Source: Proteinivorax hydrogeniformans
GTDB lineage: Bacteria; Bacillota; Proteinivoracia; Proteinivoracales; Proteinivoracaceae
Assembly: GCF_040515995.1 (NCBI RefSeq)
Contig: NZ_CP159485.1
Span: 496,001-560,000, forward strand
DNA length: 64,000 nucleotides
Direction: 5' to 3'
The position numbers were made by a program, and so were the translations under genes. The notes under the pieces were generated by a model that saw nothing but the letters and a program-made list of their open reading frames with translations, had not been told where the DNA came from and did not search any database. This document shows positions 1 through 64,000 of this stretch, one piece after another; within the stretch, counting starts at the first letter, position 1; each line of letters starts with the position of its first letter.

Positions 1-204
1 ACTTTACAGCTAGTGTTTAGAAATCAGGATGGAAATCAGACTACTTTAACAGTTAGAGACCCAATTCAGCCAGTAGATAGCGAACAGGTTGAAGAAGTTA
101 TGGATGACATCATCGAAAAGAATGTTTTCGATAGTACCGGTGGGGACTTTGTAGAAAAAATAACTGCCCGCCTTGTGTCTCGGGAAGTGGAAGAGGTTAT
201 TTAG
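1..204 (+). CDS. DUF2922 family protein, 5' truncated by window edge
   Basis: The reading frame is open from base 1 and ends in TAG, so the start lies upstream of the window. The visible 67 residues run from a beta-strand-like segment (TLQLVFRNQDGNQ) through a DP motif to a C-terminal G-G-D-F-V-E...A-R-L-V-S-R-E-V stretch, which is typical of the small DUF2922 family. These proteins usually sit next to a DUF1659 gene and a YvrJ gene; no biochemical role is known to me. Here the YvrJ gene is 1.4 kb downstream instead of adjacent. A strong terminator follows at once. Confidence 0.7.
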   Translation, partial: TLQLVFRNQDGNQTTLTVRDPIQPVDSEQVEEVMDDIIEKNVFDSTGGDFVEKITARLVSREVEEVI

Positions 205-208
205 ACAT

Positions 209-240
209 AAAAAAGGTGGGGGATACCCCCACCTTTTTTA
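209..240 (+). terminator. Intrinsic terminator after DUF2922 gene
   Basis: Perfect 8-bp GC-rich stem (GGTGGGGG / CCCCCACC, loop ATA) flanked by an A-run on the left and followed by six T. It starts a few bases after the stop codon. Confidence 0.9.
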
Positions 241-364
241 TGTTAGGCAGGTACCAAATCCAGACCCAATGCACCCCCTCGAAGAGGTAGGGGGCGACCT
301 CCGCGAAGGCCCCATCAGTAGATGGCCAGCGAATATGGAGTGTTTATGGTAAAGTGCAAATGCA

Positions 365-428
365 GGGGTCAGTCTTTTAAAATTACCTTTCTTGAACTGT
401 AGAAAGTTAATTTTGACAGGCTGACCCC
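365..428. repeat. 64-bp palindrome, family A copy 1
   Basis: Near-perfect inverted repeat: GGGGTCAG at one end, CTGACCCC at the other, with AAAATTA and CTTTCT inner arms facing AGAAAG and TAATTTT. Other copies at 8514-8577, 50562-50612 (left arm lost), 51470-51533 and 63936-63999. The shape resembles REP-type palindromes moved in trans by Y1 (RAYT) transposases; no such transposase is visible in the window. Confidence 0.85.
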
Positions 429-1230
429 ACACCCCAAGTGAGAAGTGAGACTTTAGAAGTGGGCAAAAAGAAAAAGCCTAAAACAGCAAGACGCCCCAAC
501 TAATGACCCAAATGACTGTAGGGGAGCAGTACCTGCTCCCGCACCTAACGTCCGCGGTCTAAAGCGGACAGCTACTGACGTCCCAAATTTGTATCAGATC
601 CAGACCCCGATGGACCAACTCCCCATTCACCGTCAGTTCAGGATTAGCAATATATCTCCGGGTTTGTAAGAAGCCTAAGCTGTTTCTCCACATGTAGGAC
701 ACCTTTAACTTTGAGTCGACATTGTCATGTCTCTGATGTTAATGGAAGAGAGCTCAAAGTCAAAGCCTTACTCACAGGGAGAAAAGACGCCGCCTTCAAT
801 CAAACCCTCCAATATATAGCAAATCCTTCAGCAGAGAAACCAAACAAAACTCTTGTGTCATCGAAGAGGGGGAAATTCAAAGATGCCAAAGATGCCCCAA
901 TTGATGACCCCAAATGATGACCCCAAATGATGACCCCAACTGACTGTAGGGGAGCAGCTCCACTGCTCCCGCACCTAACGTCCGCGGTCTAAAGCGGACA
1001 GCTACTGCGATCCCTAACTGGTATCAAATCCAGACCCCTATGACAAAACCAAGGGACAAGGGGGGACTGGTATGCTGTACCATCGGTTCCCAATGGGACT
1101 GCCGTACCTGTCCCCTCTGTCCCGAAGATGGGAAGACCAAGATGGCACCCCCTCGAAGAGGTAGGGGGCGACCTTAGTGTCGCCCTATCAGTAGATTGCC
1201 AGCTAATATGGTCAGGTTTAAATAGGTAGA

Positions 1231-1302
1231 TTTAACAATCGTCAAACAATTGTTTAACAATTGTTAAACAATTGTTAAACAATTGCTAGACCATCGTTAA
1301 AA
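1231..1302. repeat. 11-bp tandem array (TTAAACAATTG type)
   Basis: Head-to-tail 11-bp units of the form TTAAACAATTG with variants at the inner hexamer (CAATTG, CCATCG). The same array type occurs in every repeat island of the window. Confidence 0.8.
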
Positions 1303-1411
1303 ACCGGGTCATTCCCAAATACCGGCAAAAACTGAACGGGTTTGGACCCAGCATGTAACTAATTTCGTAATCTTTACCGTGGCTAATTAAGGTTTTTGCC
1401 CTTGATCTCCT

Positions 1412-1550
<139 letters not shown>

Positions 1551-1613
1551 TCTGTCAAATTGTAAATTCGCTTTTGATCTCCAACTAATAAACCCAAAAA
1601 AGGAGTGAGACAA

Positions 1614-1757
1614 ATGGAAGGTCTAACTGATGTTATAGCTAACTTTGGATTTCCCATAGCTATTACCATCTACCTGTTAGTTAGAATGGAAAAGCGGCTG
1701 GAAAGGTTAACAGAAAGCATCTATCAATTAGCCAAGACAATTTCCGCCCACAGGTAA
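1614..1757 (+). CDS. YvrJ family protein (47 aa)
   Basis: A 47-residue protein with a good ribosome site (AAGGAGTGAGA) before its ATG. It reads as a single N-terminal hydrophobic segment (FGFPIAITIYLLVRME) followed by a basic/acidic amphipathic helix ending ...KTISAHR. This is the pattern of the YvrJ family, small membrane peptides of unknown function normally encoded beside DUF1659/DUF2922 genes. The repeat island separates it from the DUF2922 gene at the window start, so they can no longer share a simple transcript. Confidence 0.75.
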   Translation: MEGLTDVIANFGFPIAITIYLLVRMEKRLERLTESIYQLAKTISAHR

Positions 1758-1778
1758 AATTAGAAAAATTAAAAAAGG

Positions 1779-1807
1779 TTGACTACGAACATATGTTCTG
1801 TTAAAAT
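1779..1807 (+). promoter_or_regulatory. Sigma-A promoter with embedded LexA/SOS box
   Basis: TTGACT (1779-1784), a 17-bp spacer, then TAAAAT (1802-1807). Within the spacer lies GAACATATGTTC (1787-1798), an exact match to the Gram-positive LexA half-site pair GAAC-N4-GTTC, preceded by C as in the consensus. A repressor bound here would cover the promoter. The TTG at 1779 is therefore promoter, not a start codon. Confidence 0.75.
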
Positions 1808-1829
1808 ATACCTGAAAGGAGGAATGAGT

Positions 1830-2384
1830 ATGCAAGAAGGTCAGTTAGAAAAAATAGTGACAGAGTTGTCAGCCCTTCAGCCACAATACCTTAAAGGGAC
1901 TGGAAAAGTAACAAAAGTTCATTTAAAAAGCGGCAAGCATTTAACTATAAAATGCAAACCAGAAACGGTTGTCACCAACATAGCCGGATATCTAGGCACC
2001 GATTTAGCCGCTTTGCGAAAGTTTTGTAGTCATCGGCTGGCAGCTAAAAATTCACTCCCCCTCCCCATGACACCTTCCTTGCTACTTATTCCACTTAGAA
2101 TGATAAAGCCCAAGTTCTCAAACGACAGGGCTACAGGCTATGTAAACCTATTTTCAATTGAGGACTTAAAAGAAAAGAAAAATGGTGCCATCATAACCTT
2201 GGTGGGAGGAAACGAGGTTTTGTGCCGACAAAAATTAAAAACTGTTAAGATCCACTTGGTCTATGCACGACTTATCTACAGAGAGTGGCAAAGTCATTAT
2301 ATTAACCCCTACGTTAAAGAAGCAGACAACAACCTATACAACACCGCCAAGCTTGATCTAATCAGAAAAATAATGAATAGTTAA
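1830..2384 (+). CDS. ComK-like protein, putative SOS-controlled regulator
   Basis: 184 residues from ATG 1830, which sits 7 bases after AAAGGAGG; an upstream in-frame TTG at 1779 is excluded because it is the -35 box. The central and C-terminal pattern (LLLIPLRM.KP, GYVNLFSIEDLK, I.L.GG.E, then a K-T-V-K-I-H-L-x-x-A-R-L helix and a tail of helices) follows the layout of ComK, the competence transcription factor, though identity by eye is low. ComK binds AT-rich minor-groove sites to switch on DNA-uptake genes. The LexA box in its promoter would tie expression to DNA damage. It could instead be an unrelated helical-tailed protein; the family call is tentative. Confidence 0.42.
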   Translation: MQEGQLEKIVTELSALQPQYLKGTGKVTKVHLKSGKHLTIKCKPETVVTNIAGYLGTDLAALRKFCSHRLAAKNSLPLPMTPSLLLIPLRMIKPKFSNDRATGYVNLFSIEDLKEKKNGAIITLVGGNEVLCRQKLKTVKIHLVYARLIYREWQSHYINPYVKEADNNLYNTAKLDLIRKIMNS

Positions 2385-2391
2385 TTGTAGC

Positions 2392-2440
2392 ATCCCCCCA
2401 AAGCAATCATATTCTATAATATGACATGTTTTGGGGGGAT
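2392..2440 (+). terminator. Hairpin overlapping the next gene's ribosome site
   Basis: Perfect 11-bp arms ATCCCCCCAAA (2392-2402) and TTTGGGGGGAT (2430-2440) enclose a second small stem CATATT/AATATG. A T-rich stretch follows, so it can terminate the ComK-like transcript. The right arm is also the likely ribosome-binding site (GGGGGGA) of the deacetylase, so the same fold could hide it. Confidence 0.6.
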
Positions 2441-2445
2441 TTGTT

Positions 2446-3396
2446 TTGGAAAGAGGGGGAACAAAATCATTTAAGGTTTTTGTTCTTGCTAACATACTTT
2501 TAATTGGGGTACTTCTTTCCGCTGTTGAATCATCAGAAATGGATAGCAGCTCTGTTAACACACAAGAGGAGGGTAAAATCATGGAATTGATTAGATTTGT
2601 AACTGATGATTTCTTTTTTGCAGATGCTAGCGTAACAGACAAAAACCTGCTCCCTTACCCTCAAAAACCAAAAAAAGATGCTAAGCAGGAAGAAGAGGAA
2701 AAAAACGATGTCGTAGATAAAGAAGATGGCCAAGAAGAGGAAAAAGAACAAGAAGATAAAAATGAGGAACAAAAACCGCCTGAAAAGCCAAAGGAACCAA
2801 GACCTACAAAAAGGCCGGTATCGAGAATAAACACTTCCCAAAAGAAAGTGGCGCTAACGTTTGACGATGGGCCAAATGCTCAAACATTAACACAGATGTT
2901 AGATATACTAGCTGAATATGATGTTTCTGCAACCTTTTTTGTAATTGGCAGTACAGCCAAGGCTAATGAGCACCTGCTACAGCAGATAGTTGATGACGGC
3001 CACCAGGTAGCAAACCACTCATATACTCATAGTAGATTTTCACAACTTAACTATGAACAGTCAAGACAAGAAATTATTAAAACACAGAACATAATAGGAA
3101 ATTACAGCACCGGAAGATACTTTAGGCCTCCCTATGGGGCTTACACAGATACCACGTTAGAAGTAGCCTACTCAGAAGGCTTTGAAGTTGTGATGTGGAG
3201 CGTGGATACACGAGATTGGGAGACAAACGACCCCGATAGAATTTTAAATACCGTAAAGTCCAACACTCAGCCTGGGGGGATAATACTATTTCACGAAGGC
3301 CACCAGGTAACTTTAAAGGCGCTTCCAGACGTTTTGCAATGGCTTATTTCAGAAGGGTACCAGTTCGTTACTATAGAGCAACTGTTTGACTTATAG
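2446..3396 (+). CDS. Polysaccharide deacetylase (NodB/PgdA type), secreted or membrane anchored
   Basis: 316 residues from TTG 2446, six bases after GGGGGGA; a TTG at 2431 lies inside the hairpin and is less likely. Order: uncleaved or cleaved hydrophobic N-terminus (FKVFVLANILLIGVLLSAV), about 60 residues of Lys/Glu/Pro-rich linker, then a NodB domain (CE4). Seen motifs: TFDDGP with D140/D141, HSYTH with metal-binding H191 and H195, RPPYG, WSVDTRDW and ILFHEG. Such enzymes remove N-acetyl groups from peptidoglycan GlcNAc or MurNAc outside the membrane, protecting against lysozyme. All five catalytic motifs are present, so it should be active. Confidence 0.88.
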   Translation: MERGGTKSFKVFVLANILLIGVLLSAVESSEMDSSSVNTQEEGKIMELIRFVTDDFFFADASVTDKNLLPYPQKPKKDAKQEEEEKNDVVDKEDGQEEEKEQEDKNEEQKPPEKPKEPRPTKRPVSRINTSQKKVALTFDDGPNAQTLTQMLDILAEYDVSATFFVIGSTAKANEHLLQQIVDDGHQVANHSYTHSRFSQLNYEQSRQEIIKTQNIIGNYSTGRYFRPPYGAYTDTTLEVAYSEGFEVVMWSVDTRDWETNDPDRILNTVKSNTQPGGIILFHEGHQVTLKALPDVLQWLISEGYQFVTIEQLFDL

Positions 3397-3445
3397 CAGG
3401 TCAACAGCCAGTTCAACTAACAATCAGTTAATAGGTTTTTGACTT

Positions 3446-3481
3446 AACCCAGTGACTACTTTTAATAGCTGGGTTTTTTTG
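3446..3481 (+). terminator. Intrinsic terminator after deacetylase gene
   Basis: AACCCAG (3446-3452) pairs with CTGGGTT (3469-3475), followed by a run of T. Confidence 0.8.
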
Positions 3482-3543
3482 TTGCGTATTTTAAGCTAAA
3501 AAGATGGGACTTTAGTGCGCCGGAGAAGGAAAATGTTCTTTTA

Positions 3544-3550
3544 TGTCGAA
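3544..3550 (+). promoter_or_regulatory. Possible Spo0A box upstream of comFC
   Basis: TGTCGAA matches the Spo0A box core TGNCGAA, 19 bases before the comFC start. A 7-base match alone is weak evidence; it is noted because the same word precedes ftsE. Confidence 0.25.
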
Positions 3551-3568
3551 TTATTAAAGTAATATAAA

Positions 3569-4276
3569 ATGGTTAGGCAGGTGCTTTCATTGCTGGCTTT
3601 AAGGGATGCGTTTTTTTCTGTTATGTTTCCTGATATAGCAACTTGTATTGGTTGCAAAAGAAAAGCCTTGGATATTACATTTCCGCTATGTAGTGATTGT
3701 CATCAACAGATAGAATACTATGACCCAAAGCTTGCATGTATTAGATGTGGCAGAAGCTATCATGGAGGAAAGTGCCCAGGACCGAATATCGGCCATGTTA
3801 TGGCATTAGCCCCATACAGAGGGTACTGGAAAGAAATAATTAATTTGTATAAATTTAAAAACTATCGCTATTTACACAAGGGATTTAGCAAAAAAATAAG
3901 TCAAGTCCTGAAAAGTAATCTAAAAGCAGAAATAGATCTTATAACCTATGTTCCAGTGACAGACAAGGGGTTAAAAGAAAGAGGCTTTGACCAAAGCCAT
4001 CTTATTGCAAAACATCTTTCAAAGGAAATAAAAATCCCCTTTGCCGCTTTGTTACATAAAAACGATGACCGCCCGCCTCAACGTTCTTTAGACAGAACGG
4101 AAAGACTTAAGGGATGGGAGGGAGTTCTTTCTCTTAACCAGCCTGACAAGCTGCAACAAAAACATATTTTAATAATAGATGACATATATACCACCGGCAG
4201 CACCTTGTACCAATGCTCTAAGAAATTAAAAGCCGGAGGTGCTAAAAAAATAACAGCTTTTACATTAGCAAACTAA
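3569..4276 (+). CDS. comFC: ComF family phosphoribosyltransferase-like protein
   Basis: 235 residues. The N-terminus carries Zn-ribbon-like pairs (CIGC, CSDC, CIRC, then a CPG), the rest is a PRTase fold with the PRPP loop ILIIDDIYTTGST near the C-terminus and the ERGFDQS motif typical of ComF. ComFC is needed for natural transformation, probably helping single-stranded DNA handling during uptake. It lies directly before yvyF and the flagellar genes, as in Bacillus. The ribosome site before ATG 3569 is poor, so a start slightly downstream (GTG 3581) is possible. Confidence 0.85.
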   Translation: MVRQVLSLLALRDAFFSVMFPDIATCIGCKRKALDITFPLCSDCHQQIEYYDPKLACIRCGRSYHGGKCPGPNIGHVMALAPYRGYWKEIINLYKFKNYRYLHKGFSKKISQVLKSNLKAEIDLITYVPVTDKGLKERGFDQSHLIAKHLSKEIKIPFAALLHKNDDRPPQRSLDRTERLKGWEGVLSLNQPDKLQQKHILIIDDIYTTGSTLYQCSKKLKAGGAKKITAFTLAN

Positions 4277-4288
4277 GGAGGGAAACAC

Positions 4289-4687
4289 ATGACCGTTTCA
4301 AATTGTCCAAGATGTGGGAAAATATTTAGAAAGTTAAAGCGAAACATCTGTCCTAATTGCGTTGCCAAAGAAGATAAAGAATACGAAATTGTACGAGATT
4401 TTTTATACGACAACCCTGGAGCAGGCATCCAAACCATAACTGAGGAAACCGGTGTATCGGAAAATCAAGTAATTAAGTTTTTGCGAGAAGATCGACTGGT
4501 AAATGTAAACAAGGACAGCCTGCTGTTAGACTGCGAAAGCTGTGGAACAGCTATAAGCAATGGTAGGTACTGCGAAGCCTGTAAAGCCCGACTAGATAGT
4601 GACATTCGTGGTGTAGCAGGTGGAGGAACTACTGACAGAGAAAGAAAAGCTAGCTCCTTTCACTTAAGACGGCTAAAAGATAAATAG
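4289..4687 (+). CDS. yvyF: Flagellar operon protein YvyF (TIGR03826 type)
   Basis: 132 residues, AGGAGGG before ATG. N-terminal zinc knuckle CPRC...CPNC, a central helix-turn-helix-like segment (GIQTITEETGVSENQVIKFL) and a second CESC...CEAC knuckle. The architecture is that of the YvyF family found before flgM in Firmicutes; its exact job is unknown. Twelve bases separate it from comFC, so the two are co-transcribed. A paralogue lies at 30466-30765. Confidence 0.85.
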   Translation: MTVSNCPRCGKIFRKLKRNICPNCVAKEDKEYEIVRDFLYDNPGAGIQTITEETGVSENQVIKFLREDRLVNVNKDSLLLDCESCGTAISNGRYCEACKARLDSDIRGVAGGGTTDRERKASSFHLRRLKDK

Positions 4688-4693
4688 CACAGC

Positions 4694-4736
4694 AAAAAAC
4701 TTAAAGGACTTGAACAAATTTCCTTTAAGTTTTTTA
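4694..4736 (+). terminator. Intrinsic terminator between yvyF and flgM
   Basis: AAAACTTAAAGGA pairs with TCCTTTAAGTTTT and is followed by T-rich sequence. Its right arm contains the -35 element of the flgM promoter. Confidence 0.8.
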
Positions 4737-4751
4737 TAATTTCACCGATAT
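4725..4751 (+). promoter_or_regulatory. Sigma-D (sigma-28) promoter for flgM operon
   Basis: TTAAG (4725-4729), then ACCGATAT (4744-4751) with the standard spacing for the flagellar sigma factor (consensus TAAA-N15-GCCGATAT). The same TTAAG-N14-NNCGATAT layout recurs before flaG, the first flagellin and the second yvyF. Confidence 0.75.
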
Positions 4752-4806
4752 ATATAATATCAGAATGTAACTTGTTTAAATAAAAAGGGCTTAGGGGGAT
4801 TATGTT

Positions 4807-5088
4807 ATGAAAATTACTGGATTAAAGGGTGTGCAGGCCGCTTATCAGAAAAACAGCACTTCACAGACTGATACCCAGTTAAAAAATGAAAAGATAAAAA
4901 AGGCAGCTTCGCTAGATGTTTCTCAAAGGGCGAAGGATTTAGCTGTGGCTAGAAAAGCTTTGGACAAACTAGATGGCGTGCGAGATGACAAGGTAAATTT
5001 AATCAAAGAACAGATAGAAACAGGAACTTATAAAGTAGATACAAAAGTACTAGCTAAAAAAATGCTGACAACAAGTTGGGGGAAATAA
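4807..5088 (+). CDS. flgM: Anti-sigma-28 factor FlgM
   Basis: 93 residues, usual FlgM size. The disordered N-terminal half is followed by the conserved sigma-binding C-terminal part (VARKALDKLDGVRDDKV..IKEQIETGTYKVDTKVLAKKML). FlgM holds sigma-D inactive until the hook is complete and FlgM is exported. First gene of flgM-flgN-flgK-flgL, driven by the sigma-D promoter just upstream. Confidence 0.93.
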   Translation: MKITGLKGVQAAYQKNSTSQTDTQLKNEKIKKAASLDVSQRAKDLAVARKALDKLDGVRDDKVNLIKEQIETGTYKVDTKVLAKKMLTTSWGK

Positions 5089-5089
5089 C

Positions 5090-5587
5090 ATGGTTCAAAA
5101 ATATTTAGATAAGATGTTAGATAAGTTAGATGAGCAAGTAACTTTATATTGCAAGCTTATGGAAGTGACAGAAAAAAAGAGAGACACCCTTGTTCAAAAT
5201 GCCATGGAGCAGCTTGAGGAAGTGGTTGACATAGAGGCAAAGTTAGTTAAGCAAATAGCAGACGTAGAAAAAGAACGCTATAATTTGCAAAAACAGCTAG
5301 CAAATCAAATGAATATTTCAGTGGATAATGTGAACACCGACATGCTTATCCCGCTTTTAACCCCAGAACAAAAACAAAGAATGGATACAGCAACAGAAGA
5401 TTTAAAAGAATATCTTTCCAAGCTGTCCATGCTAAATCAAACAAATAAAAAGCTTTTAGACCAATCACTTAAAATGGTTCAATACTCCTTAAATTACGTA
5501 GCTGGAGAAAGAGATAGCGAAAAAACATATTCAAAAACGCCAAACAAAAAGCGTAGCGGCGGTAAATTTATGGATATACAGGCATAG
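5090..5587 (+). CDS. flgN: FlgN-type export chaperone for hook-associated proteins
   Basis: 165 residues, almost entirely alpha-helical, beginning one base after the flgM stop codon. A long coiled coil is followed by a short Lys/Ser/Gly-rich tail, the usual FlgN plan. FlgN binds the C-termini of FlgK and FlgL in the cytosol and delivers them to the flagellar export gate; both clients are encoded next. Confidence 0.85.
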   Translation: MVQKYLDKMLDKLDEQVTLYCKLMEVTEKKRDTLVQNAMEQLEEVVDIEAKLVKQIADVEKERYNLQKQLANQMNISVDNVNTDMLIPLLTPEQKQRMDTATEDLKEYLSKLSMLNQTNKKLLDQSLKMVQYSLNYVAGERDSEKTYSKTPNKKRSGGKFMDIQA

Positions 5588-5598
5588 GAGGAGAAAAT

Positions 5599-7110
5599 AT
5601 GCGATCAACTTTTTCAGGATTAGAACTAGCAAGAAGAGCGCTGCAAACACAGCAAAAAGCTGTAAATGTAGTAGGGCATAACGTTGCCAACGCAAACACT
5701 AAAGGCTATTCAAGACAAGAGGTAGTAACTCAAGCTACAGGACCATATACAAGTCCATCAAACGTTAGGCCAACGGGAGCTGGGCAAATCGGTAGCGGAG
5801 TCAAGGTGGAATCAATCCAAAGACAGTTTGATAACCATATAGCGGAACAATATCGTTTAGAAAACAGCTTAGAGTCCCAGTGGCAACAAAAACATAATGG
5901 AATGGAACAGATTGAGGCGATATTTAACGAGCCTTCTGACAGCAGCCTAAGACGAGCTGTGGACGACTTTTGGTCCGCTTTGCAGCAGATGACAACAGAG
6001 CCGACAGAGCTTTCATCAAGGGCGATAGTTAGACAATCTGCCATAGCCATGGTGGATACCTTTCAGACAATGGATAGACAGCTTGAGCAGGTAAGTAAGG
6101 ATTATGATGAATCTATAAAAGCAGATGTAAGTCAAGCTAACTCCAAGATTAGGGGAATAGCTGACCTAAATGAGCGTATAGTAAAAATTAAAGCCATGGG
6201 GGATAGCCCAAACGACCTTATGGATCAGCGGGATGTACTTATAGATGAGCTTACAGAGGTTATAAATGTAAAGACAGAACATCATGACAACGGTGATTTG
6301 ACCGTCCAATTCCCACTAGGTGAAGGTGATTATGTAACAATAATAGATGGGGTAACTAGTGGAAAAAACTTTGGTCAATTTGGTTATGATATTGATGTAG
6401 ATAATCCTGGCAAAGGTCAACTTAGCGTAAAAGAAGCTTCAGAACTACCTATTGACGATGTAGACGCACAGGAAATAGATAGAAAGCAAGTTGCCCATGG
6501 GAAGATAAAAGGAATGTTCGAAGCCCAGGACGAGGTGGATACCTATAGAAGATATTTAACCGACTACGCCAGTGAATATACTAATGCAATAAATGAGCAG
6601 CATAGAGAGGGATTTGATTTAAATGGCAACGAAGGAATTGACTTCTTTGTAAATATAGGAAATGAGGAAGAATTCGAGATTTCCACCCTAGCTGTTAACC
6701 CTGCTATTGTAGATGAGCTAAGCCTTATTGCAGCAGCAGGAAAAGGGCCAGATGAAGATGGAGAATTTGCCGAAGGTAACGGGGAAAATGCATTGGCAAT
6801 GGCGGAGTTGCGCCATGAAAACAGTATGGAGTTTAAGGGTGCCGATGTTACATTTGATGGTTTTTATCGCTCGGTTGTGGCCGAACTAGGAATTTCAACC
6901 AATGAATCCTATCAAATGCTAGAAAATCAAAAGTCATTAGCTTACCAATTTGAGATGCGTCAAGAAGAGGTTAGGGGAGTTTCCCTAGACGAAGAAATGA
7001 CCAAAATGATTCAATATCAACACAGCTATGTAGCTGCATCAAGACTTACAAACACTATCGATGAGATGATAGACACCATAGTAAATCGTCTCGGAGTAGT
7101 AGGAAGATAG
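5599..7110 (+). CDS. flgK: Flagellar hook-associated protein 1 (FlgK)
   Basis: 503 residues. The N-terminus (FSGLELARRALQTQQKAVNVVGHNVANANTKGYSRQ) is the flagellar rod/hook D0 signature and the C-terminal 40 residues (VSLDEEMTKMIQYQHSYVAASRLTNTIDEMIDTIVNRLG) form the matching D0 helix. The middle is notably acidic. FlgK forms the first hook-filament junction ring. SD AGGAGG is well placed. Confidence 0.95.
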   Translation: MRSTFSGLELARRALQTQQKAVNVVGHNVANANTKGYSRQEVVTQATGPYTSPSNVRPTGAGQIGSGVKVESIQRQFDNHIAEQYRLENSLESQWQQKHNGMEQIEAIFNEPSDSSLRRAVDDFWSALQQMTTEPTELSSRAIVRQSAIAMVDTFQTMDRQLEQVSKDYDESIKADVSQANSKIRGIADLNERIVKIKAMGDSPNDLMDQRDVLIDELTEVINVKTEHHDNGDLTVQFPLGEGDYVTIIDGVTSGKNFGQFGYDIDVDNPGKGQLSVKEASELPIDDVDAQEIDRKQVAHGKIKGMFEAQDEVDTYRRYLTDYASEYTNAINEQHREGFDLNGNEGIDFFVNIGNEEEFEISTLAVNPAIVDELSLIAAAGKGPDEDGEFAEGNGENALAMAELRHENSMEFKGADVTFDGFYRSVVAELGISTNESYQMLENQKSLAYQFEMRQEEVRGVSLDEEMTKMIQYQHSYVAASRLTNTIDEMIDTIVNRLGVVGR

Positions 7111-7122
7111 GGGGAAGGATAA

Positions 7123-8025
7123 ATGCGAGTAACTAGTAATTTTTTGATGAAAAACATGCTTAATAACTTATCGCGAAACAATAGAAGGCTAGATGAGGTA
7201 ACTCAACAGCTTTCCACAGGCAAGCGGATAAACAAACCATCTGATGACCCTGGTGACGTGGTAAGAAGCTTGCGAGTTCGTACAGAGATAAATGAGTATG
7301 ATCAGTACAAAAAAAATGTAGATATGGCTAGGTCGCTATTAGAGTACACCGATGAAACTTTAGATAAAGTAGGACAAGGGATCCATCGTGCAAGAGAATT
7401 AGCTATTCAAGCTAAAAACGATACCTACGATGATAGCCAGCGGGAGATGATGGCAAAAGAAGTAAATGGGATTTTAAATGACATTGTCGATGCATCAAAC
7501 TCTACATTCTCTAACCGCCACGTATTTTCCGGAACCAGCACCAAAGAGCCTTTTAAGCCGGAACTAGATGATGACGGCAACATTACTAAAGTAAATCCAG
7601 AAGGCAATTCAGAGCCCAGGGAATTTGAAATGGGAGTTGGACAAAGCATAAATGCAGGTGCAGACGGACAAAGCATATTTATGCCAATTTTTGATGGTCT
7701 AATAAACCTAAGAGATGGGCTAGAAGGTAAAGAAGGAGAAGTAGATGAAGACCTGCTAGAAACAGGTTTTGGTCAAATTAATGAATCATTCGATGCGCTA
7801 CTAACGCAGCGTTCAGAATTAGGAGCGAGAGTAAATCAGCTTGAACTAGTGGAAAACAGGATGCTAGATGGCGAAATCAACCTAAAAGGCTTGAAATCAA
7901 GCATAGAAGATGTGGATATGGCAGAATCTATAATGCACCTAAAGAACATAGAGGCCCTACATCAAGCAAGCTTAAACGTAACATCAAGAATAATCCAACC
8001 AAGCCTAGTAGATTTCCTAAGATAG
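7123..8025 (+). CDS. flgL: Flagellar hook-associated protein 3 (FlgL)
   Basis: 300 residues with flagellin-like ends: N-terminal RVTSNFLMKNMLNNLSRNNRRLDEVTQQLSTGKRINKPSDDP and a C-terminal helix ending in SLVDFLR. It forms the second junction ring between hook and filament. It follows flgK by 12 bases. The last codons and the bases after the stop form a short direct repeat (TTCCTAAGATAG / TTTCTAAGATAG), after which the repeat island begins. Confidence 0.94.
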   Translation: MRVTSNFLMKNMLNNLSRNNRRLDEVTQQLSTGKRINKPSDDPGDVVRSLRVRTEINEYDQYKKNVDMARSLLEYTDETLDKVGQGIHRARELAIQAKNDTYDDSQREMMAKEVNGILNDIVDASNSTFSNRHVFSGTSTKEPFKPELDDDGNITKVNPEGNSEPREFEMGVGQSINAGADGQSIFMPIFDGLINLRDGLEGKEGEVDEDLLETGFGQINESFDALLTQRSELGARVNQLELVENRMLDGEINLKGLKSSIEDVDMAESIMHLKNIEALHQASLNVTSRIIQPSLVDFLR

Positions 8026-8513
8026 TAGAATTTCTAAGATAGAAGGTAGTTGAGAAGTGCGGTTGAGTAGTGAGAAATGCGAGGTTGGAAGTGAGAATAA
8101 AGGAAAAAAAGCAAAAAAGGCGCACACAAGTGCGCCTAATTTGGATATAACCCAGGTGACAAAGGGACTGGTATGCTGCGAGCGCATCCCAGCGTACAGC
8201 CGTACCTGTCCCCTCTGTCACCGAAGATGGATACCCCAACTGATGACCCAAATTGACTGTAGGGGAGCAGTCTCCTGCTCCCGCACCTAACGTCCGCGAT
8301 CCCAAGCGGACAGCTATCGAGGTCCCGAACTGGTATCAAATTCAGACCCCACAAAACCAAATTGGCCGCGAAAACGTATAAATAAGCTACATGCTGGGAC
8401 TAGGATCTAAAGATGTGAAATACTGAAATGATGCTGGGTCTGAAACCCAAAGTAGCTTGTCATTCTGAACGAAGTGAAGAATCTATGAACTTAAATATGT
8501 CAGTGCAAATACA

Positions 8514-8577
8514 GGGGTCGGTCTTTTAAAATTATCTTTCTTGAACTGTAGAAAGTTAATTTTGACAGGCTGACCCC
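8514..8577. repeat. 64-bp palindrome, family A copy 2
   Basis: Same 64-bp inverted repeat as at 365-428 with a few substitutions (GGGGTCGG left end, CTGACCCC right end). Confidence 0.85.
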
Positions 8578-9393
8578 ACACCCCACAAAACCGAATTGGC
8601 CGCGAAAACGTATAAATAAGCTACATGCTGGGACTAGGATCTAAAGATGTGAAATACTGAAATGATGCTGGGTCTGAAGCCCAAAGTAGCTTGTCATTCT
8701 GAACGAAGTGAAGAATCTATGAACTTAAATATGTCAGTTCAGGATTAGCAATATATTTCCGGGTTTGTAAGAAGCCTAAGCTGTTTCTCCACATGTTCGA
8801 CGACTTTAACTTTGAGTCGACATTGTCATGTCTCTGATGTTAATGAAGGATAGCTCAAAGCCAAATCCTTACTCACAGGGAGAAAAGACGCCGCCTTCAA
8901 TCAAACCCTCCAATATAAAGCGAATCCTTCAATAGAAAAACCAAAAACACCAATGACAAAACCAAGGGACAAGAGGGACTGGTATGCTGTACCATCGTTT
9001 TCCAATGGGACTGCCGTACCTGTCCCCTCTGTCCCGAAGATGGATAGCCTAAATTATGACCCCAGACCCCACAAAACCTAATTGGCCGCGAAAACGTATA
9101 AACTTGCTAATTCTGCTGGGACTAGGATCTAAAGATTTGAAATACTGAAATGATGCTGGGTCTGAAGCCCAAAGTAGCTTGTCATTCTGAACGAAGTGAA
9201 GAATCTATGAGCTTAAATATGTCAGTTCAGGATTAGCAATATATTTCCGGGTTTGTAGGGGAGCAGTACCTGCTCCCGCACATAACGTCCGCGCCCCAAA
9301 GCGGACAGCTACTGACATCCCCAACTGGTATCAAATACAGACCCCGATGGACTGTTTCTCCACATGTAGGGCGCCTTTAACTTTGAGTCGACG

Positions 9394-9453
9394 CTGAACA
9401 ATAGTTGAACAATCGTTGAACCATTGTTAAACAATTGTTGAACCATCGTTAAA
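9394..9453. repeat. 11-bp tandem array upstream of fliW
   Basis: Five to six 11-bp units (TGAACAATAGT, TGAACAATCGT, TGAACCATTGT, TAAACAATTGT, TGAACCATCGT) directly after a GAGTCGACGC block. Confidence 0.8.
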
Positions 9454-9631
9454 AAAGCTACAGTGGCTAATTAGTAGTTAGCAGTTAGCAGATAGCAAAT
9501 GCATTTAAGCCCTTGATCTCCTGACCAACTGACCAACTGTCTGCTGTCACCGGAATTTTGATCTTAACTGTAAATTGTAAATTCGGTCTTGATTAACAAC
9601 TCACTAAAAAAAAGAAGCGAGGTTGTTTTCT

Positions 9632-10048
9632 ATGGAAACGGCTAAAAAATTAAACCAACAAAAAATAATAAACTTCCCTAAAGGTCTATTAGGGTTTGAA
9701 CAATTTAAAGACTATATAATCTTAGAAGAACCGGAAAGTAACGGTTTGCTTTACTGGCTAGAATCTGTTGATGACCCTAGTGTGGCGCTGCTAGTTACAC
9801 CGCCTCAGATGTTTGTAGACTACAAAGTAAAAATAGATATAGACAAGCTTGAAGGTATTGGAATCACCGAAGAATCAGAAACAGAGGTCCTGTCGGTAGT
9901 AAATCTTCCAGAAGATATTACCAAAGCAACCATGAACCTAAAAGCGCCTGTCATTATCAACCACCAAACAATGCAAGGTCAGCAGGTAGTACTTGATAAC
10001 GATAGCTTGTCAATAAAACACCCGCTGTATAAAAAGGAGTCAAAATAA
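9632..10048 (+). CDS. fliW: Flagellar assembly factor FliW
   Basis: 138 residues from ATG 9632, nine bases after GCGAGG; an in-frame TTG at 9623 has no ribosome site. The sequence (INFPKGLLGFEQFKDYIILEEPESN..YWLESVDDPSVALLVT) is typical FliW. FliW binds CsrA and flagellin in turn: free flagellin sequesters FliW, releasing CsrA to repress flagellin translation. Its stop codon overlaps the csrA start (TAATG), so the pair is translationally coupled. Confidence 0.94.
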   Translation: METAKKLNQQKIINFPKGLLGFEQFKDYIILEEPESNGLLYWLESVDDPSVALLVTPPQMFVDYKVKIDIDKLEGIGITEESETEVLSVVNLPEDITKATMNLKAPVIINHQTMQGQQVVLDNDSLSIKHPLYKKESK

Positions 10049-10275
10049 TGCTGATCCTTACAAGAAAGGTCGGAGAAAGCATTACAATAGATGGTGACAT
10101 AGAAGTAGAGGTCATAGCTGCCAAAGGTGATAAGATAAAGTTAGGTGTCAAAGCTCCAAAGCGAGTATCTGTTCATCGCACAGAGATACATAAAGAAATC
10201 CAAAGACAAAACAGGATGTCCAGAAGAAAACGAGGCGATATAACCGGGCTTATAAAAAACCTCAACAAGGACTAA
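10048..10275 (+). CDS. csrA: Translational regulator CsrA
   Basis: 75 residues with the canonical start MLILTRKVGESITIDGDIEV and the conserved VSVHRTEI strand. CsrA dimers bind GGA in hairpin loops near ribosome sites. Likely targets are the two flagellin leaders in this window, each of which holds a looped AAGGA and a second GGA in the ribosome site. Confidence 0.96.
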   Translation: MLILTRKVGESITIDGDIEVEVIAAKGDKIKLGVKAPKRVSVHRTEIHKEIQRQNRMSRRKRGDITGLIKNLNKD

Positions 10276-10301
10276 TAACCTAATTTAAATTAAAAAAACC
10301 C

Positions 10302-10328
10302 TTAAGTTTTTCAAAAAAATTACGATAT
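10302..10328 (+). promoter_or_regulatory. Sigma-D promoter for flaG-fliD
   Basis: TTAAG (10302-10306) and TACGATAT (10321-10328), same spacing as the flgM, flagellin and second yvyF promoters. Confidence 0.7.
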
Positions 10329-10374
10329 AAATAATAACAGAAAATTGGAAAATAGAATCTAGGGGGAAACTTCA

Positions 10375-10710
10375 ATGAAGATAGAAACAAACCCAGTATC
10401 AAAGATAAAAGAAGTCCAGCGTGACCTTCCAAAAGAACAACAAATGTATGAAGGTAACAAAAACCAACAAACCGAAATGCCTAACATGGTAGAAGATACA
10501 CAGCAAGCTGTTGATATGCTTAATAAAACTGTTCAAGTTGTTGATAAACAAATCCAGTTTGAACTTCATGAAACCCTAAACAGGCCGATGGTGAAAGTTT
10601 TAAACAAAGAAACTGACGAAGTTATTCGGGAGATTCCTCCTGAGGAGATATTGGACTTAGTTGGAAATATGCTTGAGATGGTAGGAATTATCGTAGATAA
10701 AAAGGTATAG
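10375..10710 (+). CDS. flaG: FlaG family flagellar protein
   Basis: 111 residues: variable Gln/Glu-rich N-terminus, then the FlaG core (FELHETLNRPMVKVLNKETDEVIREIPPEEILDLVGNMLEMVG). FlaG proteins affect filament length and often precede fliD, as here (13 bases away). Preceded by a sigma-D promoter and a GGGGG ribosome site. Confidence 0.9.
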   Translation: MKIETNPVSKIKEVQRDLPKEQQMYEGNKNQQTEMPNMVEDTQQAVDMLNKTVQVVDKQIQFELHETLNRPMVKVLNKETDEVIREIPPEEILDLVGNMLEMVGIIVDKKV

Positions 10711-10723
10711 GGAGTGATATAGA

Positions 10724-12205
10724 ATGCGTATCGGTGGAATTGGAAGTGGTATGGACACAGAGGCTATGTTAGAACAACTTATGGAAGCTGAAAGGATGCC
10801 TCTAGATAGATTACAACAACAAAAACAAGTCCTTGAATGGCAGCATGAAGACTATCGACAGATTAATTCTAAGATGCTTTCGTTTAGGAATTCAGTAAGT
10901 GATATGCGCTTTTCAAATAATATGCTCAGAAGGTCAACAACCTCTTCAGATGAATCAGTAGTGACGGCTTCGGCATCTAGCAATGCTCAAGACGGCAATT
11001 ATAATGTCAATGTTAAGAGTTTAGCGCAAAGATCCTTTGCCCAAAGTAGTGAGTTAAATCTTGAAGAAGGCAAACCACTTACAGAACTTTTTGGTGAAAG
11101 TTTAGAAGAGAATATAACAATACAAACTTCAGGTGAAAAGGTTACATTTTCCTTTAAAACTTCCTCAGAAATTGAAGAGCTAAAGGAAAACGGTGAACTT
11201 GAACAGGGAGTTTTATATGTAGATAAGGAAGGTTCTTTGGATGAATTTTTAAGGACTGTAAATAATTCAGAAGCTGGAGTTCATATGTTCTATGATTCTA
11301 GCGAAGGTAGAATGTTTATAAATTCAACAGAAACTGGCGCAGATAACACAATCGATGTTTCAGGAAGTCTTTTTATAGATGCTCTTGGAATTAACGAAGA
11401 CAATACTGAGACGGGGAAAAACGCTTCGGTTAATATTAACGGTTTTAATATAAACCCACAAGGAAATGATTTTGAGTTTGGTGGAATTAATTACTCCATT
11501 AAATCTATCGGGACAGCTACTGCTTCAGTCGGACGGGATAACGACCATCTTTTTGATCAGGTTAAGGGATTTGTTGATGAATATAACAAAGTTTTGTTAT
11601 CTTTAAATGGCAAACTAAATGAGCCACTACACAGAGATTATCCGCCACTTACCGATGAACAAAAGAGACATCTATCCGACAGAGAAATTGAGCAGTGGGA
11701 GGAGTTGTCTCGTTCAGGTCACTTAAGAAATGACTCTATTCTATCTCGCAGTGCAACAAATATTAGACGTGTTATATCTACTCAAGTTGATGGAGATTTT
11801 AGGACGTTATCGCAGATTGGCATCGAGACCCGTGATTATAGAGAAGGTGGGGTCCTCCATATAGATGAGCAAAAACTAAGGGATGCAATAGAAGAAAACC
11901 CAAGAGGGGTTTTCGAGTTATTTGCCGGTAATGAAAATAGTGATGGTATAGCTAGTGAGATGAGAACTAATTTAAGACGTGGAATGGATCAAATAGGGAA
12001 TAGAGCAGGAAGTAGTGACAACATTGATCGCCAAAGTTTTATAGGAAGATCTATGAGAGATATTGATGATAGAATTGATAGGATGGAAGACAGGTTAGCA
12101 AGGGTAGAGCAGCGGTACTGGGATCAATTTACCGCAATGGAAAGTGCCTTGTATGAAATGTATAGTCAAGGTGATTGGTTGCAGCAACAACTGATGAGTA
12201 TGTAG
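10724..12205 (+). CDS. fliD: Flagellar filament cap protein FliD
   Basis: 493 residues. N-terminal FliD domain (RIGGIGSGMDTEAMLEQLMEAER) and C-terminal FliD domain ending in a coiled coil (DIDDRIDRMEDRLARVEQRYWDQFTAMESALYEMYSQGDWLQQQLMSM). The cap sits at the filament tip and guides flagellin folding. Length is normal for the family; the protein is acidic. Confidence 0.94.
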   Translation: MRIGGIGSGMDTEAMLEQLMEAERMPLDRLQQQKQVLEWQHEDYRQINSKMLSFRNSVSDMRFSNNMLRRSTTSSDESVVTASASSNAQDGNYNVNVKSLAQRSFAQSSELNLEEGKPLTELFGESLEENITIQTSGEKVTFSFKTSSEIEELKENGELEQGVLYVDKEGSLDEFLRTVNNSEAGVHMFYDSSEGRMFINSTETGADNTIDVSGSLFIDALGINEDNTETGKNASVNINGFNINPQGNDFEFGGINYSIKSIGTATASVGRDNDHLFDQVKGFVDEYNKVLLSLNGKLNEPLHRDYPPLTDEQKRHLSDREIEQWEELSRSGHLRNDSILSRSATNIRRVISTQVDGDFRTLSQIGIETRDYREGGVLHIDEQKLRDAIEENPRGVFELFAGNENSDGIASEMRTNLRRGMDQIGNRAGSSDNIDRQSFIGRSMRDIDDRIDRMEDRLARVEQRYWDQFTAMESALYEMYSQGDWLQQQLMSM

Positions 12206-12221
12206 ATTGAAACTAGAATTT

Positions 12222-12258
12222 AAAAAGCCCTGGTGCACATAAGTGCACTAGGGCTTTA
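12222..12258 (+). terminator. Intrinsic terminator after fliD
   Basis: AAAGCCCT-GGTGCAC pairs with GTGCAC-TAGGGCTTT across an ATAA loop. The T tract after it is short. Confidence 0.75.
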
Positions 12259-12359
12259 TCGCAGGTGTGGCTTAAGTTGGAATCTATACTCTATGCTTAA
12301 TAACTTAAGTATGCTATCATAAATACAAAGTTAAAAAATAGGGGGGGCTAACATTGAAG

Positions 12360-12821
12360 ATGCAAACAGTAATTGATATATATAATCAACTATTTGACGC
12401 ATACAAGGAACTCAAAGATAGCTTTTTGGAGCAAGAGAAGCTAAAAGAGGATGAAATAGATAACCTAGAGAATATAATTGAAGAGAGAAAAGATAAAATG
12501 AATAAAATTAACAAATTAACAGATTATCTCCATGCTGAAAAAGAACAGGCTGCAAGACAGCTAGAGATTGACGAATTTAATTTTTCAAGTATCGAAGGTA
12601 AGGTATCACCTAAAGAATTAGGCCAGCTAAAAGCAGTTTCTAACGATATAAAGGAACTGTTAAAGGAAATAATGGAACTAAACCAAACAATAACCTCTGA
12701 TTATGAAACAAAAATTAAAGGATCTCAGCAAAAATTAAAAACTGTAAAACAAGGAAAGAAACTTCATAAGGCCTATGCTCAGGCTCAGCAACACGCTTAT
12801 TTTTTAGATAAGAAGAGTTAG
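12360..12821 (+). CDS. FlgN/FliT-like flagellar chaperone (putative)
   Basis: 153 residues from ATG 12360 (TTG 12354 is also in frame after GGGGGGG). Predicted to be a helical bundle rich in Lys/Glu. It ends ...KKLHKAYAQAQQHAYFLDKKS, a tail like that of FliT/FlgN-type proteins, in which an Ala-Tyr helix and a final F-x-D-K segment bind export clients or gate. Position directly after fliD suggests FliD or flagellin as client. It is alone between two terminators, so it is probably its own transcript. Function is inferred from shape and place only. Confidence 0.5.
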   Translation: MQTVIDIYNQLFDAYKELKDSFLEQEKLKEDEIDNLENIIEERKDKMNKINKLTDYLHAEKEQAARQLEIDEFNFSSIEGKVSPKELGQLKAVSNDIKELLKEIMELNQTITSDYETKIKGSQQKLKTVKQGKKLHKAYAQAQQHAYFLDKKS

Positions 12822-12848
12822 AGTACAGTTGAACAGGAAAAATAAAGA

Positions 12849-12888
12849 AAACCAGGTTGAGCACAAAGTGCTTGCCTGGTTCTTTTTT
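12849..12888 (+). terminator. Intrinsic terminator
   Basis: AACCAGG...GAGCAC pairs with GTGCTT..CCTGGTT, followed by CTTTTTT. Confidence 0.85.
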
Positions 12889-12889
12889 A

Positions 12890-13158
12890 GGGTGGCACAC
12901 TCCTTAAGAAGCAGTGGCGTGCCTGTGTGCCTACCTGTAGAGAATTGGTAGCTAAACGGAATAAGCTTCTTTTATCCGTTACAGAGCCACTAAACCTTAG
13001 TAAATAACTAGCAGAAGTTATAAAAACTTAGCTTTTCAAGGACCAACTATCCCCTGTCCAAGTTTTTAAGAATAAACAAAAAAGGCAGAAAAAACTCAAA
13101 TCAGCGAGATAATAAGACATAATCTACTGTATTCTTGCATAAAGCTCCATAATCAAAT
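12890..13158. other. Flagellin upstream region, nothing recognised
   Basis: 270 bases without a gene. One weak stem (AACGGAATAAG / CTTTTATCCGTT, about 12955-12981) can be drawn. I looked for a c-di-GMP riboswitch, common before clostridial flagellins, and do not see its conserved core. Confidence 0.4.
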
Positions 13159-13185
13159 TTAAGATTTCCATCAATCTTTCGATAT
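13159..13185 (+). promoter_or_regulatory. Sigma-D promoter for flagellin 1
   Basis: TTAAG (13159-13163) and TTCGATAT (13178-13185). The transcript would have a leader of about 105 bases containing a strong hairpin (GCTTTGATGCTAAG / CTTAGTATCAAAGC) and the CsrA-type sites. Confidence 0.7.
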
Positions 13186-13252
13186 ATATAATAGAAACAT
13201 TAAGCTTTGATGCTAAGACCGGCCGGCTTAGTATCAAAGCAATAAACTTAAA

Positions 13253-13287
13253 GGGCAAGGACGCCCAAAAACCAAAATTCAAGGAGG
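13253..13287 (+). promoter_or_regulatory. CsrA-type double site in flagellin 1 leader
   Basis: Site 1: GGGC-AAGGAC-GCCC (13253-13266), a hairpin that presents GGA in its loop. Site 2: CAAGGAGG (13280-13287) is the ribosome site itself. This is the arrangement known from the Bacillus hag leader, where a CsrA dimer bridges both and blocks translation. Confidence 0.7.
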
Positions 13288-13295
13288 AATTACAA

Positions 13296-14153
13296 ATGAG
13301 AATTAACAACAACATGATGGCACAAAACACCCATCGCCAACTAGGCATGGCAACAAACCGTGGCGCACAATCTATGGAGAAACTATCTTCAGGTATGAGA
13401 ATTAACAGAGCAGGTGATGACGCTGCTGGTCTTTCTATCAGTGAGAAAATGCGTGGTCAAATCAGAGGCTTAAACCAAGCTTCAAGAAACGCTCAAGATG
13501 GAATTTCTTTAATTCAAACAGCAGAAGGAGCTCTTAACGAATCTCACGCAATCCTTCAAAGAATGAGAGAGCTAACTGTCCAATCTGGTAATGAAGGGAC
13601 ATTAGCATCAGAAGATGTAGCTGCGATTGCAGACGAAATTACTGAGTTATTAGAGGAGTTAGATGATATAAGCACACGTACTCAGTTTAATGGAAAAGAC
13701 CTTTTAGATGGAGGCTTTAGTGAAGATTTTCAAATCGGTGCTAATGCAGACCAGCAACTAACCTTAACAATCAATGCAGGAACAGCTTCGAGCGGTTTTA
13801 ATCCGGATGGTTTAGGTATCGATAGCCTATCAATTGCTAGTTTCGATGCTGAGGATGATATCGATGGTAATCTTAACTTTGACTCAGACATTGGCGCTAT
13901 CGAAGACGCAATTAAAAAAGTTTCAGCAGCTCGTTCAAACCTTGGTGCTAACCAAAATCGCCTCGAGCACACCATTGCTAACTTAGATAACGCTGCAGAA
14001 AACCTACAAGCTGCAGAAAGCAGAATCCGCGATGTAGATATGGCTCAAGAAATGATGGAGCACACCAAACAAAACATCTTGCAGCAAGCCTCAACAGCTA
14101 TGTTAGCGCAAGCTAATATGGCTCCACAAAACGTACTACAATTACTTGGCTAG
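13296..14153 (+). CDS. hag: Flagellin 1
   Basis: 285 residues with the usual ends: MRINNNMMAQNTHRQLGMAT... D0/D1 start and a C-terminal DMAQEMMEHTKQNILQQAS...VLQLLG. The outer D2/D3 domains are nearly absent, leaving a short acidic, Asp-rich variable part (about residues 150-200). It is the main filament subunit, exported through the flagellar system. Ends are almost identical to flagellin 2; only the middle differs. Confidence 0.96.
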   Translation: MRINNNMMAQNTHRQLGMATNRGAQSMEKLSSGMRINRAGDDAAGLSISEKMRGQIRGLNQASRNAQDGISLIQTAEGALNESHAILQRMRELTVQSGNEGTLASEDVAAIADEITELLEELDDISTRTQFNGKDLLDGGFSEDFQIGANADQQLTLTINAGTASSGFNPDGLGIDSLSIASFDAEDDIDGNLNFDSDIGAIEDAIKKVSAARSNLGANQNRLEHTIANLDNAAENLQAAESRIRDVDMAQEMMEHTKQNILQQASTAMLAQANMAPQNVLQLLG

Positions 14154-14165
14154 TATTTAATTAAC

Positions 14166-14186
14166 GGAGAGGGGTATCCCTCTCCA
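14166..14186 (+). terminator. Hairpin between the two flagellin genes
   Basis: GGAGAGGG-GTAT-CCCTCTCC, an 8-bp perfect stem, but no T-run follows. It more likely acts as a partial stop or an mRNA-stabilising stem than a full terminator. Confidence 0.5.
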
Positions 14187-14201
14187 AATAGAATCTACTT
14201 A

Positions 14202-14236
14202 GGGCAAGGACGCCCAAAAACCAAAATTCAAGGAGG
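14202..14236 (+). promoter_or_regulatory. CsrA-type double site in flagellin 2 leader
   Basis: The same GGGC-AAGGAC-GCCC hairpin (14202-14215) and AAGGAGG ribosome site as in flagellin 1; the ~45-base stretch between is copied almost base for base. No separate sigma-D promoter is visible before this gene. Confidence 0.7.
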
Positions 14237-14245
14237 AATTTTACA

Positions 14246-15070
14246 ATGAGAATTAATAACAATATGATGGCACAAAACACCCATCGCCAACTAGGTATGG
14301 CAACTAACCGCGGCGCACAATCTATGGAGAAACTTTCTTCAGGTATGAGAATTAACAGAGCAGGAGACGACGCAGCAGGTCTTTCTATCAGTGAGAAAAT
14401 GCGTGGTCAGATTAGAGGCTTAAACCAAGCTTCAAGAAACGCTCAAGATGGTATTTCTTTAATTCAAACAGCAGAAGGAGCTCTTAACGAATCTCACGCA
14501 ATTCTTCAAAGAATGAGAGAATTAGTGGTGCAAGGTGGGAATGAAGGGACTTTAGAAAGCGACGACATTGCTGCTATAGACGCTGAAATTACTGAACTAA
14601 AAAATGAGTTAGTAGACATAGCGGATCGTACAGAGTTTAACGGCAAGAAACTTTTAGACGGTAACTTTGAACAGGAATTCCAAATAGGAGCTAACTCAGG
14701 TCAACAACTTACTTTAGAAATAAAATCAGGTGAAAGTGACAATGCGTTTACTGATACAGGTTTAGGAGTAAATGATGTAGTGGCTGGTGAAGCCTTTAAT
14801 ACGCACATAGATGCTGTTGATGATGCCATAAAAGCTGTTTCTGAAGCCCGATCAAACCTTGGTGCTAACCAAAATCGCCTCGAGCACACCATTGCTAACT
14901 TAGATAACGCTGCAGAGAATCTGCAAGCTGCTGAATCTAGAATCCGTGATGTAGATATGGCTCAAGAAATGATGGAGCACACCAAACAAAACATCTTGCA
15001 GCAAGCATCTACAGCTATGTTAGCTCAAGCTAATATGGCTCCACAAAATGTACTACAGTTACTTGGGTAA
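14246..15070 (+). CDS. Flagellin 2
   Basis: 274 residues. The first ~100 and last ~85 residues match flagellin 1 almost perfectly, including at DNA level, while the middle (about residues 103-190) has diverged. The pair is a recent tandem duplication, or an older one kept alike by gene conversion. Probably co-transcribed with flagellin 1 through the weak hairpin. Confidence 0.95.
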   Translation: MRINNNMMAQNTHRQLGMATNRGAQSMEKLSSGMRINRAGDDAAGLSISEKMRGQIRGLNQASRNAQDGISLIQTAEGALNESHAILQRMRELVVQGGNEGTLESDDIAAIDAEITELKNELVDIADRTEFNGKKLLDGNFEQEFQIGANSGQQLTLEIKSGESDNAFTDTGLGVNDVVAGEAFNTHIDAVDDAIKAVSEARSNLGANQNRLEHTIANLDNAAENLQAAESRIRDVDMAQEMMEHTKQNILQQASTAMLAQANMAPQNVLQLLG

Positions 15071-15082
15071 TAAGAATTCTGA

Positions 15083-15110
15083 GAGGGTCATAACTATGAC
15101 CCTCTTTTAT
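15083..15110 (+). terminator. Intrinsic terminator after flagellin 2
   Basis: GAGGGTCAT (15083-15091) pairs with ATGACCCTC (15096-15104), then TTTT. Confidence 0.85.
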
Positions 15111-15198
15111 ACATTTACGAATTAAAATATTATTTAAGCTGGTAAGGTGTATCATTTTAAATAATATTTTAATGATTTTAACAAATAGAGGTGATTAA

Positions 15199-18000
15199 AT
15201 GAAGCTAAGTATTGCGATGATGGTTAAAAATGAAGAAAAGTATTTGGGAGAATGCTTAGAAAGTTTAAGACCAATAATGGAAAGTATTGACTCGGAAATA
15301 ATTATTGTTGATACAGGTTCCACAGATAACACTGTAGAGATAGCAAAAAAACATACAAATAAAGTCTACTTTCATGAATGGAAAGATGACTTTGCGTATA
15401 TGAGAAATAAGACAATAGAGTACTGCAAAGGAGAATGGATCTTAATATTAGATGCCGATGAAATTGTTGAAAACTGTGATGGGATTATTAAATTTTTAGA
15501 ATCTAAGGAAAGCAACAAGTACAATACAGGAACCATAACAATAAAAAACATAACAACAGGTGACACTAAAAACTATTTTCCCATATTAATGATTAGGTTG
15601 TTTAGAAATAACAAGGAATTATATTATGAAGGGACTATCCATGAGCAGCCTAGATTTAAAAAACCTGTTTGTGAAGTGGACTTAAGTGTTTTCCATTATG
15701 GGTACCTATCAACAGATAAAGAACTTATGGAAATAAAGTTTAAAAGAAATACACAGTTATTAGAAAGAGAGCTTGAAAAAGATCCAACCAATGTATACAA
15801 CTTGTACCAACTTTCCAAGTCTTATGGTATGTATAAAGACCACAAAAAAGCATTGGAATTTTGTCTAAAAGCATTTGAAGCAGCTAAAAGACAAAAGCTG
15901 GATTTAAGCCGACGTATGTATATATACACAAATTTAGCGCTATCATATTACCTATGTAAAGACTATCTTAATGTGGAAAAAATAACAAAAGAGGCGCTAA
16001 AAGTGAGGGGTGGATATTTTGACCTTTACTTTTATCAGGGAAAAGCACAGTTAAGCTTAATGAAATATACAGAAGCAATTAACAGCTTTGAAAAGTATCT
16101 AGATGTCCTTGATAAATATAGTAATGAGAAAATAAAAAAGGATCCTACTGTTGCATATCGGACTTTAAACAGATATGAAGAAGTTTATTTAGATTTATGT
16201 ACGTTATATAGCAAACAAGGTAAACGAAAAAAGGCTCTGAATTTTTTAAAGAAGATGACAAAACAAAACATTAAAGAACTGGCTATAAAGCCTATGATTG
16301 AATTTTATATAGAACAGGATGACTTAGATGGGTTAAAGATTTTTTATGATAATCATATTTACAACAACTGCAACCTACAAAGGCTATTTTATAACCAGCT
16401 AGAAACTCTTTTAACCAATAAAGAGCAAAAGCAACACATAATAGAAGTTTTTAGTGAAGGCGAACCTAGCTATGCCCTTTTGAATAAAGTTAGAAGGTCG
16501 TTGCATGACAAAGAAAAATTGAATTACGAGGAGTTACAGTCGATAAACGATCTTGATTTTAATGAATTGCCTTGGTTTTACGGTGATGTTGTATATGCAC
16601 TTCTAAAAGATAATTATCCTATTATAAAAGCTAATGAAAGAACACTGGAAGTGTACATTAAGTACTTATTAAAAAACCATAAGTTATTTTATAAAGATGC
16701 TCTGAATTATCTACAAAAGAATAAAAGTAATATGGGTATAAATAGCTGTAAAGTAAAAAAAGTATTGGCACATGGGCTTTTAACTTACGCTCATGACCTT
16801 ATCAGCAAAAAAGATTTTTTACTTGCTTGGCAAGCTTATATAGAAAGTGGTACAAGCTATCTTTTAAATGTATATAATAGTAATGTCATTGGACAAGAAA
16901 GGATATATGACTTTAAGACAACTGAGGATCAGTTTATGTATTATATACTAATGGCTAACAGGTATAAATCAAAAAATCAAAAACTACATGTCAAAAACCT
17001 GCGCAAAGCTTTAAAGATTAAGCCGGAAATGAAAAAGGGCATAGAAATAATGTTAGAAGAAATAAAAGCAAAAACTCCAAAAGTTGATGATGAGTTAGAA
17101 AATGCAAAAGAGGAATTAAAACAAAGCATTAATAAATTGGTAGAAAAAGGTCTGCTAAAAGAAGCAAATAAAATATCAGATGAATATAAAAAGTTAGCCG
17201 GTGATGACATCGATTATTACTCAATAAAAGGTGTAATAGCAATGCTTGAGGGAAATTTTAAAATGGCAGAAAAAATGTTAAAAACAGGATTAGAAAAAGG
17301 TGAGAACTTTGATCTGCTATACAATCTTGGATATCTTTATCAATACAATAACCAAAAAGATTTGGCTATAGATTGTTACAAGAAAGCCCTTCATAATACA
17401 CAAGATAATAGCAAAATAGAAGAAGCTCATAATGCACTTGTTCAGCTTGGGGTAAAAGAAAGTAAAGATCAACTTTTACAATCGTTTAATCAAGAAGATT
17501 ATAAAAAAGATGATGGGGCAAATCTAGTTGCTTCAGATGAAATGGAAGAATATAAAAAAAAGTTTAAAAGCAATATACAAGCGCTAATAGAACAAGGAGC
17601 TTTAAAAGAAGCTAACGAAATCCTTATTGAGTATGAAAAAATTGTCGGCGATGATATCGATCTTTACTCTTTTAGAGGGGTTATAGCAATGTTAGAGAAC
17701 GAGTTTACTAAAGCAGAGGCTACCTTTAAAGAGGGGCTAAGCAGGGATAAGAATAGTTTTGATCTACTATATAATTTGGCATACCTATATCAGACTCTTA
17801 ACAAAAAAGAATTGGCAATTAGATACTACAGAGATGCATTAAAAAACTCTAGTACAGAAAGTGAGTCTATAGAAGTGTACAACATTTTAACAGGTTTAGG
17901 GGTAAATGAAAGTGAAAAGGGATTATTAGAAAAAGAGCTAAGTTCCAAGGAAATAATATTTGCAGAGAAGAAACTTAAAGAAAAATATATTCTTTGTTAA
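15199..18000 (+). CDS. Family 2 glycosyltransferase with TPR repeats
   Basis: 933 residues. Residues 1 to about 215 are a GT-A fold: SIAMMVKNEEKYLGECLESL start, VDTGSTDNT, and a LDADE motif (D85, D87) for metal and nucleotide-sugar binding. The rest is helical TPR-type repeats. The last 300 residues hold two ~150-residue copies of one module (about 630-775 and 780-925), each with a GDDID-Y-S..GVIAMLE and FDLLYNL.YLYQ core. The place directly after the flagellins suggests cytosolic glycosylation of flagellin, with the TPR part docking the substrate; that is inference. GT2-TPR proteins also occur in other surface pathways. Confidence 0.8.
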   Translation: MKLSIAMMVKNEEKYLGECLESLRPIMESIDSEIIIVDTGSTDNTVEIAKKHTNKVYFHEWKDDFAYMRNKTIEYCKGEWILILDADEIVENCDGIIKFLESKESNKYNTGTITIKNITTGDTKNYFPILMIRLFRNNKELYYEGTIHEQPRFKKPVCEVDLSVFHYGYLSTDKELMEIKFKRNTQLLERELEKDPTNVYNLYQLSKSYGMYKDHKKALEFCLKAFEAAKRQKLDLSRRMYIYTNLALSYYLCKDYLNVEKITKEALKVRGGYFDLYFYQGKAQLSLMKYTEAINSFEKYLDVLDKYSNEKIKKDPTVAYRTLNRYEEVYLDLCTLYSKQGKRKKALNFLKKMTKQNIKELAIKPMIEFYIEQDDLDGLKIFYDNHIYNNCNLQRLFYNQLETLLTNKEQKQHIIEVFSEGEPSYALLNKVRRSLHDKEKLNYEELQSINDLDFNELPWFYGDVVYALLKDNYPIIKANERTLEVYIKYLLKNHKLFYKDALNYLQKNKSNMGINSCKVKKVLAHGLLTYAHDLISKKDFLLAWQAYIESGTSYLLNVYNSNVIGQERIYDFKTTEDQFMYYILMANRYKSKNQKLHVKNLRKALKIKPEMKKGIEIMLEEIKAKTPKVDDELENAKEELKQSINKLVEKGLLKEANKISDEYKKLAGDDIDYYSIKGVIAMLEGNFKMAEKMLKTGLEKGENFDLLYNLGYLYQYNNQKDLAIDCYKKALHNTQDNSKIEEAHNALVQLGVKESKDQLLQSFNQEDYKKDDGANLVASDEMEEYKKKFKSNIQALIEQGALKEANEILIEYEKIVGDDIDLYSFRGVIAMLENEFTKAEATFKEGLSRDKNSFDLLYNLAYLYQTLNKKELAIRYYRDALKNSSTESESIEVYNILTGLGVNESEKGLLEKELSSKEIIFAEKKLKEKYILC

Positions 18001-18178
18001 AATAATCAAAGAGAAAACTATAAGAAATTTATTTATATCCTTGTAAATCTTCTGGCAATAACCAAAGGTACGGTTATTATCTAACTTGACGCTTGAGCTA
18101 TAACACTAAAAGTAACATGAAATTAGTTTAATTTAAAGTGTAAACATATTTTTAAATAACTTAATTTTTTTAAACATC
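18001..18178. other. Intergenic region with a small stem
   Basis: AT-rich; AATAACC / GGTTATT can pair at about 18056-18078, without a clear T-run. No promoter stands out. Confidence 0.3.
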
Positions 18179-18199
18179 TTGACTTATTGGAGGAAAAAT

Positions 18200-19666
18200 A
18201 TGATTCTTGAGAAGATAAAAAGTATCGATAGTTTAATAGTTACCATTAATAAAGTTTTAGAGAGAGTAATTAAAGGAGAATCTAATAAAATAGAAGCTTT
18301 TGTTGACTGTAGAGAAGCTGTTAATGTTATTTTAGAACAGCTTAAGGCGGAAGAAGCGCCTCCGGAAAATAGCATTAATCAACTTATTCACATTGATAAA
18401 AAATTAGAAGCATTCTCAAAGGAAGACCTAGCCAATAAAGGAAATATAAAAAAACTAATTAGAAAAATAGACTTAGTTCAAAACACCTTAAAAGAGGAAG
18501 TCGATGTAAAGCTAAAGGTGGTTTTTTTCCCTTATAAAGTTTCAATGTGGGACAGTTTAGAAAGTATTTATAAGGCTTTTATAAAAGATAAGAATTGTGA
18601 GGTTAGTGTTGTCCCAATTCCTTATTATCAACTTTCTCAAGAAAAAGCGATCCCAACCTATGAGGGAGACCGTTTTCCAGAAGATATACCTATCACTCAC
18701 TATAGTAAATACAATATTGAAGAAGAGAAACCAGACATTGTTTTTGTACACAATATTTATGACCAATATAATACTATCACACGTGTTGATGAAGAATATT
18801 TTACATCTAACATTAAGAAGTATACTGAAATGCTAGTATATGTGCCTTATCATCTAGCCTCTTTTTTCCCGCCGTACTCAAAAAATACGACATATGCACT
18901 ACCTTCTATTAATAACGTAGATAAAGTTGTTGTGCCAGGTAATTTTTTTAAAAAAATGGCTTTAAGGGATGGAATACCAAAGTCTAAACTTTTAAATTTA
19001 GGGTCACCTAAGATTGATTCTATGGTAAATAACTTAAAAAAAATCAAAATGTATCCTAATGAATGGAAAGAAAAACTTGATGGTAAAACAGTATATGTTT
19101 TAGATACAGGGTGTTTATATTTTGTTGAGGATCCCTTTGCCAGAATAGAGGAGATAACGAATATACTAAATATAACAAATGCAACCCAAAAGAGCGCCGT
19201 GATCTGGCGGCCTCATCCACTGACTAGAATCTCAATATTGAAGTATATTCCCCAACTATTAAAATATTATGATGACTTAATAGAGAACAAGATTAAAAAC
19301 AAGAATGGTATTTATAATAAAGTTATCTTTGATGAAACCGATAATTACTTATATGCATTAAATGCTGCTGATGTATTGATTGCAAGAAATGGATCTTTAA
19401 TGAGAGTTTATACCCTTACTGGAAAGAAAATCATCTTACTTAACGATAAAATGCCAAAAGGTTCAGCGGTACAAAACAATGTTTTTTATTATTTTTATAA
19501 TAAAAAAGAGTCAATGCACGAACTTGTTGAGAAAATTAATGAAGGATACGACCCACTAGCTAAAAATCGAAAAGAATTAGCTGCTAAAATCTATAAAAAT
19601 ACAGATGGAACTTGCGGAGAGAAAGTTTATGCGACTACAAAGAAGATAATGTTAAAAAGGTCATAG
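18200..19666 (+). CDS. CDP-glycerol glycerophosphotransferase-like protein
   Basis: 488 residues from ATG 18200, which follows TTGGAGGAAAAAT; an in-frame TTG at 18179 has no ribosome site. About 110 N-terminal residues are helical and acidic, followed by a GT-B-like domain. Seen features: VVFFPYKVSMWDSLESIYKA at its start, a central NVDKVVVPGNFFKK segment, and WRPHPLTR and ARNGSLMRVYTLTGKKII near the donor site. The pattern fits the TagB/TagF-SpsB family that transfers polyol phosphates. Beside flagellins such proteins may decorate flagellin or surface glycans; the substrate cannot be read from sequence. Confidence 0.65.
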   Translation: MILEKIKSIDSLIVTINKVLERVIKGESNKIEAFVDCREAVNVILEQLKAEEAPPENSINQLIHIDKKLEAFSKEDLANKGNIKKLIRKIDLVQNTLKEEVDVKLKVVFFPYKVSMWDSLESIYKAFIKDKNCEVSVVPIPYYQLSQEKAIPTYEGDRFPEDIPITHYSKYNIEEEKPDIVFVHNIYDQYNTITRVDEEYFTSNIKKYTEMLVYVPYHLASFFPPYSKNTTYALPSINNVDKVVVPGNFFKKMALRDGIPKSKLLNLGSPKIDSMVNNLKKIKMYPNEWKEKLDGKTVYVLDTGCLYFVEDPFARIEEITNILNITNATQKSAVIWRPHPLTRISILKYIPQLLKYYDDLIENKIKNKNGIYNKVIFDETDNYLYALNAADVLIARNGSLMRVYTLTGKKIILLNDKMPKGSAVQNNVFYYFYNKKESMHELVEKINEGYDPLAKNRKELAAKIYKNTDGTCGEKVYATTKKIMLKRS

Positions 19667-19949
19667 TGCTTTAGTCACAATATGGATCTACTATATAAGG
19701 AATTCTAAAATATTAAGCAATACGAGAGTAGAGCGCATTATACTATGAGTTGTAATGTGTAGATGATTATAATTTCAGTATAAGAAGAAAAAGAGGTTGA
19801 ATTACTATGAATCCAACCTCTCCATAAATTAATCCATAACTAAAATAGCCATCTGAGGGTATAGGGGTAATAAGGTATCGTAAGATTAGAGAAAAACATT
19901 TTTTTACGTTATTTAAATACTAAAATGTGGCCGAAAGGAGCTGTATTTC
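19667..19949. other. Intergenic region with an inverted repeat
   Basis: AGAGGTTG (19792-19799) and CAACCTCT (19814-19821) form a stem with a 14-base loop, no T-run after it. Otherwise nothing recognised. Confidence 0.35.
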
Positions 19950-20324
19950 ATGAACATAGAAAACTACGAAGAAGTACTGAAGCAGGTTTTTGACCTATCA
20001 GGGACATTACAGGAAGCTCTTGTGAGTGTTAATGTAATGTTAGAAGATGGGCAGATACAAGATGCTGTTACTGTTACTGATGACATCAAAGCAGCGCTAG
20101 AATCAATTGATGATTCGTTAGAGCCAGTATTAGAAGAGCTGCAAGCTAGAAATCTATCAAATATAACTACAGAGCTAAAAGAACAAGTAACTAAGGCTAA
20201 GGTTGATTTAGCAATGGATAATAGTGATAAGTTGAAGGAAGATTTAAAGAATGAAATATTTCCTAAGTACATTGTGTGGAAGGAAGAGGTTGATAAGGTT
20301 TTAAAACCTTATGTTATGCAATAA
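19950..20324 (+). CDS. Small acidic helical protein
   Basis: 124 residues, ribosome site AAAGGAG. Predicted all alpha, strongly acidic, without motifs I recognise. Its plan (repeated ~25-residue helices with ALESIDDSLEPVLEEL) resembles the N-terminal helical part of the CDP-glycerol transferase-like protein just upstream, which hints at a shared module or partner role in the same modification pathway. Function unknown. Confidence 0.6.
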   Translation: MNIENYEEVLKQVFDLSGTLQEALVSVNVMLEDGQIQDAVTVTDDIKAALESIDDSLEPVLEELQARNLSNITTELKEQVTKAKVDLAMDNSDKLKEDLKNEIFPKYIVWKEEVDKVLKPYVMQ

Positions 20325-20472
20325 ATGCATAATCATCACTACAAAGGCTGAGGGGATAATCCTTCGGTCTTTTAGTATATCCAACTCTACCATGGATCTT
20401 TTAGTTTGAGAAAAGCTTATTTTTTTGTAACAGATGTGTAACAGGGGGACAGGAATGCTCATCCCCATCTCC

Positions 20473-20540
20473 GGTAACAGAAGGGACAGGTACGACTGTA
20501 CGCAGAGAGGCGCTAGCAGCATACCGGTCCCTTTGTTACC
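20473..20540. repeat. 68-bp palindrome, family J copy 1
   Basis: Ends GGTAACA-G-AAGGGAC and GGTCCCTT-TGTTACC pair across the unit; the inside holds GTACGACTGTAC and GCTAGCAGC. Other copies at 21271-21338 and 30038-30108. Seen only in the 20-30 kb zone, unlike the island repeats. Confidence 0.8.
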
Positions 20541-20550
20541 TGGGCGTGTA

Positions 20551-20613
20551 TAACAGGGGGACAGGAACCTTGTTACATTTTCCATGTATAACAGGGGGAC
20601 AGGAACTTTGTTA
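20551..20613. repeat. Two short GTTACA-type palindromes, family I
   Basis: Two 25-bp units TAACAGGGGGACAGGAAC..TTGTTA (20551-20575 and 20589-20613) in direct order. Further copies or remnants at 21147-21171, 21351-21375, 25534-25558, 26052-26075, 26990-27016, 29962-29978 and 29982-30006. They share TAACA/TGTTA ends with the 68-bp units and probably belong to the same REP-like family. Confidence 0.75.
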
Positions 20614-20923
20614 CATTTTCCATGCAGAACAAAACCACCTAGAACTCCTGACCAACTGACCAACTTTCTGCTGCACTATTCCCCGTCAGTTTATGATTAG
20701 CAATATATTTCCGGGTTTGTAGGGGAGCAGTACCTGCTCCCGCACCTAACGTTTGCGGTCTAAAGCGGACAGCTACTGAGGTCCCAAATTGGTATCAAAT
20801 CCAGACCCCGATGGACTCATATGGTATAATATTATTAATAGGAGGAAAATAAAGCAAATTTTAAAAAACTAAGAAAACAAGAGTAAATGCAAGAAAAACT
20901 AATATTATATAGGGGGAATTTAT

Positions 20924-21139
20924 GTGGATATTACTAGTCAATCAAAAGAGGAAACAATTAAAGAAACAGAAAGATTTAAAGCAATCACTAATAATTCCTT
21001 TGATATTTTAACTATAACGGCAAAAGATGGTACTATTTTGTTTGAAAGTCTTGCTACCGAAAGGGTTTTAGGGTATAAAGCAGGAAAAGGAGTAGGGAAA
21101 AATATACTTGAATTTGTGCATCCTGATGATAGGGTATAA
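20924..21139 (+). pseudogene. PAS-domain sensor fragment cut off at a repeat
   Basis: 71 residues from GTG 20924 (GGGGGAA before it). A short helix leads into a PAS domain (FKAITNNSFDILTITAKDGTILFESLATERVLGYKAGKGVGKNILEFVHPDD). The frame stops 8 bases before a GTAACAGGGGGACAGG unit, exactly where a PAS domain would continue. No continuation is found beyond the repeat. It is most likely the 5' remnant of a sensor kinase or diguanylate cyclase gene. Confidence 0.7.
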
Positions 21140-21270
21140 AAACCTGTAACAGGGGGACAGGAACTTTGTTACATTTTTACCTAACATTTTGTTGTTGAGC
21201 TGTTTCTTTTTTTATTCTTTGTTCTCTGGTAACAAAGTGCTAGCTGCTTTTAATGCTCAACCCCATCTCC

Positions 21271-21338
21271 GTTAACAGAAGGGACAGGTACGACTGTACG
21301 CTGAGAGGCGCTAGCAGCATACCGGTCCCTTTGTTACC
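21271..21338. repeat. 68-bp palindrome, family J copy 2
   Basis: Same unit as 20473-20540, starting GTTAACAGAAGGGACAGG and ending GGTCCCTTTGTTACC. Confidence 0.8.
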
Positions 21339-21375
21339 TGGGTAGTAGAATAACAGGGAGACAGGAACATTGTTA

Positions 21376-21960
21376 CATTTTATATCGGTTATGCAATGAC
21401 GTACCTAGCTTGATACTCTGAGGTTTTTGTTTTAAGAACTAGCTTTTGAATCCAGAAATATTTTACATAACACTAAAACCAAGAATCATCACAATGGGAG
21501 AGTCTAGCAATGATTTAACAACCGTTCAGCAACTGCTTGACCATGGGCTTAAAGGTTAATGTCTTTACAGTGTACGCCCTTACAGTGCGTGTTTTTACCG
21601 TGGGAAAGCTCTTTTGTTTCCAAGGTCGGTCTTAAAATTGTCAATTCACCCTTGAATTCAACCGGCCCTTAATAACCGTGCGTTTTACTGTGGGTAAACA
21701 AAGCTTTTGAACTTATGGATTGACAATTTTAAAACCCAGTTGGATATAAGATGGTTAGGATTGTTGGATAGGCAAAACTCTTAGGGGGATTTTCTTTAAG
21801 GAGTATAAAGACGGGAATCTTACATGCTTATATACTAAAACACTGTTTTCTAAAAAGGCATATTCAAGGGTCTTTTTTTTAGCTTAAATTTTATGCAGTC
21901 TTGGGAACTGTTAGCAACACCGTTGAACTATAAAAATATTTCAAACAGGAAATGATTAGT
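21376..21960. repeat. Non-coding region with a segment duplicated at 27 kb
   Basis: About 21382-21615 is repeated nearly unchanged at about 27023-27265 (starting ATCGGTTATGCAATGACGTACC, containing AACTGCTTGACCATGGGC and ending in a TTTACAGTG...TTACCGTGGG set). The remainder to 21960 shows no gene; several TTTACAGTG/TTTACCGTG words recur within it. Confidence 0.7.
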
Positions 21961-21962
21961 GT

Positions 21963-21991
21963 TTGACAGTACAAACCATAATTGGTATAAT
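21963..21991 (+). promoter_or_regulatory. Consensus sigma-A promoter of the accessory operon
   Basis: Perfect TTGACA (21963-21968), 17-bp spacer, perfect TATAAT (21986-21991), 40 bases before the next start codon. Strong constitutive promoter by sequence. Confidence 0.85.
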
Positions 21992-22030
21992 ATAAAATAA
22001 CGTCAGCAGCTTAAATCATGGAGGGGTTTT

Positions 22031-22924
22031 ATGCAACAAAAAGTTGTTTTATTAAAGGAAGAGAAAAAAATATTTGAAATGAAAGTAAAGCCTGCAAAGC
22101 ATAGTAAATTAGGAGAATTAGACATAATAATTAATTCAGGCAAAGGATTATATTTTGATCATGTTATTTTAGGTGATTATTTTAGAGAATATAAGTTGCC
22201 AGATCAAGAGGTTAACTCCCTAAGTTGGCATGGGTATTATGAAAACTGCGGCAGCGACAGTATATTAAAAGCCCCCGTTGTACATATAAAAAGTCATGGT
22301 AGAAAGATTGATAAAGTGAATCATTTAGGCAGTATTAATATGGCAGAACCCATTGCCATTCCGGTGTGTAGCATTTATGTACCTAATAATTTATCTACTG
22401 AAGGTATAGGTTCTACAAAGAAGCAGGGAGAGAAAAATTCTTATATTGATATAGAAGATACTGAGGCTTCTGTATCTAGCAGGTACGATTTTTTCATATT
22501 ACCGAAAGAAATTCCAGTTTACAAATTCAAAGGTAGCCCACTGATGTGTTTTTATAAATTTGCTGACCTAGAATTATTTAATAGTCCAAATAAGGGATTT
22601 AACATAATCCGTAAGCCCGATATATTGGATGATATTAAAGGGGGAACTAATGGTATCTTAGTAAGATTGGTAAGAAATCCGGCAGATATACATAAGCATT
22701 CTGATGATGGAAAGCAGATATTTCATGAAGTAAGCCATAAATTTTCACTTATTATTAATGATCCTAATGATATATACAACAAAATGGCCGGTAGAAATGT
22801 TATCGAGGTCAATAAAGAGAACAAATCAACGGAAGTTTACCATTTAAAAGATGCCCATGAGGATGCCATAAACTTTAAACCCAAATTGCAGCTTAAAATC
22901 TGGGATGGGTTTGGGAATAGTTAG
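22031..22924 (+). CDS. Uncharacterised protein in the HsdM/HsdS-like cluster
   Basis: 297 residues, GGAGG ribosome site, driven by a consensus promoter. I do not recognise the family. It looks globular and soluble, mixed alpha/beta, with no membrane segment or signal peptide. Clusters such as HGYYENCG, HIKSHGR and HKHSDDGKQIFHEVSHKF are rich in His and could bind metal, but no known catalytic motif is evident. An HsdS-like and an HsdM-like gene follow, so a role in the same defence-type system is possible, though 146 bases and a possible second promoter separate them. Confidence 0.6.
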   Translation: MQQKVVLLKEEKKIFEMKVKPAKHSKLGELDIIINSGKGLYFDHVILGDYFREYKLPDQEVNSLSWHGYYENCGSDSILKAPVVHIKSHGRKIDKVNHLGSINMAEPIAIPVCSIYVPNNLSTEGIGSTKKQGEKNSYIDIEDTEASVSSRYDFFILPKEIPVYKFKGSPLMCFYKFADLELFNSPNKGFNIIRKPDILDDIKGGTNGILVRLVRNPADIHKHSDDGKQIFHEVSHKFSLIINDPNDIYNKMAGRNVIEVNKENKSTEVYHLKDAHEDAINFKPKLQLKIWDGFGNS

Positions 22925-23070
22925 TGTATGGTTATAAAAGAAAAAATTACTATAGTGAGCGTTTAAGTTCTAAGGCGGATGTTAAAAGGGTTTTATTTTT
23001 TTTCAAACATTTTGTTATATAAAAAATATTTCCAAAGAGAAATTGAATAATAAAAAAGAGGTGACGTGTT

Positions 23071-23661
23071 GTGAAAATTTCGCAGGTAGCTAAAATGATT
23101 CACTCAGGGCAAATTATTACCAGAGTGGAGGCTAAAGAGCAAGCTGGAGACGAAGTTATTGATGAAAAAAAAGTGCTTGTACCTAAGGCGATTTCAAATG
23201 GGAGGGTTATTGCTTCAGAGCTTGGTAAGGTTAAGTTAAAAAAGCATGTCAACAAAAAAAGAATAACCCTAAAAGGGGATATTTGTGTAAAGTTGTCTAA
23301 TCCATATGATGTAACCTATATAAAAAGTGAAGATGAAGGGTTGGTAGTGCCGTCATTCTGTGCCATTATCAGGAGTTTAGATACTACTAAAATTGATCCT
23401 TGGTTTTTAACCGCTTTTCTTAACACAGACTATATTGTGGAACTTTTAAAATCAAGGGTGTCGGGGTCTGTGATGCCGATGATAAAAATTGCCGATCTTA
23501 AGGAGTTAGAGATACCTAATATTTCTATAGAAAAACAAAGGGAAGTAGGGCAAGCTTTTGCGATAAGCACCGAAAAACAACAAGTCTTACAACAAATCCA
23601 AGAAAATGAGAACAACATCATTAAATCCATTGTTGTTAACGCTGTTAAGGAGGCAAAGTAG
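23071..23661 (+). CDS. Type I restriction specificity-like protein, single TRD
   Basis: 196 residues from GTG 23071 after AGAGGTGA. One target-recognition-like domain (roughly 60-150: ..LKGDICVKLSNPYDVTYIKSEDEGLVVPSFCAIIRS..DPWFLTAFLNTDYIVELL..GSVMPMIKIADLKELEIPNIS) plus one helical conserved region (IEKQREVGQAFAISTEKQQVLQQIQENENNI). Full HsdS has two TRDs; half-size proteins act as dimers in some systems (e.g. BcgI-like or split S subunits). The next gene starts one base after its stop codon, so it forms a tight pair with the HsdM-like gene. Confidence 0.75.
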   Translation: MKISQVAKMIHSGQIITRVEAKEQAGDEVIDEKKVLVPKAISNGRVIASELGKVKLKKHVNKKRITLKGDICVKLSNPYDVTYIKSEDEGLVVPSFCAIIRSLDTTKIDPWFLTAFLNTDYIVELLKSRVSGSVMPMIKIADLKELEIPNISIEKQREVGQAFAISTEKQQVLQQIQENENNIIKSIVVNAVKEAK

Positions 23662-23662
23662 C

Positions 23663-25063
23663 ATGGATAGAAAGCAAGAAATATCTAAAACATTTGACTA
23701 TATTTATAAAAAATTTTGCACGAGGAATTTAAGGGAAGCAACAAAAAATGAACCAATGCCTGTAGCGTTATTGTTTATGTTTTTGAAATACGTATCAGAT
23801 AACAAGGATAGATTGGGGCTTGAATTTGAGGAAAAGTATGAGTTTGATTTCTTGACTCTAATTTATGACAAAAAAATATCTTATAGGGATTTAATTGAGC
23901 ATATAGCTAAGGTAGAAAGGCAGTTAGGGTTCTATAATGGCATTTTAAAAAAGTTTGCACAAAGCAGTGATTTGTCAAGCTTCGGAGATGATATAGTTGA
24001 AGTGCTGGAGGAAATAAATTTATTAAACCTTAAAAGCGAAGGGAAAAGTAGGTTGGTGTACGATGTGGTTGTAGAATATTTTTCAGCCCAATCTACAAAG
24101 GAGCTTAGATTCCCAGATGAATCAATAACAAATATAAGTTTATCCAAACTAATAGCAAGGGTCTCTGATGTTAATGAAGGTATGACGATATATGACTTTT
24201 CTGTGGGCTATGGAACTACCTTAATCGAAGCTACTAGAGGGCATAGGTGTAAGCTATATGCTCAAGACAAAGATTTAGCCAGTGCTGCTGTGGCAATTAT
24301 GTTGATGGTTATGAGTGAAAATAGGGATGCTACGGTTTACTGTGATGACTCAATATTTAATCCGTTGACATTAATAGAAAAAGACATGACATTTGATAGG
24401 GTTGTAGCAGTACCGCCCTTTGGGATTAAGATCGACAGTTTAGATAGCAATAAAGCCAAAGAGTTGGAAAACTCCTTTATTTATGGTTCAAATTTTAAAA
24501 TAAGAGGAGATTTTATATTTGCAAGACATCTATTGGTAGCTTTAAAGGAAGGAGGTATAGGTTCTATTATCATGCCAATGGGGACACTTTTTAGAAAGGG
24601 GGAGGAAGGTAAACTAAGAAAAAAGCTTTTAGATGATAACTATATTGATACTGTAGTGGAGTTACCAGAGGGTATAATCCAAGGAACAGCTATAAAGGTA
24701 GCCTTGGTAAATTTCAAAAAGGGCAGAACTGATGAAGATGTATTTATAGTTGACTTAAGCAAAGAAAAAACAAAGCACTACTTCGAGCCCGACGGCAGGG
24801 CAAGTAAAAAGATCAAAGATAGCGCTTTACAAGACATATCTAAACTAATACTTCAAAAGAAAGAAATAAAAGGAATAGCTAAACTCGTGGACAAAAAAGA
24901 AATTTACAATAACGACACAAACCTATGCGCAGGCGTCTACATGCCTCCAGAGTTAGAAGACCTGACCGTTGATAATGTAGAACATTTGATGGAGAAAAAT
25001 AATAAGTTGTATAAGGAGCTATATAGGTTGGATGAGGAGTTTAGGGGTGTGGTGGAAAAGTAA
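23663..25063 (+). CDS. HsdM-like N6-adenine methylase with altered motif IV
   Basis: 466 residues from ATG 23663. An N-terminal helical HsdM-type domain is followed by an SAM-binding Rossmann domain: motif I reads YDFSVGYGTT, and motif IV reads AVPPFG where active enzymes have (N/D/S)PP(Y/F). The catalytic Asn is thus Val250. The rest (FARHLLVALKEGGIGSIIMPMGTLFRKGEEGKLRKKLLDDNYIDTVVELPEGI) is well conserved, so the gene is not simply decaying. It may bind SAM or DNA without methylating. No HsdR gene is near. Confidence 0.78.
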   Translation: MDRKQEISKTFDYIYKKFCTRNLREATKNEPMPVALLFMFLKYVSDNKDRLGLEFEEKYEFDFLTLIYDKKISYRDLIEHIAKVERQLGFYNGILKKFAQSSDLSSFGDDIVEVLEEINLLNLKSEGKSRLVYDVVVEYFSAQSTKELRFPDESITNISLSKLIARVSDVNEGMTIYDFSVGYGTTLIEATRGHRCKLYAQDKDLASAAVAIMLMVMSENRDATVYCDDSIFNPLTLIEKDMTFDRVVAVPPFGIKIDSLDSNKAKELENSFIYGSNFKIRGDFIFARHLLVALKEGGIGSIIMPMGTLFRKGEEGKLRKKLLDDNYIDTVVELPEGIIQGTAIKVALVNFKKGRTDEDVFIVDLSKEKTKHYFEPDGRASKKIKDSALQDISKLILQKKEIKGIAKLVDKKEIYNNDTNLCAGVYMPPELEDLTVDNVEHLMEKNNKLYKELYRLDEEFRGVVEK

Positions 25064-25085
25064 AGATAAAAAAGGAGGAGTTAGT

Positions 25086-25526
25086 GTGGAGAAAGATTTT
25101 ATTATTGGAAAACCTGATAACTACGAAAAGCTTAAGAGAATGGCAAACAATAAAGTGTCTTGGCGGAATCGACTTGAAGCAGTAGAAGAGTTGGGTAAGT
25201 GGAAGTGCAGACAGTCAGTTGATGTTTTATTCCGTAGGATGATGAGCGATAAAGTCTTTAAAGTACAAAATGCAGCTTTTTTAAAGCTTCAAGCATTTGG
25301 GGAAAATGTCAAACTTCCTAAGAAGAAAAAGGGGAACTTAGTAAAAAATATAAATAAAAAATTAGGTACTATTAAGCGCTCACTGCCAGAAGAGCATTCT
25401 TATGAAGAGTTTAAACAAGAATTTAAACAGAAAAGATCAGTAGAATTTGATATTTACGAAGGGGACAAAGAAGAAAGATTTGATAAGTGGCTTCGTAACG
25501 TATGGTTAAACATACCTAAAGAATAA
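25086..25526 (+). CDS. Small HEAT-repeat-like protein
   Basis: 146 residues from GTG 25086, seven bases after AAAGGAGG and 22 bases after the HsdM-like gene, so same operon. The first half has two HEAT/PBS-like helix pairs (WRNRLEAVEELGKWKCRQSVDVLFRRMMSDKVFKVQNAAFLKLQAFG), the second half is basic then acidic. Such proteins often act as scaffolds. Function in the cluster is unknown. Confidence 0.65.
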   Translation: MEKDFIIGKPDNYEKLKRMANNKVSWRNRLEAVEELGKWKCRQSVDVLFRRMMSDKVFKVQNAAFLKLQAFGENVKLPKKKKGNLVKNINKKLGTIKRSLPEEHSYEEFKQEFKQKRSVEFDIYEGDKEERFDKWLRNVWLNIPKE

Positions 25527-25736
25527 TATTTATGTAACAGGGGCACGAACCTTGTAACACTACTAAGGAAACAAAAATAATTGGATAAAAGTTCGTAGAT
25601 GAATATTTGTAACTGTATAAGAACAGATAATTTTATTGTAAGCCTCAGTATAACCTTGGCTATATAGAAAAAACATAATAGACAATTGACTCTAAGGTGA
25701 TATGAACTCAAATCATAATAAATTAGGAGGGAAAAT

Positions 25737-25976
25737 ATGTTAGTTAAAAAAGTAGATGTAAGTAATGAATATAGACATGAAATACAAAGTATTTCAGATA
25801 AATTAACCCAACTTGAAGAAGTTAGGATTTATGAATTTTCACACGCTCAAATGGATGGTTACCTTGCAACAAATATTGAGCAATTGAGAAGAATGCTATC
25901 AGAACTAATTTATAAGGTTGAATATGATAAGGGCTCAATAATAGATGATGAGATAGCTGAAGCCTTTAGGAATTGA
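25737..25976 (+). CDS. Small hypothetical protein (79 aa)
   Basis: Good AGGAGGG ribosome site before ATG. Helical, mixed charge, no motif recognised (ends EYDKGSIIDDEIAEAFRN). A degenerate GTAACAGG unit lies between it and the HEAT-like gene, so it may be transcribed separately. Confidence 0.5.
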   Translation: MLVKKVDVSNEYRHEIQSISDKLTQLEEVRIYEFSHAQMDGYLATNIEQLRRMLSELIYKVEYDKGSIIDDEIAEAFRN

Positions 25977-26413
25977 AAGCTCTTAATAAATTTAACTGAC
26001 TCTCCACTGCCTTTGCCTATATCAAAGTCTAAAAGCGGAAATGATAATATATAACAGGGGACAGGTGCCTTATTACATCCTAGTACATAATCCTACCTAT
26101 GATTTCTGATTAGTATGTATATAATAAAAGGGCTGCTTGACAATTGCAAATGGACTTTTATATTATAAAACTTGGAGAATATTTCAGCTATAAGATGAAG
26201 GTGAACCACTAAAATTTCATAACCTAGTTGGAGTATGAAATTTGCAGAACTACTTAGGGATAGCACACGGCAGAAGAACGCTGTAGTAAGTAAGAAAAGC
26301 TAATCTTATGGTTGGTTCTTTTTTGTTAGAAAATTGTATAAAAGCTGGAGAATAAGAAGGTATTTAAATAAGTTAGCCGAAATTTTATAGTATGGGTTAG
26401 AGGAAACTTAACA
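25977..26413. ncRNA. Intergenic region, possible structured RNA near 26150-26330
   Basis: No gene. AAATTTCAT (about 26214) can pair with ATGAAATTT (about 26237), and CTACTTAGGG...AGTAGTAAGTAAG sequences nearby can pair weakly; the stretch ends TGGTTGGTTC-TTTTTT, terminator-like. A GTAACA-type unit lies at 26052-26075. No known RNA family is recognised; this is only a candidate. Confidence 0.25.
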
Positions 26414-26437
26414 ATGTTTAAATGGGAGGTGATAGAG

Positions 26438-26977
26438 ATGATGACGAAAGGAGATTTTTACTGTGGAGCCTTTTTATCTTTTCTATTAAACAATGGGATT
26501 ATGCCAGCTCTTTTTGAAGAGCGTATAGACATTAATAGAAAAATATATGATTTTACAACGAATAAAGATGATTTTAGAGTTTATGTAAAGTACTCAGAAA
26601 AACCTTCTAGTGAAAGTGAGTCAAAAGGTAGTTCAATATGGAATTTCCCATTTACAGATATCCAACTTGATGAAATTAAAGATATAAGATCTACAGATAA
26701 TAAAAAATTATACTTTGCATTTGTATGTGGTAGATTATCATTAAACAAAAGTAGAATTGCACTAATATCACACGACATAGTACTTCAGTGCATTGAATTA
26801 AATAGGACTGCTAAATATAAAGATCAAAGTGTTAAAATTAGACTCATAAAAGGGCACTGGAATTTTGATGTCTATGGAACAAAAAGGGCAGATAAATTAG
26901 AAGGTCAGGATAACACGTTAAAAGTGCGCGTTAAAAATATGGATGAGATTTTTGGAATAAAACAGGATTGTGGATAG
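26438..26977 (+). CDS. Uncharacterised protein (179 aa), possibly nuclease-like
   Basis: Ribosome site GGGAGGTGAT with ATG at 26438 (or 26441). Seen: a D-F-R-V-Y-V-K-Y-S strand after F-T-T-N-K, then IWNFPFTDIQLDEIKDI and KLYFAFVCGRLSL. A D-x(n)-x-V-K strand pair of this kind is seen in PD-(D/E)xK-like proteins encoded near restriction systems, but the acidic residue placement is not convincing. Treated as unknown, in a defence-rich neighbourhood. Confidence 0.6.
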   Translation: MMTKGDFYCGAFLSFLLNNGIMPALFEERIDINRKIYDFTTNKDDFRVYVKYSEKPSSESESKGSSIWNFPFTDIQLDEIKDIRSTDNKKLYFAFVCGRLSLNKSRIALISHDIVLQCIELNRTAKYKDQSVKIRLIKGHWNFDVYGTKRADKLEGQDNTLKVRVKNMDEIFGIKQDCG

Positions 26978-27550
26978 CTGAATTTAACTGTGACAGGGGA
27001 ACAAAGACCTTGTTACATTTACATCGGTTATGCAATGACGTACCTGGCTTGATACTCTGAGGCTTTTGTTTTAAGAACTAGCTTTTGAATCCAGAACCAT
27101 TCTACATACCACTAAAGCCAAGAGTCATCACAATGGGAAGTTAGAAGCGGGAATGGGAGAGCCTAGCAATGATTTAACAACCGCTCAGCAACTGCTTGAC
27201 CATGGGCTTAAAGGTTATATCTTTACAGTGTACGCCCTTACAGTGCGAGGTTTTACCGTGGGAAAATGTTTTTGGCTTGGGTTAGTTTTGTGGGTTAGCA
27301 GGTGGCAGATGGGAAATTCTTTAGGGACGCAGACAGTTTAATGTAAGATTTTACTGTCTATGTGTGCTTTTATGGTACAGAGGACTTTCACCGTAAAGTC
27401 AGCTCAAAATGATGGGCTTACGCCCAAGATTCTTCACTTCGTTCAGAATGACAGGCTTTTTGGACTTAGGATTTAATCTTTACAGTGCGTGGTCTTGCCG
27501 TGGGAAAGTTAGTTTTAACTTGAGTTAGTTTTGTTAGCATTATAAAAAAA
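26978..27550. repeat. Repeat gap upstream of the EcoRII-type system
   Basis: Contains a GTGACAGGGG unit (26990-27016), the second copy of the segment also found at 21.4 kb (about 27023-27265), a reverse-oriented GATTCTTCACTTCGTTCAGAATGACA motif (about 27430-27454) and several TTTACAGTG/TTACCGTG words. No gene is supported here. Confidence 0.7.
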
Positions 27551-27552
27551 CT

Positions 27553-27612
27553 ACGAACAATTGTTCTGCAATCTATAGACAATTGTTCGTTTCTGGTATA
27601 CAATAGGTATAT
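27553..27612 (+). promoter_or_regulatory. Paired operator over the methyltransferase promoter
   Basis: Perfect 12-bp inverted repeat: ACGAACAATTGT (27553-27564) and ACAATTGTTCGT (27579-27590). Each arm contains the small palindrome CAATTG, their centres 22 bp (two helix turns) apart. The first arm also completes GAAC-AATT-GTTC, a LexA-like box. An extended -10 (TGG-TATACA, 27594-27602) starts four bases after the second arm, so a bound protein would block the promoter. The adjacent protein carries a ribbon-helix-helix domain. Confidence 0.65.
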
Positions 27613-27635
27613 AAAAATTACCAGGAGTGTTGGAT

Positions 27636-28784
27636 ATGAAAAAGCAAATACATATAAAATTACCAGATAGGTTACATCAAGAACTTGTCGATTTTACGAA
27701 TAACAATGATAAAACTATCCAAGAATATGTTGTCGAGACTTTGGATGAAAAATTAAAAGAACAAATAACTATGTATGAATTCATTAAAAAGACAAAGGAT
27801 AAAAACTCTGAGTTTACATTTATAGATCTATTTGCAGGCATAGGTGGAATGAGGCTGGGGTTTGAAAGGGTAGGCGGAGAGTGTGTTTTTACCTCTGAGT
27901 GGGACAAGTTTTGTCAGCAAACATACTATGAAAATTTTGGGGACATGCCTGAAGGGGATATAACAAAAATTGATGAAAAAACCATACCTGATCACGACAT
28001 ATTATTAGCTGGATTCCCTTGTCAGCCTTTTTCAATAGCCGGGGTTTCAAAAAAGAATAGCCTAGGAAGGGAGCATGGCTTTCTAGATAAAACTCAAGGA
28101 ACCTTATTTTTTGATATTATACGAATCCTTAAAGAGAAAAGGCCGAAAGCCTTTTTATTAGAGAACGTAAAGAACCTTACTACCCACGACAAGAAGAAAA
28201 CCTTTAAAATTATAAAAGAAGCATTGGAAAGTTTAGATTACAAAATAAGCTATCAAGTAATGAATGGTAAGCACTATGTTCCCCAGCATAGAGAGCGAAT
28301 ATACATTGTAGGTATTGATAAGAAAGTCTTTGGGGAAGAGGATTTGTTCCATTTTCCTGAGATAAGTGACGTAAACCGTGCAGTGCAAGACATATTAGAA
28401 GAGGAAGTGGACAAAAAATATACTTTAACTGATAGGCAGTGGGACTATTTGATAAGGTATAAAGAGAAACATCAGGCAAAAGGGAATGGTTTTGGATATG
28501 GTTTAGCTCCACTTGATGGAATTACAAGGACCTTAAGTGCCAGATACTATAAAGATGGTTCTGAAATTTTAATACCACAAGCAGGTAAAAACCCAAGGAA
28601 ACTAACTCCTAGAGAATGTGCTCGCTTACAGGGGTTTCCTGATAGTTTTAGGATTGTAGTATCAAACACTCAAGCCTATAAACAATTTGGCAATTCGGTA
28701 GTTGTACCACTTATAGAGGATCTGGCAAAACAAATTAAAGCTGTCATAAAGTTATCAGAATTAAAAGAAGGTCAAAGCGCATAG
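27636..28784 (+). CDS. C5-cytosine DNA methyltransferase with N-terminal ribbon-helix-helix domain
   Basis: 382 residues from ATG 27636 (CAGGAG eight bases upstream). Residues 1-45 (KKQIHIKLPDRLHQELVDF...TIQEYVVETLDEKL) are a textbook ribbon-helix-helix fold. Residues from about 60 on are an m5C methyltransferase: FIDLFAGIGG (I), FPCQPFS with nucleophile C129 (IV), ENV (VI), QHRERIYIVG (VIII), RECARLQGFP (IX) and QFGNSVVVPL (X), all intact. It protects host DNA from the endonuclease encoded 20 bases downstream, and the N-terminal domain probably represses its own promoter. Target is likely CCWGG or CCNGG from the endonuclease family; this is inference. Confidence 0.92.
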   Translation: MKKQIHIKLPDRLHQELVDFTNNNDKTIQEYVVETLDEKLKEQITMYEFIKKTKDKNSEFTFIDLFAGIGGMRLGFERVGGECVFTSEWDKFCQQTYYENFGDMPEGDITKIDEKTIPDHDILLAGFPCQPFSIAGVSKKNSLGREHGFLDKTQGTLFFDIIRILKEKRPKAFLLENVKNLTTHDKKKTFKIIKEALESLDYKISYQVMNGKHYVPQHRERIYIVGIDKKVFGEEDLFHFPEISDVNRAVQDILEEEVDKKYTLTDRQWDYLIRYKEKHQAKGNGFGYGLAPLDGITRTLSARYYKDGSEILIPQAGKNPRKLTPRECARLQGFPDSFRIVVSNTQAYKQFGNSVVVPLIEDLAKQIKAVIKLSELKEGQSA

Positions 28785-28804
28785 AAAACAATGGGGGGAT
28801 GGGA

Positions 28805-29956
28805 ATGTCTGCGATACTGGATAAGGCTATAGACGCATGTCGAAATAATTCTTTAGCATTTTGTAAATTTGTATCGGCTAATGATGTAGGGGCAACTGGG
28901 ACTCACCAGGCGGGGATATATATTCCAAAAAACTCCTATGAGATACTATTTGATAGACCTGGAGTGAAAGGTGAAAATAAGGACAAATATGTAAAAATTA
29001 GATGGCAAGATGATTTTGAAACAGACAGTAGGTTCATTTGGTATGGAAGGGGAACTAGAAGTGAGTATAGAGTTACTCGTTTTGGAAAAGGCTTTCCGTT
29101 TCTTCAAGATGAATATTTAGGAGACTTATTTGTCCTTGTTAAGGTTGGACACGAATTTTATACAGGGTTTGTGATAAGTGGTGATGAAGAAATAGAAAGC
29201 TTTCTTTCTGCGTTTAGCATGTCGCCGTCTGATACAAATGCCTTAATAAAAAGAAAAAGCATACAAACTTTAGAAGAAATCTTCCTGAACTATTTGGGGA
29301 ATTTGCAATCTGACTTTCCTACTACTTACGAGTTAGCAAAAGCAGCAAGGGAAATTTATATAAAAATTAAACAGGGTAAAAAGCTTTCTTCAGCTGATAA
29401 GACAATAATACAATGGCTTGATATTGAATATCAACTTTTTAAAGCCATCGAAAACGACAGATATAAAGATATTATTTCAAAACCCTTTGAATCAGTAGAT
29501 GAACTAATTAGGTGTGCAAACACAATGCTTAATAGAAGAAAAAGTAGGGCAGGTAGGTCATTAGAACATCACTTAGAGGCGTTGTTTAATTGTTATAGGA
29601 TTTCATATAGTGCTCAGGCCAGAACAGAAGGTAATAAGAAGCCGGACTTTATATTTCCCAGTGAAGAAGCTTATCATAACTTGAGCTTTCCTCAAGAGCA
29701 CCTTACCTTTTTAGGGGCTAAAACCACTTGTAAAGATAGATGGAGGCAAATATTAAACGAAGCAGACAGGATAGAAAATAAACACCTACTTACTTTGCAA
29801 CAAGGAATATCAAAAAATCAATTAATGGAAATGGAACAGAATAAAGTCACCCTTGTTGTACCTAAAGATTATATATCAAGCTTTCCATCAGAGTTTAGAA
29901 CTAAAATTCTTACTATAGAAGTGTTCTTGAAAATGCTAATGGAAAGGAAACGATAG
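28805..29956 (+). CDS. EcoRII-type restriction endonuclease
   Basis: 383 residues; ATG 28805 lies six bases after GGGGGG (ATG 28799 is in frame too). N-terminal EcoRII-N-like effector domain (FCKFVSANDVGATGTHQAGIYIPK) and C-terminal catalytic domain: RAGRSLEHHLEALF, KPDFIFPS and FLGAKTTCKDRWRQI, the PD...xAK type active site of the EcoRII family, followed by HLLTLQQGIS. EcoRII is a type IIE enzyme that needs two recognition sites and cuts before CCWGG. The preceding methyltransferase completes a type II system; the endonuclease seems to depend on the methyltransferase promoter. Confidence 0.9.
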   Translation: MSAILDKAIDACRNNSLAFCKFVSANDVGATGTHQAGIYIPKNSYEILFDRPGVKGENKDKYVKIRWQDDFETDSRFIWYGRGTRSEYRVTRFGKGFPFLQDEYLGDLFVLVKVGHEFYTGFVISGDEEIESFLSAFSMSPSDTNALIKRKSIQTLEEIFLNYLGNLQSDFPTTYELAKAAREIYIKIKQGKKLSSADKTIIQWLDIEYQLFKAIENDRYKDIISKPFESVDELIRCANTMLNRRKSRAGRSLEHHLEALFNCYRISYSAQARTEGNKKPDFIFPSEEAYHNLSFPQEHLTFLGAKTTCKDRWRQILNEADRIENKHLLTLQQGISKNQLMEMEQNKVTLVVPKDYISSFPSEFRTKILTIEVFLKMLMERKR

Positions 29957-30128
29957 CAAATGTAACAGGGGGACAGTGCATGTAACAGGGGGATAGGAAC
30001 CTTGTTACATTTACCTAGCACCTACATCCCCATCTCCGTTAACAGAAGGGACAGGTACGGCTGTGCGCTGAGAGGCGATAGCAGCATACCGGTCCCTTTT
30101 TTGTTACCTGGGCGTGTAACAGGGATAC
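29957..30128. repeat. GTAACA-type repeat cluster after the endonuclease
   Basis: Two GTAACAGGGGGA units (29962-29978, 29982-30006), the third 68-bp palindrome (30038-30108) and a half unit GTAACAGGGATAC (30117-30129). It marks the right edge of the zone in which this family is found. Confidence 0.75.
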
Positions 30129-30310
30129 ATGGACAGGCTTAAATCAAGGGCGAATTTACAATTGACATTTGACAACGAAACCCTGCTTCGTGTTCGGTTA
30201 GTATATAGGTTATATTATGCTTTTCGCCTAGCTATGGATAGGCGGTTGTGCTACGTTCGAAAAAGCAACAAAGCCAGAGGGAAGAAACTTCTTTCTGGCT
30301 TTATTACTTT
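30129..30310 (+). ncRNA. Possible small structured RNA ending in a terminator
   Basis: TTGACA occurs at about 30162 and TATAT-type words follow. GCTTTTCG / CGAAAAAGC (about 30219-30266) enclose a GCCTA...TAGGC stem, then AAAGCCAGA (30270-30278) pairs with TCTGGCTTT (30294-30302) around a GAAG/CTTC inner stem, before TTACTTTTT. An open frame across it (30129-30314) has no ribosome site and is not supported. RNA family not recognised. Confidence 0.3.
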
Positions 30311-30389
30311 TTAACTAGTGGAGTGCGGTAGTTTCTTTTTCTTTACTAAAGTCGTATTGCTTAAATTAAGTTAACAAAATATAATTAAG

Positions 30390-30416
30390 TTAAGAGATTA
30401 TAAAATATGCCGATAT
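30390..30416 (+). promoter_or_regulatory. Sigma-D promoter for the second yvyF/flaG pair
   Basis: TTAAG (30390-30394) and a perfect GCCGATAT (30409-30416): the best match in the window to the flagellar sigma consensus. Confidence 0.82.
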
Positions 30417-30465
30417 ATTAAGTATAGGTATATTGCATTATATTTGAGAAATTAGGTGAGTGAGG

Positions 30466-30765
30466 TTGAAACTTGGCAACTGTAGAAAATGTGGTAAGAT
30501 TATGTACTCCAATGGTTATTTCATGTGTAGCGAATGCAAGGCTGAAGAGTATAGCTCGTATAAGCTTGTTCGCGATTATGTTTATGATAACAAAGGAGCG
30601 ACGGTGTTGGAGGTAGCTGAGGCTACTGGTGTTGATAAATCGGTTATATTACGTTATGTAAAAGAAGAGAGGTTATCATTATTAGATGATCGCTCAATTC
30701 TGCCTCGTTGTCGAGTGTGCGGTGCTTTTGTAGATAACGGCGAGGTCTGCGATAGCTGCAAATAA
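30466..30765 (+). CDS. YvyF paralogue
   Basis: 99 residues from TTG 30466 (GGTGAG five bases upstream); GTG 30460 is in frame as well. Same plan as YvyF at 4289: CRKC...CSEC knuckle, helix-turn-helix-like middle (ATVLEVAEATGVDKSVILRYVKEERL) and CRVC...CDSC knuckle, but without the C-terminal tail. The sigma-D promoter shows that it belongs to the motility regulon although it lies far from the main operon. Confidence 0.8.
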   Translation: MKLGNCRKCGKIMYSNGYFMCSECKAEEYSSYKLVRDYVYDNKGATVLEVAEATGVDKSVILRYVKEERLSLLDDRSILPRCRVCGAFVDNGEVCDSCK

Positions 30766-30780
30766 AAAGAGGTGATGATA

Positions 30781-31080
30781 ATGAAGATAAATAACAGCAG
30801 TCTTAACTTAAGTACATATAGTAGGAGTTTACAAAACTTATTTAAGGGTAAGCTTCCTAAGGCAGCACCAACTCAAGTAGATAAGGTGGAGGATGTAAGC
30901 TCTCATGGATTGAAAAGCAATCATAGAGTAAGTTATACCTACAATAAAGATTTAAAAAGAAATATAGCCCACGTCATCGATAATTCCACCGGAGAAGTCG
31001 TAAGAAAGAGAATCTCAGATGCCGAAGTTGATAGGATGCTCAGAACCAAGAGGTTAATGGAACTAGGGGATGAACGGTAG
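30781..31080 (+). CDS. FlaG-like small protein
   Basis: 99 residues from ATG 30781 after AGAGGTGAT, 15 bases after the YvyF paralogue. The C-terminal half (YTYNKDLKRNIAHVIDNSTGEVVRKRISDAEVDRMLRTKRLMEL) aligns by eye with FlaG; the N-terminus is short and Ser-rich. Probably co-transcribed from the sigma-D promoter. The stop codon lies at the first unit of an 11-bp array, so the original 3' end may have been altered. Confidence 0.6.
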   Translation: MKINNSSLNLSTYSRSLQNLFKGKLPKAAPTQVDKVEDVSSHGLKSNHRVSYTYNKDLKRNIAHVIDNSTGEVVRKRISDAEVDRMLRTKRLMELGDER

Positions 31081-32629
31081 GTTTAACAGTAGTTGAACAG
31101 TAGCTTTAACGATAGTTGAACAGTAGTTGAACGATAGTTAAACAATAGTTAAACCATTGTTAAAACGTTACTGTGGCCAAATAGGTTTTGGCAGTCAGCA
31201 GTCAGCAGGTAGCAGGTAGCAGTTAGCAAGTGCATTTAACCCTAAAATCCTGTCCAAGTCGCACATGTTTTTAATTGTCAATTGTAAATTGTAAATTCGT
31301 CCTTGACTAAAATATAAGCTCTCTTGCTAACGTTCAGAATGCCGAAGTGGAGAAACCAACTTTCTGCTCCACCATTCACCGTCAGTTCAGGATTAGCGAT
31401 ATATTTCCGGGTTTGTAGGGGAGCAGTTTCTGCTCCCGCACATAACGTCCGCGGTCCAAAGCGGACAGCTACTGAGGTCCCAAATTGGCATCAAATCCAG
31501 ACCCCGATGGACTGTTTCTCCACATGTTCGACAGCTTTAACTTTGAGTCGACGCTGAACAATAGTTAAAAACATTACCGTGGCCAATTAAGGTTTTAGCA
31601 TTTAGCAGGTGCCAGATGCTCTGGCAACGGGACCCTGATTTTAATTGTTCAATGGTATGTTGTATGGAAGATAGCTCAAAGTCAAAGCCTTACTCACAGG
31701 GAGAAAAGACGCCGCCTTCAATCAAACCCTCCAATATATAGCAAATCCTTCAGTAGAGAAAACCCAAATTGACGACCCAAATGACTAAACCAAGGGACAA
31801 GGGGGACTGGTATGCTGTACCATCGGTTTCCAATGGGACTGCCGTAACTGTCCCCCTTGTCCCGAAGATGGATAGCCCCAAATCCCGCACCTAACGTCCG
31901 CGGTCCAAAGCGGACAGCTACTGAATGTAAATTGGTATCAAATCCAGACCGCAATGACAAACCCTAATTGGCCGCGAAAACGTATAAACTTGCTAATTCT
32001 GCTGGGCCAAAAGGCATGTTTTAAATCTGCTAATTCTGCTGGGTCTGCAAATAAATGCTCTTCGTTAAAACTGAGGACTACTTCAAATAATATACAGTTT
32101 AAGATTTTTGCGTCTATATTTTATGCCTTCTGCATTTAAAACAGGGTCTTTCCAATATGGTTACCTAACATGAATGGGTTTGGACCCAGCATGTAGCTAA
32201 TTTCGTAATCTTTACCGTGGCCAATTAGGGTTTGAATTAGCGCCCTTTGGGCTAGATCCTTCGGCAAGCTCAGGATGACGTCAAAAAACCAGTGAGATAG
32301 AAGATGGTACGATAGGTTTTACCGTTTGAGCTTACTGAAGGGTTTGTCATTTACCTTAGCCTAGAGGTAAATGACAAACCCTGAACTGACCTGAGCATAG
32401 GTTTGACATTTGTGTGGGTCTTGCGCCCTTGCGGGCTGGATCCTTCGGCGTAGCTCAGGATGACCTTTTGGATAACTCTGCGCGGTTCGCCCCCTATTTT
32501 GTTATGGTGGCTTTACTAACATCTGGCCTCTTACTACTGATTACCATTATTAAAAGCAGTTGGCGCGAAAACGTATAAACTTGCTAATTCTGCTGGGCCA
32601 AAAGGCATGTTTTAAATCTGCTAATTCTG
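31081..32629. repeat. Non-coding repeat island 4 (left of the insertion sequence)
   Basis: Starts with an 11-bp array (31081-31168), then AGCAGTCAGCAGGTAGC and AATTGTCAATTGTAAATTG modules, double-hairpin blocks (31416-31511, 31880-31955), the GTCAGTTCAGG block in two pieces (31379-31417, about 31502-31765), a GGGACAAGG block (31791-31873) and a ~260-bp block (31967-32235) that recurs on the right side of the insertion sequence. GGATCCTTCGGC..GCTCAGGATGAC motifs at 32254-32280 and 32438-32464. No gene. Confidence 0.8.
32339..32382. repeat. Perfect 18-bp hairpin
   Basis: AGGGTTTGTCATTTACCT (32339-32356) is followed by the loop TAGCCTAG and an exact reverse complement (32365-32382). I saw no second copy in the window. 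It lies in non-coding sequence between two GCTCAGGATGAC motifs. Confidence 0.8.
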
Positions 32630-32673
32630 ACCCGGCCCCTGTCAAGTAGACAATGGAAATAATAAAAATTATA

Positions 32674-33513
32674 TTAAGCTATTAATTGATATCTATATTC
32701 TATTGGACTTAATCCGTTCAGCTTTTTCTGTAGCCTTCCATGGTTATAGAAATGGATATACTCGTCTATTGCATCTTTTAACTCTTTAAATGTTTGATAG
32801 TTGCCTTCTAAGTAATATTTTTCGACCTTTAGCTTACCAAAAAAACTTTCTATTGATGCATTATCAAGACAGTTCCCCGCTCTTGACATGCTCTGTGTTA
32901 TATTTGCAGCCTTTATCTTTTGTTTAAATCCATTGGAGGTATACTGAAAACCACGATCACTATGAAGTAAAGGAGTCGCTCCAGGTGATTCTACCAAAGC
33001 CTTATTTAGGGTCTGAAATACTAGCTGATTGTTGTTAGAATCGCTTATAACATATGAAACAATGGAGTTATCATATAAGTCTAAAATGGCACTTAAATAT
33101 GCCTTTTTGTTGCCATATTTGAATTCTGTAATATCTGTTACCCATTTTTCATTTACCTTATCTGCTTTAAAGTCACGATTTAATATATTTTCAGCTACAT
33201 GTTGCGGTTTAGATTTACCATAGCGCTTCTTTTTTCTTCGGATAATTGATTTTAGACCTGCGATTTTCATTAGGCGATGAACTCTTTTATGGTTTATCTT
33301 CTTTTGATATATACGGTCTAAGTACAGCTTTAACTCTCTATAACCATAAACACCATTAAATCCATTGTATAACAAAATCAAATCTTCCATAATCTTTTCG
33401 TTTTCTATTTCTAAATCAGTTTTTTTCCTGTTTACCCATTTATAATAAACTGAGCGATTAACACCAGCAATCTCGCATAGCAATGTGATTGGAAAGCCTT
33501 GTTCTTTATGCAA
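32674..33513 (-). CDS. IS3-family transposase OrfB (DDE integrase domain)
   Basis: 279 residues from its internal ATG; as the second half of a fusion it starts further upstream. HTH_21-like start (ITLLCEIAGVNRSVYYKW), then an rve integrase core with the DDE triad visible in WVTDITEF, LLHSDRGFQYTS and NASIESFFGKLKVE. It is made as an OrfAB fusion by -1 frameshifting at the A-AAA-AAG site near 33585-33591. Complete and probably active. Confidence 0.93.
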   Translation of the reverse strand: MHKEQGFPITLLCEIAGVNRSVYYKWVNRKKTDLEIENEKIMEDLILLYNGFNGVYGYRELKLYLDRIYQKKINHKRVHRLMKIAGLKSIIRRKKKRYGKSKPQHVAENILNRDFKADKVNEKWVTDITEFKYGNKKAYLSAILDLYDNSIVSYVISDSNNNQLVFQTLNKALVESPGATPLLHSDRGFQYTSNGFKQKIKAANITQSMSRAGNCLDNASIESFFGKLKVEKYYLEGNYQTFKELKDAIDEYIHFYNHGRLQKKLNGLSPIEYRYQLIA

Positions 33514-33554
33514 TTCTTTAATAGCAATATATTTGTTTTCTTGTCTTACTCTGT

Positions 33555-34238
33555 TTAAAGATCTCCCCTTTCTAAAGTCTTCAGCTTTTTTAAGTAAGCA
33601 TTCTCCGCTCGCAACTTTTCGTTTTCTTTTTCTATTCTCTGGATTTCAAGTTTTGCTTTTTCTGTAGGTGTTAACTCTTCTTCACTTTTCTTTCTACCAC
33701 GCCCGTCTTTTAAAGCATCTTGCTTCCCATATTTGTATTTTTTAACCCACTGATATACTTGCTGGTAAGATACTTCATAAGTTTTAGCAGCAAGTTCATA
33801 GTTATAATCGTTTTCAATGCAAAATTGAACTATTTTAACTTTATCTTCAACAGACTTTCTTTTAGACATAGAGTAATCCATCCCTTCCATTTCCGTTACT
33901 GAATTTGATTTTCTATGTCCATTATACTTTTTTATCCACTTGCGTAAAACACTATGATCTGAAATCCCATATTTTTTTGCTAAAGATCTTAGGGTATAAT
34001 CGTTCGTCAGGTAGTCCTTAATGGCTTGTTCCTTCACTTTTTTAGGATATTTACTAATCTTTTTAGAATCTGTTAATCCTTCTATACCCTGGCTTGAATA
34101 CTTACTTAACCAGTCACTTATAGTTCCCCTATCGATATTATACTTGTAAGCAATACTACTTTTGTTGCTGTTTCCATTTTTGTATTCCTGTATAATCTGA
34201 TATTTTTCTTTAGCACTGTACTTAGATTTTGTTTTCAT
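33555..34238 (-). CDS. IS3-family transposase OrfA (DNA-binding part)
   Basis: 227 residues. Three helix-turn-helix units (KYSAKEKYQIIQEYKNG.., ..KEQAIKDYLTNDYTLRSLAKKYG, ..VEDKVKIVQFCIENDYNYELAAKTYEVSYQQVYQWVKKY) and a C-terminal leucine-zipper-like coil (EKAKLEIQRIEKENEKLRAENAYLKKL). OrfA binds the IS ends. The slippery heptamer lies 12 codons or fewer before its stop codon. Confidence 0.92.
   Translation of the reverse strand: MKTKSKYSAKEKYQIIQEYKNGNSNKSSIAYKYNIDRGTISDWLSKYSSQGIEGLTDSKKISKYPKKVKEQAIKDYLTNDYTLRSLAKKYGISDHSVLRKWIKKYNGHRKSNSVTEMEGMDYSMSKRKSVEDKVKIVQFCIENDYNYELAAKTYEVSYQQVYQWVKKYKYGKQDALKDGRGRKKSEEELTPTEKAKLEIQRIEKENEKLRAENAYLKKLKTLERGDL
33585..33591 (-). promoter_or_regulatory. 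-1 ribosomal frameshift site in the IS
   Basis: Read on the minus strand the sequence is A-AAA-AAG in the OrfA frame (…TTA AAA AAG…), the classical slippery heptamer of IS3 elements. The OrfB frame is the -1 frame and is open across this point. Confidence 0.8.
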
Positions 34239-34306
34239 AATATGCCCCCTAAAACTGTAGATTTTTTTATTTTGTGTGTCTACTTAATAGGGAGCATATC
34301 ATTCTG

Positions 34307-34766
34307 CTGGGTCTGAAAATAAATGATTTTCGTTAAAACTGAGGACTACTTCAAATAATATACAGTTTAAGATTTTTGCGTCTATATTTTATACCTTCTG
34401 CATTTAAAACAGGGTCTTTCCAATATGGTTACCTAACATGAATGGGTTTGGACCCAGCATGTAGCTTGTTTCGTGATGTTTACCGTGGCTAATTAGCAGA
34501 AAGTAGAAAGTAGAAAGCTGGTGGCAGGTAGCCGGTGGCAGATAGTTAAAGCAAAAGCCTGCCACGGAGAACAAACCGCCATTGACCTCCTGCCCAACTG
34601 ACCAACTTTCTGCTGTCCAAAGATCTTGACCTTAATTGTCAATTGTCAATTGTCAATTGTAAATTCGACTTTAACCTTAAGTACTGACCAACTTGTTTAT
34701 ACAATCTAGCAGGAAAATGACAAAGGATGTAGAATTTTATCATAATAGAGAAAGGGGGAGAGTGGG
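34307..34766. repeat. Non-coding repeat region right of the insertion sequence
   Basis: 34307-34490 repeats 32035-32225 (GTTAAAACTGAGGACTACTTC... to CCGTGGCTAATTAG). Then follow the AGCAGAAAGTAGAAAG and GGCAGGTAGC array, CCAACTGACCAACT, and a clean (AATTGTC)n array (about 34633-34665) ending in GTAAATTCG, before the acetyltransferase gene. Confidence 0.8.
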
Positions 34767-35624
34767 ATTTATTACTCAACGTTGAAGCACTCGGATAAGC
34801 AGGATGTATTTGAACTTATTGATGAAATTAATCGTTGTTATAATGAGAGTCAATCGCTTTCGGATCAGTGGTTTGATGTGATGGCTAAGCAGTATAGTCA
34901 CTGCGTAGCCTTGGCAAAATCTAATAACAATATTGTGGGTATGGCTACCTTGACTGATGGGGAGGCTGAGGGAGTTGGACAGTTAAATGTCTTTGTGCTG
35001 CCGCAGCATGCTCGTCAAAATATCGGAGCTAATTTATATCGCACGTTGATAAAACGTCCACAGCTTCAGTATAAAGAGCTAGTAGCGCATACCAAAGAGA
35101 GTTGTTTTTCAGGCTCAGCTTTTGCAAAGCGATTGGGGTTTGAAAAAGAGAGAGAAGTTTATCAGCTTACGCTGAAATTAAGTAACTTTAAATCACGAAA
35201 AAAGCGTTGTCGCTTAGAAAAGGTTACTAAGGACAACTTGCATAAATATAACAAAATAATCGAGGAAAACCTTGGTTATACCTTAGATAAAAATGGTCTT
35301 ACTCAAATGCTAAAAGATAGTGATGTTTCGACATACTTAGCTTATATCGGTGATAACGCCAAAACGCCGGTGGCGACATTTACCCAGCAGGTAAGAAATG
35401 GACAGTCCGCCTATATATATGATGTCGCTGTGGCGAAAAAAATGCAGCGCAGGGGCTATGGAGCCACTGTTATGAACACCTGCTTTTTGAAGCTGCTAGA
35501 AGCTGACATTAGCGTGGTGGAGCTTTTGGTGGATAAAACTAATACCGCAGCTATAAATTTTTATAAATATTTAGGATTTCTAGAAGAGGACGTAATCGTC
35601 CAGTGGAGAGGTAGCCTTAAATGA
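34767..35624 (+). CDS. Double GNAT-domain acetyltransferase, unusual start
   Basis: Two GNAT folds: an N-terminal one (KHSDKQDVFELIDEIN...GQLNVFVLPQHARQNIGANLYRTLI) and a C-terminal one with an acetyl-CoA loop VAKKMQRRGYGATVM and NFYKYLGF. No ATG/GTG start with a ribosome site fits. TTG 34782 has none, whereas an in-frame ATT at 34767 lies six bases after GGGGGAG and would give the usual extra first strand (IYYSTLKHSD). I chose that start tentatively. First gene of a run leading to fliS, so flagellar protein acetylation is a possible role, not shown. Confidence 0.72.
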   Translation: MYYSTLKHSDKQDVFELIDEINRCYNESQSLSDQWFDVMAKQYSHCVALAKSNNNIVGMATLTDGEAEGVGQLNVFVLPQHARQNIGANLYRTLIKRPQLQYKELVAHTKESCFSGSAFAKRLGFEKEREVYQLTLKLSNFKSRKKRCRLEKVTKDNLHKYNKIIEENLGYTLDKNGLTQMLKDSDVSTYLAYIGDNAKTPVATFTQQVRNGQSAYIYDVAVAKKMQRRGYGATVMNTCFLKLLEADISVVELLVDKTNTAAINFYKYLGFLEEDVIVQWRGSLK

Positions 35625-36355
35625 TGAAAATAAGTAATGTCTTTAGTAAGGTTCATAAGCAAAAAAAAATAGAGTACACTCCCGAAGTCAGCCTATCCAC
35701 AGCAAAGCTAAAGGAAAAAGCCCAGCAAAATTCATCTGATAAACTTTATAGATGGAGGAGGGCGAGCTCATATCTTCATAGCTTATATAGCTTTTGTGTC
35801 TTGTTAGAAAAAAAGTGGCAACAAAACCCTTTAGATATTACAGAGGATATTGAAGAGTTTTGCCAGTGCTATAACTTAGTTGTAGAAGTTATGAAAAACC
35901 TTGCCCAAGAGGATGTGCAATTTACTTCTGATATGCTGGAAAAAGTATCTAGCACAATTAAACCTGCCTGCGATGAAAAAGAAGGTGGGTTGGTACTGAT
36001 ATCAGAAAATATACAGCCTAACTATGGCATGAATATTGATGTTAAAGGAATATGGCTCGGCGACAAAGGGGTACTTAAAGCCTTGGGTACAACTATATAC
36101 AATGAGTTTTTGTCCCCTCATAGCGCTTGGGCATACAATATGGAGAAAATAGGGCAAAAGGTTAAGAGCTTAGATGCTACTTTAGACGCTAATTATGATA
36201 TAGTTAAGCAAAGAATAGCAGGTTCATCTAATTGGCAGCAAGGGGCATCTGCTATATATAATCAAATAAATAATCAACGCAAGTGGTTGGACAGACAGCT
36301 AACGGATCTGGCAGAGTTTTATGTGGGAGATACTACAAAAGAGATTACCAAATAA
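35621..36355 (+). CDS. Uncharacterised protein in the fliS operon
   Basis: 244 residues; its ATG overlaps the acetyltransferase stop codon by four bases, so translation is coupled. Mostly helical; W- and Q-rich C-terminus (SNWQQGASAIYNQINNQRKWLDRQLTDLAEFYVG). The region KGIWLGDKGVLKALGTTIYNEFL is compact. No family recognised. The position directly before fliS suggests a role in motility. Confidence 0.6.
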   Translation: MMKISNVFSKVHKQKKIEYTPEVSLSTAKLKEKAQQNSSDKLYRWRRASSYLHSLYSFCVLLEKKWQQNPLDITEDIEEFCQCYNLVVEVMKNLAQEDVQFTSDMLEKVSSTIKPACDEKEGGLVLISENIQPNYGMNIDVKGIWLGDKGVLKALGTTIYNEFLSPHSAWAYNMEKIGQKVKSLDATLDANYDIVKQRIAGSSNWQQGASAIYNQINNQRKWLDRQLTDLAEFYVGDTTKEITK

Positions 36356-36371
36356 GCAGGGGGAATATACG

Positions 36372-36749
36372 ATGAAAAACAATCCATATCAACAGTATAA
36401 ACAAACTCAAATTAATACGGCTTCACCTGGCGAGCTAGTGCTAATGCTTTATAACGGAGCTATAAAAAATCTTAACCAAAGCATTAAAGCCTTAGAGGAA
36501 GATAATAAAGAGGAATTTAGAGTAAAAATTGAAAAAACACAGGATATCGTCGTGGAGCTGACAGCTACTTTAAAGCAGGATGAAGAGATATCCAAAAACT
36601 TAGCAAGCTTGTATCAGTTTGTGATAAATCGTCTAATTAAGGGCCATTCTAGCCTATCTAAAGAGCCGGTAGAAGAGGCGCTTAGAATCCTAAATGAAAT
36701 GCGCGATACCTGGAAGGAGATGCTGAGTAAGCTAAATGAGGAAAAGTAG
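36372..36749 (+). CDS. fliS: Flagellin export chaperone FliS
   Basis: 125 residues from ATG 36372 after GGGGGAA; a longer in-frame start at 36321 lacks a ribosome site and overlaps the upstream gene. NPYQQYKQTQINTASPGELVLMLYNGAIKNL is the FliS signature. FliS binds the disordered C-terminus of flagellin in the cytosol and is also a partner of FliW regulation. Overlaps the next gene by 14 bases. Confidence 0.93.
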   Translation: MKNNPYQQYKQTQINTASPGELVLMLYNGAIKNLNQSIKALEEDNKEEFRVKIEKTQDIVVELTATLKQDEEISKNLASLYQFVINRLIKGHSSLSKEPVEEALRILNEMRDTWKEMLSKLNEEK

Positions 36750-37215
36750 TATTTTAGACGAATTAAGTGAGTTAGAAGATAAAAGGTTAAAGTTATATAA
36801 AAAAATGCTAGAAATTTCTCATAGGCAGCTAGAGTACGTCGATAGCGGACAATTTAAGCACTTTTATCAAAGCATCGAACAAAAAGGAGAAATTATAGGG
36901 GAAATCGAAAAAAACAATAAACAGTGGAAAAAAGTTTGTGCAGCTGGTAAGGTAAATAGTTTTGCTGACATATCCCAAGTGTTAAATAAGGAAGAAAATA
37001 ATAGCTGGCTGGAGCGAGCGCAGGAGATAGTTATGGCTATCAAGGAGATTGAACACTTGCAGGTAAATATAGAAGAGCTATTTGTTAAGGAGCACAAACA
37101 GTACTTAGATGGCGTCGGTAAAGCTTATTTTGGTAGAGAAGTGCTTAAAGGGTATAAAAGAGGGATGGCTGTGCCAGTTAAGCCCAGTCCTAGGTTTGTC
37201 GATGAAGATAGCTAG
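36736..37215 (+). CDS. FliT-like flagellar protein
   Basis: 159 residues, helical, overlapping the end of fliS by 14 bases, the position held by fliT in Bacillus. The end (GKAYFGREVLKGYKRGMAVPVKPSPRFVDEDS) has the Tyr-helix plus P-x-F-x-D tail common in FliT/FlgN-like chaperones. Likely client FliD. Sequence in this family is poorly conserved, so the call rests on place and shape. Confidence 0.65.
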   Translation: MRKSSILDELSELEDKRLKLYKKMLEISHRQLEYVDSGQFKHFYQSIEQKGEIIGEIEKNNKQWKKVCAAGKVNSFADISQVLNKEENNSWLERAQEIVMAIKEIEHLQVNIEELFVKEHKQYLDGVGKAYFGREVLKGYKRGMAVPVKPSPRFVDEDS

Positions 37216-37222
37216 GACTTTT

Positions 37223-37252
37223 TTGTTAACTCTTCTTTTGATATGTTATAAT
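37223..37252 (+). promoter_or_regulatory. Sigma-A promoter of the BCCT transporter
   Basis: TTGTTA (37223-37228), 18-bp spacer, TATAAT (37247-37252). Confidence 0.65.
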
Positions 37253-37300
37253 TTGAGGTGGGTTTTATAGGGGCGAAGTTTTTAATAATAAACTAGGAGA

Positions 37301-39121
37301 GTGATTGATGAAGTTATGGAGGAAAACAGACAATCTAAAATGGAGTTAGCTAGAAAGCTGAGAAAAGCTGAAGCTGATGCAAGAAAAAAAGCTTTAAAGG
37401 AAAGAGAACCTTTTAAGGGGCTGCAAATTAGGCCTACAGCCTCTTTATTTTCCGCAGCAGGGAAAAAGGAGCCTGGTGAAGATAATTGGACGGGGTTTGG
37501 ATTTGATATACATCCCCAGGTAACTTTTGTATCTTCTGCTATTTTAGCGGTTTTTATAGTGCTGACTTTGATGTTTCATGAGCAAGCAGCTACCCTTTTT
37601 GATCAATCTTTAGGAGTAATTACTAAAAATGCCGGCTGGTTTTTTATTTTAGTAGCCAATATTTTTATCCTTGCCGCGCTATATTTTGCCTTTGGCAGGT
37701 TTGGCAAGATAAAAATAGGAGGAGCTGACGCCAAGCCTGAGTTTAGCACTATTGGCTGGTATGCTATGCTTCTTAGTGCCGGTATGGGTATCGGGCTTTT
37801 GTTTTGGAGTGTAGGAGAGCCTATTTTACATTTTGGTGATCCTTCGCCTATGTTTGCAGATGTTGTTGCAAACAGTCCTGAAGCTGCCCAAGCTGCTATG
37901 ACTACTACATATTTTCATTGGGGGATTCATCCTTGGGCCATATATGCAATAGTCGGGTTGGGACTAGCCTTTTTTGCTTTTAATCGAGGGCTACCTTTAA
38001 CTATTCGCTCAATATTTTACCCTATTTTGGGAAATAAGATATATGGTTTTTGGGGAAATTTAATCGATGTGCTGTCGGTTTTGGCTACCTTAACAGGTCT
38101 AGCTACGTCTTTAGGGTTAGGAGTGGTTCAGGTAAATGCCGGTTTGGACTTTTTATTTGGCATAGGCATAAGTACAAATATCCAGGTAATTCTTATAGCT
38201 GTTATTACTGGCTTTGCTACACTTTCTGTAATGGCAGGGTTAGACGGAGGGGTAAAGCGGCTAAGTGAGCTGAATATGGGGCTAGCAGGAATATTTATGC
38301 TATTTGTGCTGCTGGTGGGACCAACTGTTTATATCTTAAGTGGATTTACCCAAAATCTTGGTCATTATATAGCTAATTTTGCTAATTTAAGTTTGTGGAC
38401 TGAAACCTTTAAGGATACTAACTGGCAAGGTGGATGGACGATATTTTACTGGGCATGGTGGATTTCTTGGTCGCCGTTTGTGGGAATGTTTATCGCCAGG
38501 ATTTCTAAAGGCAGGACGGTTAGAGAGTTTATACTAGGAGTTATGTTATTCCCGACTTTACTTTCATTTTTATGGATGTCTGTGTTTGGAGGAACAGCTC
38601 TTTTTACGCAATCAAATGGCATAGCAGATATTGCTGCAGCTGTTAGTATTGACGAATCAATTGCGCTTTTTGCTATGTTGGAAAACTTGCCTTTGACTAA
38701 CTTATTATCACTGGTAGGAATTGTGCTGGTGACGGTGTTTTTTATAACATCTTCGGATTCCGGCTCTTTAGTTGTGGATCACCTCACTTCAGGTGGGAAG
38801 CTGGATTCTCCGGTGCCGCAAAGGGTTTTTTGGGCGGTGATGGAAGGGGTAATTGCAGCTACCTTGTTAATAGGTGGAGGGCTTACAACCTTACAAACTG
38901 CCTCTGTGGCAACAGGATTGCCTTTTGCAGTTATTCTGCTAATAATGATATATTCTTTAAATGCAGGTTTTACCGAAGAGTATGAAGTGGAAGAAATCGT
39001 GCGTAAAAGGGTTAGAAATGTAAAGCAGGAGCACGTATTAAATGAAGCCATTAATTCTGCAGTGCATGATGAAGCTTTAGTAGACAACATCACATCGGAA
39101 GGTAAAAAAATAGAAGGATAA
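37301..39121 (+). CDS. BCCT-family betaine/choline transporter
   Basis: 606 residues with about 12 membrane helices after a 75-residue, strongly charged cytosolic N-terminus. The GMGIGLLFWSVGEP motif has the Gly-Met-Gly type helix that marks Na+-coupled betaine carriers (carnitine exchangers have Asp there), and WWISWSPFVGMFIARISKGRT is the family signature with the aromatic substrate box. Uptake of glycine betaine protects against salt stress. The start is uncertain: GTG 37301 sits right after AGGAGA, while ATG 37316 is 15 bases from it. Confidence 0.9.
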   Translation: MIDEVMEENRQSKMELARKLRKAEADARKKALKEREPFKGLQIRPTASLFSAAGKKEPGEDNWTGFGFDIHPQVTFVSSAILAVFIVLTLMFHEQAATLFDQSLGVITKNAGWFFILVANIFILAALYFAFGRFGKIKIGGADAKPEFSTIGWYAMLLSAGMGIGLLFWSVGEPILHFGDPSPMFADVVANSPEAAQAAMTTTYFHWGIHPWAIYAIVGLGLAFFAFNRGLPLTIRSIFYPILGNKIYGFWGNLIDVLSVLATLTGLATSLGLGVVQVNAGLDFLFGIGISTNIQVILIAVITGFATLSVMAGLDGGVKRLSELNMGLAGIFMLFVLLVGPTVYILSGFTQNLGHYIANFANLSLWTETFKDTNWQGGWTIFYWAWWISWSPFVGMFIARISKGRTVREFILGVMLFPTLLSFLWMSVFGGTALFTQSNGIADIAAAVSIDESIALFAMLENLPLTNLLSLVGIVLVTVFFITSSDSGSLVVDHLTSGGKLDSPVPQRVFWAVMEGVIAATLLIGGGLTTLQTASVATGLPFAVILLIMIYSLNAGFTEEYEVEEIVRKRVRNVKQEHVLNEAINSAVHDEALVDNITSEGKKIEG

Positions 39122-39126
39122 AAGCA

Positions 39127-39162
39127 AAAACATCCCCTTTTTTGGGGGATGTTTTATTTTTA
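39127..39162. terminator. Bidirectional terminator
   Basis: AAAACATCCCC / GGGGGATGTTTT around TTTTTT, A-rich on the left and T-rich on the right, between two convergent genes; it can end both the BCCT gene and the DUF6241 gene. Confidence 0.85.
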
Positions 39163-39167
39163 GGTGT

Positions 39168-39763
39168 TTAATCTATACTGTCGGCCTTTTTAGCCGCTTC
39201 TTCTGCTGCTTGTCGCTTTTCGATGGTCTCTTGTCTATATTTAGCCCACTGAGGGATTTTTTCGTGATCTACTCCTGTAGCTCTTCCTACGTTCCACCTT
39301 GGAATCTCCAAACGGTGTTATGATCTTGGTCTGCTTTGGAAAAATCGCCGCTTTGCCACCTATAGAGGATGTCTAGGATTTCTTCTTCTTGTCTTTGGAT
39401 AAATTGCTGACTGTGGTCCGTTTTGTCCCAGTTAAGAACCTTCATTTCAAGAATTAGAGCATTGATATTTTCTAAGGATAAGTCTTTTACGCCCCATTTT
39501 TCGTCTGCCTCAATTACAACGTGAGACATATGATGGATATCATTCCAAATGGCTTGAAGACTTCTAGGTTCTATATATTTGTTAATTTTCTCTTTAGGAT
39601 AATCCTGTTCTCTTATTTGCTTATAGACTTCTAAAGTCACTTCCGTAGGAGCATCACTTTTAAAGGAAGCTACAACTTCGTCATTACTATCGGTAAACAA
39701 AATGCCAACAACTATTAAAATAGGGATAAGTAAAAGTAATGGCAGTATTATTTTCTTGTTCAT
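39168..39763 (-). pseudogene. DUF6241-like membrane-anchored protein, frameshifted near its end
   Basis: The intact frame gives 158 residues: an N-terminal anchor (KKIILPLLLLIPILIVVGILF), an extracytoplasmic helical domain and an abrupt end at HNTVWRFQGGT-stop (39287). The next frame continues directly with VGRATGVDHEKIPQWAKYRQ... for about 38 codons to TAA at 39168. As far as I know, DUF6241 proteins read ...W.LQGGT-G-A-G.. across this point. Restoring one G after ACG at about 39290 rejoins the frames. A single-base deletion or a sequencing error explains it. Function of the family unknown. Confidence 0.65.
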
Positions 39764-39873
39764 CTATCTCACTCCTCGCATGTAAGACTCACTGATTGAA
39801 GGTTTAATATCGCTTTTAAATTTTTATTCTATCCATTGTAGAAATAAAATATACACCGAAACAAGAAAAGGAC

Positions 39874-39909
39874 AAAAAATGAGGTGACAGGCTTTTGGCC
39901 TATCACCTC
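39874..39909 (-). terminator. Terminator after mobA
   Basis: On the minus strand GAGGTGATAGGC / GCCTGTCACCTC with a CAAAA-type loop, followed by ATTTTTTG. Confidence 0.8.
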
Positions 39910-39921
39910 GAATTTTAAGCT

Positions 39922-40533
39922 TTATTTTTCTTGGCTACCTACCCATTTATTAAAATCTGATGGGGTGTTAATGTTTTTTGCAAACTTTAATTCGGGATCT
40001 ATTTGTGTTAGAACTTCCCGCTTTATGTAATGGGTGGGAAGAGTTTTGAGCATGCCCGTTAGCCAATGGTCATTTCCTTGCAGTATTTTTTCTGCTAAGG
40101 GAAGGGCTGATTTTTTGCGATATATTCCGTAAAGTGGGTTTATTCTATCTAAATGCGGCACTATAATGTCTGCTTGTTTTCTCTTTTGGCAAATGGCATC
40201 TGTTATTTGGCGGTTAACAAGGGGAGTATCGCAGCTTAGAATAAAGCAATGCTCTGAGCTTGTGTAGTACAAAGCAGAATGAAGGCCCAAAAGTCCACTC
40301 TTTTCAGGTAGTTTTATTTTGTCGTGATAATAGTTTATTTGAGGCAGTTTTTTTTGTTGCTGGCCATTGTCTATTACGTTTATAGCAGCAAACATATCTC
40401 CTATATCGTTAATGATATGTTCTACAAAATCTTTTTTTCCTATTTTTAGGTTGCCTTTATGAGCACCCATTCGTTTGGATTTTCCACCAGCAAGTATGCA
40501 AAGCTCGATGTCGTTATAACTCAAAGTAATCAC
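39922..40533 (-). CDS. mobA: Molybdenum cofactor guanylyltransferase MobA
   Basis: 203 residues. Nucleotidyltransferase start ELCILAGGKSKRMGAHKGNL (GTP-binding loop), metal-binding motif LSCDTPLV, and IIVPHLDRINPLYGIYRK. MobA adds GMP to molybdopterin to form the MGD cofactor of anaerobic oxidoreductases. No other molybdenum genes are near. It lies in a minus-strand block that separates fliS-fliT from secA. Confidence 0.9.
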   Translation of the reverse strand: MITLSYNDIELCILAGGKSKRMGAHKGNLKIGKKDFVEHIINDIGDMFAAINVIDNGQQQKKLPQINYYHDKIKLPEKSGLLGLHSALYYTSSEHCFILSCDTPLVNRQITDAICQKRKQADIIVPHLDRINPLYGIYRKKSALPLAEKILQGNDHWLTGMLKTLPTHYIKREVLTQIDPELKFAKNINTPSDFNKWVGSQEK

Positions 40534-41011
40534 CCCTGTTTTTAATGACTAAAGCATAAGTAAAATATATCACAAACCATTTTAGATTAAAAGAATAGCC
40601 TGTGCACTCTTCTACAAAACTATTTATTTTAGTCCCAGCAGAATTAGCAGATTTGAAGCATGCCCTTTGACCTAGCAGAGCAAATTCAAACGTTTCCCTG
40701 GCCAACTACTTATAGTAAAGTAATCAGTAGGTCCCGCATCTCCCCGCAGGAGTATCCCAAAAGGTCATCCTGAGCCACGCCGAAGGATCTAGCCCGCAAG
40801 GGCGCAGGACCCACACAACAAACCAAACCCTTCGAAGCGGTAGTGGTTGACCTCTGTGTCAACCCATCCCATATGATTAACCTTGCACTTTCCACATTCT
40901 ACATTCCACTTTTAAAAGAATCTCGATCCAGTACTCTTTACCAAAGCCGTGTGCTTTACGCTCCTGCTATTGTATGTCAGTAACAGTCCTACATTAGCAT
41001 AAAGTTATTCA
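40534..41011. repeat. Gap between mobA and hpf with reverse-oriented repeats
   Basis: Holds the island motifs CCCAGCAGAATTAGCAGATTT (about 40624) and AAGGTCATCCTGAGCCACGCCGAAGGATC (about 40763-40791), both reverse complements of their 32-kb versions, as well as a CGAAGCGGTAG...TTGACCTC block. No gene is supported. Confidence 0.65.
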
Positions 41012-41062
41012 ACAAAAAGCGGTTCCAGTCATCAAAATCGATGATTAGAACCGCTTTTTTAT
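41012..41062 (-). terminator. Terminator after hpf
   Basis: AAAGCGGTTC and GAACCGCTTT arms around an inner ATCATCGATTTTGATGA stem; T-run on the minus strand. Confidence 0.85.
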
Positions 41063-41100
41063 TTGTTTTGGCTAGATATGTCCCAGCCTTTAAATGTTCT

Positions 41101-41640
41101 TTAAAGAATTTCAGGTTCTATAAGCCCGTAGTTTCCATCGTTTCTTTTGTAAACGACACAAGTTTCGTTTGTTTCTCCATCTTTGAATACGAAGAAGTCG
41201 TGACCTAACAGATCCATTTGAAGCACAGCTTCATCTACCATCATTGGCTTAAGTGCAAAGCGCTTTGTTTTAACTATTTGAGGATATTCATCTTCTTGTT
41301 CTTGTTTAGGGCTAAGACTTCCGTTTATATCTTTGATGCTTACTTCACGGGATTTTCTATTTACCCTAGTCTTATACTTTCTAGTTTGACGCTCTAACTT
41401 TTCCACTACCTGATCAATGGAGGCGTACATATCGCCTGTTTTTTCCTCTGCTCTAAGCAGCAACCCCCCGTTGAGAAACACTGTTACCTCGATAATGTGT
41501 TGGTCCTTGATGACAGTTAGTGTCACCTGAGCTTCGGTGTTCTCTTGGAAATAGCGTTCAAGCTTTCCAATTCTCTTTTCTACGTGTAACTTTAAGGCGT
41601 TGGTAACTTCGATGTTTTGTCCTCTTACTTTAATTTTCAT
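41101..41640 (-). CDS. hpf: Long-form ribosome hibernation promoting factor
   Basis: 179 residues: N-terminal S30AE domain (KIKVRGQNIEVTNALKLHVEKRIGKLERYF) and the C-terminal dimerisation domain of long HPF (VKTKRFALKPMMVDEAVLQMDLLGHDFFVFKDGETNETCVVYKRNDGNYGLIEP). It joins two 70S ribosomes into inactive 100S particles in stationary phase. In Firmicutes hpf normally reads in the same direction as secA and directly before it; here it is divergent and 1.9 kb away. Confidence 0.94.
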   Translation of the reverse strand: MKIKVRGQNIEVTNALKLHVEKRIGKLERYFQENTEAQVTLTVIKDQHIIEVTVFLNGGLLLRAEEKTGDMYASIDQVVEKLERQTRKYKTRVNRKSREVSIKDINGSLSPKQEQEDEYPQIVKTKRFALKPMMVDEAVLQMDLLGHDFFVFKDGETNETCVVYKRNDGNYGLIEPEIL

Positions 41641-43498
41641 GGTTGACTCAACTCCTTTTAGGGTGTTACTTATATATTATTCTATATTAATTCTTTAAAC
41701 CCTTTAATATCTAAAATTTTTTTAGCCCGCAGCTTTTATTCTCCAAATTCAGACCCCAATGACAAGCCCTAATTGGCCGTGAAAACGTATAAATAAGCTA
41801 CATGCTGGGACTAGGATCTAAAGATGTGAAATACTGAACTGATGCTGGGTCTGAAACCCTATAACCCAGGTGACACAAGGGACGAACAATGCTAAACAAT
41901 AGTTAAAACAATAGCTGAACAATCGTTAAACCATTGTTAAACAATTGCTAGACCATCGTTAAAAAACCGGGTCTTTCCAAAATACGTGCAATAAATAAAC
42001 GGGTTTGGACCCAGCATGTAGCTAATTTCGTAATCTATACCGTGGCTAATTAGTATTTAGTAGCTAGTTGTTATGATATCCAACAGTTAGTAGCTAACAG
42101 GCAGCAGGGCAAAAGCAAAGACAGCCAAGCAGAACAAACCGCCCTAGAACTCCTATCCAACTATCCAACCAACCGCTCCACCATTCATCGTCAGTTCAGG
42201 ATTAGCATATATTTCCGGGTTTGTAAGAAGCCTAAGCTGTTTCTCCACATGTTCGACAGCTTTAACTTTGAGTCGACGCTGAACAATAGTTAAACAATAG
42301 CTGAACAATCGTTGAACCATTGTTAAACAATTGTTGAACCATCGTTAAAAACGTTACCGTGGCCAATTAAGGTTTTAGCATTTAGCAGGTGGCAGATGCT
42401 CTGGCAACGGGACTCTGACTTTAATTGTCAATTGTAAGTTGTATGAAGGATAGCTCAAAGTCAAAGCCTTACTCACAGGGAGAAAAGACGCCGCCTTCAA
42501 TCAAACCCTCTAATATATAGCAAATCCTTCAGTAGAAAAGCCAAAAACACCAATGACAAAACCAAGGGACAAGGGGGACTGGTATGCATTGGGAAGTGAG
42601 AAGTGAGAAGTTAGAAGTGGGAAAAAAGAAAAAGCATAAATGGCAAGATGACGACCGACAGTGGTTGCCTGTATTTTGACACCGCCAAAAAACGGCAAGA
42701 CGACCAAACTGATGACTCAAATAACTGTAGGGGAGCAGTCTCCTGCTCCCGCACATAACGTTCGCGGTCCAAAGCGGACAGCTACTGAGGTCCTAAACTG
42801 GTATCAAATCCAAACCCCAATGACAAGCCCTAATCGCCGCGAAAACGTATAAATAAGCTACATGCTGGGACTAGGATCTAAAGATGTGAAATACTGAATT
42901 GATGCTGGGTCTGAAACCCAAAATGATGCCCCAAATGAAAAACCAAGATGGCAGCGAATATGGCCAGGTTTAAATAGGTATTGAACGATAGTAAAACTAT
43001 AGTAAAACGATAGTTAAACCATTGTTAAACCATTGTTCAACCATTGTTCAACCATTGCTAAACCATTGCTAAACCATTGTTCAACCATTGTTCAACCATT
43101 GCTAAACGATAGCAAACCATTGTTCAACCATTGTTAAACTATCGTTAAAAACGTTACCGTGGCTAATTAGCAGGTGGCAGATAGCAGGTAGTAAATGCAA
43201 ATAATCCCTAGATATCCTGACTGAACACACTTGTTTTTTAATTGTCAATTGTCCATTGTAAATTGTAAATTCGTTCTTGATCTAAAACATAAGCTCTCTC
43301 GGTCTTAAGTCTTTGACGTTTGAACTTATGTTTCGCTGTAAAGCTATTGAGTTTTTCCTTTTAAAATGCTAGAATTATAAGGATAATGGAAATAATTAAT
43401 AAAAGGCCTTTTGGCCTTAATTTTATTGTATAAAACCTAGATACAACTTGTGAATATAACTTGATTAGGGTTGAACAAAGTTAAGGGGTGAGATTTTT
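41641..43498. repeat. Non-coding repeat island 6 (between hpf and secA)
   Basis: About 1.85 kb. GGCCGTGAAAACGTATAAA blocks (41763-41865, about 42829-42920), 11-bp arrays (41884-41964, 42281-42348, 42981-43150), GTCAGTTCAGG block in pieces (42187-42275, 42441-42535), truncated GGGACAAGG block (42555-42590), double-hairpin block (42724-42815), then GTTACCGTGGCTAATTAG, AGCAGGTGGCAGATAGC and AATTGTCAATTGTCCATTG modules just before the secA promoter region. No gene. Confidence 0.85.
42981..43150. repeat. Longest 11-bp tandem array (about 15 units)
   Basis: Fifteen consecutive units, all 11 bp except one of 10. General form T-T/C-A-A-A-C-N-A-T-N-G, with inner hexamers CGATAG, CTATAG, CCATTG and CTATCG. 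Units alternate in pairs (TTCAACCATTG twice, CTAAACCATTG twice, TTCAACCATTG twice), which points to growth by duplication of multi-unit blocks. Confidence 0.9.
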
Positions 43499-46024
43499 AT
43501 GTTAAAGTTTTTGAACAAACTTTTGGGTAATTACAACGAAAAAGAAGTTAAGCGTCTGATGAAGAAAGTAGAGCGAGTAAATGCTTTAGAAGAAGACATA
43601 GCCAAATTAGGAGACGACCAGCTTACCGGCAAAACTGCAGAGTTTAAGGAAAGGCTAGAAAAAGGCGAAAGCTTAGATGATCTTTTGCCAGAGGCCTTTG
43701 CTGTTGTCCGTGAGGCTTCTAAAAGAGTAACTGGGATGCGTCACTTTGATGTTCAGGTTCTTGGTGGGATTGTTCTACATCAAGGGCGAATAGCAGAGAT
43801 GAAAACCGGTGAAGGTAAAACCTTGGTTGCTACATTGCCTGCATATCTAAATGCATTAACCGGTAAAGGTGTACATGTCATCACAGTAAATGACTATCTT
43901 GCTTCCCGTGACAGTGAGTGGATGGGGCAGATCTTTAAATTTTTAGGACTAAGTGTCGGACTGATCGTTCACGGTAAAGAGGCTGCTCAGCGAAAAGAAG
44001 CTTATAACTGTGATATTACTTATGGAACTAACAATGAGTTTGGATTTGACTACCTTCGTGATAACATGGCTATTTATAAAGAAAAGCTAGCTCAGCGAGA
44101 GTTAAATTATGCCATCTTAGATGAGGTAGATAGTATACTTATCGATGAGGCCCGTACTCCTCTAATTATATCGGGACAAGTGGAGCAGGATACCAGCCAG
44201 TACTATAGATTTGCTAGGCTAGTGCCTCGCCTTAAAGCAGAAGAACATTATTCAATAGATGAAGAAAGTAAAAGTGTCACCTTGACCGAAGAAGGAGTCA
44301 AGGAAGCTGAGAGACAGCTTAGCATAGACAATCTTTTTGATTCTAAGCATATGGAAACATCTCACCACTTAAATCAAGCCCTAAAAGCATATGTAATGAT
44401 GAAAAAGGACAAAGATTACATCGTAAAAGATAATCAAGTAGTTATAGTTGACGAATTTACCGGTCGTTTGATGCACGGACGTAGATATGGAAACGGACTT
44501 CACCAGGCCATAGAAGCTAAAGAAAACGTAAAAATTGAAAATGAAAGTCAGACGCTGGCATCTATTACTTACCAAAATTACTTTAGAATGTATGACAAAC
44601 TTTCAGGTATGACTGGTACTGCGCTGACAGAGGAAGATGAGTTTAGAAAGATATATAGTTTAGATGTTGTGGCTGTACCTACAAATGAGCCTATGATTAG
44701 AAAAGACTTGCCTGACGTTGTTTATCGCAGTGAAAAGGGTAAAATGGGCGCAGTTGTTGAGCAAATAGTGGATTGCCACAAAAACGGTCAACCGGTTTTG
44801 GTGGGGACTATAAGTATAGAAAAATCTGAGGAAATAAGCTCTCACCTAAAAAAATCGGGAGTTCCTCACAAAGTACTTAACGCTAAGCATCACGAACAGG
44901 AAGCGGAAATAATCACTGATGCTGGGCAAAAGGGTGCTGTTACCATAGCAACTAACATGGCTGGCCGTGGTACTGACATTGTCCTAGGTGATGGAGTTAG
45001 GGAAGTAGGCGGCCTTTATATCATAGGTACAGAACGCCATGAGAGTAGGCGTATAGACAACCAGCTACGTGGTAGAGCCGGTAGGCAGGGAGACCCTGGT
45101 GTATCTCAGTTTTACATCTCCTTAGAGGATGACCTGATGCGCCTATTTGGTTCGGAAAAAATGATGGCTATGGTTGATAAGATGGGTATGGACGATTCCA
45201 CACCTATTGAACATGGCTTTTTATCAAAGGCTATCGAAAATGCCCAAAAGAGAGTGGAAGGCAAAAACTTTGATATTAGAAAGAATGTACTTCAATTTGA
45301 TGATGTTATGAATCAACAGCGTGAAATCATATACAAACAAAGAAGACAGGTCCTTATGGGAGCTGAGCTTAAAGGCGAAGTTAAGAAGATGATAGAAAAG
45401 GTTGTGGAAAGAGCGCTAGACACCTATGCTAATGCAGAGGCACTAGTTGATGACTATGACCTTAAGACATTACATGATTATGCTCATACCACATTCCTTC
45501 TTCCGGGGGATATACCTTTAGAAGAACTAGAAGGTCTACATCGTGATGAGATAAGGGAACTTATGCTTAAAAAAACAGACGAAAACTATGTAAGACGAGA
45601 AGAACAACTTGGCGACTTTATGGAGGAGCTAGAAAGGGTTGTAGTGCTCAGAACTGTTGATAGAAAATGGATGAATCATATCGATGATATGGATGACCTA
45701 AGACAGGGTATTGGGTTACGTGCCTTTGGGCAAAAAGACCCTTTAAGAGAATACAAGTTTGAGGCCTTTAATATGTTTGAGTCTATGATAGAGGGCATAC
45801 AAGAGGAGGTTGCCCGTCTGATTTACCGTGTGGATGTAACACAGCGTCCAAGCAGACAATCAGTAGCGGTTGCTGACTCTAGACCGCAGATTTCCAACCC
45901 TTCGTTGTTAGGCGGTAAGTCTCAGGGGAAAACCCAGGGCCCAGCTAAAAGTAATAAAGTAGGTAGGAATAAGCCTTGTCCCTGTGGCAGCGGTAAAAAG
46001 TATAAGCGCTGCTGTGGAGAATAA
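43499..46024 (+). CDS. secA: Protein translocase ATPase SecA
   Basis: 841 residues, normal length. Walker A region [17 protein letters not shown], the [19 protein letters not shown] Walker B/DEAD region, the second helicase half with [14 protein letters not shown] and [11 protein letters not shown], a linker, and the C-terminal zinc tail ([13 protein letters not shown]). SecA drives secretion of preproteins through SecYEG. Followed directly by prfB, as in most Firmicutes. Confidence 0.97.
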
Positions 46025-46048
46025 AAAGATTGAAGGGGTGAATTTAAT

Positions 46049-47150
46049 TTGAACATGGATTTAAAAGCTTCCGTTTCGAATATAGAAAATAGGTTATATG
46101 AGCTGGGTGAGTTACTTTGATGTAGCTGGCAAAAAAGAAAGAATAGTCCAGCTAGAAGAGAAAATGTCAGCCCCAAAGTTTTGGGATGATAACGAAAGCG
46201 CACAAAACGTCATAAATGAAACTAAAGTCTTAAAGGAAATTGTAGATGGGTTTGAAGAAATAAAAGAAGAAACTGTAGAAGTTAATGAGATTTTAGAGCT
46301 TTTAGATATGGAAGAAGATCAACAGCTTCAAAAGGAGTTAGAAAAAACCATCCCACAGCTTGAAAAAAGGCTTGAGAAACTAGAGATGGCGCAGCTTTTG
46401 TCCGGTGAATACGATGCTAACAGCGCTATTATTTCGTTGCACCCAGGTGCTGGGGGATTGGAATCCCAAGATTGGGCAGAAATGCTTTATAGGATGTATC
46501 AACGTTGGATCGAAAAACAAGGTTTTAAAACTCAGGTTTGGGATTATTTATCTGACGATGAGGGCGGCATTAAAAGTGTCACCCTTTCGGTTCAGGGGAA
46601 CAACGCTTATGGACTTTTAAAGGGAGAAAAAGGGGTGCACCGATTAGTGCGTTTATCCCCTTTTGATTCCTCAGGGAGAAGGCATACATCTTTTGCATCT
46701 GTGGATGTAATTCCAGAGATGAAAGAAGGGGTAGATATCGATATATCTAACGATGAGATAAAGGTGGATACCTATAGGGCTAGCGGTGCCGGAGGTCAGC
46801 ATATCAACAAAACTGATTCTGCTGTTCGCTTAACTCACATTCCAACAGGGATAGTAGTGCAATGCCAAAACGAGCGCTCTCAACATACGAACAAGGCTGC
46901 TGCTATGCGGATTTTAGCAGCTAAGCTTGCAGAAAAAAAGAGGCTTCAGAGGCAGGAAAAATTAGATGAGCTTAGAGGGGATCAACAGGAGATAGCGTGG
47001 GGGAGTCAAATTAGATCATATGTTTTTCACCCTTATAGCTTAGTTAAAGATCATAGGACATCGGTCGAGGTAGGCAATGTACAAGGAGTGCTAGATGGGG
47101 ACTTAGATAAGTTTATCTATGAGTACTTGAGGCAGAGGTTAAATGCTTAA
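46049..47150 (+). CDS. prfB: Peptide chain release factor 2, programmed +1 frameshift
   Basis: The first frame starts at TTG 46049 (eight bases after GAAGGGGTG; ATG 46055 also fits) and ends at TGA 46118-46120; the second runs from 46119 to 47150. Joined with base 46118 skipped, the product is 366 residues, the usual RF2 length. Stop-codon recognition motif SPFDSSGRRH and catalytic GGQ (GAGGQHINKTDS) are intact. RF2 reads UGA and UAA; low RF2 favours the shift, so the gene regulates itself. The 3' end overlaps the next gene by eight bases. Confidence 0.96.
46103..46120 (+). promoter_or_regulatory. RF2 autoregulatory frameshift signal
   Basis: An internal ribosome-site-like GGGTGAG (46105-46111), three bases, then CTT TGA: the classical prfB signal. 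The base after TGA is T rather than the more common C. Confidence 0.9.
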
Positions 47151-47784
47151 GCGCTTGATTTTATGGGTAATGGCAGCTATACTACTATTTTTTATAGTGG
47201 CAGAGTTGGTATTACCTTTAATCATTGAGAGAAGTGTCGCCTCTAAGATTGAAGAATATGACCACTCCTATAAGAAAATAGATATTACTTCCCCCCGCCC
47301 ATATATGTTTTCCCTTTTAAGGAGCAATTTTAAGGGCACAATAACTTTAAGAAATGTTTCCTTAAAGGGTTTTGAGTTTGATTTAGTTAAGATGAACTTC
47401 AATACCGGCTTATTGTCTCACTTTACAGGAGATTTTGAAGCAAGCATTTCACATAAGCAGCTAGAAGATATGCTTAAACAAGAGTTTGGCCATGATATCA
47501 AGGCTGAACTTACACAAGGTGAAATGAAGATATATTTAGAGCAACAAGTGATGTTTACCGAGCTATCATTAGCTTTGCAAGGTAATTTGGAAGTAAAGGA
47601 TGGACGTCTAAAGTATAATATTCATGAGATAAATTCAAATATAGGTAAAATTACCGGGAGTTTTGCAAATGAAATATTAAATAGCTTACCACTTTACTAC
47701 CCCCTACCTTCTGATGAAGATTTATCAATTGATGATGTTAAAATAATTGATAACTTTATAATTATTTCTGGAGAATTAAAGTAA
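47143..47784 (+). CDS. DUF2993-like membrane-anchored lipid-binding protein
   Basis: 213 residues. N-terminal membrane anchor (KRLILWVMAAILLFFIVAELVLPLII) and an extracytoplasmic beta-rich domain (LRSNFKGTITLRNVSLKGFEFDLVKMNFN..) of the DUF2993/LmeA type, thought to bind lipids at the outer face of the membrane. Translationally coupled to prfB. Role in this organism unknown. Confidence 0.65.
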   Translation: MLKRLILWVMAAILLFFIVAELVLPLIIERSVASKIEEYDHSYKKIDITSPRPYMFSLLRSNFKGTITLRNVSLKGFEFDLVKMNFNTGLLSHFTGDFEASISHKQLEDMLKQEFGHDIKAELTQGEMKIYLEQQVMFTELSLALQGNLEVKDGRLKYNIHEINSNIGKITGSFANEILNSLPLYYPLPSDEDLSIDDVKIIDNFIIISGELK

Positions 47785-47801
47785 TATAAGGGGTGTTTAT
47801 T

Positions 47802-48638
47802 ATGAAAACAGCAAAAGAATATACAATAATAGTATTAGGCTGCTTGATAACAGCTATTAGTTTAAATGCATTACTGATTCCTAACCAAATCGCTGCTGGT
47901 GGTGTTAGCGGTTTTGCAACAGTTTTGTTTTACTTACTCGACATACCGGTAAGTTTGACTTTGATACTTGTTAATATACCGTTATTTATTACCGGTCTGA
48001 TTTACTTAGGAAGAAAATTTGGACTTAGAACCTTAGTAGGTACGTTAGTTTTAGCTCTTATGGTAGAGCTTACAAGTAATATGACGCCGTGGACATTAGA
48101 GCCGTTGTTGGCTGCACTTTACGGTGGAGTTTTGTCCGGTCTGGGATTAGGGCTGGTTTTTAGACAAAGAGGGACAACAGGTGGTACTGACCTTGCAGCA
48201 CAGCTGCTTCATAAGTTTACCGGGCTTACAGTAGGCCAGGGACTTTTAGGTATTGATTTTTTTGTAATCGCTTTAGCAGCGGTAGCATTTGGACCTGAGT
48301 TAGCTATGTATGCCTTAATTGCCTTAGTTTCTACTAGCAAGGTTATTGACCTAGTTCAGCAAGGGATGCGTTACTCTAAGGTTGCTTTTATTATCTCAGA
48401 GTATCCCGAGCAGGTATCTCAAGGCATAATGTATAAACTTCAGAGAGGTGTGACAACCTTATCTGGTAAAGGTGCATATACAGGCAAAAATAAGGACATA
48501 ATTTTTTGTGTAGTAAACCAAATGGAAGTTTCAAGAGTTAAAGAATTGGTTTATGAGATAGATGAACATGCTTTTGTGATAGTTACCGACAGTCAAGATG
48601 TATTAGGTGAAGGTTTTGGAAAGATGGTTAGAGATTAA
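47802..48638 (+). CDS. YitT family membrane protein (DUF161-DUF2179)
   Basis: 278 residues from ATG 47802 (AAGGGGTG six bases upstream). Five or so membrane helices with GLVFRQRGTTGGTDLAAQLLHK and a C-terminal DUF2179 domain (YTGKNKDIIFCVVNQMEVSRVKELVYEIDEHAFVIVTDSQDVLGEGF). Bacillus yvjA is in the same place after prfB. Function unknown; probably a transporter-like protein with a ligand-binding C-terminus. Confidence 0.88.
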   Translation: MKTAKEYTIIVLGCLITAISLNALLIPNQIAAGGVSGFATVLFYLLDIPVSLTLILVNIPLFITGLIYLGRKFGLRTLVGTLVLALMVELTSNMTPWTLEPLLAALYGGVLSGLGLGLVFRQRGTTGGTDLAAQLLHKFTGLTVGQGLLGIDFFVIALAAVAFGPELAMYALIALVSTSKVIDLVQQGMRYSKVAFIISEYPEQVSQGIMYKLQRGVTTLSGKGAYTGKNKDIIFCVVNQMEVSRVKELVYEIDEHAFVIVTDSQDVLGEGFGKMVRD

Positions 48639-48656
48639 ATAAAGGAGGTTACATAG

Positions 48657-49484
48657 ATGAACAATTTAAACAATGAAAGAAAAAATCAGCTGGAAAATAC
48701 AGCCAAGGCAGTTCGTCGTCATATCGTCAACATGGTAACTGACGCTAAATCAGGCCATCCTGGTGGCTCGCTTTCAGCGGTAGAAGTTATGACAGCCCTT
48801 TATTTTGAGGTGATGGATGTAGATGTAAAACAGCCGCAAAAAGAAATAAGAGATAGGTTTGTGTTAAGTAAAGGCCATGCAACACCTGTTTTATACGGTG
48901 TGCTTGCAGAAAAAGGTTACTTTCCAAAAGAAGAATTAACTTCTTTCCGTAAAGTAAATACCTTGCTACAAGGACATCCTGATATGAAGGAAATTCCAGG
49001 CGTAGATATGTCTTCTGGTTCTTTAGGCCAAGGATTATCGGTCGCTAATGGAATGGCGCTAGCGCAAAAGTTAAATAACACAGGCAAAAAAGTTTATACT
49101 CTGCTAGGTGATGGTGAAATCCAAGAAGGGCAAATTTGGGAGGCGGCCATGACGGCAGCCCATTATAAGCTTGATAACCTAGTTGCGTTTTTGGACTTTA
49201 ACGGTCTGCAAATCGATGGAGATATAGATAATGTAATGTCACCTACCCCTTTAAAGGAAAAGTGGGAAGCTTTTAACTGGCATGTTCAAGAAATTGATGG
49301 TCACTGTTTTGAAGAAATCTTTGCAGCTATCGAAAAAGCTAACGAAACTAAAGGTAAGCCTTCTATCATTATTGCAAAAACGGTAAAAGGTAAGGGCGTT
49401 TCGTTTATGGAAAATAACGCTGGATGGCACGGTTCTGCTCCTAGCGAAGAGCAAAGACAACAGGCATTAAAAGAACTAGAATAA
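48657..49484 (+). CDS. Transketolase, N-terminal subunit
   Basis: 275 residues. Thiamine diphosphate half: [37 protein letters not shown] and [15 protein letters not shown] (the GDG...N-type ThDP motif). Clostridia often split transketolase in two genes; this makes the pyrophosphate-binding subunit. With the next gene it interconverts pentose phosphates and triose/hexose phosphates. AAAGGAGG ribosome site. Confidence 0.93.
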
Positions 49485-49497
49485 GGAGGGAAGTCTA

Positions 49498-50436
49498 ATG
49501 ACAAAGGAAATGGCAACAAGAGAAGCATATGGAAATGCGTTGGTACAGTTGGGAGAAAAAAATGAAGATATCGTAGTTTTGGACGCGGACTTGTCAAAGT
49601 CCACTAAAACTGCTGGCTTTGGAGAAAAGTTTCCAAATAGATTCTTTAATATTGGTATAGCAGAAGCGGACTTAGTTGGCACCGCTGCTGGTTTAGCTGC
49701 TGCAGGAAAAATTCCTTTTGCATCTACCTTTGCTATTTTTGCTACCGGTAGAGCTTATGACCAGGTAAGAAACTCTGTATGTTATCCTAGGTTAAATGTT
49801 AAGCTAGCGGCTACTCACGCTGGGATTACAGTGGGAGAAGACGGTGCTACTCACCAAGCTTTAGAGGATATCGCATTGATGCGAGCTATACCAAACATGA
49901 CTGTTGTTGTTCCAGCCGATGGGATAGAAGCTCAGCAAGTAATTGAGGCAGCGGTGGAATATGATGGTCCTATGTATATCAGGCTTGGAAGATCTAAAGT
50001 GCCTATGGTTAATGATGAAAGCTATAAGTTTGAACTTGGAAAAGGTGTAGTTCTTAAGGAAGGTAGCGACGTTACTATCGTTGCTGCCGGTGTAATGGTA
50101 AATGAGGCGATTAAAGCAGCAGAAGCTCTAAAAGCTGATGGTATCGATGCTGAAGTTATCAACATTCACACTGTTAAGCCTTTAGATAAAGAGCTACTAA
50201 TTAGCTCAGTTGCTAAAACAAAAGCTGTTGTAACTGCTGAGGAGCACAACATCATGGGAGGATTAGGATCTGCTGTATGCGAAGTTTTAAGTCAAAACCA
50301 ACCAGTCCCTGTTGAAATGGTTGGGGTAAATGACACCTTCGGTGAATCAGGAACTCCCCAAGCTTTGCTAGAAAAGTATGGATTAACAGCTGAAGCAATA
50401 GCAGAAAAGGTACACAAGGCTGTAAAAAGAAAGTAA
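49498..50436 (+). CDS. Transketolase, C-terminal subunit
   Basis: 312 residues, 13 bases after the N-terminal subunit. Pyrimidine-binding domain (DIVVLDADLSKSTKTAGF, FFNIGIAEADLVGTAAGLAAAGKIPFASTFAIFATGRAYDQVRN, THAGITVGEDGATHQALEDIALMR) and the transketolase C domain (EEHNIMGGLGSAVCEVL). Together the two give a full-length enzyme. Confidence 0.93.
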   Translation: MTKEMATREAYGNALVQLGEKNEDIVVLDADLSKSTKTAGFGEKFPNRFFNIGIAEADLVGTAAGLAAAGKIPFASTFAIFATGRAYDQVRNSVCYPRLNVKLAATHAGITVGEDGATHQALEDIALMRAIPNMTVVVPADGIEAQQVIEAAVEYDGPMYIRLGRSKVPMVNDESYKFELGKGVVLKEGSDVTIVAAGVMVNEAIKAAEALKADGIDAEVINIHTVKPLDKELLISSVAKTKAVVTAEEHNIMGGLGSAVCEVLSQNQPVPVEMVGVNDTFGESGTPQALLEKYGLTAEAIAEKVHKAVKRK

Positions 50437-50446
50437 GTCTAATCAA

Positions 50447-50483
50447 AAAAAAGGATGCTGACAAAAGTCAGCATCCTTTTTTG
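50447..50483 (+). terminator. Terminator after transketolase genes
   Basis: AAAAGGATGCTGAC - AAAA - GTCAGCATCCTTTTTT, very strong. Confidence 0.92.
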
Positions 50484-52311
50484 CTGAAGCCCAAAGTAGC
50501 TTGTCATTCTGAACGAAGTGAAGAATCTATGAACTTAAATATGTAGTTCAGGATTAGCATATAAAATTACCTTTCTTGAACTGTAGAAAGTTAATTTTGA
50601 CAGGCTGACCCCACACCCCAAACGAAGATGGACGACCCCAATTGACTGTAGGGGTGCAGTACCAGCTCCCGCACCTAAAGTCCGCGGCCCAATGCGGACA
50701 GCTACTGACATCCCAAATTGATTTCAAATCCAGACCAAAATGAAAAAACCAGGACCGAACCCATACCCCATAAAACCTAATTGGCCGCGAAAACGTATAA
50801 ATAAGCTACATGCTGTAACTAGGATCTAAAGATGTGAAATACTGAACTGATGCTGGGTCCGTGACCCCACTATAAAAACCCACAAAAAGCCAGGTGACTC
50901 AAGGGACGAACAATGCTAAACAATAGTTAAAACAATAGCTGAACAATCGTTAAACCATTGTTAAACAATTGCTAGACTATCGTTAAAAAACCGGGTCTTT
51001 CAAAAATACGTGCAATGGATGAATGGGTTTGGACCCAGCATGTAGCTAATTTCGTAATCTTTACCGTGGCTAATTAGTATTTAGTAGCTAGTATTTAGTA
51101 GTTAGTTGTTATGATATCCAGCAGTTAGTAGCTAACAGGCAGCAGATGGCAGGTAGCAGGGCAAAAGCAAAGACAGCCAAGCAGAACAAACCGCCCTAGA
51201 ACTCCTATCCAACTGACCAACTCCACCATTCATCGTCAGTTCAGGATTAGCATATATTTCCGGTTTTGTAAGAAGCCTAAGCTGTTTCTCCACATGTGGG
51301 ACAGCTTTAACTTTGAGTCGACATTGTCATGTCTCTGATGTTAATGAAGGATAGCTCAAAGCCAAATCTTTACCCACAGGGAGAAAAGACGCCGCCTTCA
51401 ATCAAACCCTCCAATATATAGCAAATCCTTCAGTAGAGGAAAGACCCAAATAACAAAACCAAAAATGCAGGGGTCAGTCTTTTAAAATTACCTTTCTTGA
51501 ACTGTAGAAAGTTAATTTTGACAGGCTGACCCCACACCCCAAACGAAGATGGACGACCCCAATTGACTGTAGGGGAGCAGTACCTGCTCCCGCACATAAC
51601 GTCCGCGGCCCAAAGCGGACAGTTACTGAGGTGCCAAACTGGTTTCAAATCCAGACCAAAATGAAAAACCAAGACCGAACCCATACCCCATAAACCTAAT
51701 TGGCCGCGAAAACGTATAAATAAGCTACATGCTGGGACTAGGATCTAAAGATGTGAAATACTGAACTGATGCTGGGTCTGAAACCCTATAACCCAGGTGA
51801 CACAAGGGACGAACAATGCTAAACAATAGTTAAAACAATAGCTGAACAATCGTTAAACCATTGTTAAACAATTGCTAGACTATCGTTAATAAATTGCTAG
51901 ACCATCGTTAAAAACGTTACCGTGGCCAATTAAGGTTTTACCATTTAGCAGGTGCAGACGCTCTGACTGAACAGACTTTGACCTTAATTGTAAATTGTAA
52001 ATTATCAATTGTAAATTCGCCCTTGCCCTGCTGCCCAACTGACTGCTGTACCTACACCGTCAGCCCAGGATTAGCATATATTTCCAGAATTTAAGAATAG
52101 GTTCTAGCAGTTAGCAAAGGATTTAACCTAGAACTTCTGAGCAGCTGTTCAACTTTCTAACTGCCCAACTCGCACTTGTTCTATAATTGTCCATTGTAAA
52201 TCCGCCCTTAATCTCTACTAAAAACTTTGCCTTTAAAAAAGCTTTGGTAAAAAAATATTGCCGGGGAAATATGACGAAATAAGTCTATAGTCCTATGTAA
52301 AATTTTAGTCG
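50484..52311. repeat. Non-coding repeat island 7 (before ftsE)
   Basis: About 1.8 kb. Tail of the GAACGAAGTGAAGAATCT block (50484-50545), 64-bp palindromes (50562-50612 partial, 51470-51533), double-hairpin blocks (50645-50735, 51566-51658), GGCCGCGAAAACGTATAAA blocks (50779-50870, 51698-51785), 11-bp arrays (50911-50995, 51815-51916), GTCAGTTCAGG block (51231-51435), then TTACCGTGGCCAATTAAGG and AATTGTAAATTGTAAATTATCAATTG modules. The whole module set appears almost twice in a row, so part of the island has duplicated. No gene. Confidence 0.85.
51470..51533. repeat. 64-bp palindrome, family A copy 4
   Basis: Full-length copy, GGGGTCAG to CTGACCCC. The partial copy at 50562-50612 lacks the left arm. 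Confidence 0.85.
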
Positions 52312-52392
52312 TTGAAGTGCTAAAAAAACAGTGTATAATTAAATTTAGAAGAGATAGTAAAAGTTAAAGGAATTTTAAAAACTTATGTCGAA
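52272..52392 (+). promoter_or_regulatory. ftsE promoter region with two possible Spo0A boxes
   Basis: TTGAAG (52312-52317), 16-bp spacer, TATAAT (52334-52339). TGACGAA (52272-52278) lies 40 bp before the -35 box and TGTCGAA (52386-52392) lies in the leader; both match the Spo0A core TGNCGAA. The promoter is well supported, the boxes are weak by themselves. The leader before the ftsE start is about 125 bases. Confidence 0.45.
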
Positions 52393-52470
52393 TATTTTTT
52401 ATTACCGGAGAAATATTCAAAACCAAAAAAGCAAACACAAAAAACAAAAAACGAGGAGACTTGATATAAA

Positions 52471-53157
52471 ATGCTGATTTTTCAGAATGTGGAAATACGC
52501 TATAAGTCTGGTAATGTTGCCGTCTCCAACATCAACTTTAAAGTAGATAAGGGAGAGTTTGTATACATAGTTGGCCCCAGTGGAGCTGGGAAGTCATCGT
52601 TGTTAAAAGCTGTATTTAAGGAAGTGGAACCAAAAAAAGGAGAAATTTTTCTTTTTAATAGAAATATAACTCGGTTAAAACGGAGGGAAATACCGCATCT
52701 AAGAAGACAAGTCGGTGTAGTATTTCAAGACTTTCGTTTGCTAGAGGAAAAGAATGTTTATGATAACATTGCATTTGCATTGCGGGTAATAGGTGCGAGT
52801 CGAAAAGAGATAAAGACAAAAGTCTTAGATGTACTTAAGATTGTTGGTCTAGAGGGAAAAGGTAAACGCTATCCTAATCAAATTTCAGGTGGTGAGCAGC
52901 AAAGGGTGGCTTTGGCTAGGGCTCTAGTCAACAAGCCGGAAATCATAGTCTGCGATGAACCTACAGGAAACTTAGACCCTACCACATCAGATGAAATTAT
53001 GGATATCTTAAATAAGATTAATTTGCGAGGAACAACAATAGTCATGGCCACGCATGCTAAGGATATTGTTGATAAGTATAGAAATAGAGTTATCGCTGTA
53101 CAAGATGGTAGTATAGTCCGTGATGACGCACAAGGAGGGTACAGCGATGTTCTTTAA
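52471..53157 (+). CDS. ftsE: Cell-division ABC transporter ATPase FtsE
   Basis: 228 residues. Walker A GPSGAGKSSLLK, signature SGGEQQRVALARAL, Walker B IIVCDEPTGNLD. FtsE powers FtsX, which acts through an extracellular partner to switch on peptidoglycan hydrolases; it is not a true transporter. Overlaps ftsX by 11 bases. GAGGAG ribosome site. Confidence 0.96.
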   Translation: MLIFQNVEIRYKSGNVAVSNINFKVDKGEFVYIVGPSGAGKSSLLKAVFKEVEPKKGEIFLFNRNITRLKRREIPHLRRQVGVVFQDFRLLEEKNVYDNIAFALRVIGASRKEIKTKVLDVLKIVGLEGKGKRYPNQISGGEQQRVALARALVNKPEIIVCDEPTGNLDPTTSDEIMDILNKINLRGTTIVMATHAKDIVDKYRNRVIAVQDGSIVRDDAQGGYSDVL

Positions 53158-54052
53158 AAATATTGGGTATTTTTTTGTGCAAGCTTTAAAAGGGATAACT
53201 AAAAATTTATGGATGACGCTGGCTTCTACCGGTGTTACCTTTATCACCCTGTTTGTACTAGGTGCTTTTATGATAGTTAATGCGAACTTGCAAGTAATAA
53301 TGGATGATATAAGAAATCAAGCTGAGATTTTAGCTTATGTAGAGGAGTTTGAAGACGACGAGGAATATGTTGTAGGCGCTATCGAAAGAGAAATAGCGGC
53401 AATCTCTGAAGTTGAGGAATATCAGTATGTATCTAAGGATGATGCTCTAGACCGTTTAGAGGAAATGCTAGGTGAGTTTGCTGATATAACAGCTGGGATG
53501 GATGAAAGAAATCCTCTTCCTGCCAGCTTTGAACTAAGCGTAGATGATCCTGAAAAAATCCCGGTTGTAGCGGGGAGATTAGAAAGGATTACCTATATAG
53601 AGTCAGTGGACTATGGGCAAGATGTTTTAGAACAACTCTTAAGTATCACTGAAGTCATCCAGTGGGTTGGACTTGCGTTGATGATTATCCTAATGGTTAT
53701 GGCGTTGTTTTTAATAGCTAACACCATAAAACTAACTGTATACGCAAGAAGAAAAGAGATAAACATTATGAAATATGTAGGAGCAACAAACTGGTTCATT
53801 AGATGGCCTTTTATATTAGAAGGATTCCTGTTAAGTTTAGTTGGTACTGTATTAGCTTTACTAGCGATATATTATGGTTATGATTATGCTCTAGTTTTGC
53901 TATATGAATCTTTACCTCCAGAAACTATTCAGTTTAGTTTTGTAGAGGTTGCTGATATTATGGAGCATCTAGTTAAAAACCTACTTATGATAGGTGTGGG
54001 TATTGGAGTAGTTGGGAGTACGCTATCGTTAAGGAAGTTCCTTAACGTATAG
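53147..54052 (+). CDS. ftsX: Cell-division membrane protein FtsX
   Basis: 301 residues from ATG 53147 (AAGGAGG upstream, inside ftsE). Four membrane helices: one near residue 30, then a ~120-residue extracellular loop (DIRNQAEILAYVEEFEDDEEYVVGAI...), then three in the FtsX/MacB domain (IQWVGLALMIILMVMALFLIANTIKLTVYARRKEINIMKYVGA..). The next gene encodes the likely hydrolase partner. Confidence 0.95.
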   Translation: MFFKNIGYFFVQALKGITKNLWMTLASTGVTFITLFVLGAFMIVNANLQVIMDDIRNQAEILAYVEEFEDDEEYVVGAIEREIAAISEVEEYQYVSKDDALDRLEEMLGEFADITAGMDERNPLPASFELSVDDPEKIPVVAGRLERITYIESVDYGQDVLEQLLSITEVIQWVGLALMIILMVMALFLIANTIKLTVYARRKEINIMKYVGATNWFIRWPFILEGFLLSLVGTVLALLAIYYGYDYALVLLYESLPPETIQFSFVEVADIMEHLVKNLLMIGVGIGVVGSTLSLRKFLNV

Positions 54053-54104
54053 ATAATCTAATTTCTTGTTTAAAACTTAGCTTATAAAGAAGGGAGGGGG
54101 AATT

Positions 54105-55310
54105 TTGTCAAAGAACTGTAAGATAATAGTTTCGCTAATTATGGCTATTGCACTCTTTATTCCTTTTTATAATCCTGTTTTAGCAAACGAGTTAGATCAG
54201 AAAGAAGAAGAGCTAGAGCAAGAACGAGACCAACTAGAAGATGGAATAGAGCAGCGCAGACAAGAGACACAACAGCTAGAAACTGAGATAACTCAAATCT
54301 CCGAAAAAATACGACAGTTAGATAGTCAGCTTCAGCAACAAAGGCAAAGAATTAATCAGTTAAATTCTGACATTAGTTCAACGGAAGTTGAAATTGAAAA
54401 AACAGAGGTTGAAATAGCGGAGACTGAAGAATTTTTGGAAGAAACTACAGGTCATTTAGAAACTAGGTTGGTGACCATGTATCAAAGAGGTTCTGTGGGA
54501 TATATCGAAGTGCTGCTTTCAGCTACAAGCTTTTCTGAGTTTCTTTCTCGTTTTAACGCCTTAAGAACTATTGCGGAAGACGATAGAAGGCTAGTGGAGG
54601 AGATTAAGGAAAAAAGAAACTTTCTAGAAGTTGAGCGAGAAAAGCAGGTTGAAAGAAAAGAAAGCTTAGTTTCGATGCGAGCTGAAGCTCAAGCTGCTGA
54701 ACAGCAGATTCAAGCTAATCGCAGGGAACAAGACTCACTTTCTGCTAAGCTTCATGAAAAACAAAGCTTTACACAAGCAAGAATAGCCGCAAAGGAAAGA
54801 GCTGCAAAAGAGGTAGAAAAACAGATTGAAGAGATAATCAGAAGAAGGCAGCAACAAAATGTTGGCAATGCAACAGGAAGCTTTATGTGGCCGGTGCAGG
54901 ATTACGGTTATGGTTGGGTGACTTCACCTTATGGGGTTAGAGTCCATCCTATAACAGGGGTTAGAACACCTCACCGTGGTATTGATGTTGGAATACCACG
55001 ATCTCGCTGGGCTGGCTCACCAAACTTTAACGGTAATCCCGTTAATGTAATGGCTGCTGATGGTGGAGTTGTAGTTTTTGCTGGCGGTAACAGAAGTACT
55101 GGATATGGTTTATATGTAATCGTAGACCATGGCGGAGGAAAAACCACCTTATATGCTCACTTACATAATATCTTGGTAAGCGAAGGGCAGCAAGTTGCTA
55201 AAGGTGAACCTATAGGCCATGTTGGCTCTACCGGTGCATCTACAGGGCCTCATCTTCACTATGAGATAAGAGTTAACGGTCAACATACAAATCCTATGAA
55301 TTATTATTAA
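54105..55310 (+). CDS. Murein hydrolase activator/peptidase, coiled coil plus M23 domain
   Basis: 401 residues from TTG 54105 (GGGAGGGGG upstream). Signal peptide (IIVSLIMAIALFIPFYNPVLANE), a long two-part coiled coil to about residue 250, then an M23/LytM domain (TSPYGVRVHPITGVRTPHRGIDVG, DHGGGKTTLYAHL, GSTGASTGPHLHYEIR). The H..D, H-x-H metal ligands appear present, so it could be a real endopeptidase rather than only an EnvC-like activator. Position after ftsX matches an FtsEX partner. Confidence 0.92.
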   Translation: MSKNCKIIVSLIMAIALFIPFYNPVLANELDQKEEELEQERDQLEDGIEQRRQETQQLETEITQISEKIRQLDSQLQQQRQRINQLNSDISSTEVEIEKTEVEIAETEEFLEETTGHLETRLVTMYQRGSVGYIEVLLSATSFSEFLSRFNALRTIAEDDRRLVEEIKEKRNFLEVEREKQVERKESLVSMRAEAQAAEQQIQANRREQDSLSAKLHEKQSFTQARIAAKERAAKEVEKQIEEIIRRRQQQNVGNATGSFMWPVQDYGYGWVTSPYGVRVHPITGVRTPHRGIDVGIPRSRWAGSPNFNGNPVNVMAADGGVVVFAGGNRSTGYGLYVIVDHGGGKTTLYAHLHNILVSEGQQVAKGEPIGHVGSTGASTGPHLHYEIRVNGQHTNPMNYY

Positions 55311-55444
55311 AACCATCGAACCCGATGGTTTTAATTTTTAATGAAAATATAATCTTATTTTTTATCTAAAGGGATATCATATATGTTTATAGAATAAGTA
55401 TGTTATATAATTTTTTCAAAGGACATTTAATGAGGGGTGTAACA

Positions 55445-56851
55445 ATGCATAAAAAATGGAAGTTATCCTTATTAGCGTTAGCTTTAGTTGTCAGTCACTT
55501 AGCTATATTTTCGATTGGATATTACCTGCCGCAGCAGCAGTCTGATGTTCAGCCGGAGGAGCCTTTGGCTTTAGAATCAGATTTTTCCAGTAAAACTAAG
55601 GAAATTATAGAAGTTATACAGAATAATTTTTTTGGGGACTATGATCTAGATGAGATTGAAGATGCAGTATATAGAGAGATAGTGGCTGCTTTGGGCGACC
55701 CTTATAGCGAGTACATGAGCGTCGACGATGTTGAAGATTTTGGTAGAAGCTATGGGCAAAGTTACGGAGGTATTGGTGTCGAAGTTACTTTGCATGAAGA
55801 CAGGGTGACTGTGGTGGTGCCAATGGCAGGTAGCCCTGGTCAGGCTGCAGGTCTTCTCCCAGGAGATCAAATAGTAGAAGTTGACGGTAAGGATGTCGAA
55901 GGAAAGGGTCTTTCCGAAGTAGTTGATATGATATTAGGTGAACCGGATACCGTTGTGGAGTTAGGGATAATCCGTGAGGGTGTAGAAGGTATCATCGATT
56001 TTGAAGTTACAAGAGCTATCATCGACCAAACAGCTGCTGAATCGGAGATGTTAGATGATAGGCTAGGGTATATAGAACTAACAAGATTTAGTGACGGATC
56101 TTATCAAGAATTTGTAAAACATCTGAACGGACTTAAAGAAAGCAATATGGAAGAACTTATATTGGACCTGAGAGGTAATCCCGGGGGTGGCTTAAACGAA
56201 GTTTTAAATATCGCTAACCATTTAGTGCCAGAGGGTAAGATTGTTTATATTGAAGATAGTGATGGCCAGAGGCTAGCAACCTATACATCGGACCTAAAAG
56301 AAAGAGACTTTGAATTAGTTGTGCTTATTGATGAAAATAGCGCTAGCGCCTCAGAGATACTAGCTGGTGCTCTTAAAGACCATGAAGCTGCTACTATTAT
56401 CGGGACCACCACTTTTGGTAAGGGCTCGGTGCAAAATATAATTGATTTAAGTGATGGATCGGCAGTAAAGCTTACAGTTTCTAACTTCTTTACTCCTGAA
56501 GGAAATATCATCGACGGGGTAGGTGTTTCACCCCACATTGAAGTTGGGCAAGTAGAGGGAGGAAACTTTCCTCCATTGAGGTACACAAGCAGCTTGGAAC
56601 GAGAGGACAGTGGGGCTCAAGTAATGGTGCTTCAAAATATATTAGAGTTTTTAAATTATCCTGCAGGTGCATATGGCACATTTGATGAGGATACACAAAT
56701 GGGAGTTGAGCAATTTCAGGCAGATTATGGACTTGAAAAAACTGGTGTTGTTAATCTAGAAGTTGCAGAGAAATTAAATGAAGTCTTAGAGCAAAAGCAA
56801 AGGGAAAAGGATAAGCAGCTAATTGAAGCTATTGACTATTTTAGAAATTAG
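55445..56851 (+). CDS. S41 carboxy-terminal processing protease (Ctp)
   Basis: 468 residues from ATG 55445 (GAGGGGTG upstream); in-frame starts 45 bases earlier lack a ribosome site. Signal anchor (LSLLALALVVSHLAIFSIGYYL), PDZ domain (GGIGVEVTLHEDRVTVVVPMAGSPGQAAGLLPGDQIVEV), S41 catalytic core with S303 in ENSASASEI and K326 in TTFGKGSVQ, then a peptidoglycan-binding domain (VMVLQNILEFLNYPAGAYGTFDEDTQ..). Ctp proteases cut extracytoplasmic proteins; CtpB in Bacillus activates a sporulation signal. Same locus as Bacillus ctpB. Confidence 0.93.
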   Translation: MHKKWKLSLLALALVVSHLAIFSIGYYLPQQQSDVQPEEPLALESDFSSKTKEIIEVIQNNFFGDYDLDEIEDAVYREIVAALGDPYSEYMSVDDVEDFGRSYGQSYGGIGVEVTLHEDRVTVVVPMAGSPGQAAGLLPGDQIVEVDGKDVEGKGLSEVVDMILGEPDTVVELGIIREGVEGIIDFEVTRAIIDQTAAESEMLDDRLGYIELTRFSDGSYQEFVKHLNGLKESNMEELILDLRGNPGGGLNEVLNIANHLVPEGKIVYIEDSDGQRLATYTSDLKERDFELVVLIDENSASASEILAGALKDHEAATIIGTTTFGKGSVQNIIDLSDGSAVKLTVSNFFTPEGNIIDGVGVSPHIEVGQVEGGNFPPLRYTSSLEREDSGAQVMVLQNILEFLNYPAGAYGTFDEDTQMGVEQFQADYGLEKTGVVNLEVAEKLNEVLEQKQREKDKQLIEAIDYFRN

Positions 56852-56871
56852 ACGCAACTGGGGTGAAGCAG

Positions 56872-58269
56872 TTGGATAACATTATCGTTGGTTTTATGGA
56901 GTTAATTAACAATATTGTAAACAGTTCTTTTATACAGGTTTTGTTAGGTATGATTTCAAACTTATACTACAGCACTATCGGAGGATTTTTCAGATTCGTA
57001 TTTGGTGATGGACATTTTCCACCTCTGTTAATAGTGCTTCCATTGGTGTTTGTTATTGTGTATAAGCAGTATAAAAGACAATCTAACATGGAGCGGAAGC
57101 TTTTCGGGGTATCTATAACAAACCCCCATAAAGAAACAGCTGTATCCGCTGTATATGGATTAGTTGGTGGAATAATTGGCAGTTTAGCGTTGATTTTTAT
57201 TGGTGTGGAGTTTACCAGCGTGGGAATAGTATTCGTTTGGCCGATAGCCATACTGCTTATGCTAGTTAATCCTAGATATATGTGTTTCGCTTATGCTGGT
57301 GGGATTGTTGGCTTGCTGGTGGTACTTGTTAGGTTTTTGGCTATGATTGGTCTTGATATTCCTGACAATTCGTTTTTTGAAGCTTTTCTTTCAATGAACT
57401 TACCTGGACTTATGACCGTAATTGGTGTGCTACACCTGGTGGAAAGTGCTTTAATTTTTATAAGTGGTGCCAAGGGAATCACCCCAATCTATTTTGAAAG
57501 AAAAAATCAAGATGGAAAATCAGAGGTTGTGGGTGGATTTACCATCCAGAGATTTTGGCCGGTTCCACTGGTTGTGCTCTTAGCTATGGTTGTTCCTGGC
57601 GGAGAAATGGTCGCTGATTCTTCCTCCATCGATATGCCTTCTTGGTGGCCTTTGATGGAGCTAACACAAACGGCGCCTGCTGGCTATACTATCTCTTTAG
57701 CAATGTTTTCAGTGATAGCGGCACTAGGTTATGGGGAGTTAGCTTTTTCAACCCCACCTAAGGAAAAGTCTAAAAGCACAGCTATTAGCTTAGGTTTTTA
57801 CAGTATAGTGCTTATAGTATTAGCAGTGCTGGCAAATTTTGTCCCATTACTAACGCCCCTTGCCGTTGTATTTGCTCCTTTAGGTCATGAGTTATTGGTT
57901 CTTTTAGCACAGAGAAAGGAATTTTCAAAAGAGCCTCTTTTTCCCATGAGTGATGAAAATGGTATAGTTGTTTTGGGAATACTGCCGGGGACTGTAGGGG
58001 AAAAACTGGGTCTTAAACCGGGGCATAGAATAAAAAGAATTAATGGGCAAGCTGTATTAAGTCATATCCACTATCAACAGTTGATTGCTGATAACCCGAC
58101 TTATCTTAAGATGGAAGTTGAGGATATGCAAGGGAGGATGAAATATTTAAAGGCTCCGCTTTTCAGACGGAGAAGGCAGCTAGGAATTATTACGATGCCT
58201 TCGCACCCCCCTAAATATATGGCTTCTTTTAGATTGAATAGTCCTTTAGATAAGATAATAGGCAAATAG
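56872..58269 (+). CDS. PDZ-domain polytopic membrane protein, MinJ-like
   Basis: 465 residues from TTG 56872 (GGGGTGA six bases upstream; GTG 56863 is also in frame). Six to eight membrane helices fill most of the protein and a PDZ domain (GIVVLGILPGTVGEKLGLKPGHRIKRINGQAVLSHIHYQQLI) is at the C-terminus. In Bacillus the gene after ctpB is minJ, which links DivIVA to MinD and is needed for septum placement. Order and architecture agree, so MinJ is the best guess, but similarity at sequence level cannot be judged here. Confidence 0.72.
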   Translation: MDNIIVGFMELINNIVNSSFIQVLLGMISNLYYSTIGGFFRFVFGDGHFPPLLIVLPLVFVIVYKQYKRQSNMERKLFGVSITNPHKETAVSAVYGLVGGIIGSLALIFIGVEFTSVGIVFVWPIAILLMLVNPRYMCFAYAGGIVGLLVVLVRFLAMIGLDIPDNSFFEAFLSMNLPGLMTVIGVLHLVESALIFISGAKGITPIYFERKNQDGKSEVVGGFTIQRFWPVPLVVLLAMVVPGGEMVADSSSIDMPSWWPLMELTQTAPAGYTISLAMFSVIAALGYGELAFSTPPKEKSKSTAISLGFYSIVLIVLAVLANFVPLLTPLAVVFAPLGHELLVLLAQRKEFSKEPLFPMSDENGIVVLGILPGTVGEKLGLKPGHRIKRINGQAVLSHIHYQQLIADNPTYLKMEVEDMQGRMKYLKAPLFRRRRQLGIITMPSHPPKYMASFRLNSPLDKIIGK

Positions 58270-58270
58270 G

Positions 58271-58309
58271 AAAAGACAAAAGCGAACATGTTTTCGCTTT
58301 TGTCTTTTA
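58271..58309. terminator. Terminator before uvrB
   Basis: AAAAGACAAAAGCGAA - CATG - TTCGCTTTTGTCTTTT, 16-bp stem, followed by AATTTTA. Confidence 0.85.
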
Positions 58310-58373
58310 ATTTTAAATAATAATTGTTATAATTAGAGTTAAGAAAAATTAGACTGCCGGAGGTGCAAAAGAT

Positions 58374-60350
58374 ATGCTGCCAGGAAAGTTTAAAATACAT
58401 TCAAAGTTCAAGCCAACTGGGGATCAGCCTCAGGCTATCGATAAGTTGGTTAAAGGCATAGAAAAGGGTCATGATGGGCAAACCCTTTTAGGAGTAACAG
58501 GTTCGGGGAAAACTTATACAATGGCTAATGTTATAGAAAAAGTTCAAAAGCCCACATTAGTAATAGCTCACAATAAAACTTTAGCTGCCCAGCTATGTAG
58601 TGAATTTAAGGAGTTTTTCCCTGATAACGCTGTAGAATACTTTGTCTCTTATTACGATTATTATCAGCCTGAAGCTTATATCCCACAGTCGGATACCTAT
58701 ATAGAAAAAGACTCTCAAATTAATGATGAAATTGATAAACTTAGGTATTCAGCGACCTCTTCGCTATTTGAGCGTAGAGATGTAATTATAGTTGCTAGTG
58801 TGTCATGTATATATGGTTTAGGTTCACCGGAAGAGTATGGAGATTTAGTAGTGTCACTTCGAGAGGGGATGGAAGTGGACCGAGATGAAATTATAAGAAA
58901 ACTTGTGGCCATCCAATACAATAGAAACGACACTGACTTTCGCCGAGGCACCTTTAGAGTGCGGGGAGATGTAGTGGAGATTTTCCCTATCGGTAGTAGT
59001 GAAAAAGCCATTAGAGTAGAATTTTTTGGTGATGAGGTAGACAGAATAACAGAGATAGATTCTTTAACCGGAGAGATTTTAGGAGTTAGAAATCATGTGG
59101 CCATTTTTCCTGCTTCTCACTATGTTACAGCAAGGGATAAGGTGCTTAAGGCAATTGATTCTATTGAAGAAGAGCTTAAAGAGCAACTAAAACATTTTAA
59201 AGATCAAGGTAAGTTGTTGGAAGCACAGCGGCTGGAACAGCGTACAAGATATGATATAGAGATGATGAAAGAGATCGGGTTTTGCCAAGGAGTAGAGAAC
59301 TATTCACGGCATTTAACTGATCGTCAGCCTGGGGACAAACCTTATACACTTATGGATTTTTTCCCCGATGATTACCTTGTGGTTATAGACGAATCTCACG
59401 TTACTATACCGCAGGTCGGGGCTATGTACGCCGGTGACTATTCAAGAAAAAAATCCCTAGTGGAACATGGGTTTAGGCTGCCTTCTGCCTTTGATAACAG
59501 GCCTATGAAATTTGATGAGTTTGAAGGTATGCTTAATCAGGCTGTATTTGTTTCTGCTACTCCTGCAGCTTATGAAAAAGAGCATAGTAGTCAGGTGGTA
59601 GAACAGATAATAAGACCGACAGGCCTTTTAGACCCTCAAATTACAGTGAAACCAATCTCAGGACAGGTAGATGATTTGCTAGGAGAGATCCATAAAACTG
59701 TAGAGAAAAATCACAGAGTTTTAGTAACAACCTTAACTAAAAAAATGGCGGAAGATTTGACTGATTATTTAACGGACGCCGGCGTTAAGGTCAAGTATCT
59801 TCACTCTGATATAGATACATTAGAAAGAATGAAAATAGTTAGAGGCTTGCGCCTTGGAGAGTTTGACGTATTAGTGGGTATTAACCTTCTAAGAGAAGGT
59901 TTAGATATACCGGAAGTTGAATTAGTAGCTATTTTGGATGCAGATAAAGAAGGATTTTTGCGCTCTGAACGGTCGTTAATTCAGACTATAGGTAGGGCGG
60001 CTAGAAATGATCAAGGTAGGGTTATACTATATGCTGATGTAGTTACTGGGTCGATGGAAAAGGCGATTACAGAAACTCAACGACGTAGAGAGATACAGAT
60101 GGAGCATAATGAAAAGCATAATATCACGCCTCAGACAATTCAAAAAGATATCCATGCCATTATCGAAGCTACCAAGGTGGCGGAAGAAGGTGCGGACTAC
60201 GCTACGGAAAAAGGCAAGAAGATGACTAAAAAGGATAAGAAATTATTAGTTGCTAAGCTACAAAAAGAAATGGAGGAAGCTGCTAGAAATCTGGAGTTTG
60301 AAAAAGCTGCTTACTTTAGAGATATGATTGCGGAGTTAGATGCAAAATAA
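58374..60350 (+). CDS. uvrB: Excinuclease ABC subunit B
   Basis: 658 residues. Walker [17 protein letters not shown], the beta-hairpin [23 protein letters not shown], helicase motifs ([48 protein letters not shown]) and a C-terminal UVR motif ([13 protein letters not shown]) that contacts UvrC. UvrB verifies the lesion in nucleotide excision repair. A -10-like TATAAT precedes it, but there is no GAAC-N4-GTTC box, so SOS control is not evident. Confidence 0.97.
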
Positions 60351-60382
60351 AAATATTTAATGGGAAAAATGGAGGAGTAAAT

Positions 60383-63202
60383 TTGAAAGATATAATAATA
60401 AAAGGAGCAAGAGAACATAATTTAAAAAATGTAGATTTAACTATACCTCGGGATAAACTAATTGTTTTTACAGGGTTAAGTGGGTCGGGCAAATCTTCCT
60501 TAGCCTTTGACACTATATATGCCGAGGGACAGCGTAGGTATGTAGAATCGTTATCTGCCTATGCTCGCCAATTTTTAGGTCAGATGGAAAAACCTGATAT
60601 GGACTCTATAGATGGATTATCGCCGGCAATTTCTATAGATCAGAAAACTACCAGCAAAAATCCCCGCTCCACCGTGGGGACAGTTACGGAAATTTATGAT
60701 TATTTTAGGTTATTGTTTGCTAGAGTTGGTACTCCTCACTGTCCTAACTGTGACAAGCCTATAGCCCAACAAACAATTTCCCAAATGGTAGATCAAGCAA
60801 TGACGTTACCAGATAGAACAAAGGTGCAGGTTTTAGCTCCTGTTGTAAGGGGAAGAAAAGGCCAACATATAAAGCTTTTGGAGAAACTAAAAAAAAGTGG
60901 ATACGTTAGAGTGAAAATTGATGATCATGTTTATCACCTAGACGAAGAAATTAAGTTAGAAAAGAACAAAAAGCATACCATTGAAGTTGTGGTGGACAGG
61001 ATTGTCATTAAAGAAGGAATCGAAAACCGTTTGGCAGACTCTTTAGAGACATCGTTAGCGCTTGGAGAAGGGATCGCTATTTTAGATGTTGTAGATGGAG
61101 AAAAAATTTCTTTCAGCGAAAACTTTGCCTGTTTAGAGTGTGGTTTTAGCTTTCAGGAAATCAGTCCGCGGATGTTTTCTTTTAATAACCCCTTTGGTGC
61201 TTGCCCTGGATGCTCGGGGTTAGGAAGTCACTTGGATCCTGACCCAGACCTTATCATAAAAGATAAAAATTTATCTATAGCTGAGGGGGCAATAGTTCCA
61301 TGGAGTAGAAGCTCTTCGGGGTACTATGGAGAAGTTCTTAGAGTTTTAGCGATGGAGCATGATTTTGATTTAAGAATGCCGGTTAAGGATTTGCCCAAAG
61401 AAATTATAAATATTTTACTTTATGGAACAGGTAGTCAGCGCTATAACATTAAGTATGTAGGCGCAAGCGGTGAGGAAAATGAGCTGAACGTACCTTTTAG
61501 AGGTCTAGTAAACTGGGTAAAGGCAAGGTATAACGAAACCTCTTCGGACTATATTAGAAATGATTTAGAAGGTTATATGTCCCAAAACAGCTGTGAAAAT
61601 TGTGGCGGGGCGAGATTAAAACCGGAAGCTTTAGCTGTAAAGGTGGGGGGAATTAATATAGCTGAGCTTACGGGGTTATCTGTAAAAGACGCCAAGGGTT
61701 TCTTTGATAATATAGAATTTACGGAAAAACAGATGATGATAGGAAAAATGATTTTAAAGGAAATAAATGAGAGGTTAGGGTTTTTAATTGATGTGGGCCT
61801 AGATTATTTAACGTTGGATAGAAGTGCAGGTACATTATCCGGCGGCGAAGCTCAGAGAATTAGACTGGCTACCCAGATAGGTTCTTCTCTTATGGGAGTT
61901 CTTTATATTTTGGATGAGCCTAGTATAGGGCTTCATCAACGAGATAACCAAAGACTTTTAGATACCTTAAAAAGATTAAGAGATCTAGGCAACACCTTAA
62001 TTGTGGTAGAACATGATGAAGATACTATTAAAGCAGCAGATCATATTGTAGATATCGGACCTTATGCGGGAGCTCATGGCGGTGAGATAGTGGCCCAAGG
62101 TGATATTAACGATATCATGGCGGAGAAAAAATCGATCACCGGCCAATACCTAACTGGTGAAAAAGAGATTGTAGTTCCCGATAAAAGAAGAAAGCCAAAT
62201 GGCAAGTGGCTGGAGGTTGAAGGTGCTGCAGAAAACAACTTAAAAGACGTGGATGTTAAAATCCCCTTAGGAGTTTTTACCTGTGTTACAGGAGTGTCTG
62301 GGTCTGGGAAAAGTACTTTGATTAATGAAATACTGTACAAAACTTTAGCACAAAAAATAAACAAAGCCCGCTCAAAGCCAGGCAAGCACAAAACGGTTAA
62401 AGGTATAGAAAATGTGGAGAAAATTATAGATATAGACCAGTCCCCTATCGGAAGAACGCCTAGGTCTAACCCAGCCACATATACAGGAGTCTTTGACCAT
62501 ATTAGAGAACTGTTTTCCAAAACCCAAGATGCTTTGGCAAAGGGGTATAAGCCGGGGAGATTTTCTTTTAATGTTAAAGGTGGCCGTTGCGAGGCTTGCC
62601 GAGGGGATGGAATTATAAAAATCGAGATGCATTTTTTACCTGATGTTTATGTGCCTTGCGAAGTTTGTAAGGGTGCTAGATATAATAGGGAGACCCTAGA
62701 AGTAAGGTATAAAGGTAAGACCATAGCTGATATTTTGGCGCTACCTGTTTCAGAGGCGATAACATTTTTTGAGAACATCCCCAAAATCAAAAGAAAGTTA
62801 GATACTTTATATGATGTTGGACTTGGTTATATCAAGCTTGGGCAGCCAGCGACTACTTTATCCGGGGGTGAAGCCCAAAGGGTTAAGCTTGCCACCCATT
62901 TAAGTAAACGAAGCAACGGTAAGACGTTATATATATTAGATGAGCCTACAACAGGCCTTCATATCGCTGATATAGATAGATTGCTCAGGGTGCTAAATAG
63001 ATTAGTTGAAAATGGGGATAGCGTGCTTGTGATTGAGCATAACTTAGATGTCATAAAGACTGCTGATTATATAGTTGACTTAGGACCAGAAGGCGGACAT
63101 CGCGGCGGAGAGGTTATTGCCAAAGGGACCCCTGAGGAAATCTGCAAAGAACAAAGGTCCCACACAGCCAAGTACCTTAAGCCATATGTTAACAATAGTT
63201 GA
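60383..63202 (+). CDS. uvrA: Excinuclease ABC subunit A
   Basis: 939 residues. Two ABC ATPase halves: Walker [15 protein letters not shown] and [14 protein letters not shown], signatures [19 protein letters not shown] and [17 protein letters not shown]; zinc modules CPNC.., CLEC..CPGC, CENC and CEAC..CEVC. UvrA finds DNA damage and loads UvrB. The normal end (..AKYLKPY) is followed by VNNS-stop, which is encoded by the first units of an 11-bp array. Confidence 0.97.
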
Positions 63203-63297
63203 ACAGTAGTTGAGCGATAGCTAAACAATAGTTGAACAGTAGTTGAACAGTAGTTGAACGATAGTTAAACGATAGTTAAACCATTGTTAAACCATCT
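63189..63297. repeat. 11-bp tandem array starting inside the 3' end of uvrA
   Basis: Ten units of the form TTGAACAGTAG / TTAAACGATAG / TTAAACCATTG. The uvrA stop codon TGA (63200-63202) is part of the second unit. Confidence 0.85.
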
Positions 63298-64000
63298 GAC
63301 GACCCCAATTGACTGTAGGGGAGCAGTACCTGCTCCCGCACCTTAACGTCCGCGTTCCAAAGCGGACAGCTACTGAGACCCCAAACTGGTATCAAATCCA
63401 GACCACAATGACAAAACCTAATTGGCTGTAACCCAAAATGATGCCCCAAATGAAAAACCAAGATGGACTACCCCTCGAAGAGGTAGGGGGCGACCTCAGT
63501 GTCGCCCCATCAGCAAATGGCCAGCGAATATGGACGCATTTAATATGTAGTTTTAACAATTGTTAAACAATTGATAGACCATCGTTAGCAGATAGCTAAA
63601 GCAAATACTGCCAAGCAGAAAACCGCCCTTGATCTTCTGACCAACTGATTGCTGTATCTAGCACCGTCAGTTCAGGATTAGCAATATATTTCCGGGTTTG
63701 TAAGAATCCTAAGCTGTTTCTCCACATGTGGGACAGCTCAGGCTTTGAGTCGACATTGTCATGTCTCTGGTATTAATGGAAGCGAGCTCAAAGCCAAAGC
63801 CTTACCCACAGGGAGAAAAGACGCCGCCTTCAATCAAACCCTCCAATATATAGCAAATCCTTCAGTAGAAGGAAGACCCCAAATGACAAAACCAAGGGAC
63901 AAGGGGACAGCCGTACCTGTCCCCTCTGAAATGCAGGGGTCAGTCTTTTAAAATTACCTTTCTTGAACTGTAGAAAGTTAATTTTGACAGGCTGACCCCA
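63298..64000. repeat. Non-coding repeat island 8 (after uvrA, to window end)
   Basis: Double-hairpin block (about 63313-63408), CCCCTCGAAGAGGTAGGGGG hairpin block (63471-63533), short 11-bp array (63555-63588), GACCAACTGA remnant (about 63637), GTCAGTTCAGG block (63666-63870), truncated GGGACAAGG block (63893-63927) and a 64-bp palindrome (63936-63999). No gene; the island runs past the window. Confidence 0.85.
63936..63999. repeat. 64-bp palindrome, family A copy 5
   Basis: Full-length copy ending at the window edge. Confidence 0.85.

Follow-up and report, generated by a model that had tools for sequence, protein, structure and literature searches.

A putatively inactive HsdM-like protein paired with a half-size HsdS in Proteinivorax hydrogeniformans, and similarly degenerate HsdM-half-HsdS fusions elsewhere

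What is a methyltransferase subunit of the type I restriction family doing beside a specificity subunit when its catalytic motif IV reads VPPF in place of NPPF and no restriction subunit accompanies it? The question is raised by a locus of Proteinivorax hydrogeniformans within the window analyzed here, the whole stretch of 64,000 nucleotides that spans positions 496001 to 560000 of a 2.83-Mb genome. The features of the locus, in window coordinates, are as follows.

21347-21616, + strand: left repeat copy of about 270 bp, with sub-blocks 85 to 97% identical to 26987-27274
21963-21991, + strand: sigma-70-like consensus promoter ahead of the 297-aa gene (12/12 matches, 17-bp spacer, extended -10)
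22031-22924, + strand: 297-aa protein to which no fold or family was assigned
23071-23661, + strand: half-HsdS ("short S"), GTG start, 196 aa, one target recognition domain (TRD)
23663-25063, + strand: HsdM-like protein (M*), 466 aa; the mechanical open reading frame begins at 23606
24122-24130, + strand: degenerate motif X of M*, SIT replacing the FYT of (A/G)GEFYTP, so that FYTP aligns with SITN
24194-24214, + strand: degenerate motif I of M*, DFSVGYG aligned with DPxCGSG or DPxxGSG
24410-24421, + strand: degenerate motif IV of M*, VPPF replacing NPPF, with V250 at 24410-24412
25086-25526, + strand: HEAT-like protein, 146 aa, GTG start after an AAGGAGG ribosome site
26414-26977, + strand: 187-aa protein, a relative of a gene adjoining fusions of dead M proteins
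26987-27274, + strand: right repeat copy, bracketing the module and pairing with 21347-21616
27627-29956: EcoRII-type methyltransferase/endonuclease pair, neighbors of the module

The initial annotation described a cluster of four genes without HsdR, running from the 297-aa gene to the HEAT-like gene, and this was confirmed: the four reading frames are intact, and no hsdR was found between window positions 20 and 32 kb. The promoter that it placed before the 297-aa gene is likewise there, matching the consensus at every position. Its single operon holds for S, M*, and the HEAT-like gene, which are tightly spaced (gaps of 1 bp between S and M* and of 22 bp between M* and HEAT), and is unproven for the 297-aa gene, which lies 146 bp ahead of S; that gene may be co-transcribed with the other three, and nothing ties it to the function of the module. 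A small frame guessed at 25738 was not open in the one frame tried. Five genes, the four above and the 187-aa gene, are enclosed by the two repeat copies of about 270 bp. This repeat is one among many in the region. Flagellar genes that also occur in a sister species (G004) flank the locus at window positions 1779-14150 and 34782-37215, and the stretch between these two blocks has no counterpart in that species and carries restriction genes. Elsewhere in the genome, 0.24 Mb from the module, lies its one complete type I locus, in the order AbiJ-domain gene, short S, M (NPPF), S, R-size gene, and YgjP-size gene. The sister species has the same complete hsd locus and lacks the S-M module, which counts against a companion role for the module.

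M* belongs to the N6_Mtase family (Pfam, 1e-43). The closest solved proteins are M1 of PacII (27% identity in a fold search) and the HsdM of S. thermophilus, and the fold model of M* matches the HsdM structures 7vs4/7vru and 3lkd. The AlphaFold model is good for residues 156-250 and 282-466 alone, the core and the C-terminal part, and this predicted core is enough to show a methyltransferase fold. The valine noted in motif IV is indeed there, at residue 250, the position at which the pattern N/D/S-PP-[FYW] begins in 20 of 21 catalytic relatives; the corresponding change in TspGWI, NPPY to APPY, abolishes methylation (PMC3968444). The surroundings of this motif had been called well preserved, which is only partly right. 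Outside the motifs, M* retains 23 of 37 family-invariant residues, including most of those in its C-terminal half; the other 14 have changed, motifs X and I are gone, and only 7 of the 12 invariant residues within motifs are kept, compared with nearly all invariant positions in catalytic members. Because positions both inside and outside the motifs have been lost, M* is best read from its sequence as a fast-evolving pseudo-methyltransferase. M* sits on a very long branch, at 2.8 changes per site, and is free of stops and frameshifts. A point mutation in an otherwise active enzyme is ruled out by the loss of three motifs, and the search for close homologues that carry the asparagine in the same gene order and differ by that mutation alone yielded only pairs of half-S and M (NPPF) with 24 to 34% identity and intact motifs X and I. 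No orthologue of M* was found among 398 genomes of the same phylum (1e-45), nor did pattern scans, whether of viral contigs or of 84,980 species genomes, reveal one; these scans relied on short exact peptides, so that relatives may have escaped them. Two of the pattern scans drew on alignments (A1 and A2) with artificial rows that steered the patterns only; such scans reach near relatives only, and the genome sample represents one phylum.

The gene directly upstream of M* encodes a single-TRD HsdS (PADLOC Specificity_I, 2e-12), with a Pfam Methylase_S match (4e-4) slightly below the cut-off. Its best matches are half-size S proteins, at 32% identity and up to 77 bits, compared with at most 38.5 bits for full HsdS proteins. 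Complete loci, among them that of the P. hydrogeniformans genome itself and those on Arcobacter plasmids, carry such a half-S gene directly before a catalytic hsdM. In hsdRSMS of S. xylosus, methylation depends on the short S, and this subunit does not represent a swapped half of the long S (PMC10030836); a similar gene occurs in BlihIA of B. licheniformis (PMC12429846). By its sequence, the window half-S belongs to this short-S kind.

The pair was compared with several known systems. It departs from type I restriction-modification in its broken HsdM motifs, in an S of 196 aa with one TRD where two are expected, and in having no HsdR in the locus. It shares with the hsdRSMS systems (PMC10030836 and PMC12429846) the half-size S directly upstream of hsdM, a short S that in those systems is unlike the halves of the long S; however, they have a catalytic M, a long S, and R, whereas the window M is predicted to be dead and the long S and R are missing. 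An HsdM with one TRD is also seen in the active HsdM-half-HsdS fusion of Vibrio vulnificus (PDB 7eew), which is thought to dimerize into an M2S-like assembly (PMC12429846) and is recognized as a methyltransferase in the PDB, in contrast to the window M with its lost motifs. PacII M1M2S (PDB 7vru/7vs4) has the closest solved fold to M*, but both of its M subunits keep (A/G or A)EF and NPPF/NPPY, which M* does not. Weak matches linked M* to MAD2 and S to MAD5 of the MADS system; this assignment was rejected, as the scores lay far under the curated cut-offs (40 versus 400 bits) and no other MADS gene was found. Lastly, Esub1, a half-S-like chain of about 200 residues, matches the half-S part of the fusions described below, and the window S alone gave no match to it at 0.01.

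Those fusions are the nearest parallel to the window pair. Seventeen proteins were found in which a dead HsdM is followed, in one chain, by a half-HsdS. They come from plasmids and from 12 of 396 genomes of the same phylum (about 3%, G042 included; search with a profile built from the earlier fusions). The first, in genome G042, has 624 aa, DLPF as its motif IV, and a C-terminal half-S, with a SEFIR/TIR gene on one side and a complete M-S-R set on the other. Plasmid fusions from Salimicrobium (WP_008591562.1), Lactococcus (WP_282670593.1), Pseudoalteromonas, and P. crassostreae are annotated as "N-6 DNA methylase," and one from Subdoligranulum is unannotated. Motifs X, I, and IV are all broken in 18 of 18 dead M proteins (the 17 fusions and M*), and all three are intact in 17 of 21 catalytic HsdM proteins, including the catalytic M proteins from the fusion loci themselves. 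Motif IV of the fusions reads NFPF, VPPF, HPPL, FPPI, DLPF, DYPF, SIPF, NIPF, NLPL, DFPF, NFPS, DIPR, DAPF, NCGF, NFPL, DPPM, or RVPS. The half-S part of the fusions matches Esub1 (PDB 8vsq, 8vsr) at 3e-18, and a family profile does so at 2e-17. M, S-size, and R-size genes directly follow 11 of the 17 fusions, where neighbors in genome loci were judged by size and profile matches and R is annotated in plasmid records and read from size and order in genomes; at least four stand without M-S-R (P. crassostreae plasmid L066, G358, G311, and G074), and two others were left unscored, one because the contig is too short and one because its record was left out. We considered whether the half-S of a fusion resembles the S of its own locus, as a common target would suggest, but in no case did the S of the same locus give the best match. 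Two fusions, from genomes G009 and G056, are 72% identical, with a dS of 0.93, a dN of 0.16, and a dN/dS of 0.18; this dead methyltransferase is under purifying selection and hence maintained. A search of the open-access journal literature, which could have missed an account, found no published description of dead HsdM-half-S proteins.

The window pair and the fusions have in common the three lost motifs, the half-S, and, for three fusions, a neighbor of the 187-aa gene family. The resemblance extends to motif IV itself, since VPPF is common to M* and the Lactococcus plasmid fusion (FDRVVAVPPFG versus FDKVVQVPPFG). The window differs in having separate genes, S before M, where the fusions have one chain with M before half-S, and, unlike 11 of the 17 fusions, it has no adjoining catalytic M, S, or R. 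Moreover, the best matches of both window proteins are the short-S/M pairs of complete loci. A tree of 21 rows joined M* to the dead fusions (support 91/96), but a tree of 39 rows moved it inside catalytic HsdM (support 91/68), and the former was dropped as proof of kinship; a single dead clade was not rejected (p 0.45), and long branches run throughout the trees. Judged by sequence, the window pair may thus be either a split, solo relative of the fusions or an independent loss of catalysis from a short-S/M locus. Either way, it would be a solo dead M with a short S.

The initial annotation had proposed checking whether the four genes stay together. The 146-aa protein has a weak HEAT_2 match (4e-5, below the cut-off), and its family is free-standing: relatives occur on small plasmids, often adjoining a replication gene, and in seven chromosomes without M or S, and once inside an apparent prophage. 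HEAT as a fixed partner of M and S was therefore rejected, the association being absent in the seven chromosomal loci and in the seven plasmid loci inspected. It is a stand-alone mobile family, placed in the window run by spacing alone. In G009 and G056, the fusion is immediately preceded by a gene whose product shares 41 to 42% identity with the 187-aa protein; the product of a gene just downstream of the Salimicrobium fusion shares 30%. A relative with 74% identity stands alone on a viral contig (L109); we therefore dropped the idea that this gene is exclusive to dead M proteins and regard the family as a partner, not a marker. The 297-aa protein had no family match in domain and profile searches, and its structure model was unusable (pLDDT 31). 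A single relative was found, in 1 of 398 genomes, with 39% identity and one in-frame TAG, and no M, S, or HEAT gene adjoins it; the role of effector that had been proposed for the 297-aa protein is unsupported. Its identity as a type IV restriction enzyme was suggested by one weak PADLOC match (0.006) and was otherwise unsupported.

We judge the chances about even that S and M* form a catalytically dead HsdM/half-HsdS module of type I ancestry, a companion subunit that would tune or extend type I restriction. This companion or regulator role was ranked first because of the gene order seen in the relatives and the complete locus of the short-S type in the same genome. In established type I structures, M binds the helices of S. 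Half-S proteins dimerize (PMC6158711; PMC12429846). It follows from these two properties that a complex of M* and half-S should read a DNA site and be unable to mark it. Two half-S proteins would dimerize and be clamped by two M* proteins, or both proteins would join a resident M-S. The module would then act, in trans, on the complete type I locus that lies 0.24 Mb distant, or else would have been left as a solo DNA-binding module, with the HEAT-like and 187-aa proteins as add-on partners. The maintained, non-methylating complex envisaged in the initial annotation is well supported in kind by the 17 dead fusions and by the low dN/dS of one pair of them (G009/G056), and its DNA binding is predicted. 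A sensor of incoming DNA, the more specific suggestion made there, is a candidate role; the placement of the fusions, recurring immediately ahead of M-S-R genes, suits a companion or regulator of type I restriction at least as well.

An independent solo defense system or sensor, in which M*-half-S would recognize unmodified or foreign DNA and signal to an adjoining partner (the HEAT-like, 187-aa, or 297-aa protein), is unlikely in our estimation. Fusions without M-S-R do occur, one fusion has a SEFIR/TIR gene ahead of it and another a PBECR nuclease-like gene behind it, and the window module lies amid restriction genes such as the EcoRII-type pair; however, no effector domain was recognized in any of the three candidate partners, and relatives of all three were found alone elsewhere. 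We hold it improbable, too, that the pair is left over from a decaying short-S/M/S/R locus, its long S and R gone and its frames surviving by chance. The best matches to short-S/M pairs of complete loci, the loss of 40% of family-invariant residues within and outside the motifs, and the absence of orthologues from the collections searched are what decay would leave behind, but the four frames are intact, tightly spaced, and preceded by good ribosome sites, the long branch has gathered no stop or frameshift, the C-terminal half of M* keeps most invariants, and dead relatives are maintained. Very improbable is an active methyltransferase with an unusual site, or a mixed complex with a catalytic partner M as in PacII M1/M2: the SAM/target pocket retains D178, GxG, Q201, D227, and PPF, and two-M systems are known (PMC9613975), but motif IV has changed from N to V, motif X and the DP of motif I are gone, the change from NPPY to APPY kills a related enzyme, and no second M adjoins.

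Beyond this locus, the dead HsdM proteins that stand beside many type I systems probably serve as non-methylating subunits for DNA recognition or control. A broader proposal, which we advance tentatively and with somewhat less than even confidence, is that dead HsdM with half-HsdS constitutes a widespread, maintained, and unnamed component of type I systems, a non-methylating reader that would control or trigger restriction and could separate from such systems and persist alone, as in this locus. Type I systems are regarded as consisting of R, M, and S, and the recurrence of a dead M with a half S suggests an extra subunit. This bears on the function of short HsdS proteins, which published work raises as a question (PMC10030836, PMC12429846), and it offers a clean test case, an M-S pair that is predicted to bind DNA but cannot mark it. 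Databases label such proteins "N-6 DNA methylase," and methylome predictions therefore treat as active proteins that are very likely inactive.

A hypervariable stretch within the flagellar gene cluster differs in the sister species, which nevertheless retains a FlaG-like pair (window 30460-31080). Intergenic gaps of the window carry a repeat in many copies, and the sister genome has tens of copies of a repeat sub-element taken from window 34630-34680.

Features in the window
15199-34782: hypervariable segment of the flagellar gene cluster
20435-20622, 21143-21384, 25529-25566, 26057-26078, 26987-27024, 29979-30016: intergenic copies of the GGGGACAGGAACCTTGTTACAT-like repeat
27627-29956: EcoRII-type restriction pair, a C5 methyltransferase and an EcoRII endonuclease

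The EcoRII-type pair lies immediately downstream of the module of half-HsdS and catalytically degenerate HsdM-like genes, and its endonuclease has both the N and the C domains. Other loci contain the following genes.

Features in other loci
L039:3078-7401 (279-283 kb of the same genome): AbiJ_NTD4 protein, then short S, M, and S belonging to the complete type I locus
L061:6596-8041: SEFIR/TIR protein
L101:3693-4106: PBECR-type nuclease-like gene
L102:4209-5684: 491-amino-acid protein, an N6_Mtase piece, a half-S, and an HSDR_N nuclease-like domain
L109:4986-5558: 190-amino-acid protein, 74% identical to the window's 187-amino-acid protein
L034:9537-9965: HEAT-like gene

In the genome's own complete type I locus, the AbiJ_NTD4 gene precedes the short S. 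Near fusions of a dead HsdM to a half-S, the SEFIR/TIR gene of L061 is immediately upstream of the fusion, beyond which lies a complete type I locus, the composite protein of L102 is encoded two genes upstream, and the PBECR-type gene of L101 adjoins a solo fusion, with an Eco57I-like methylase further out. The relative of the 187-amino-acid protein is encoded by itself on a viral contig, which also carries an integrase gene and an HNH-like gene.

The family of the HEAT-like 146-amino-acid protein (window 25086-25526) is found on 3- to 5-kb plasmids of Staphylococcus and Acinetobacter (L015 to L018), where its genes adjoin the replication gene, in one case with an orphan hsdS, and in lactobacilli, where its members lie close to ArdC-like genes. 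The L034 member looks to be in a prophage, flanked by unannotated genes that resemble terminase and portal genes in size. The family possibly has an anti-restriction or establishment role.
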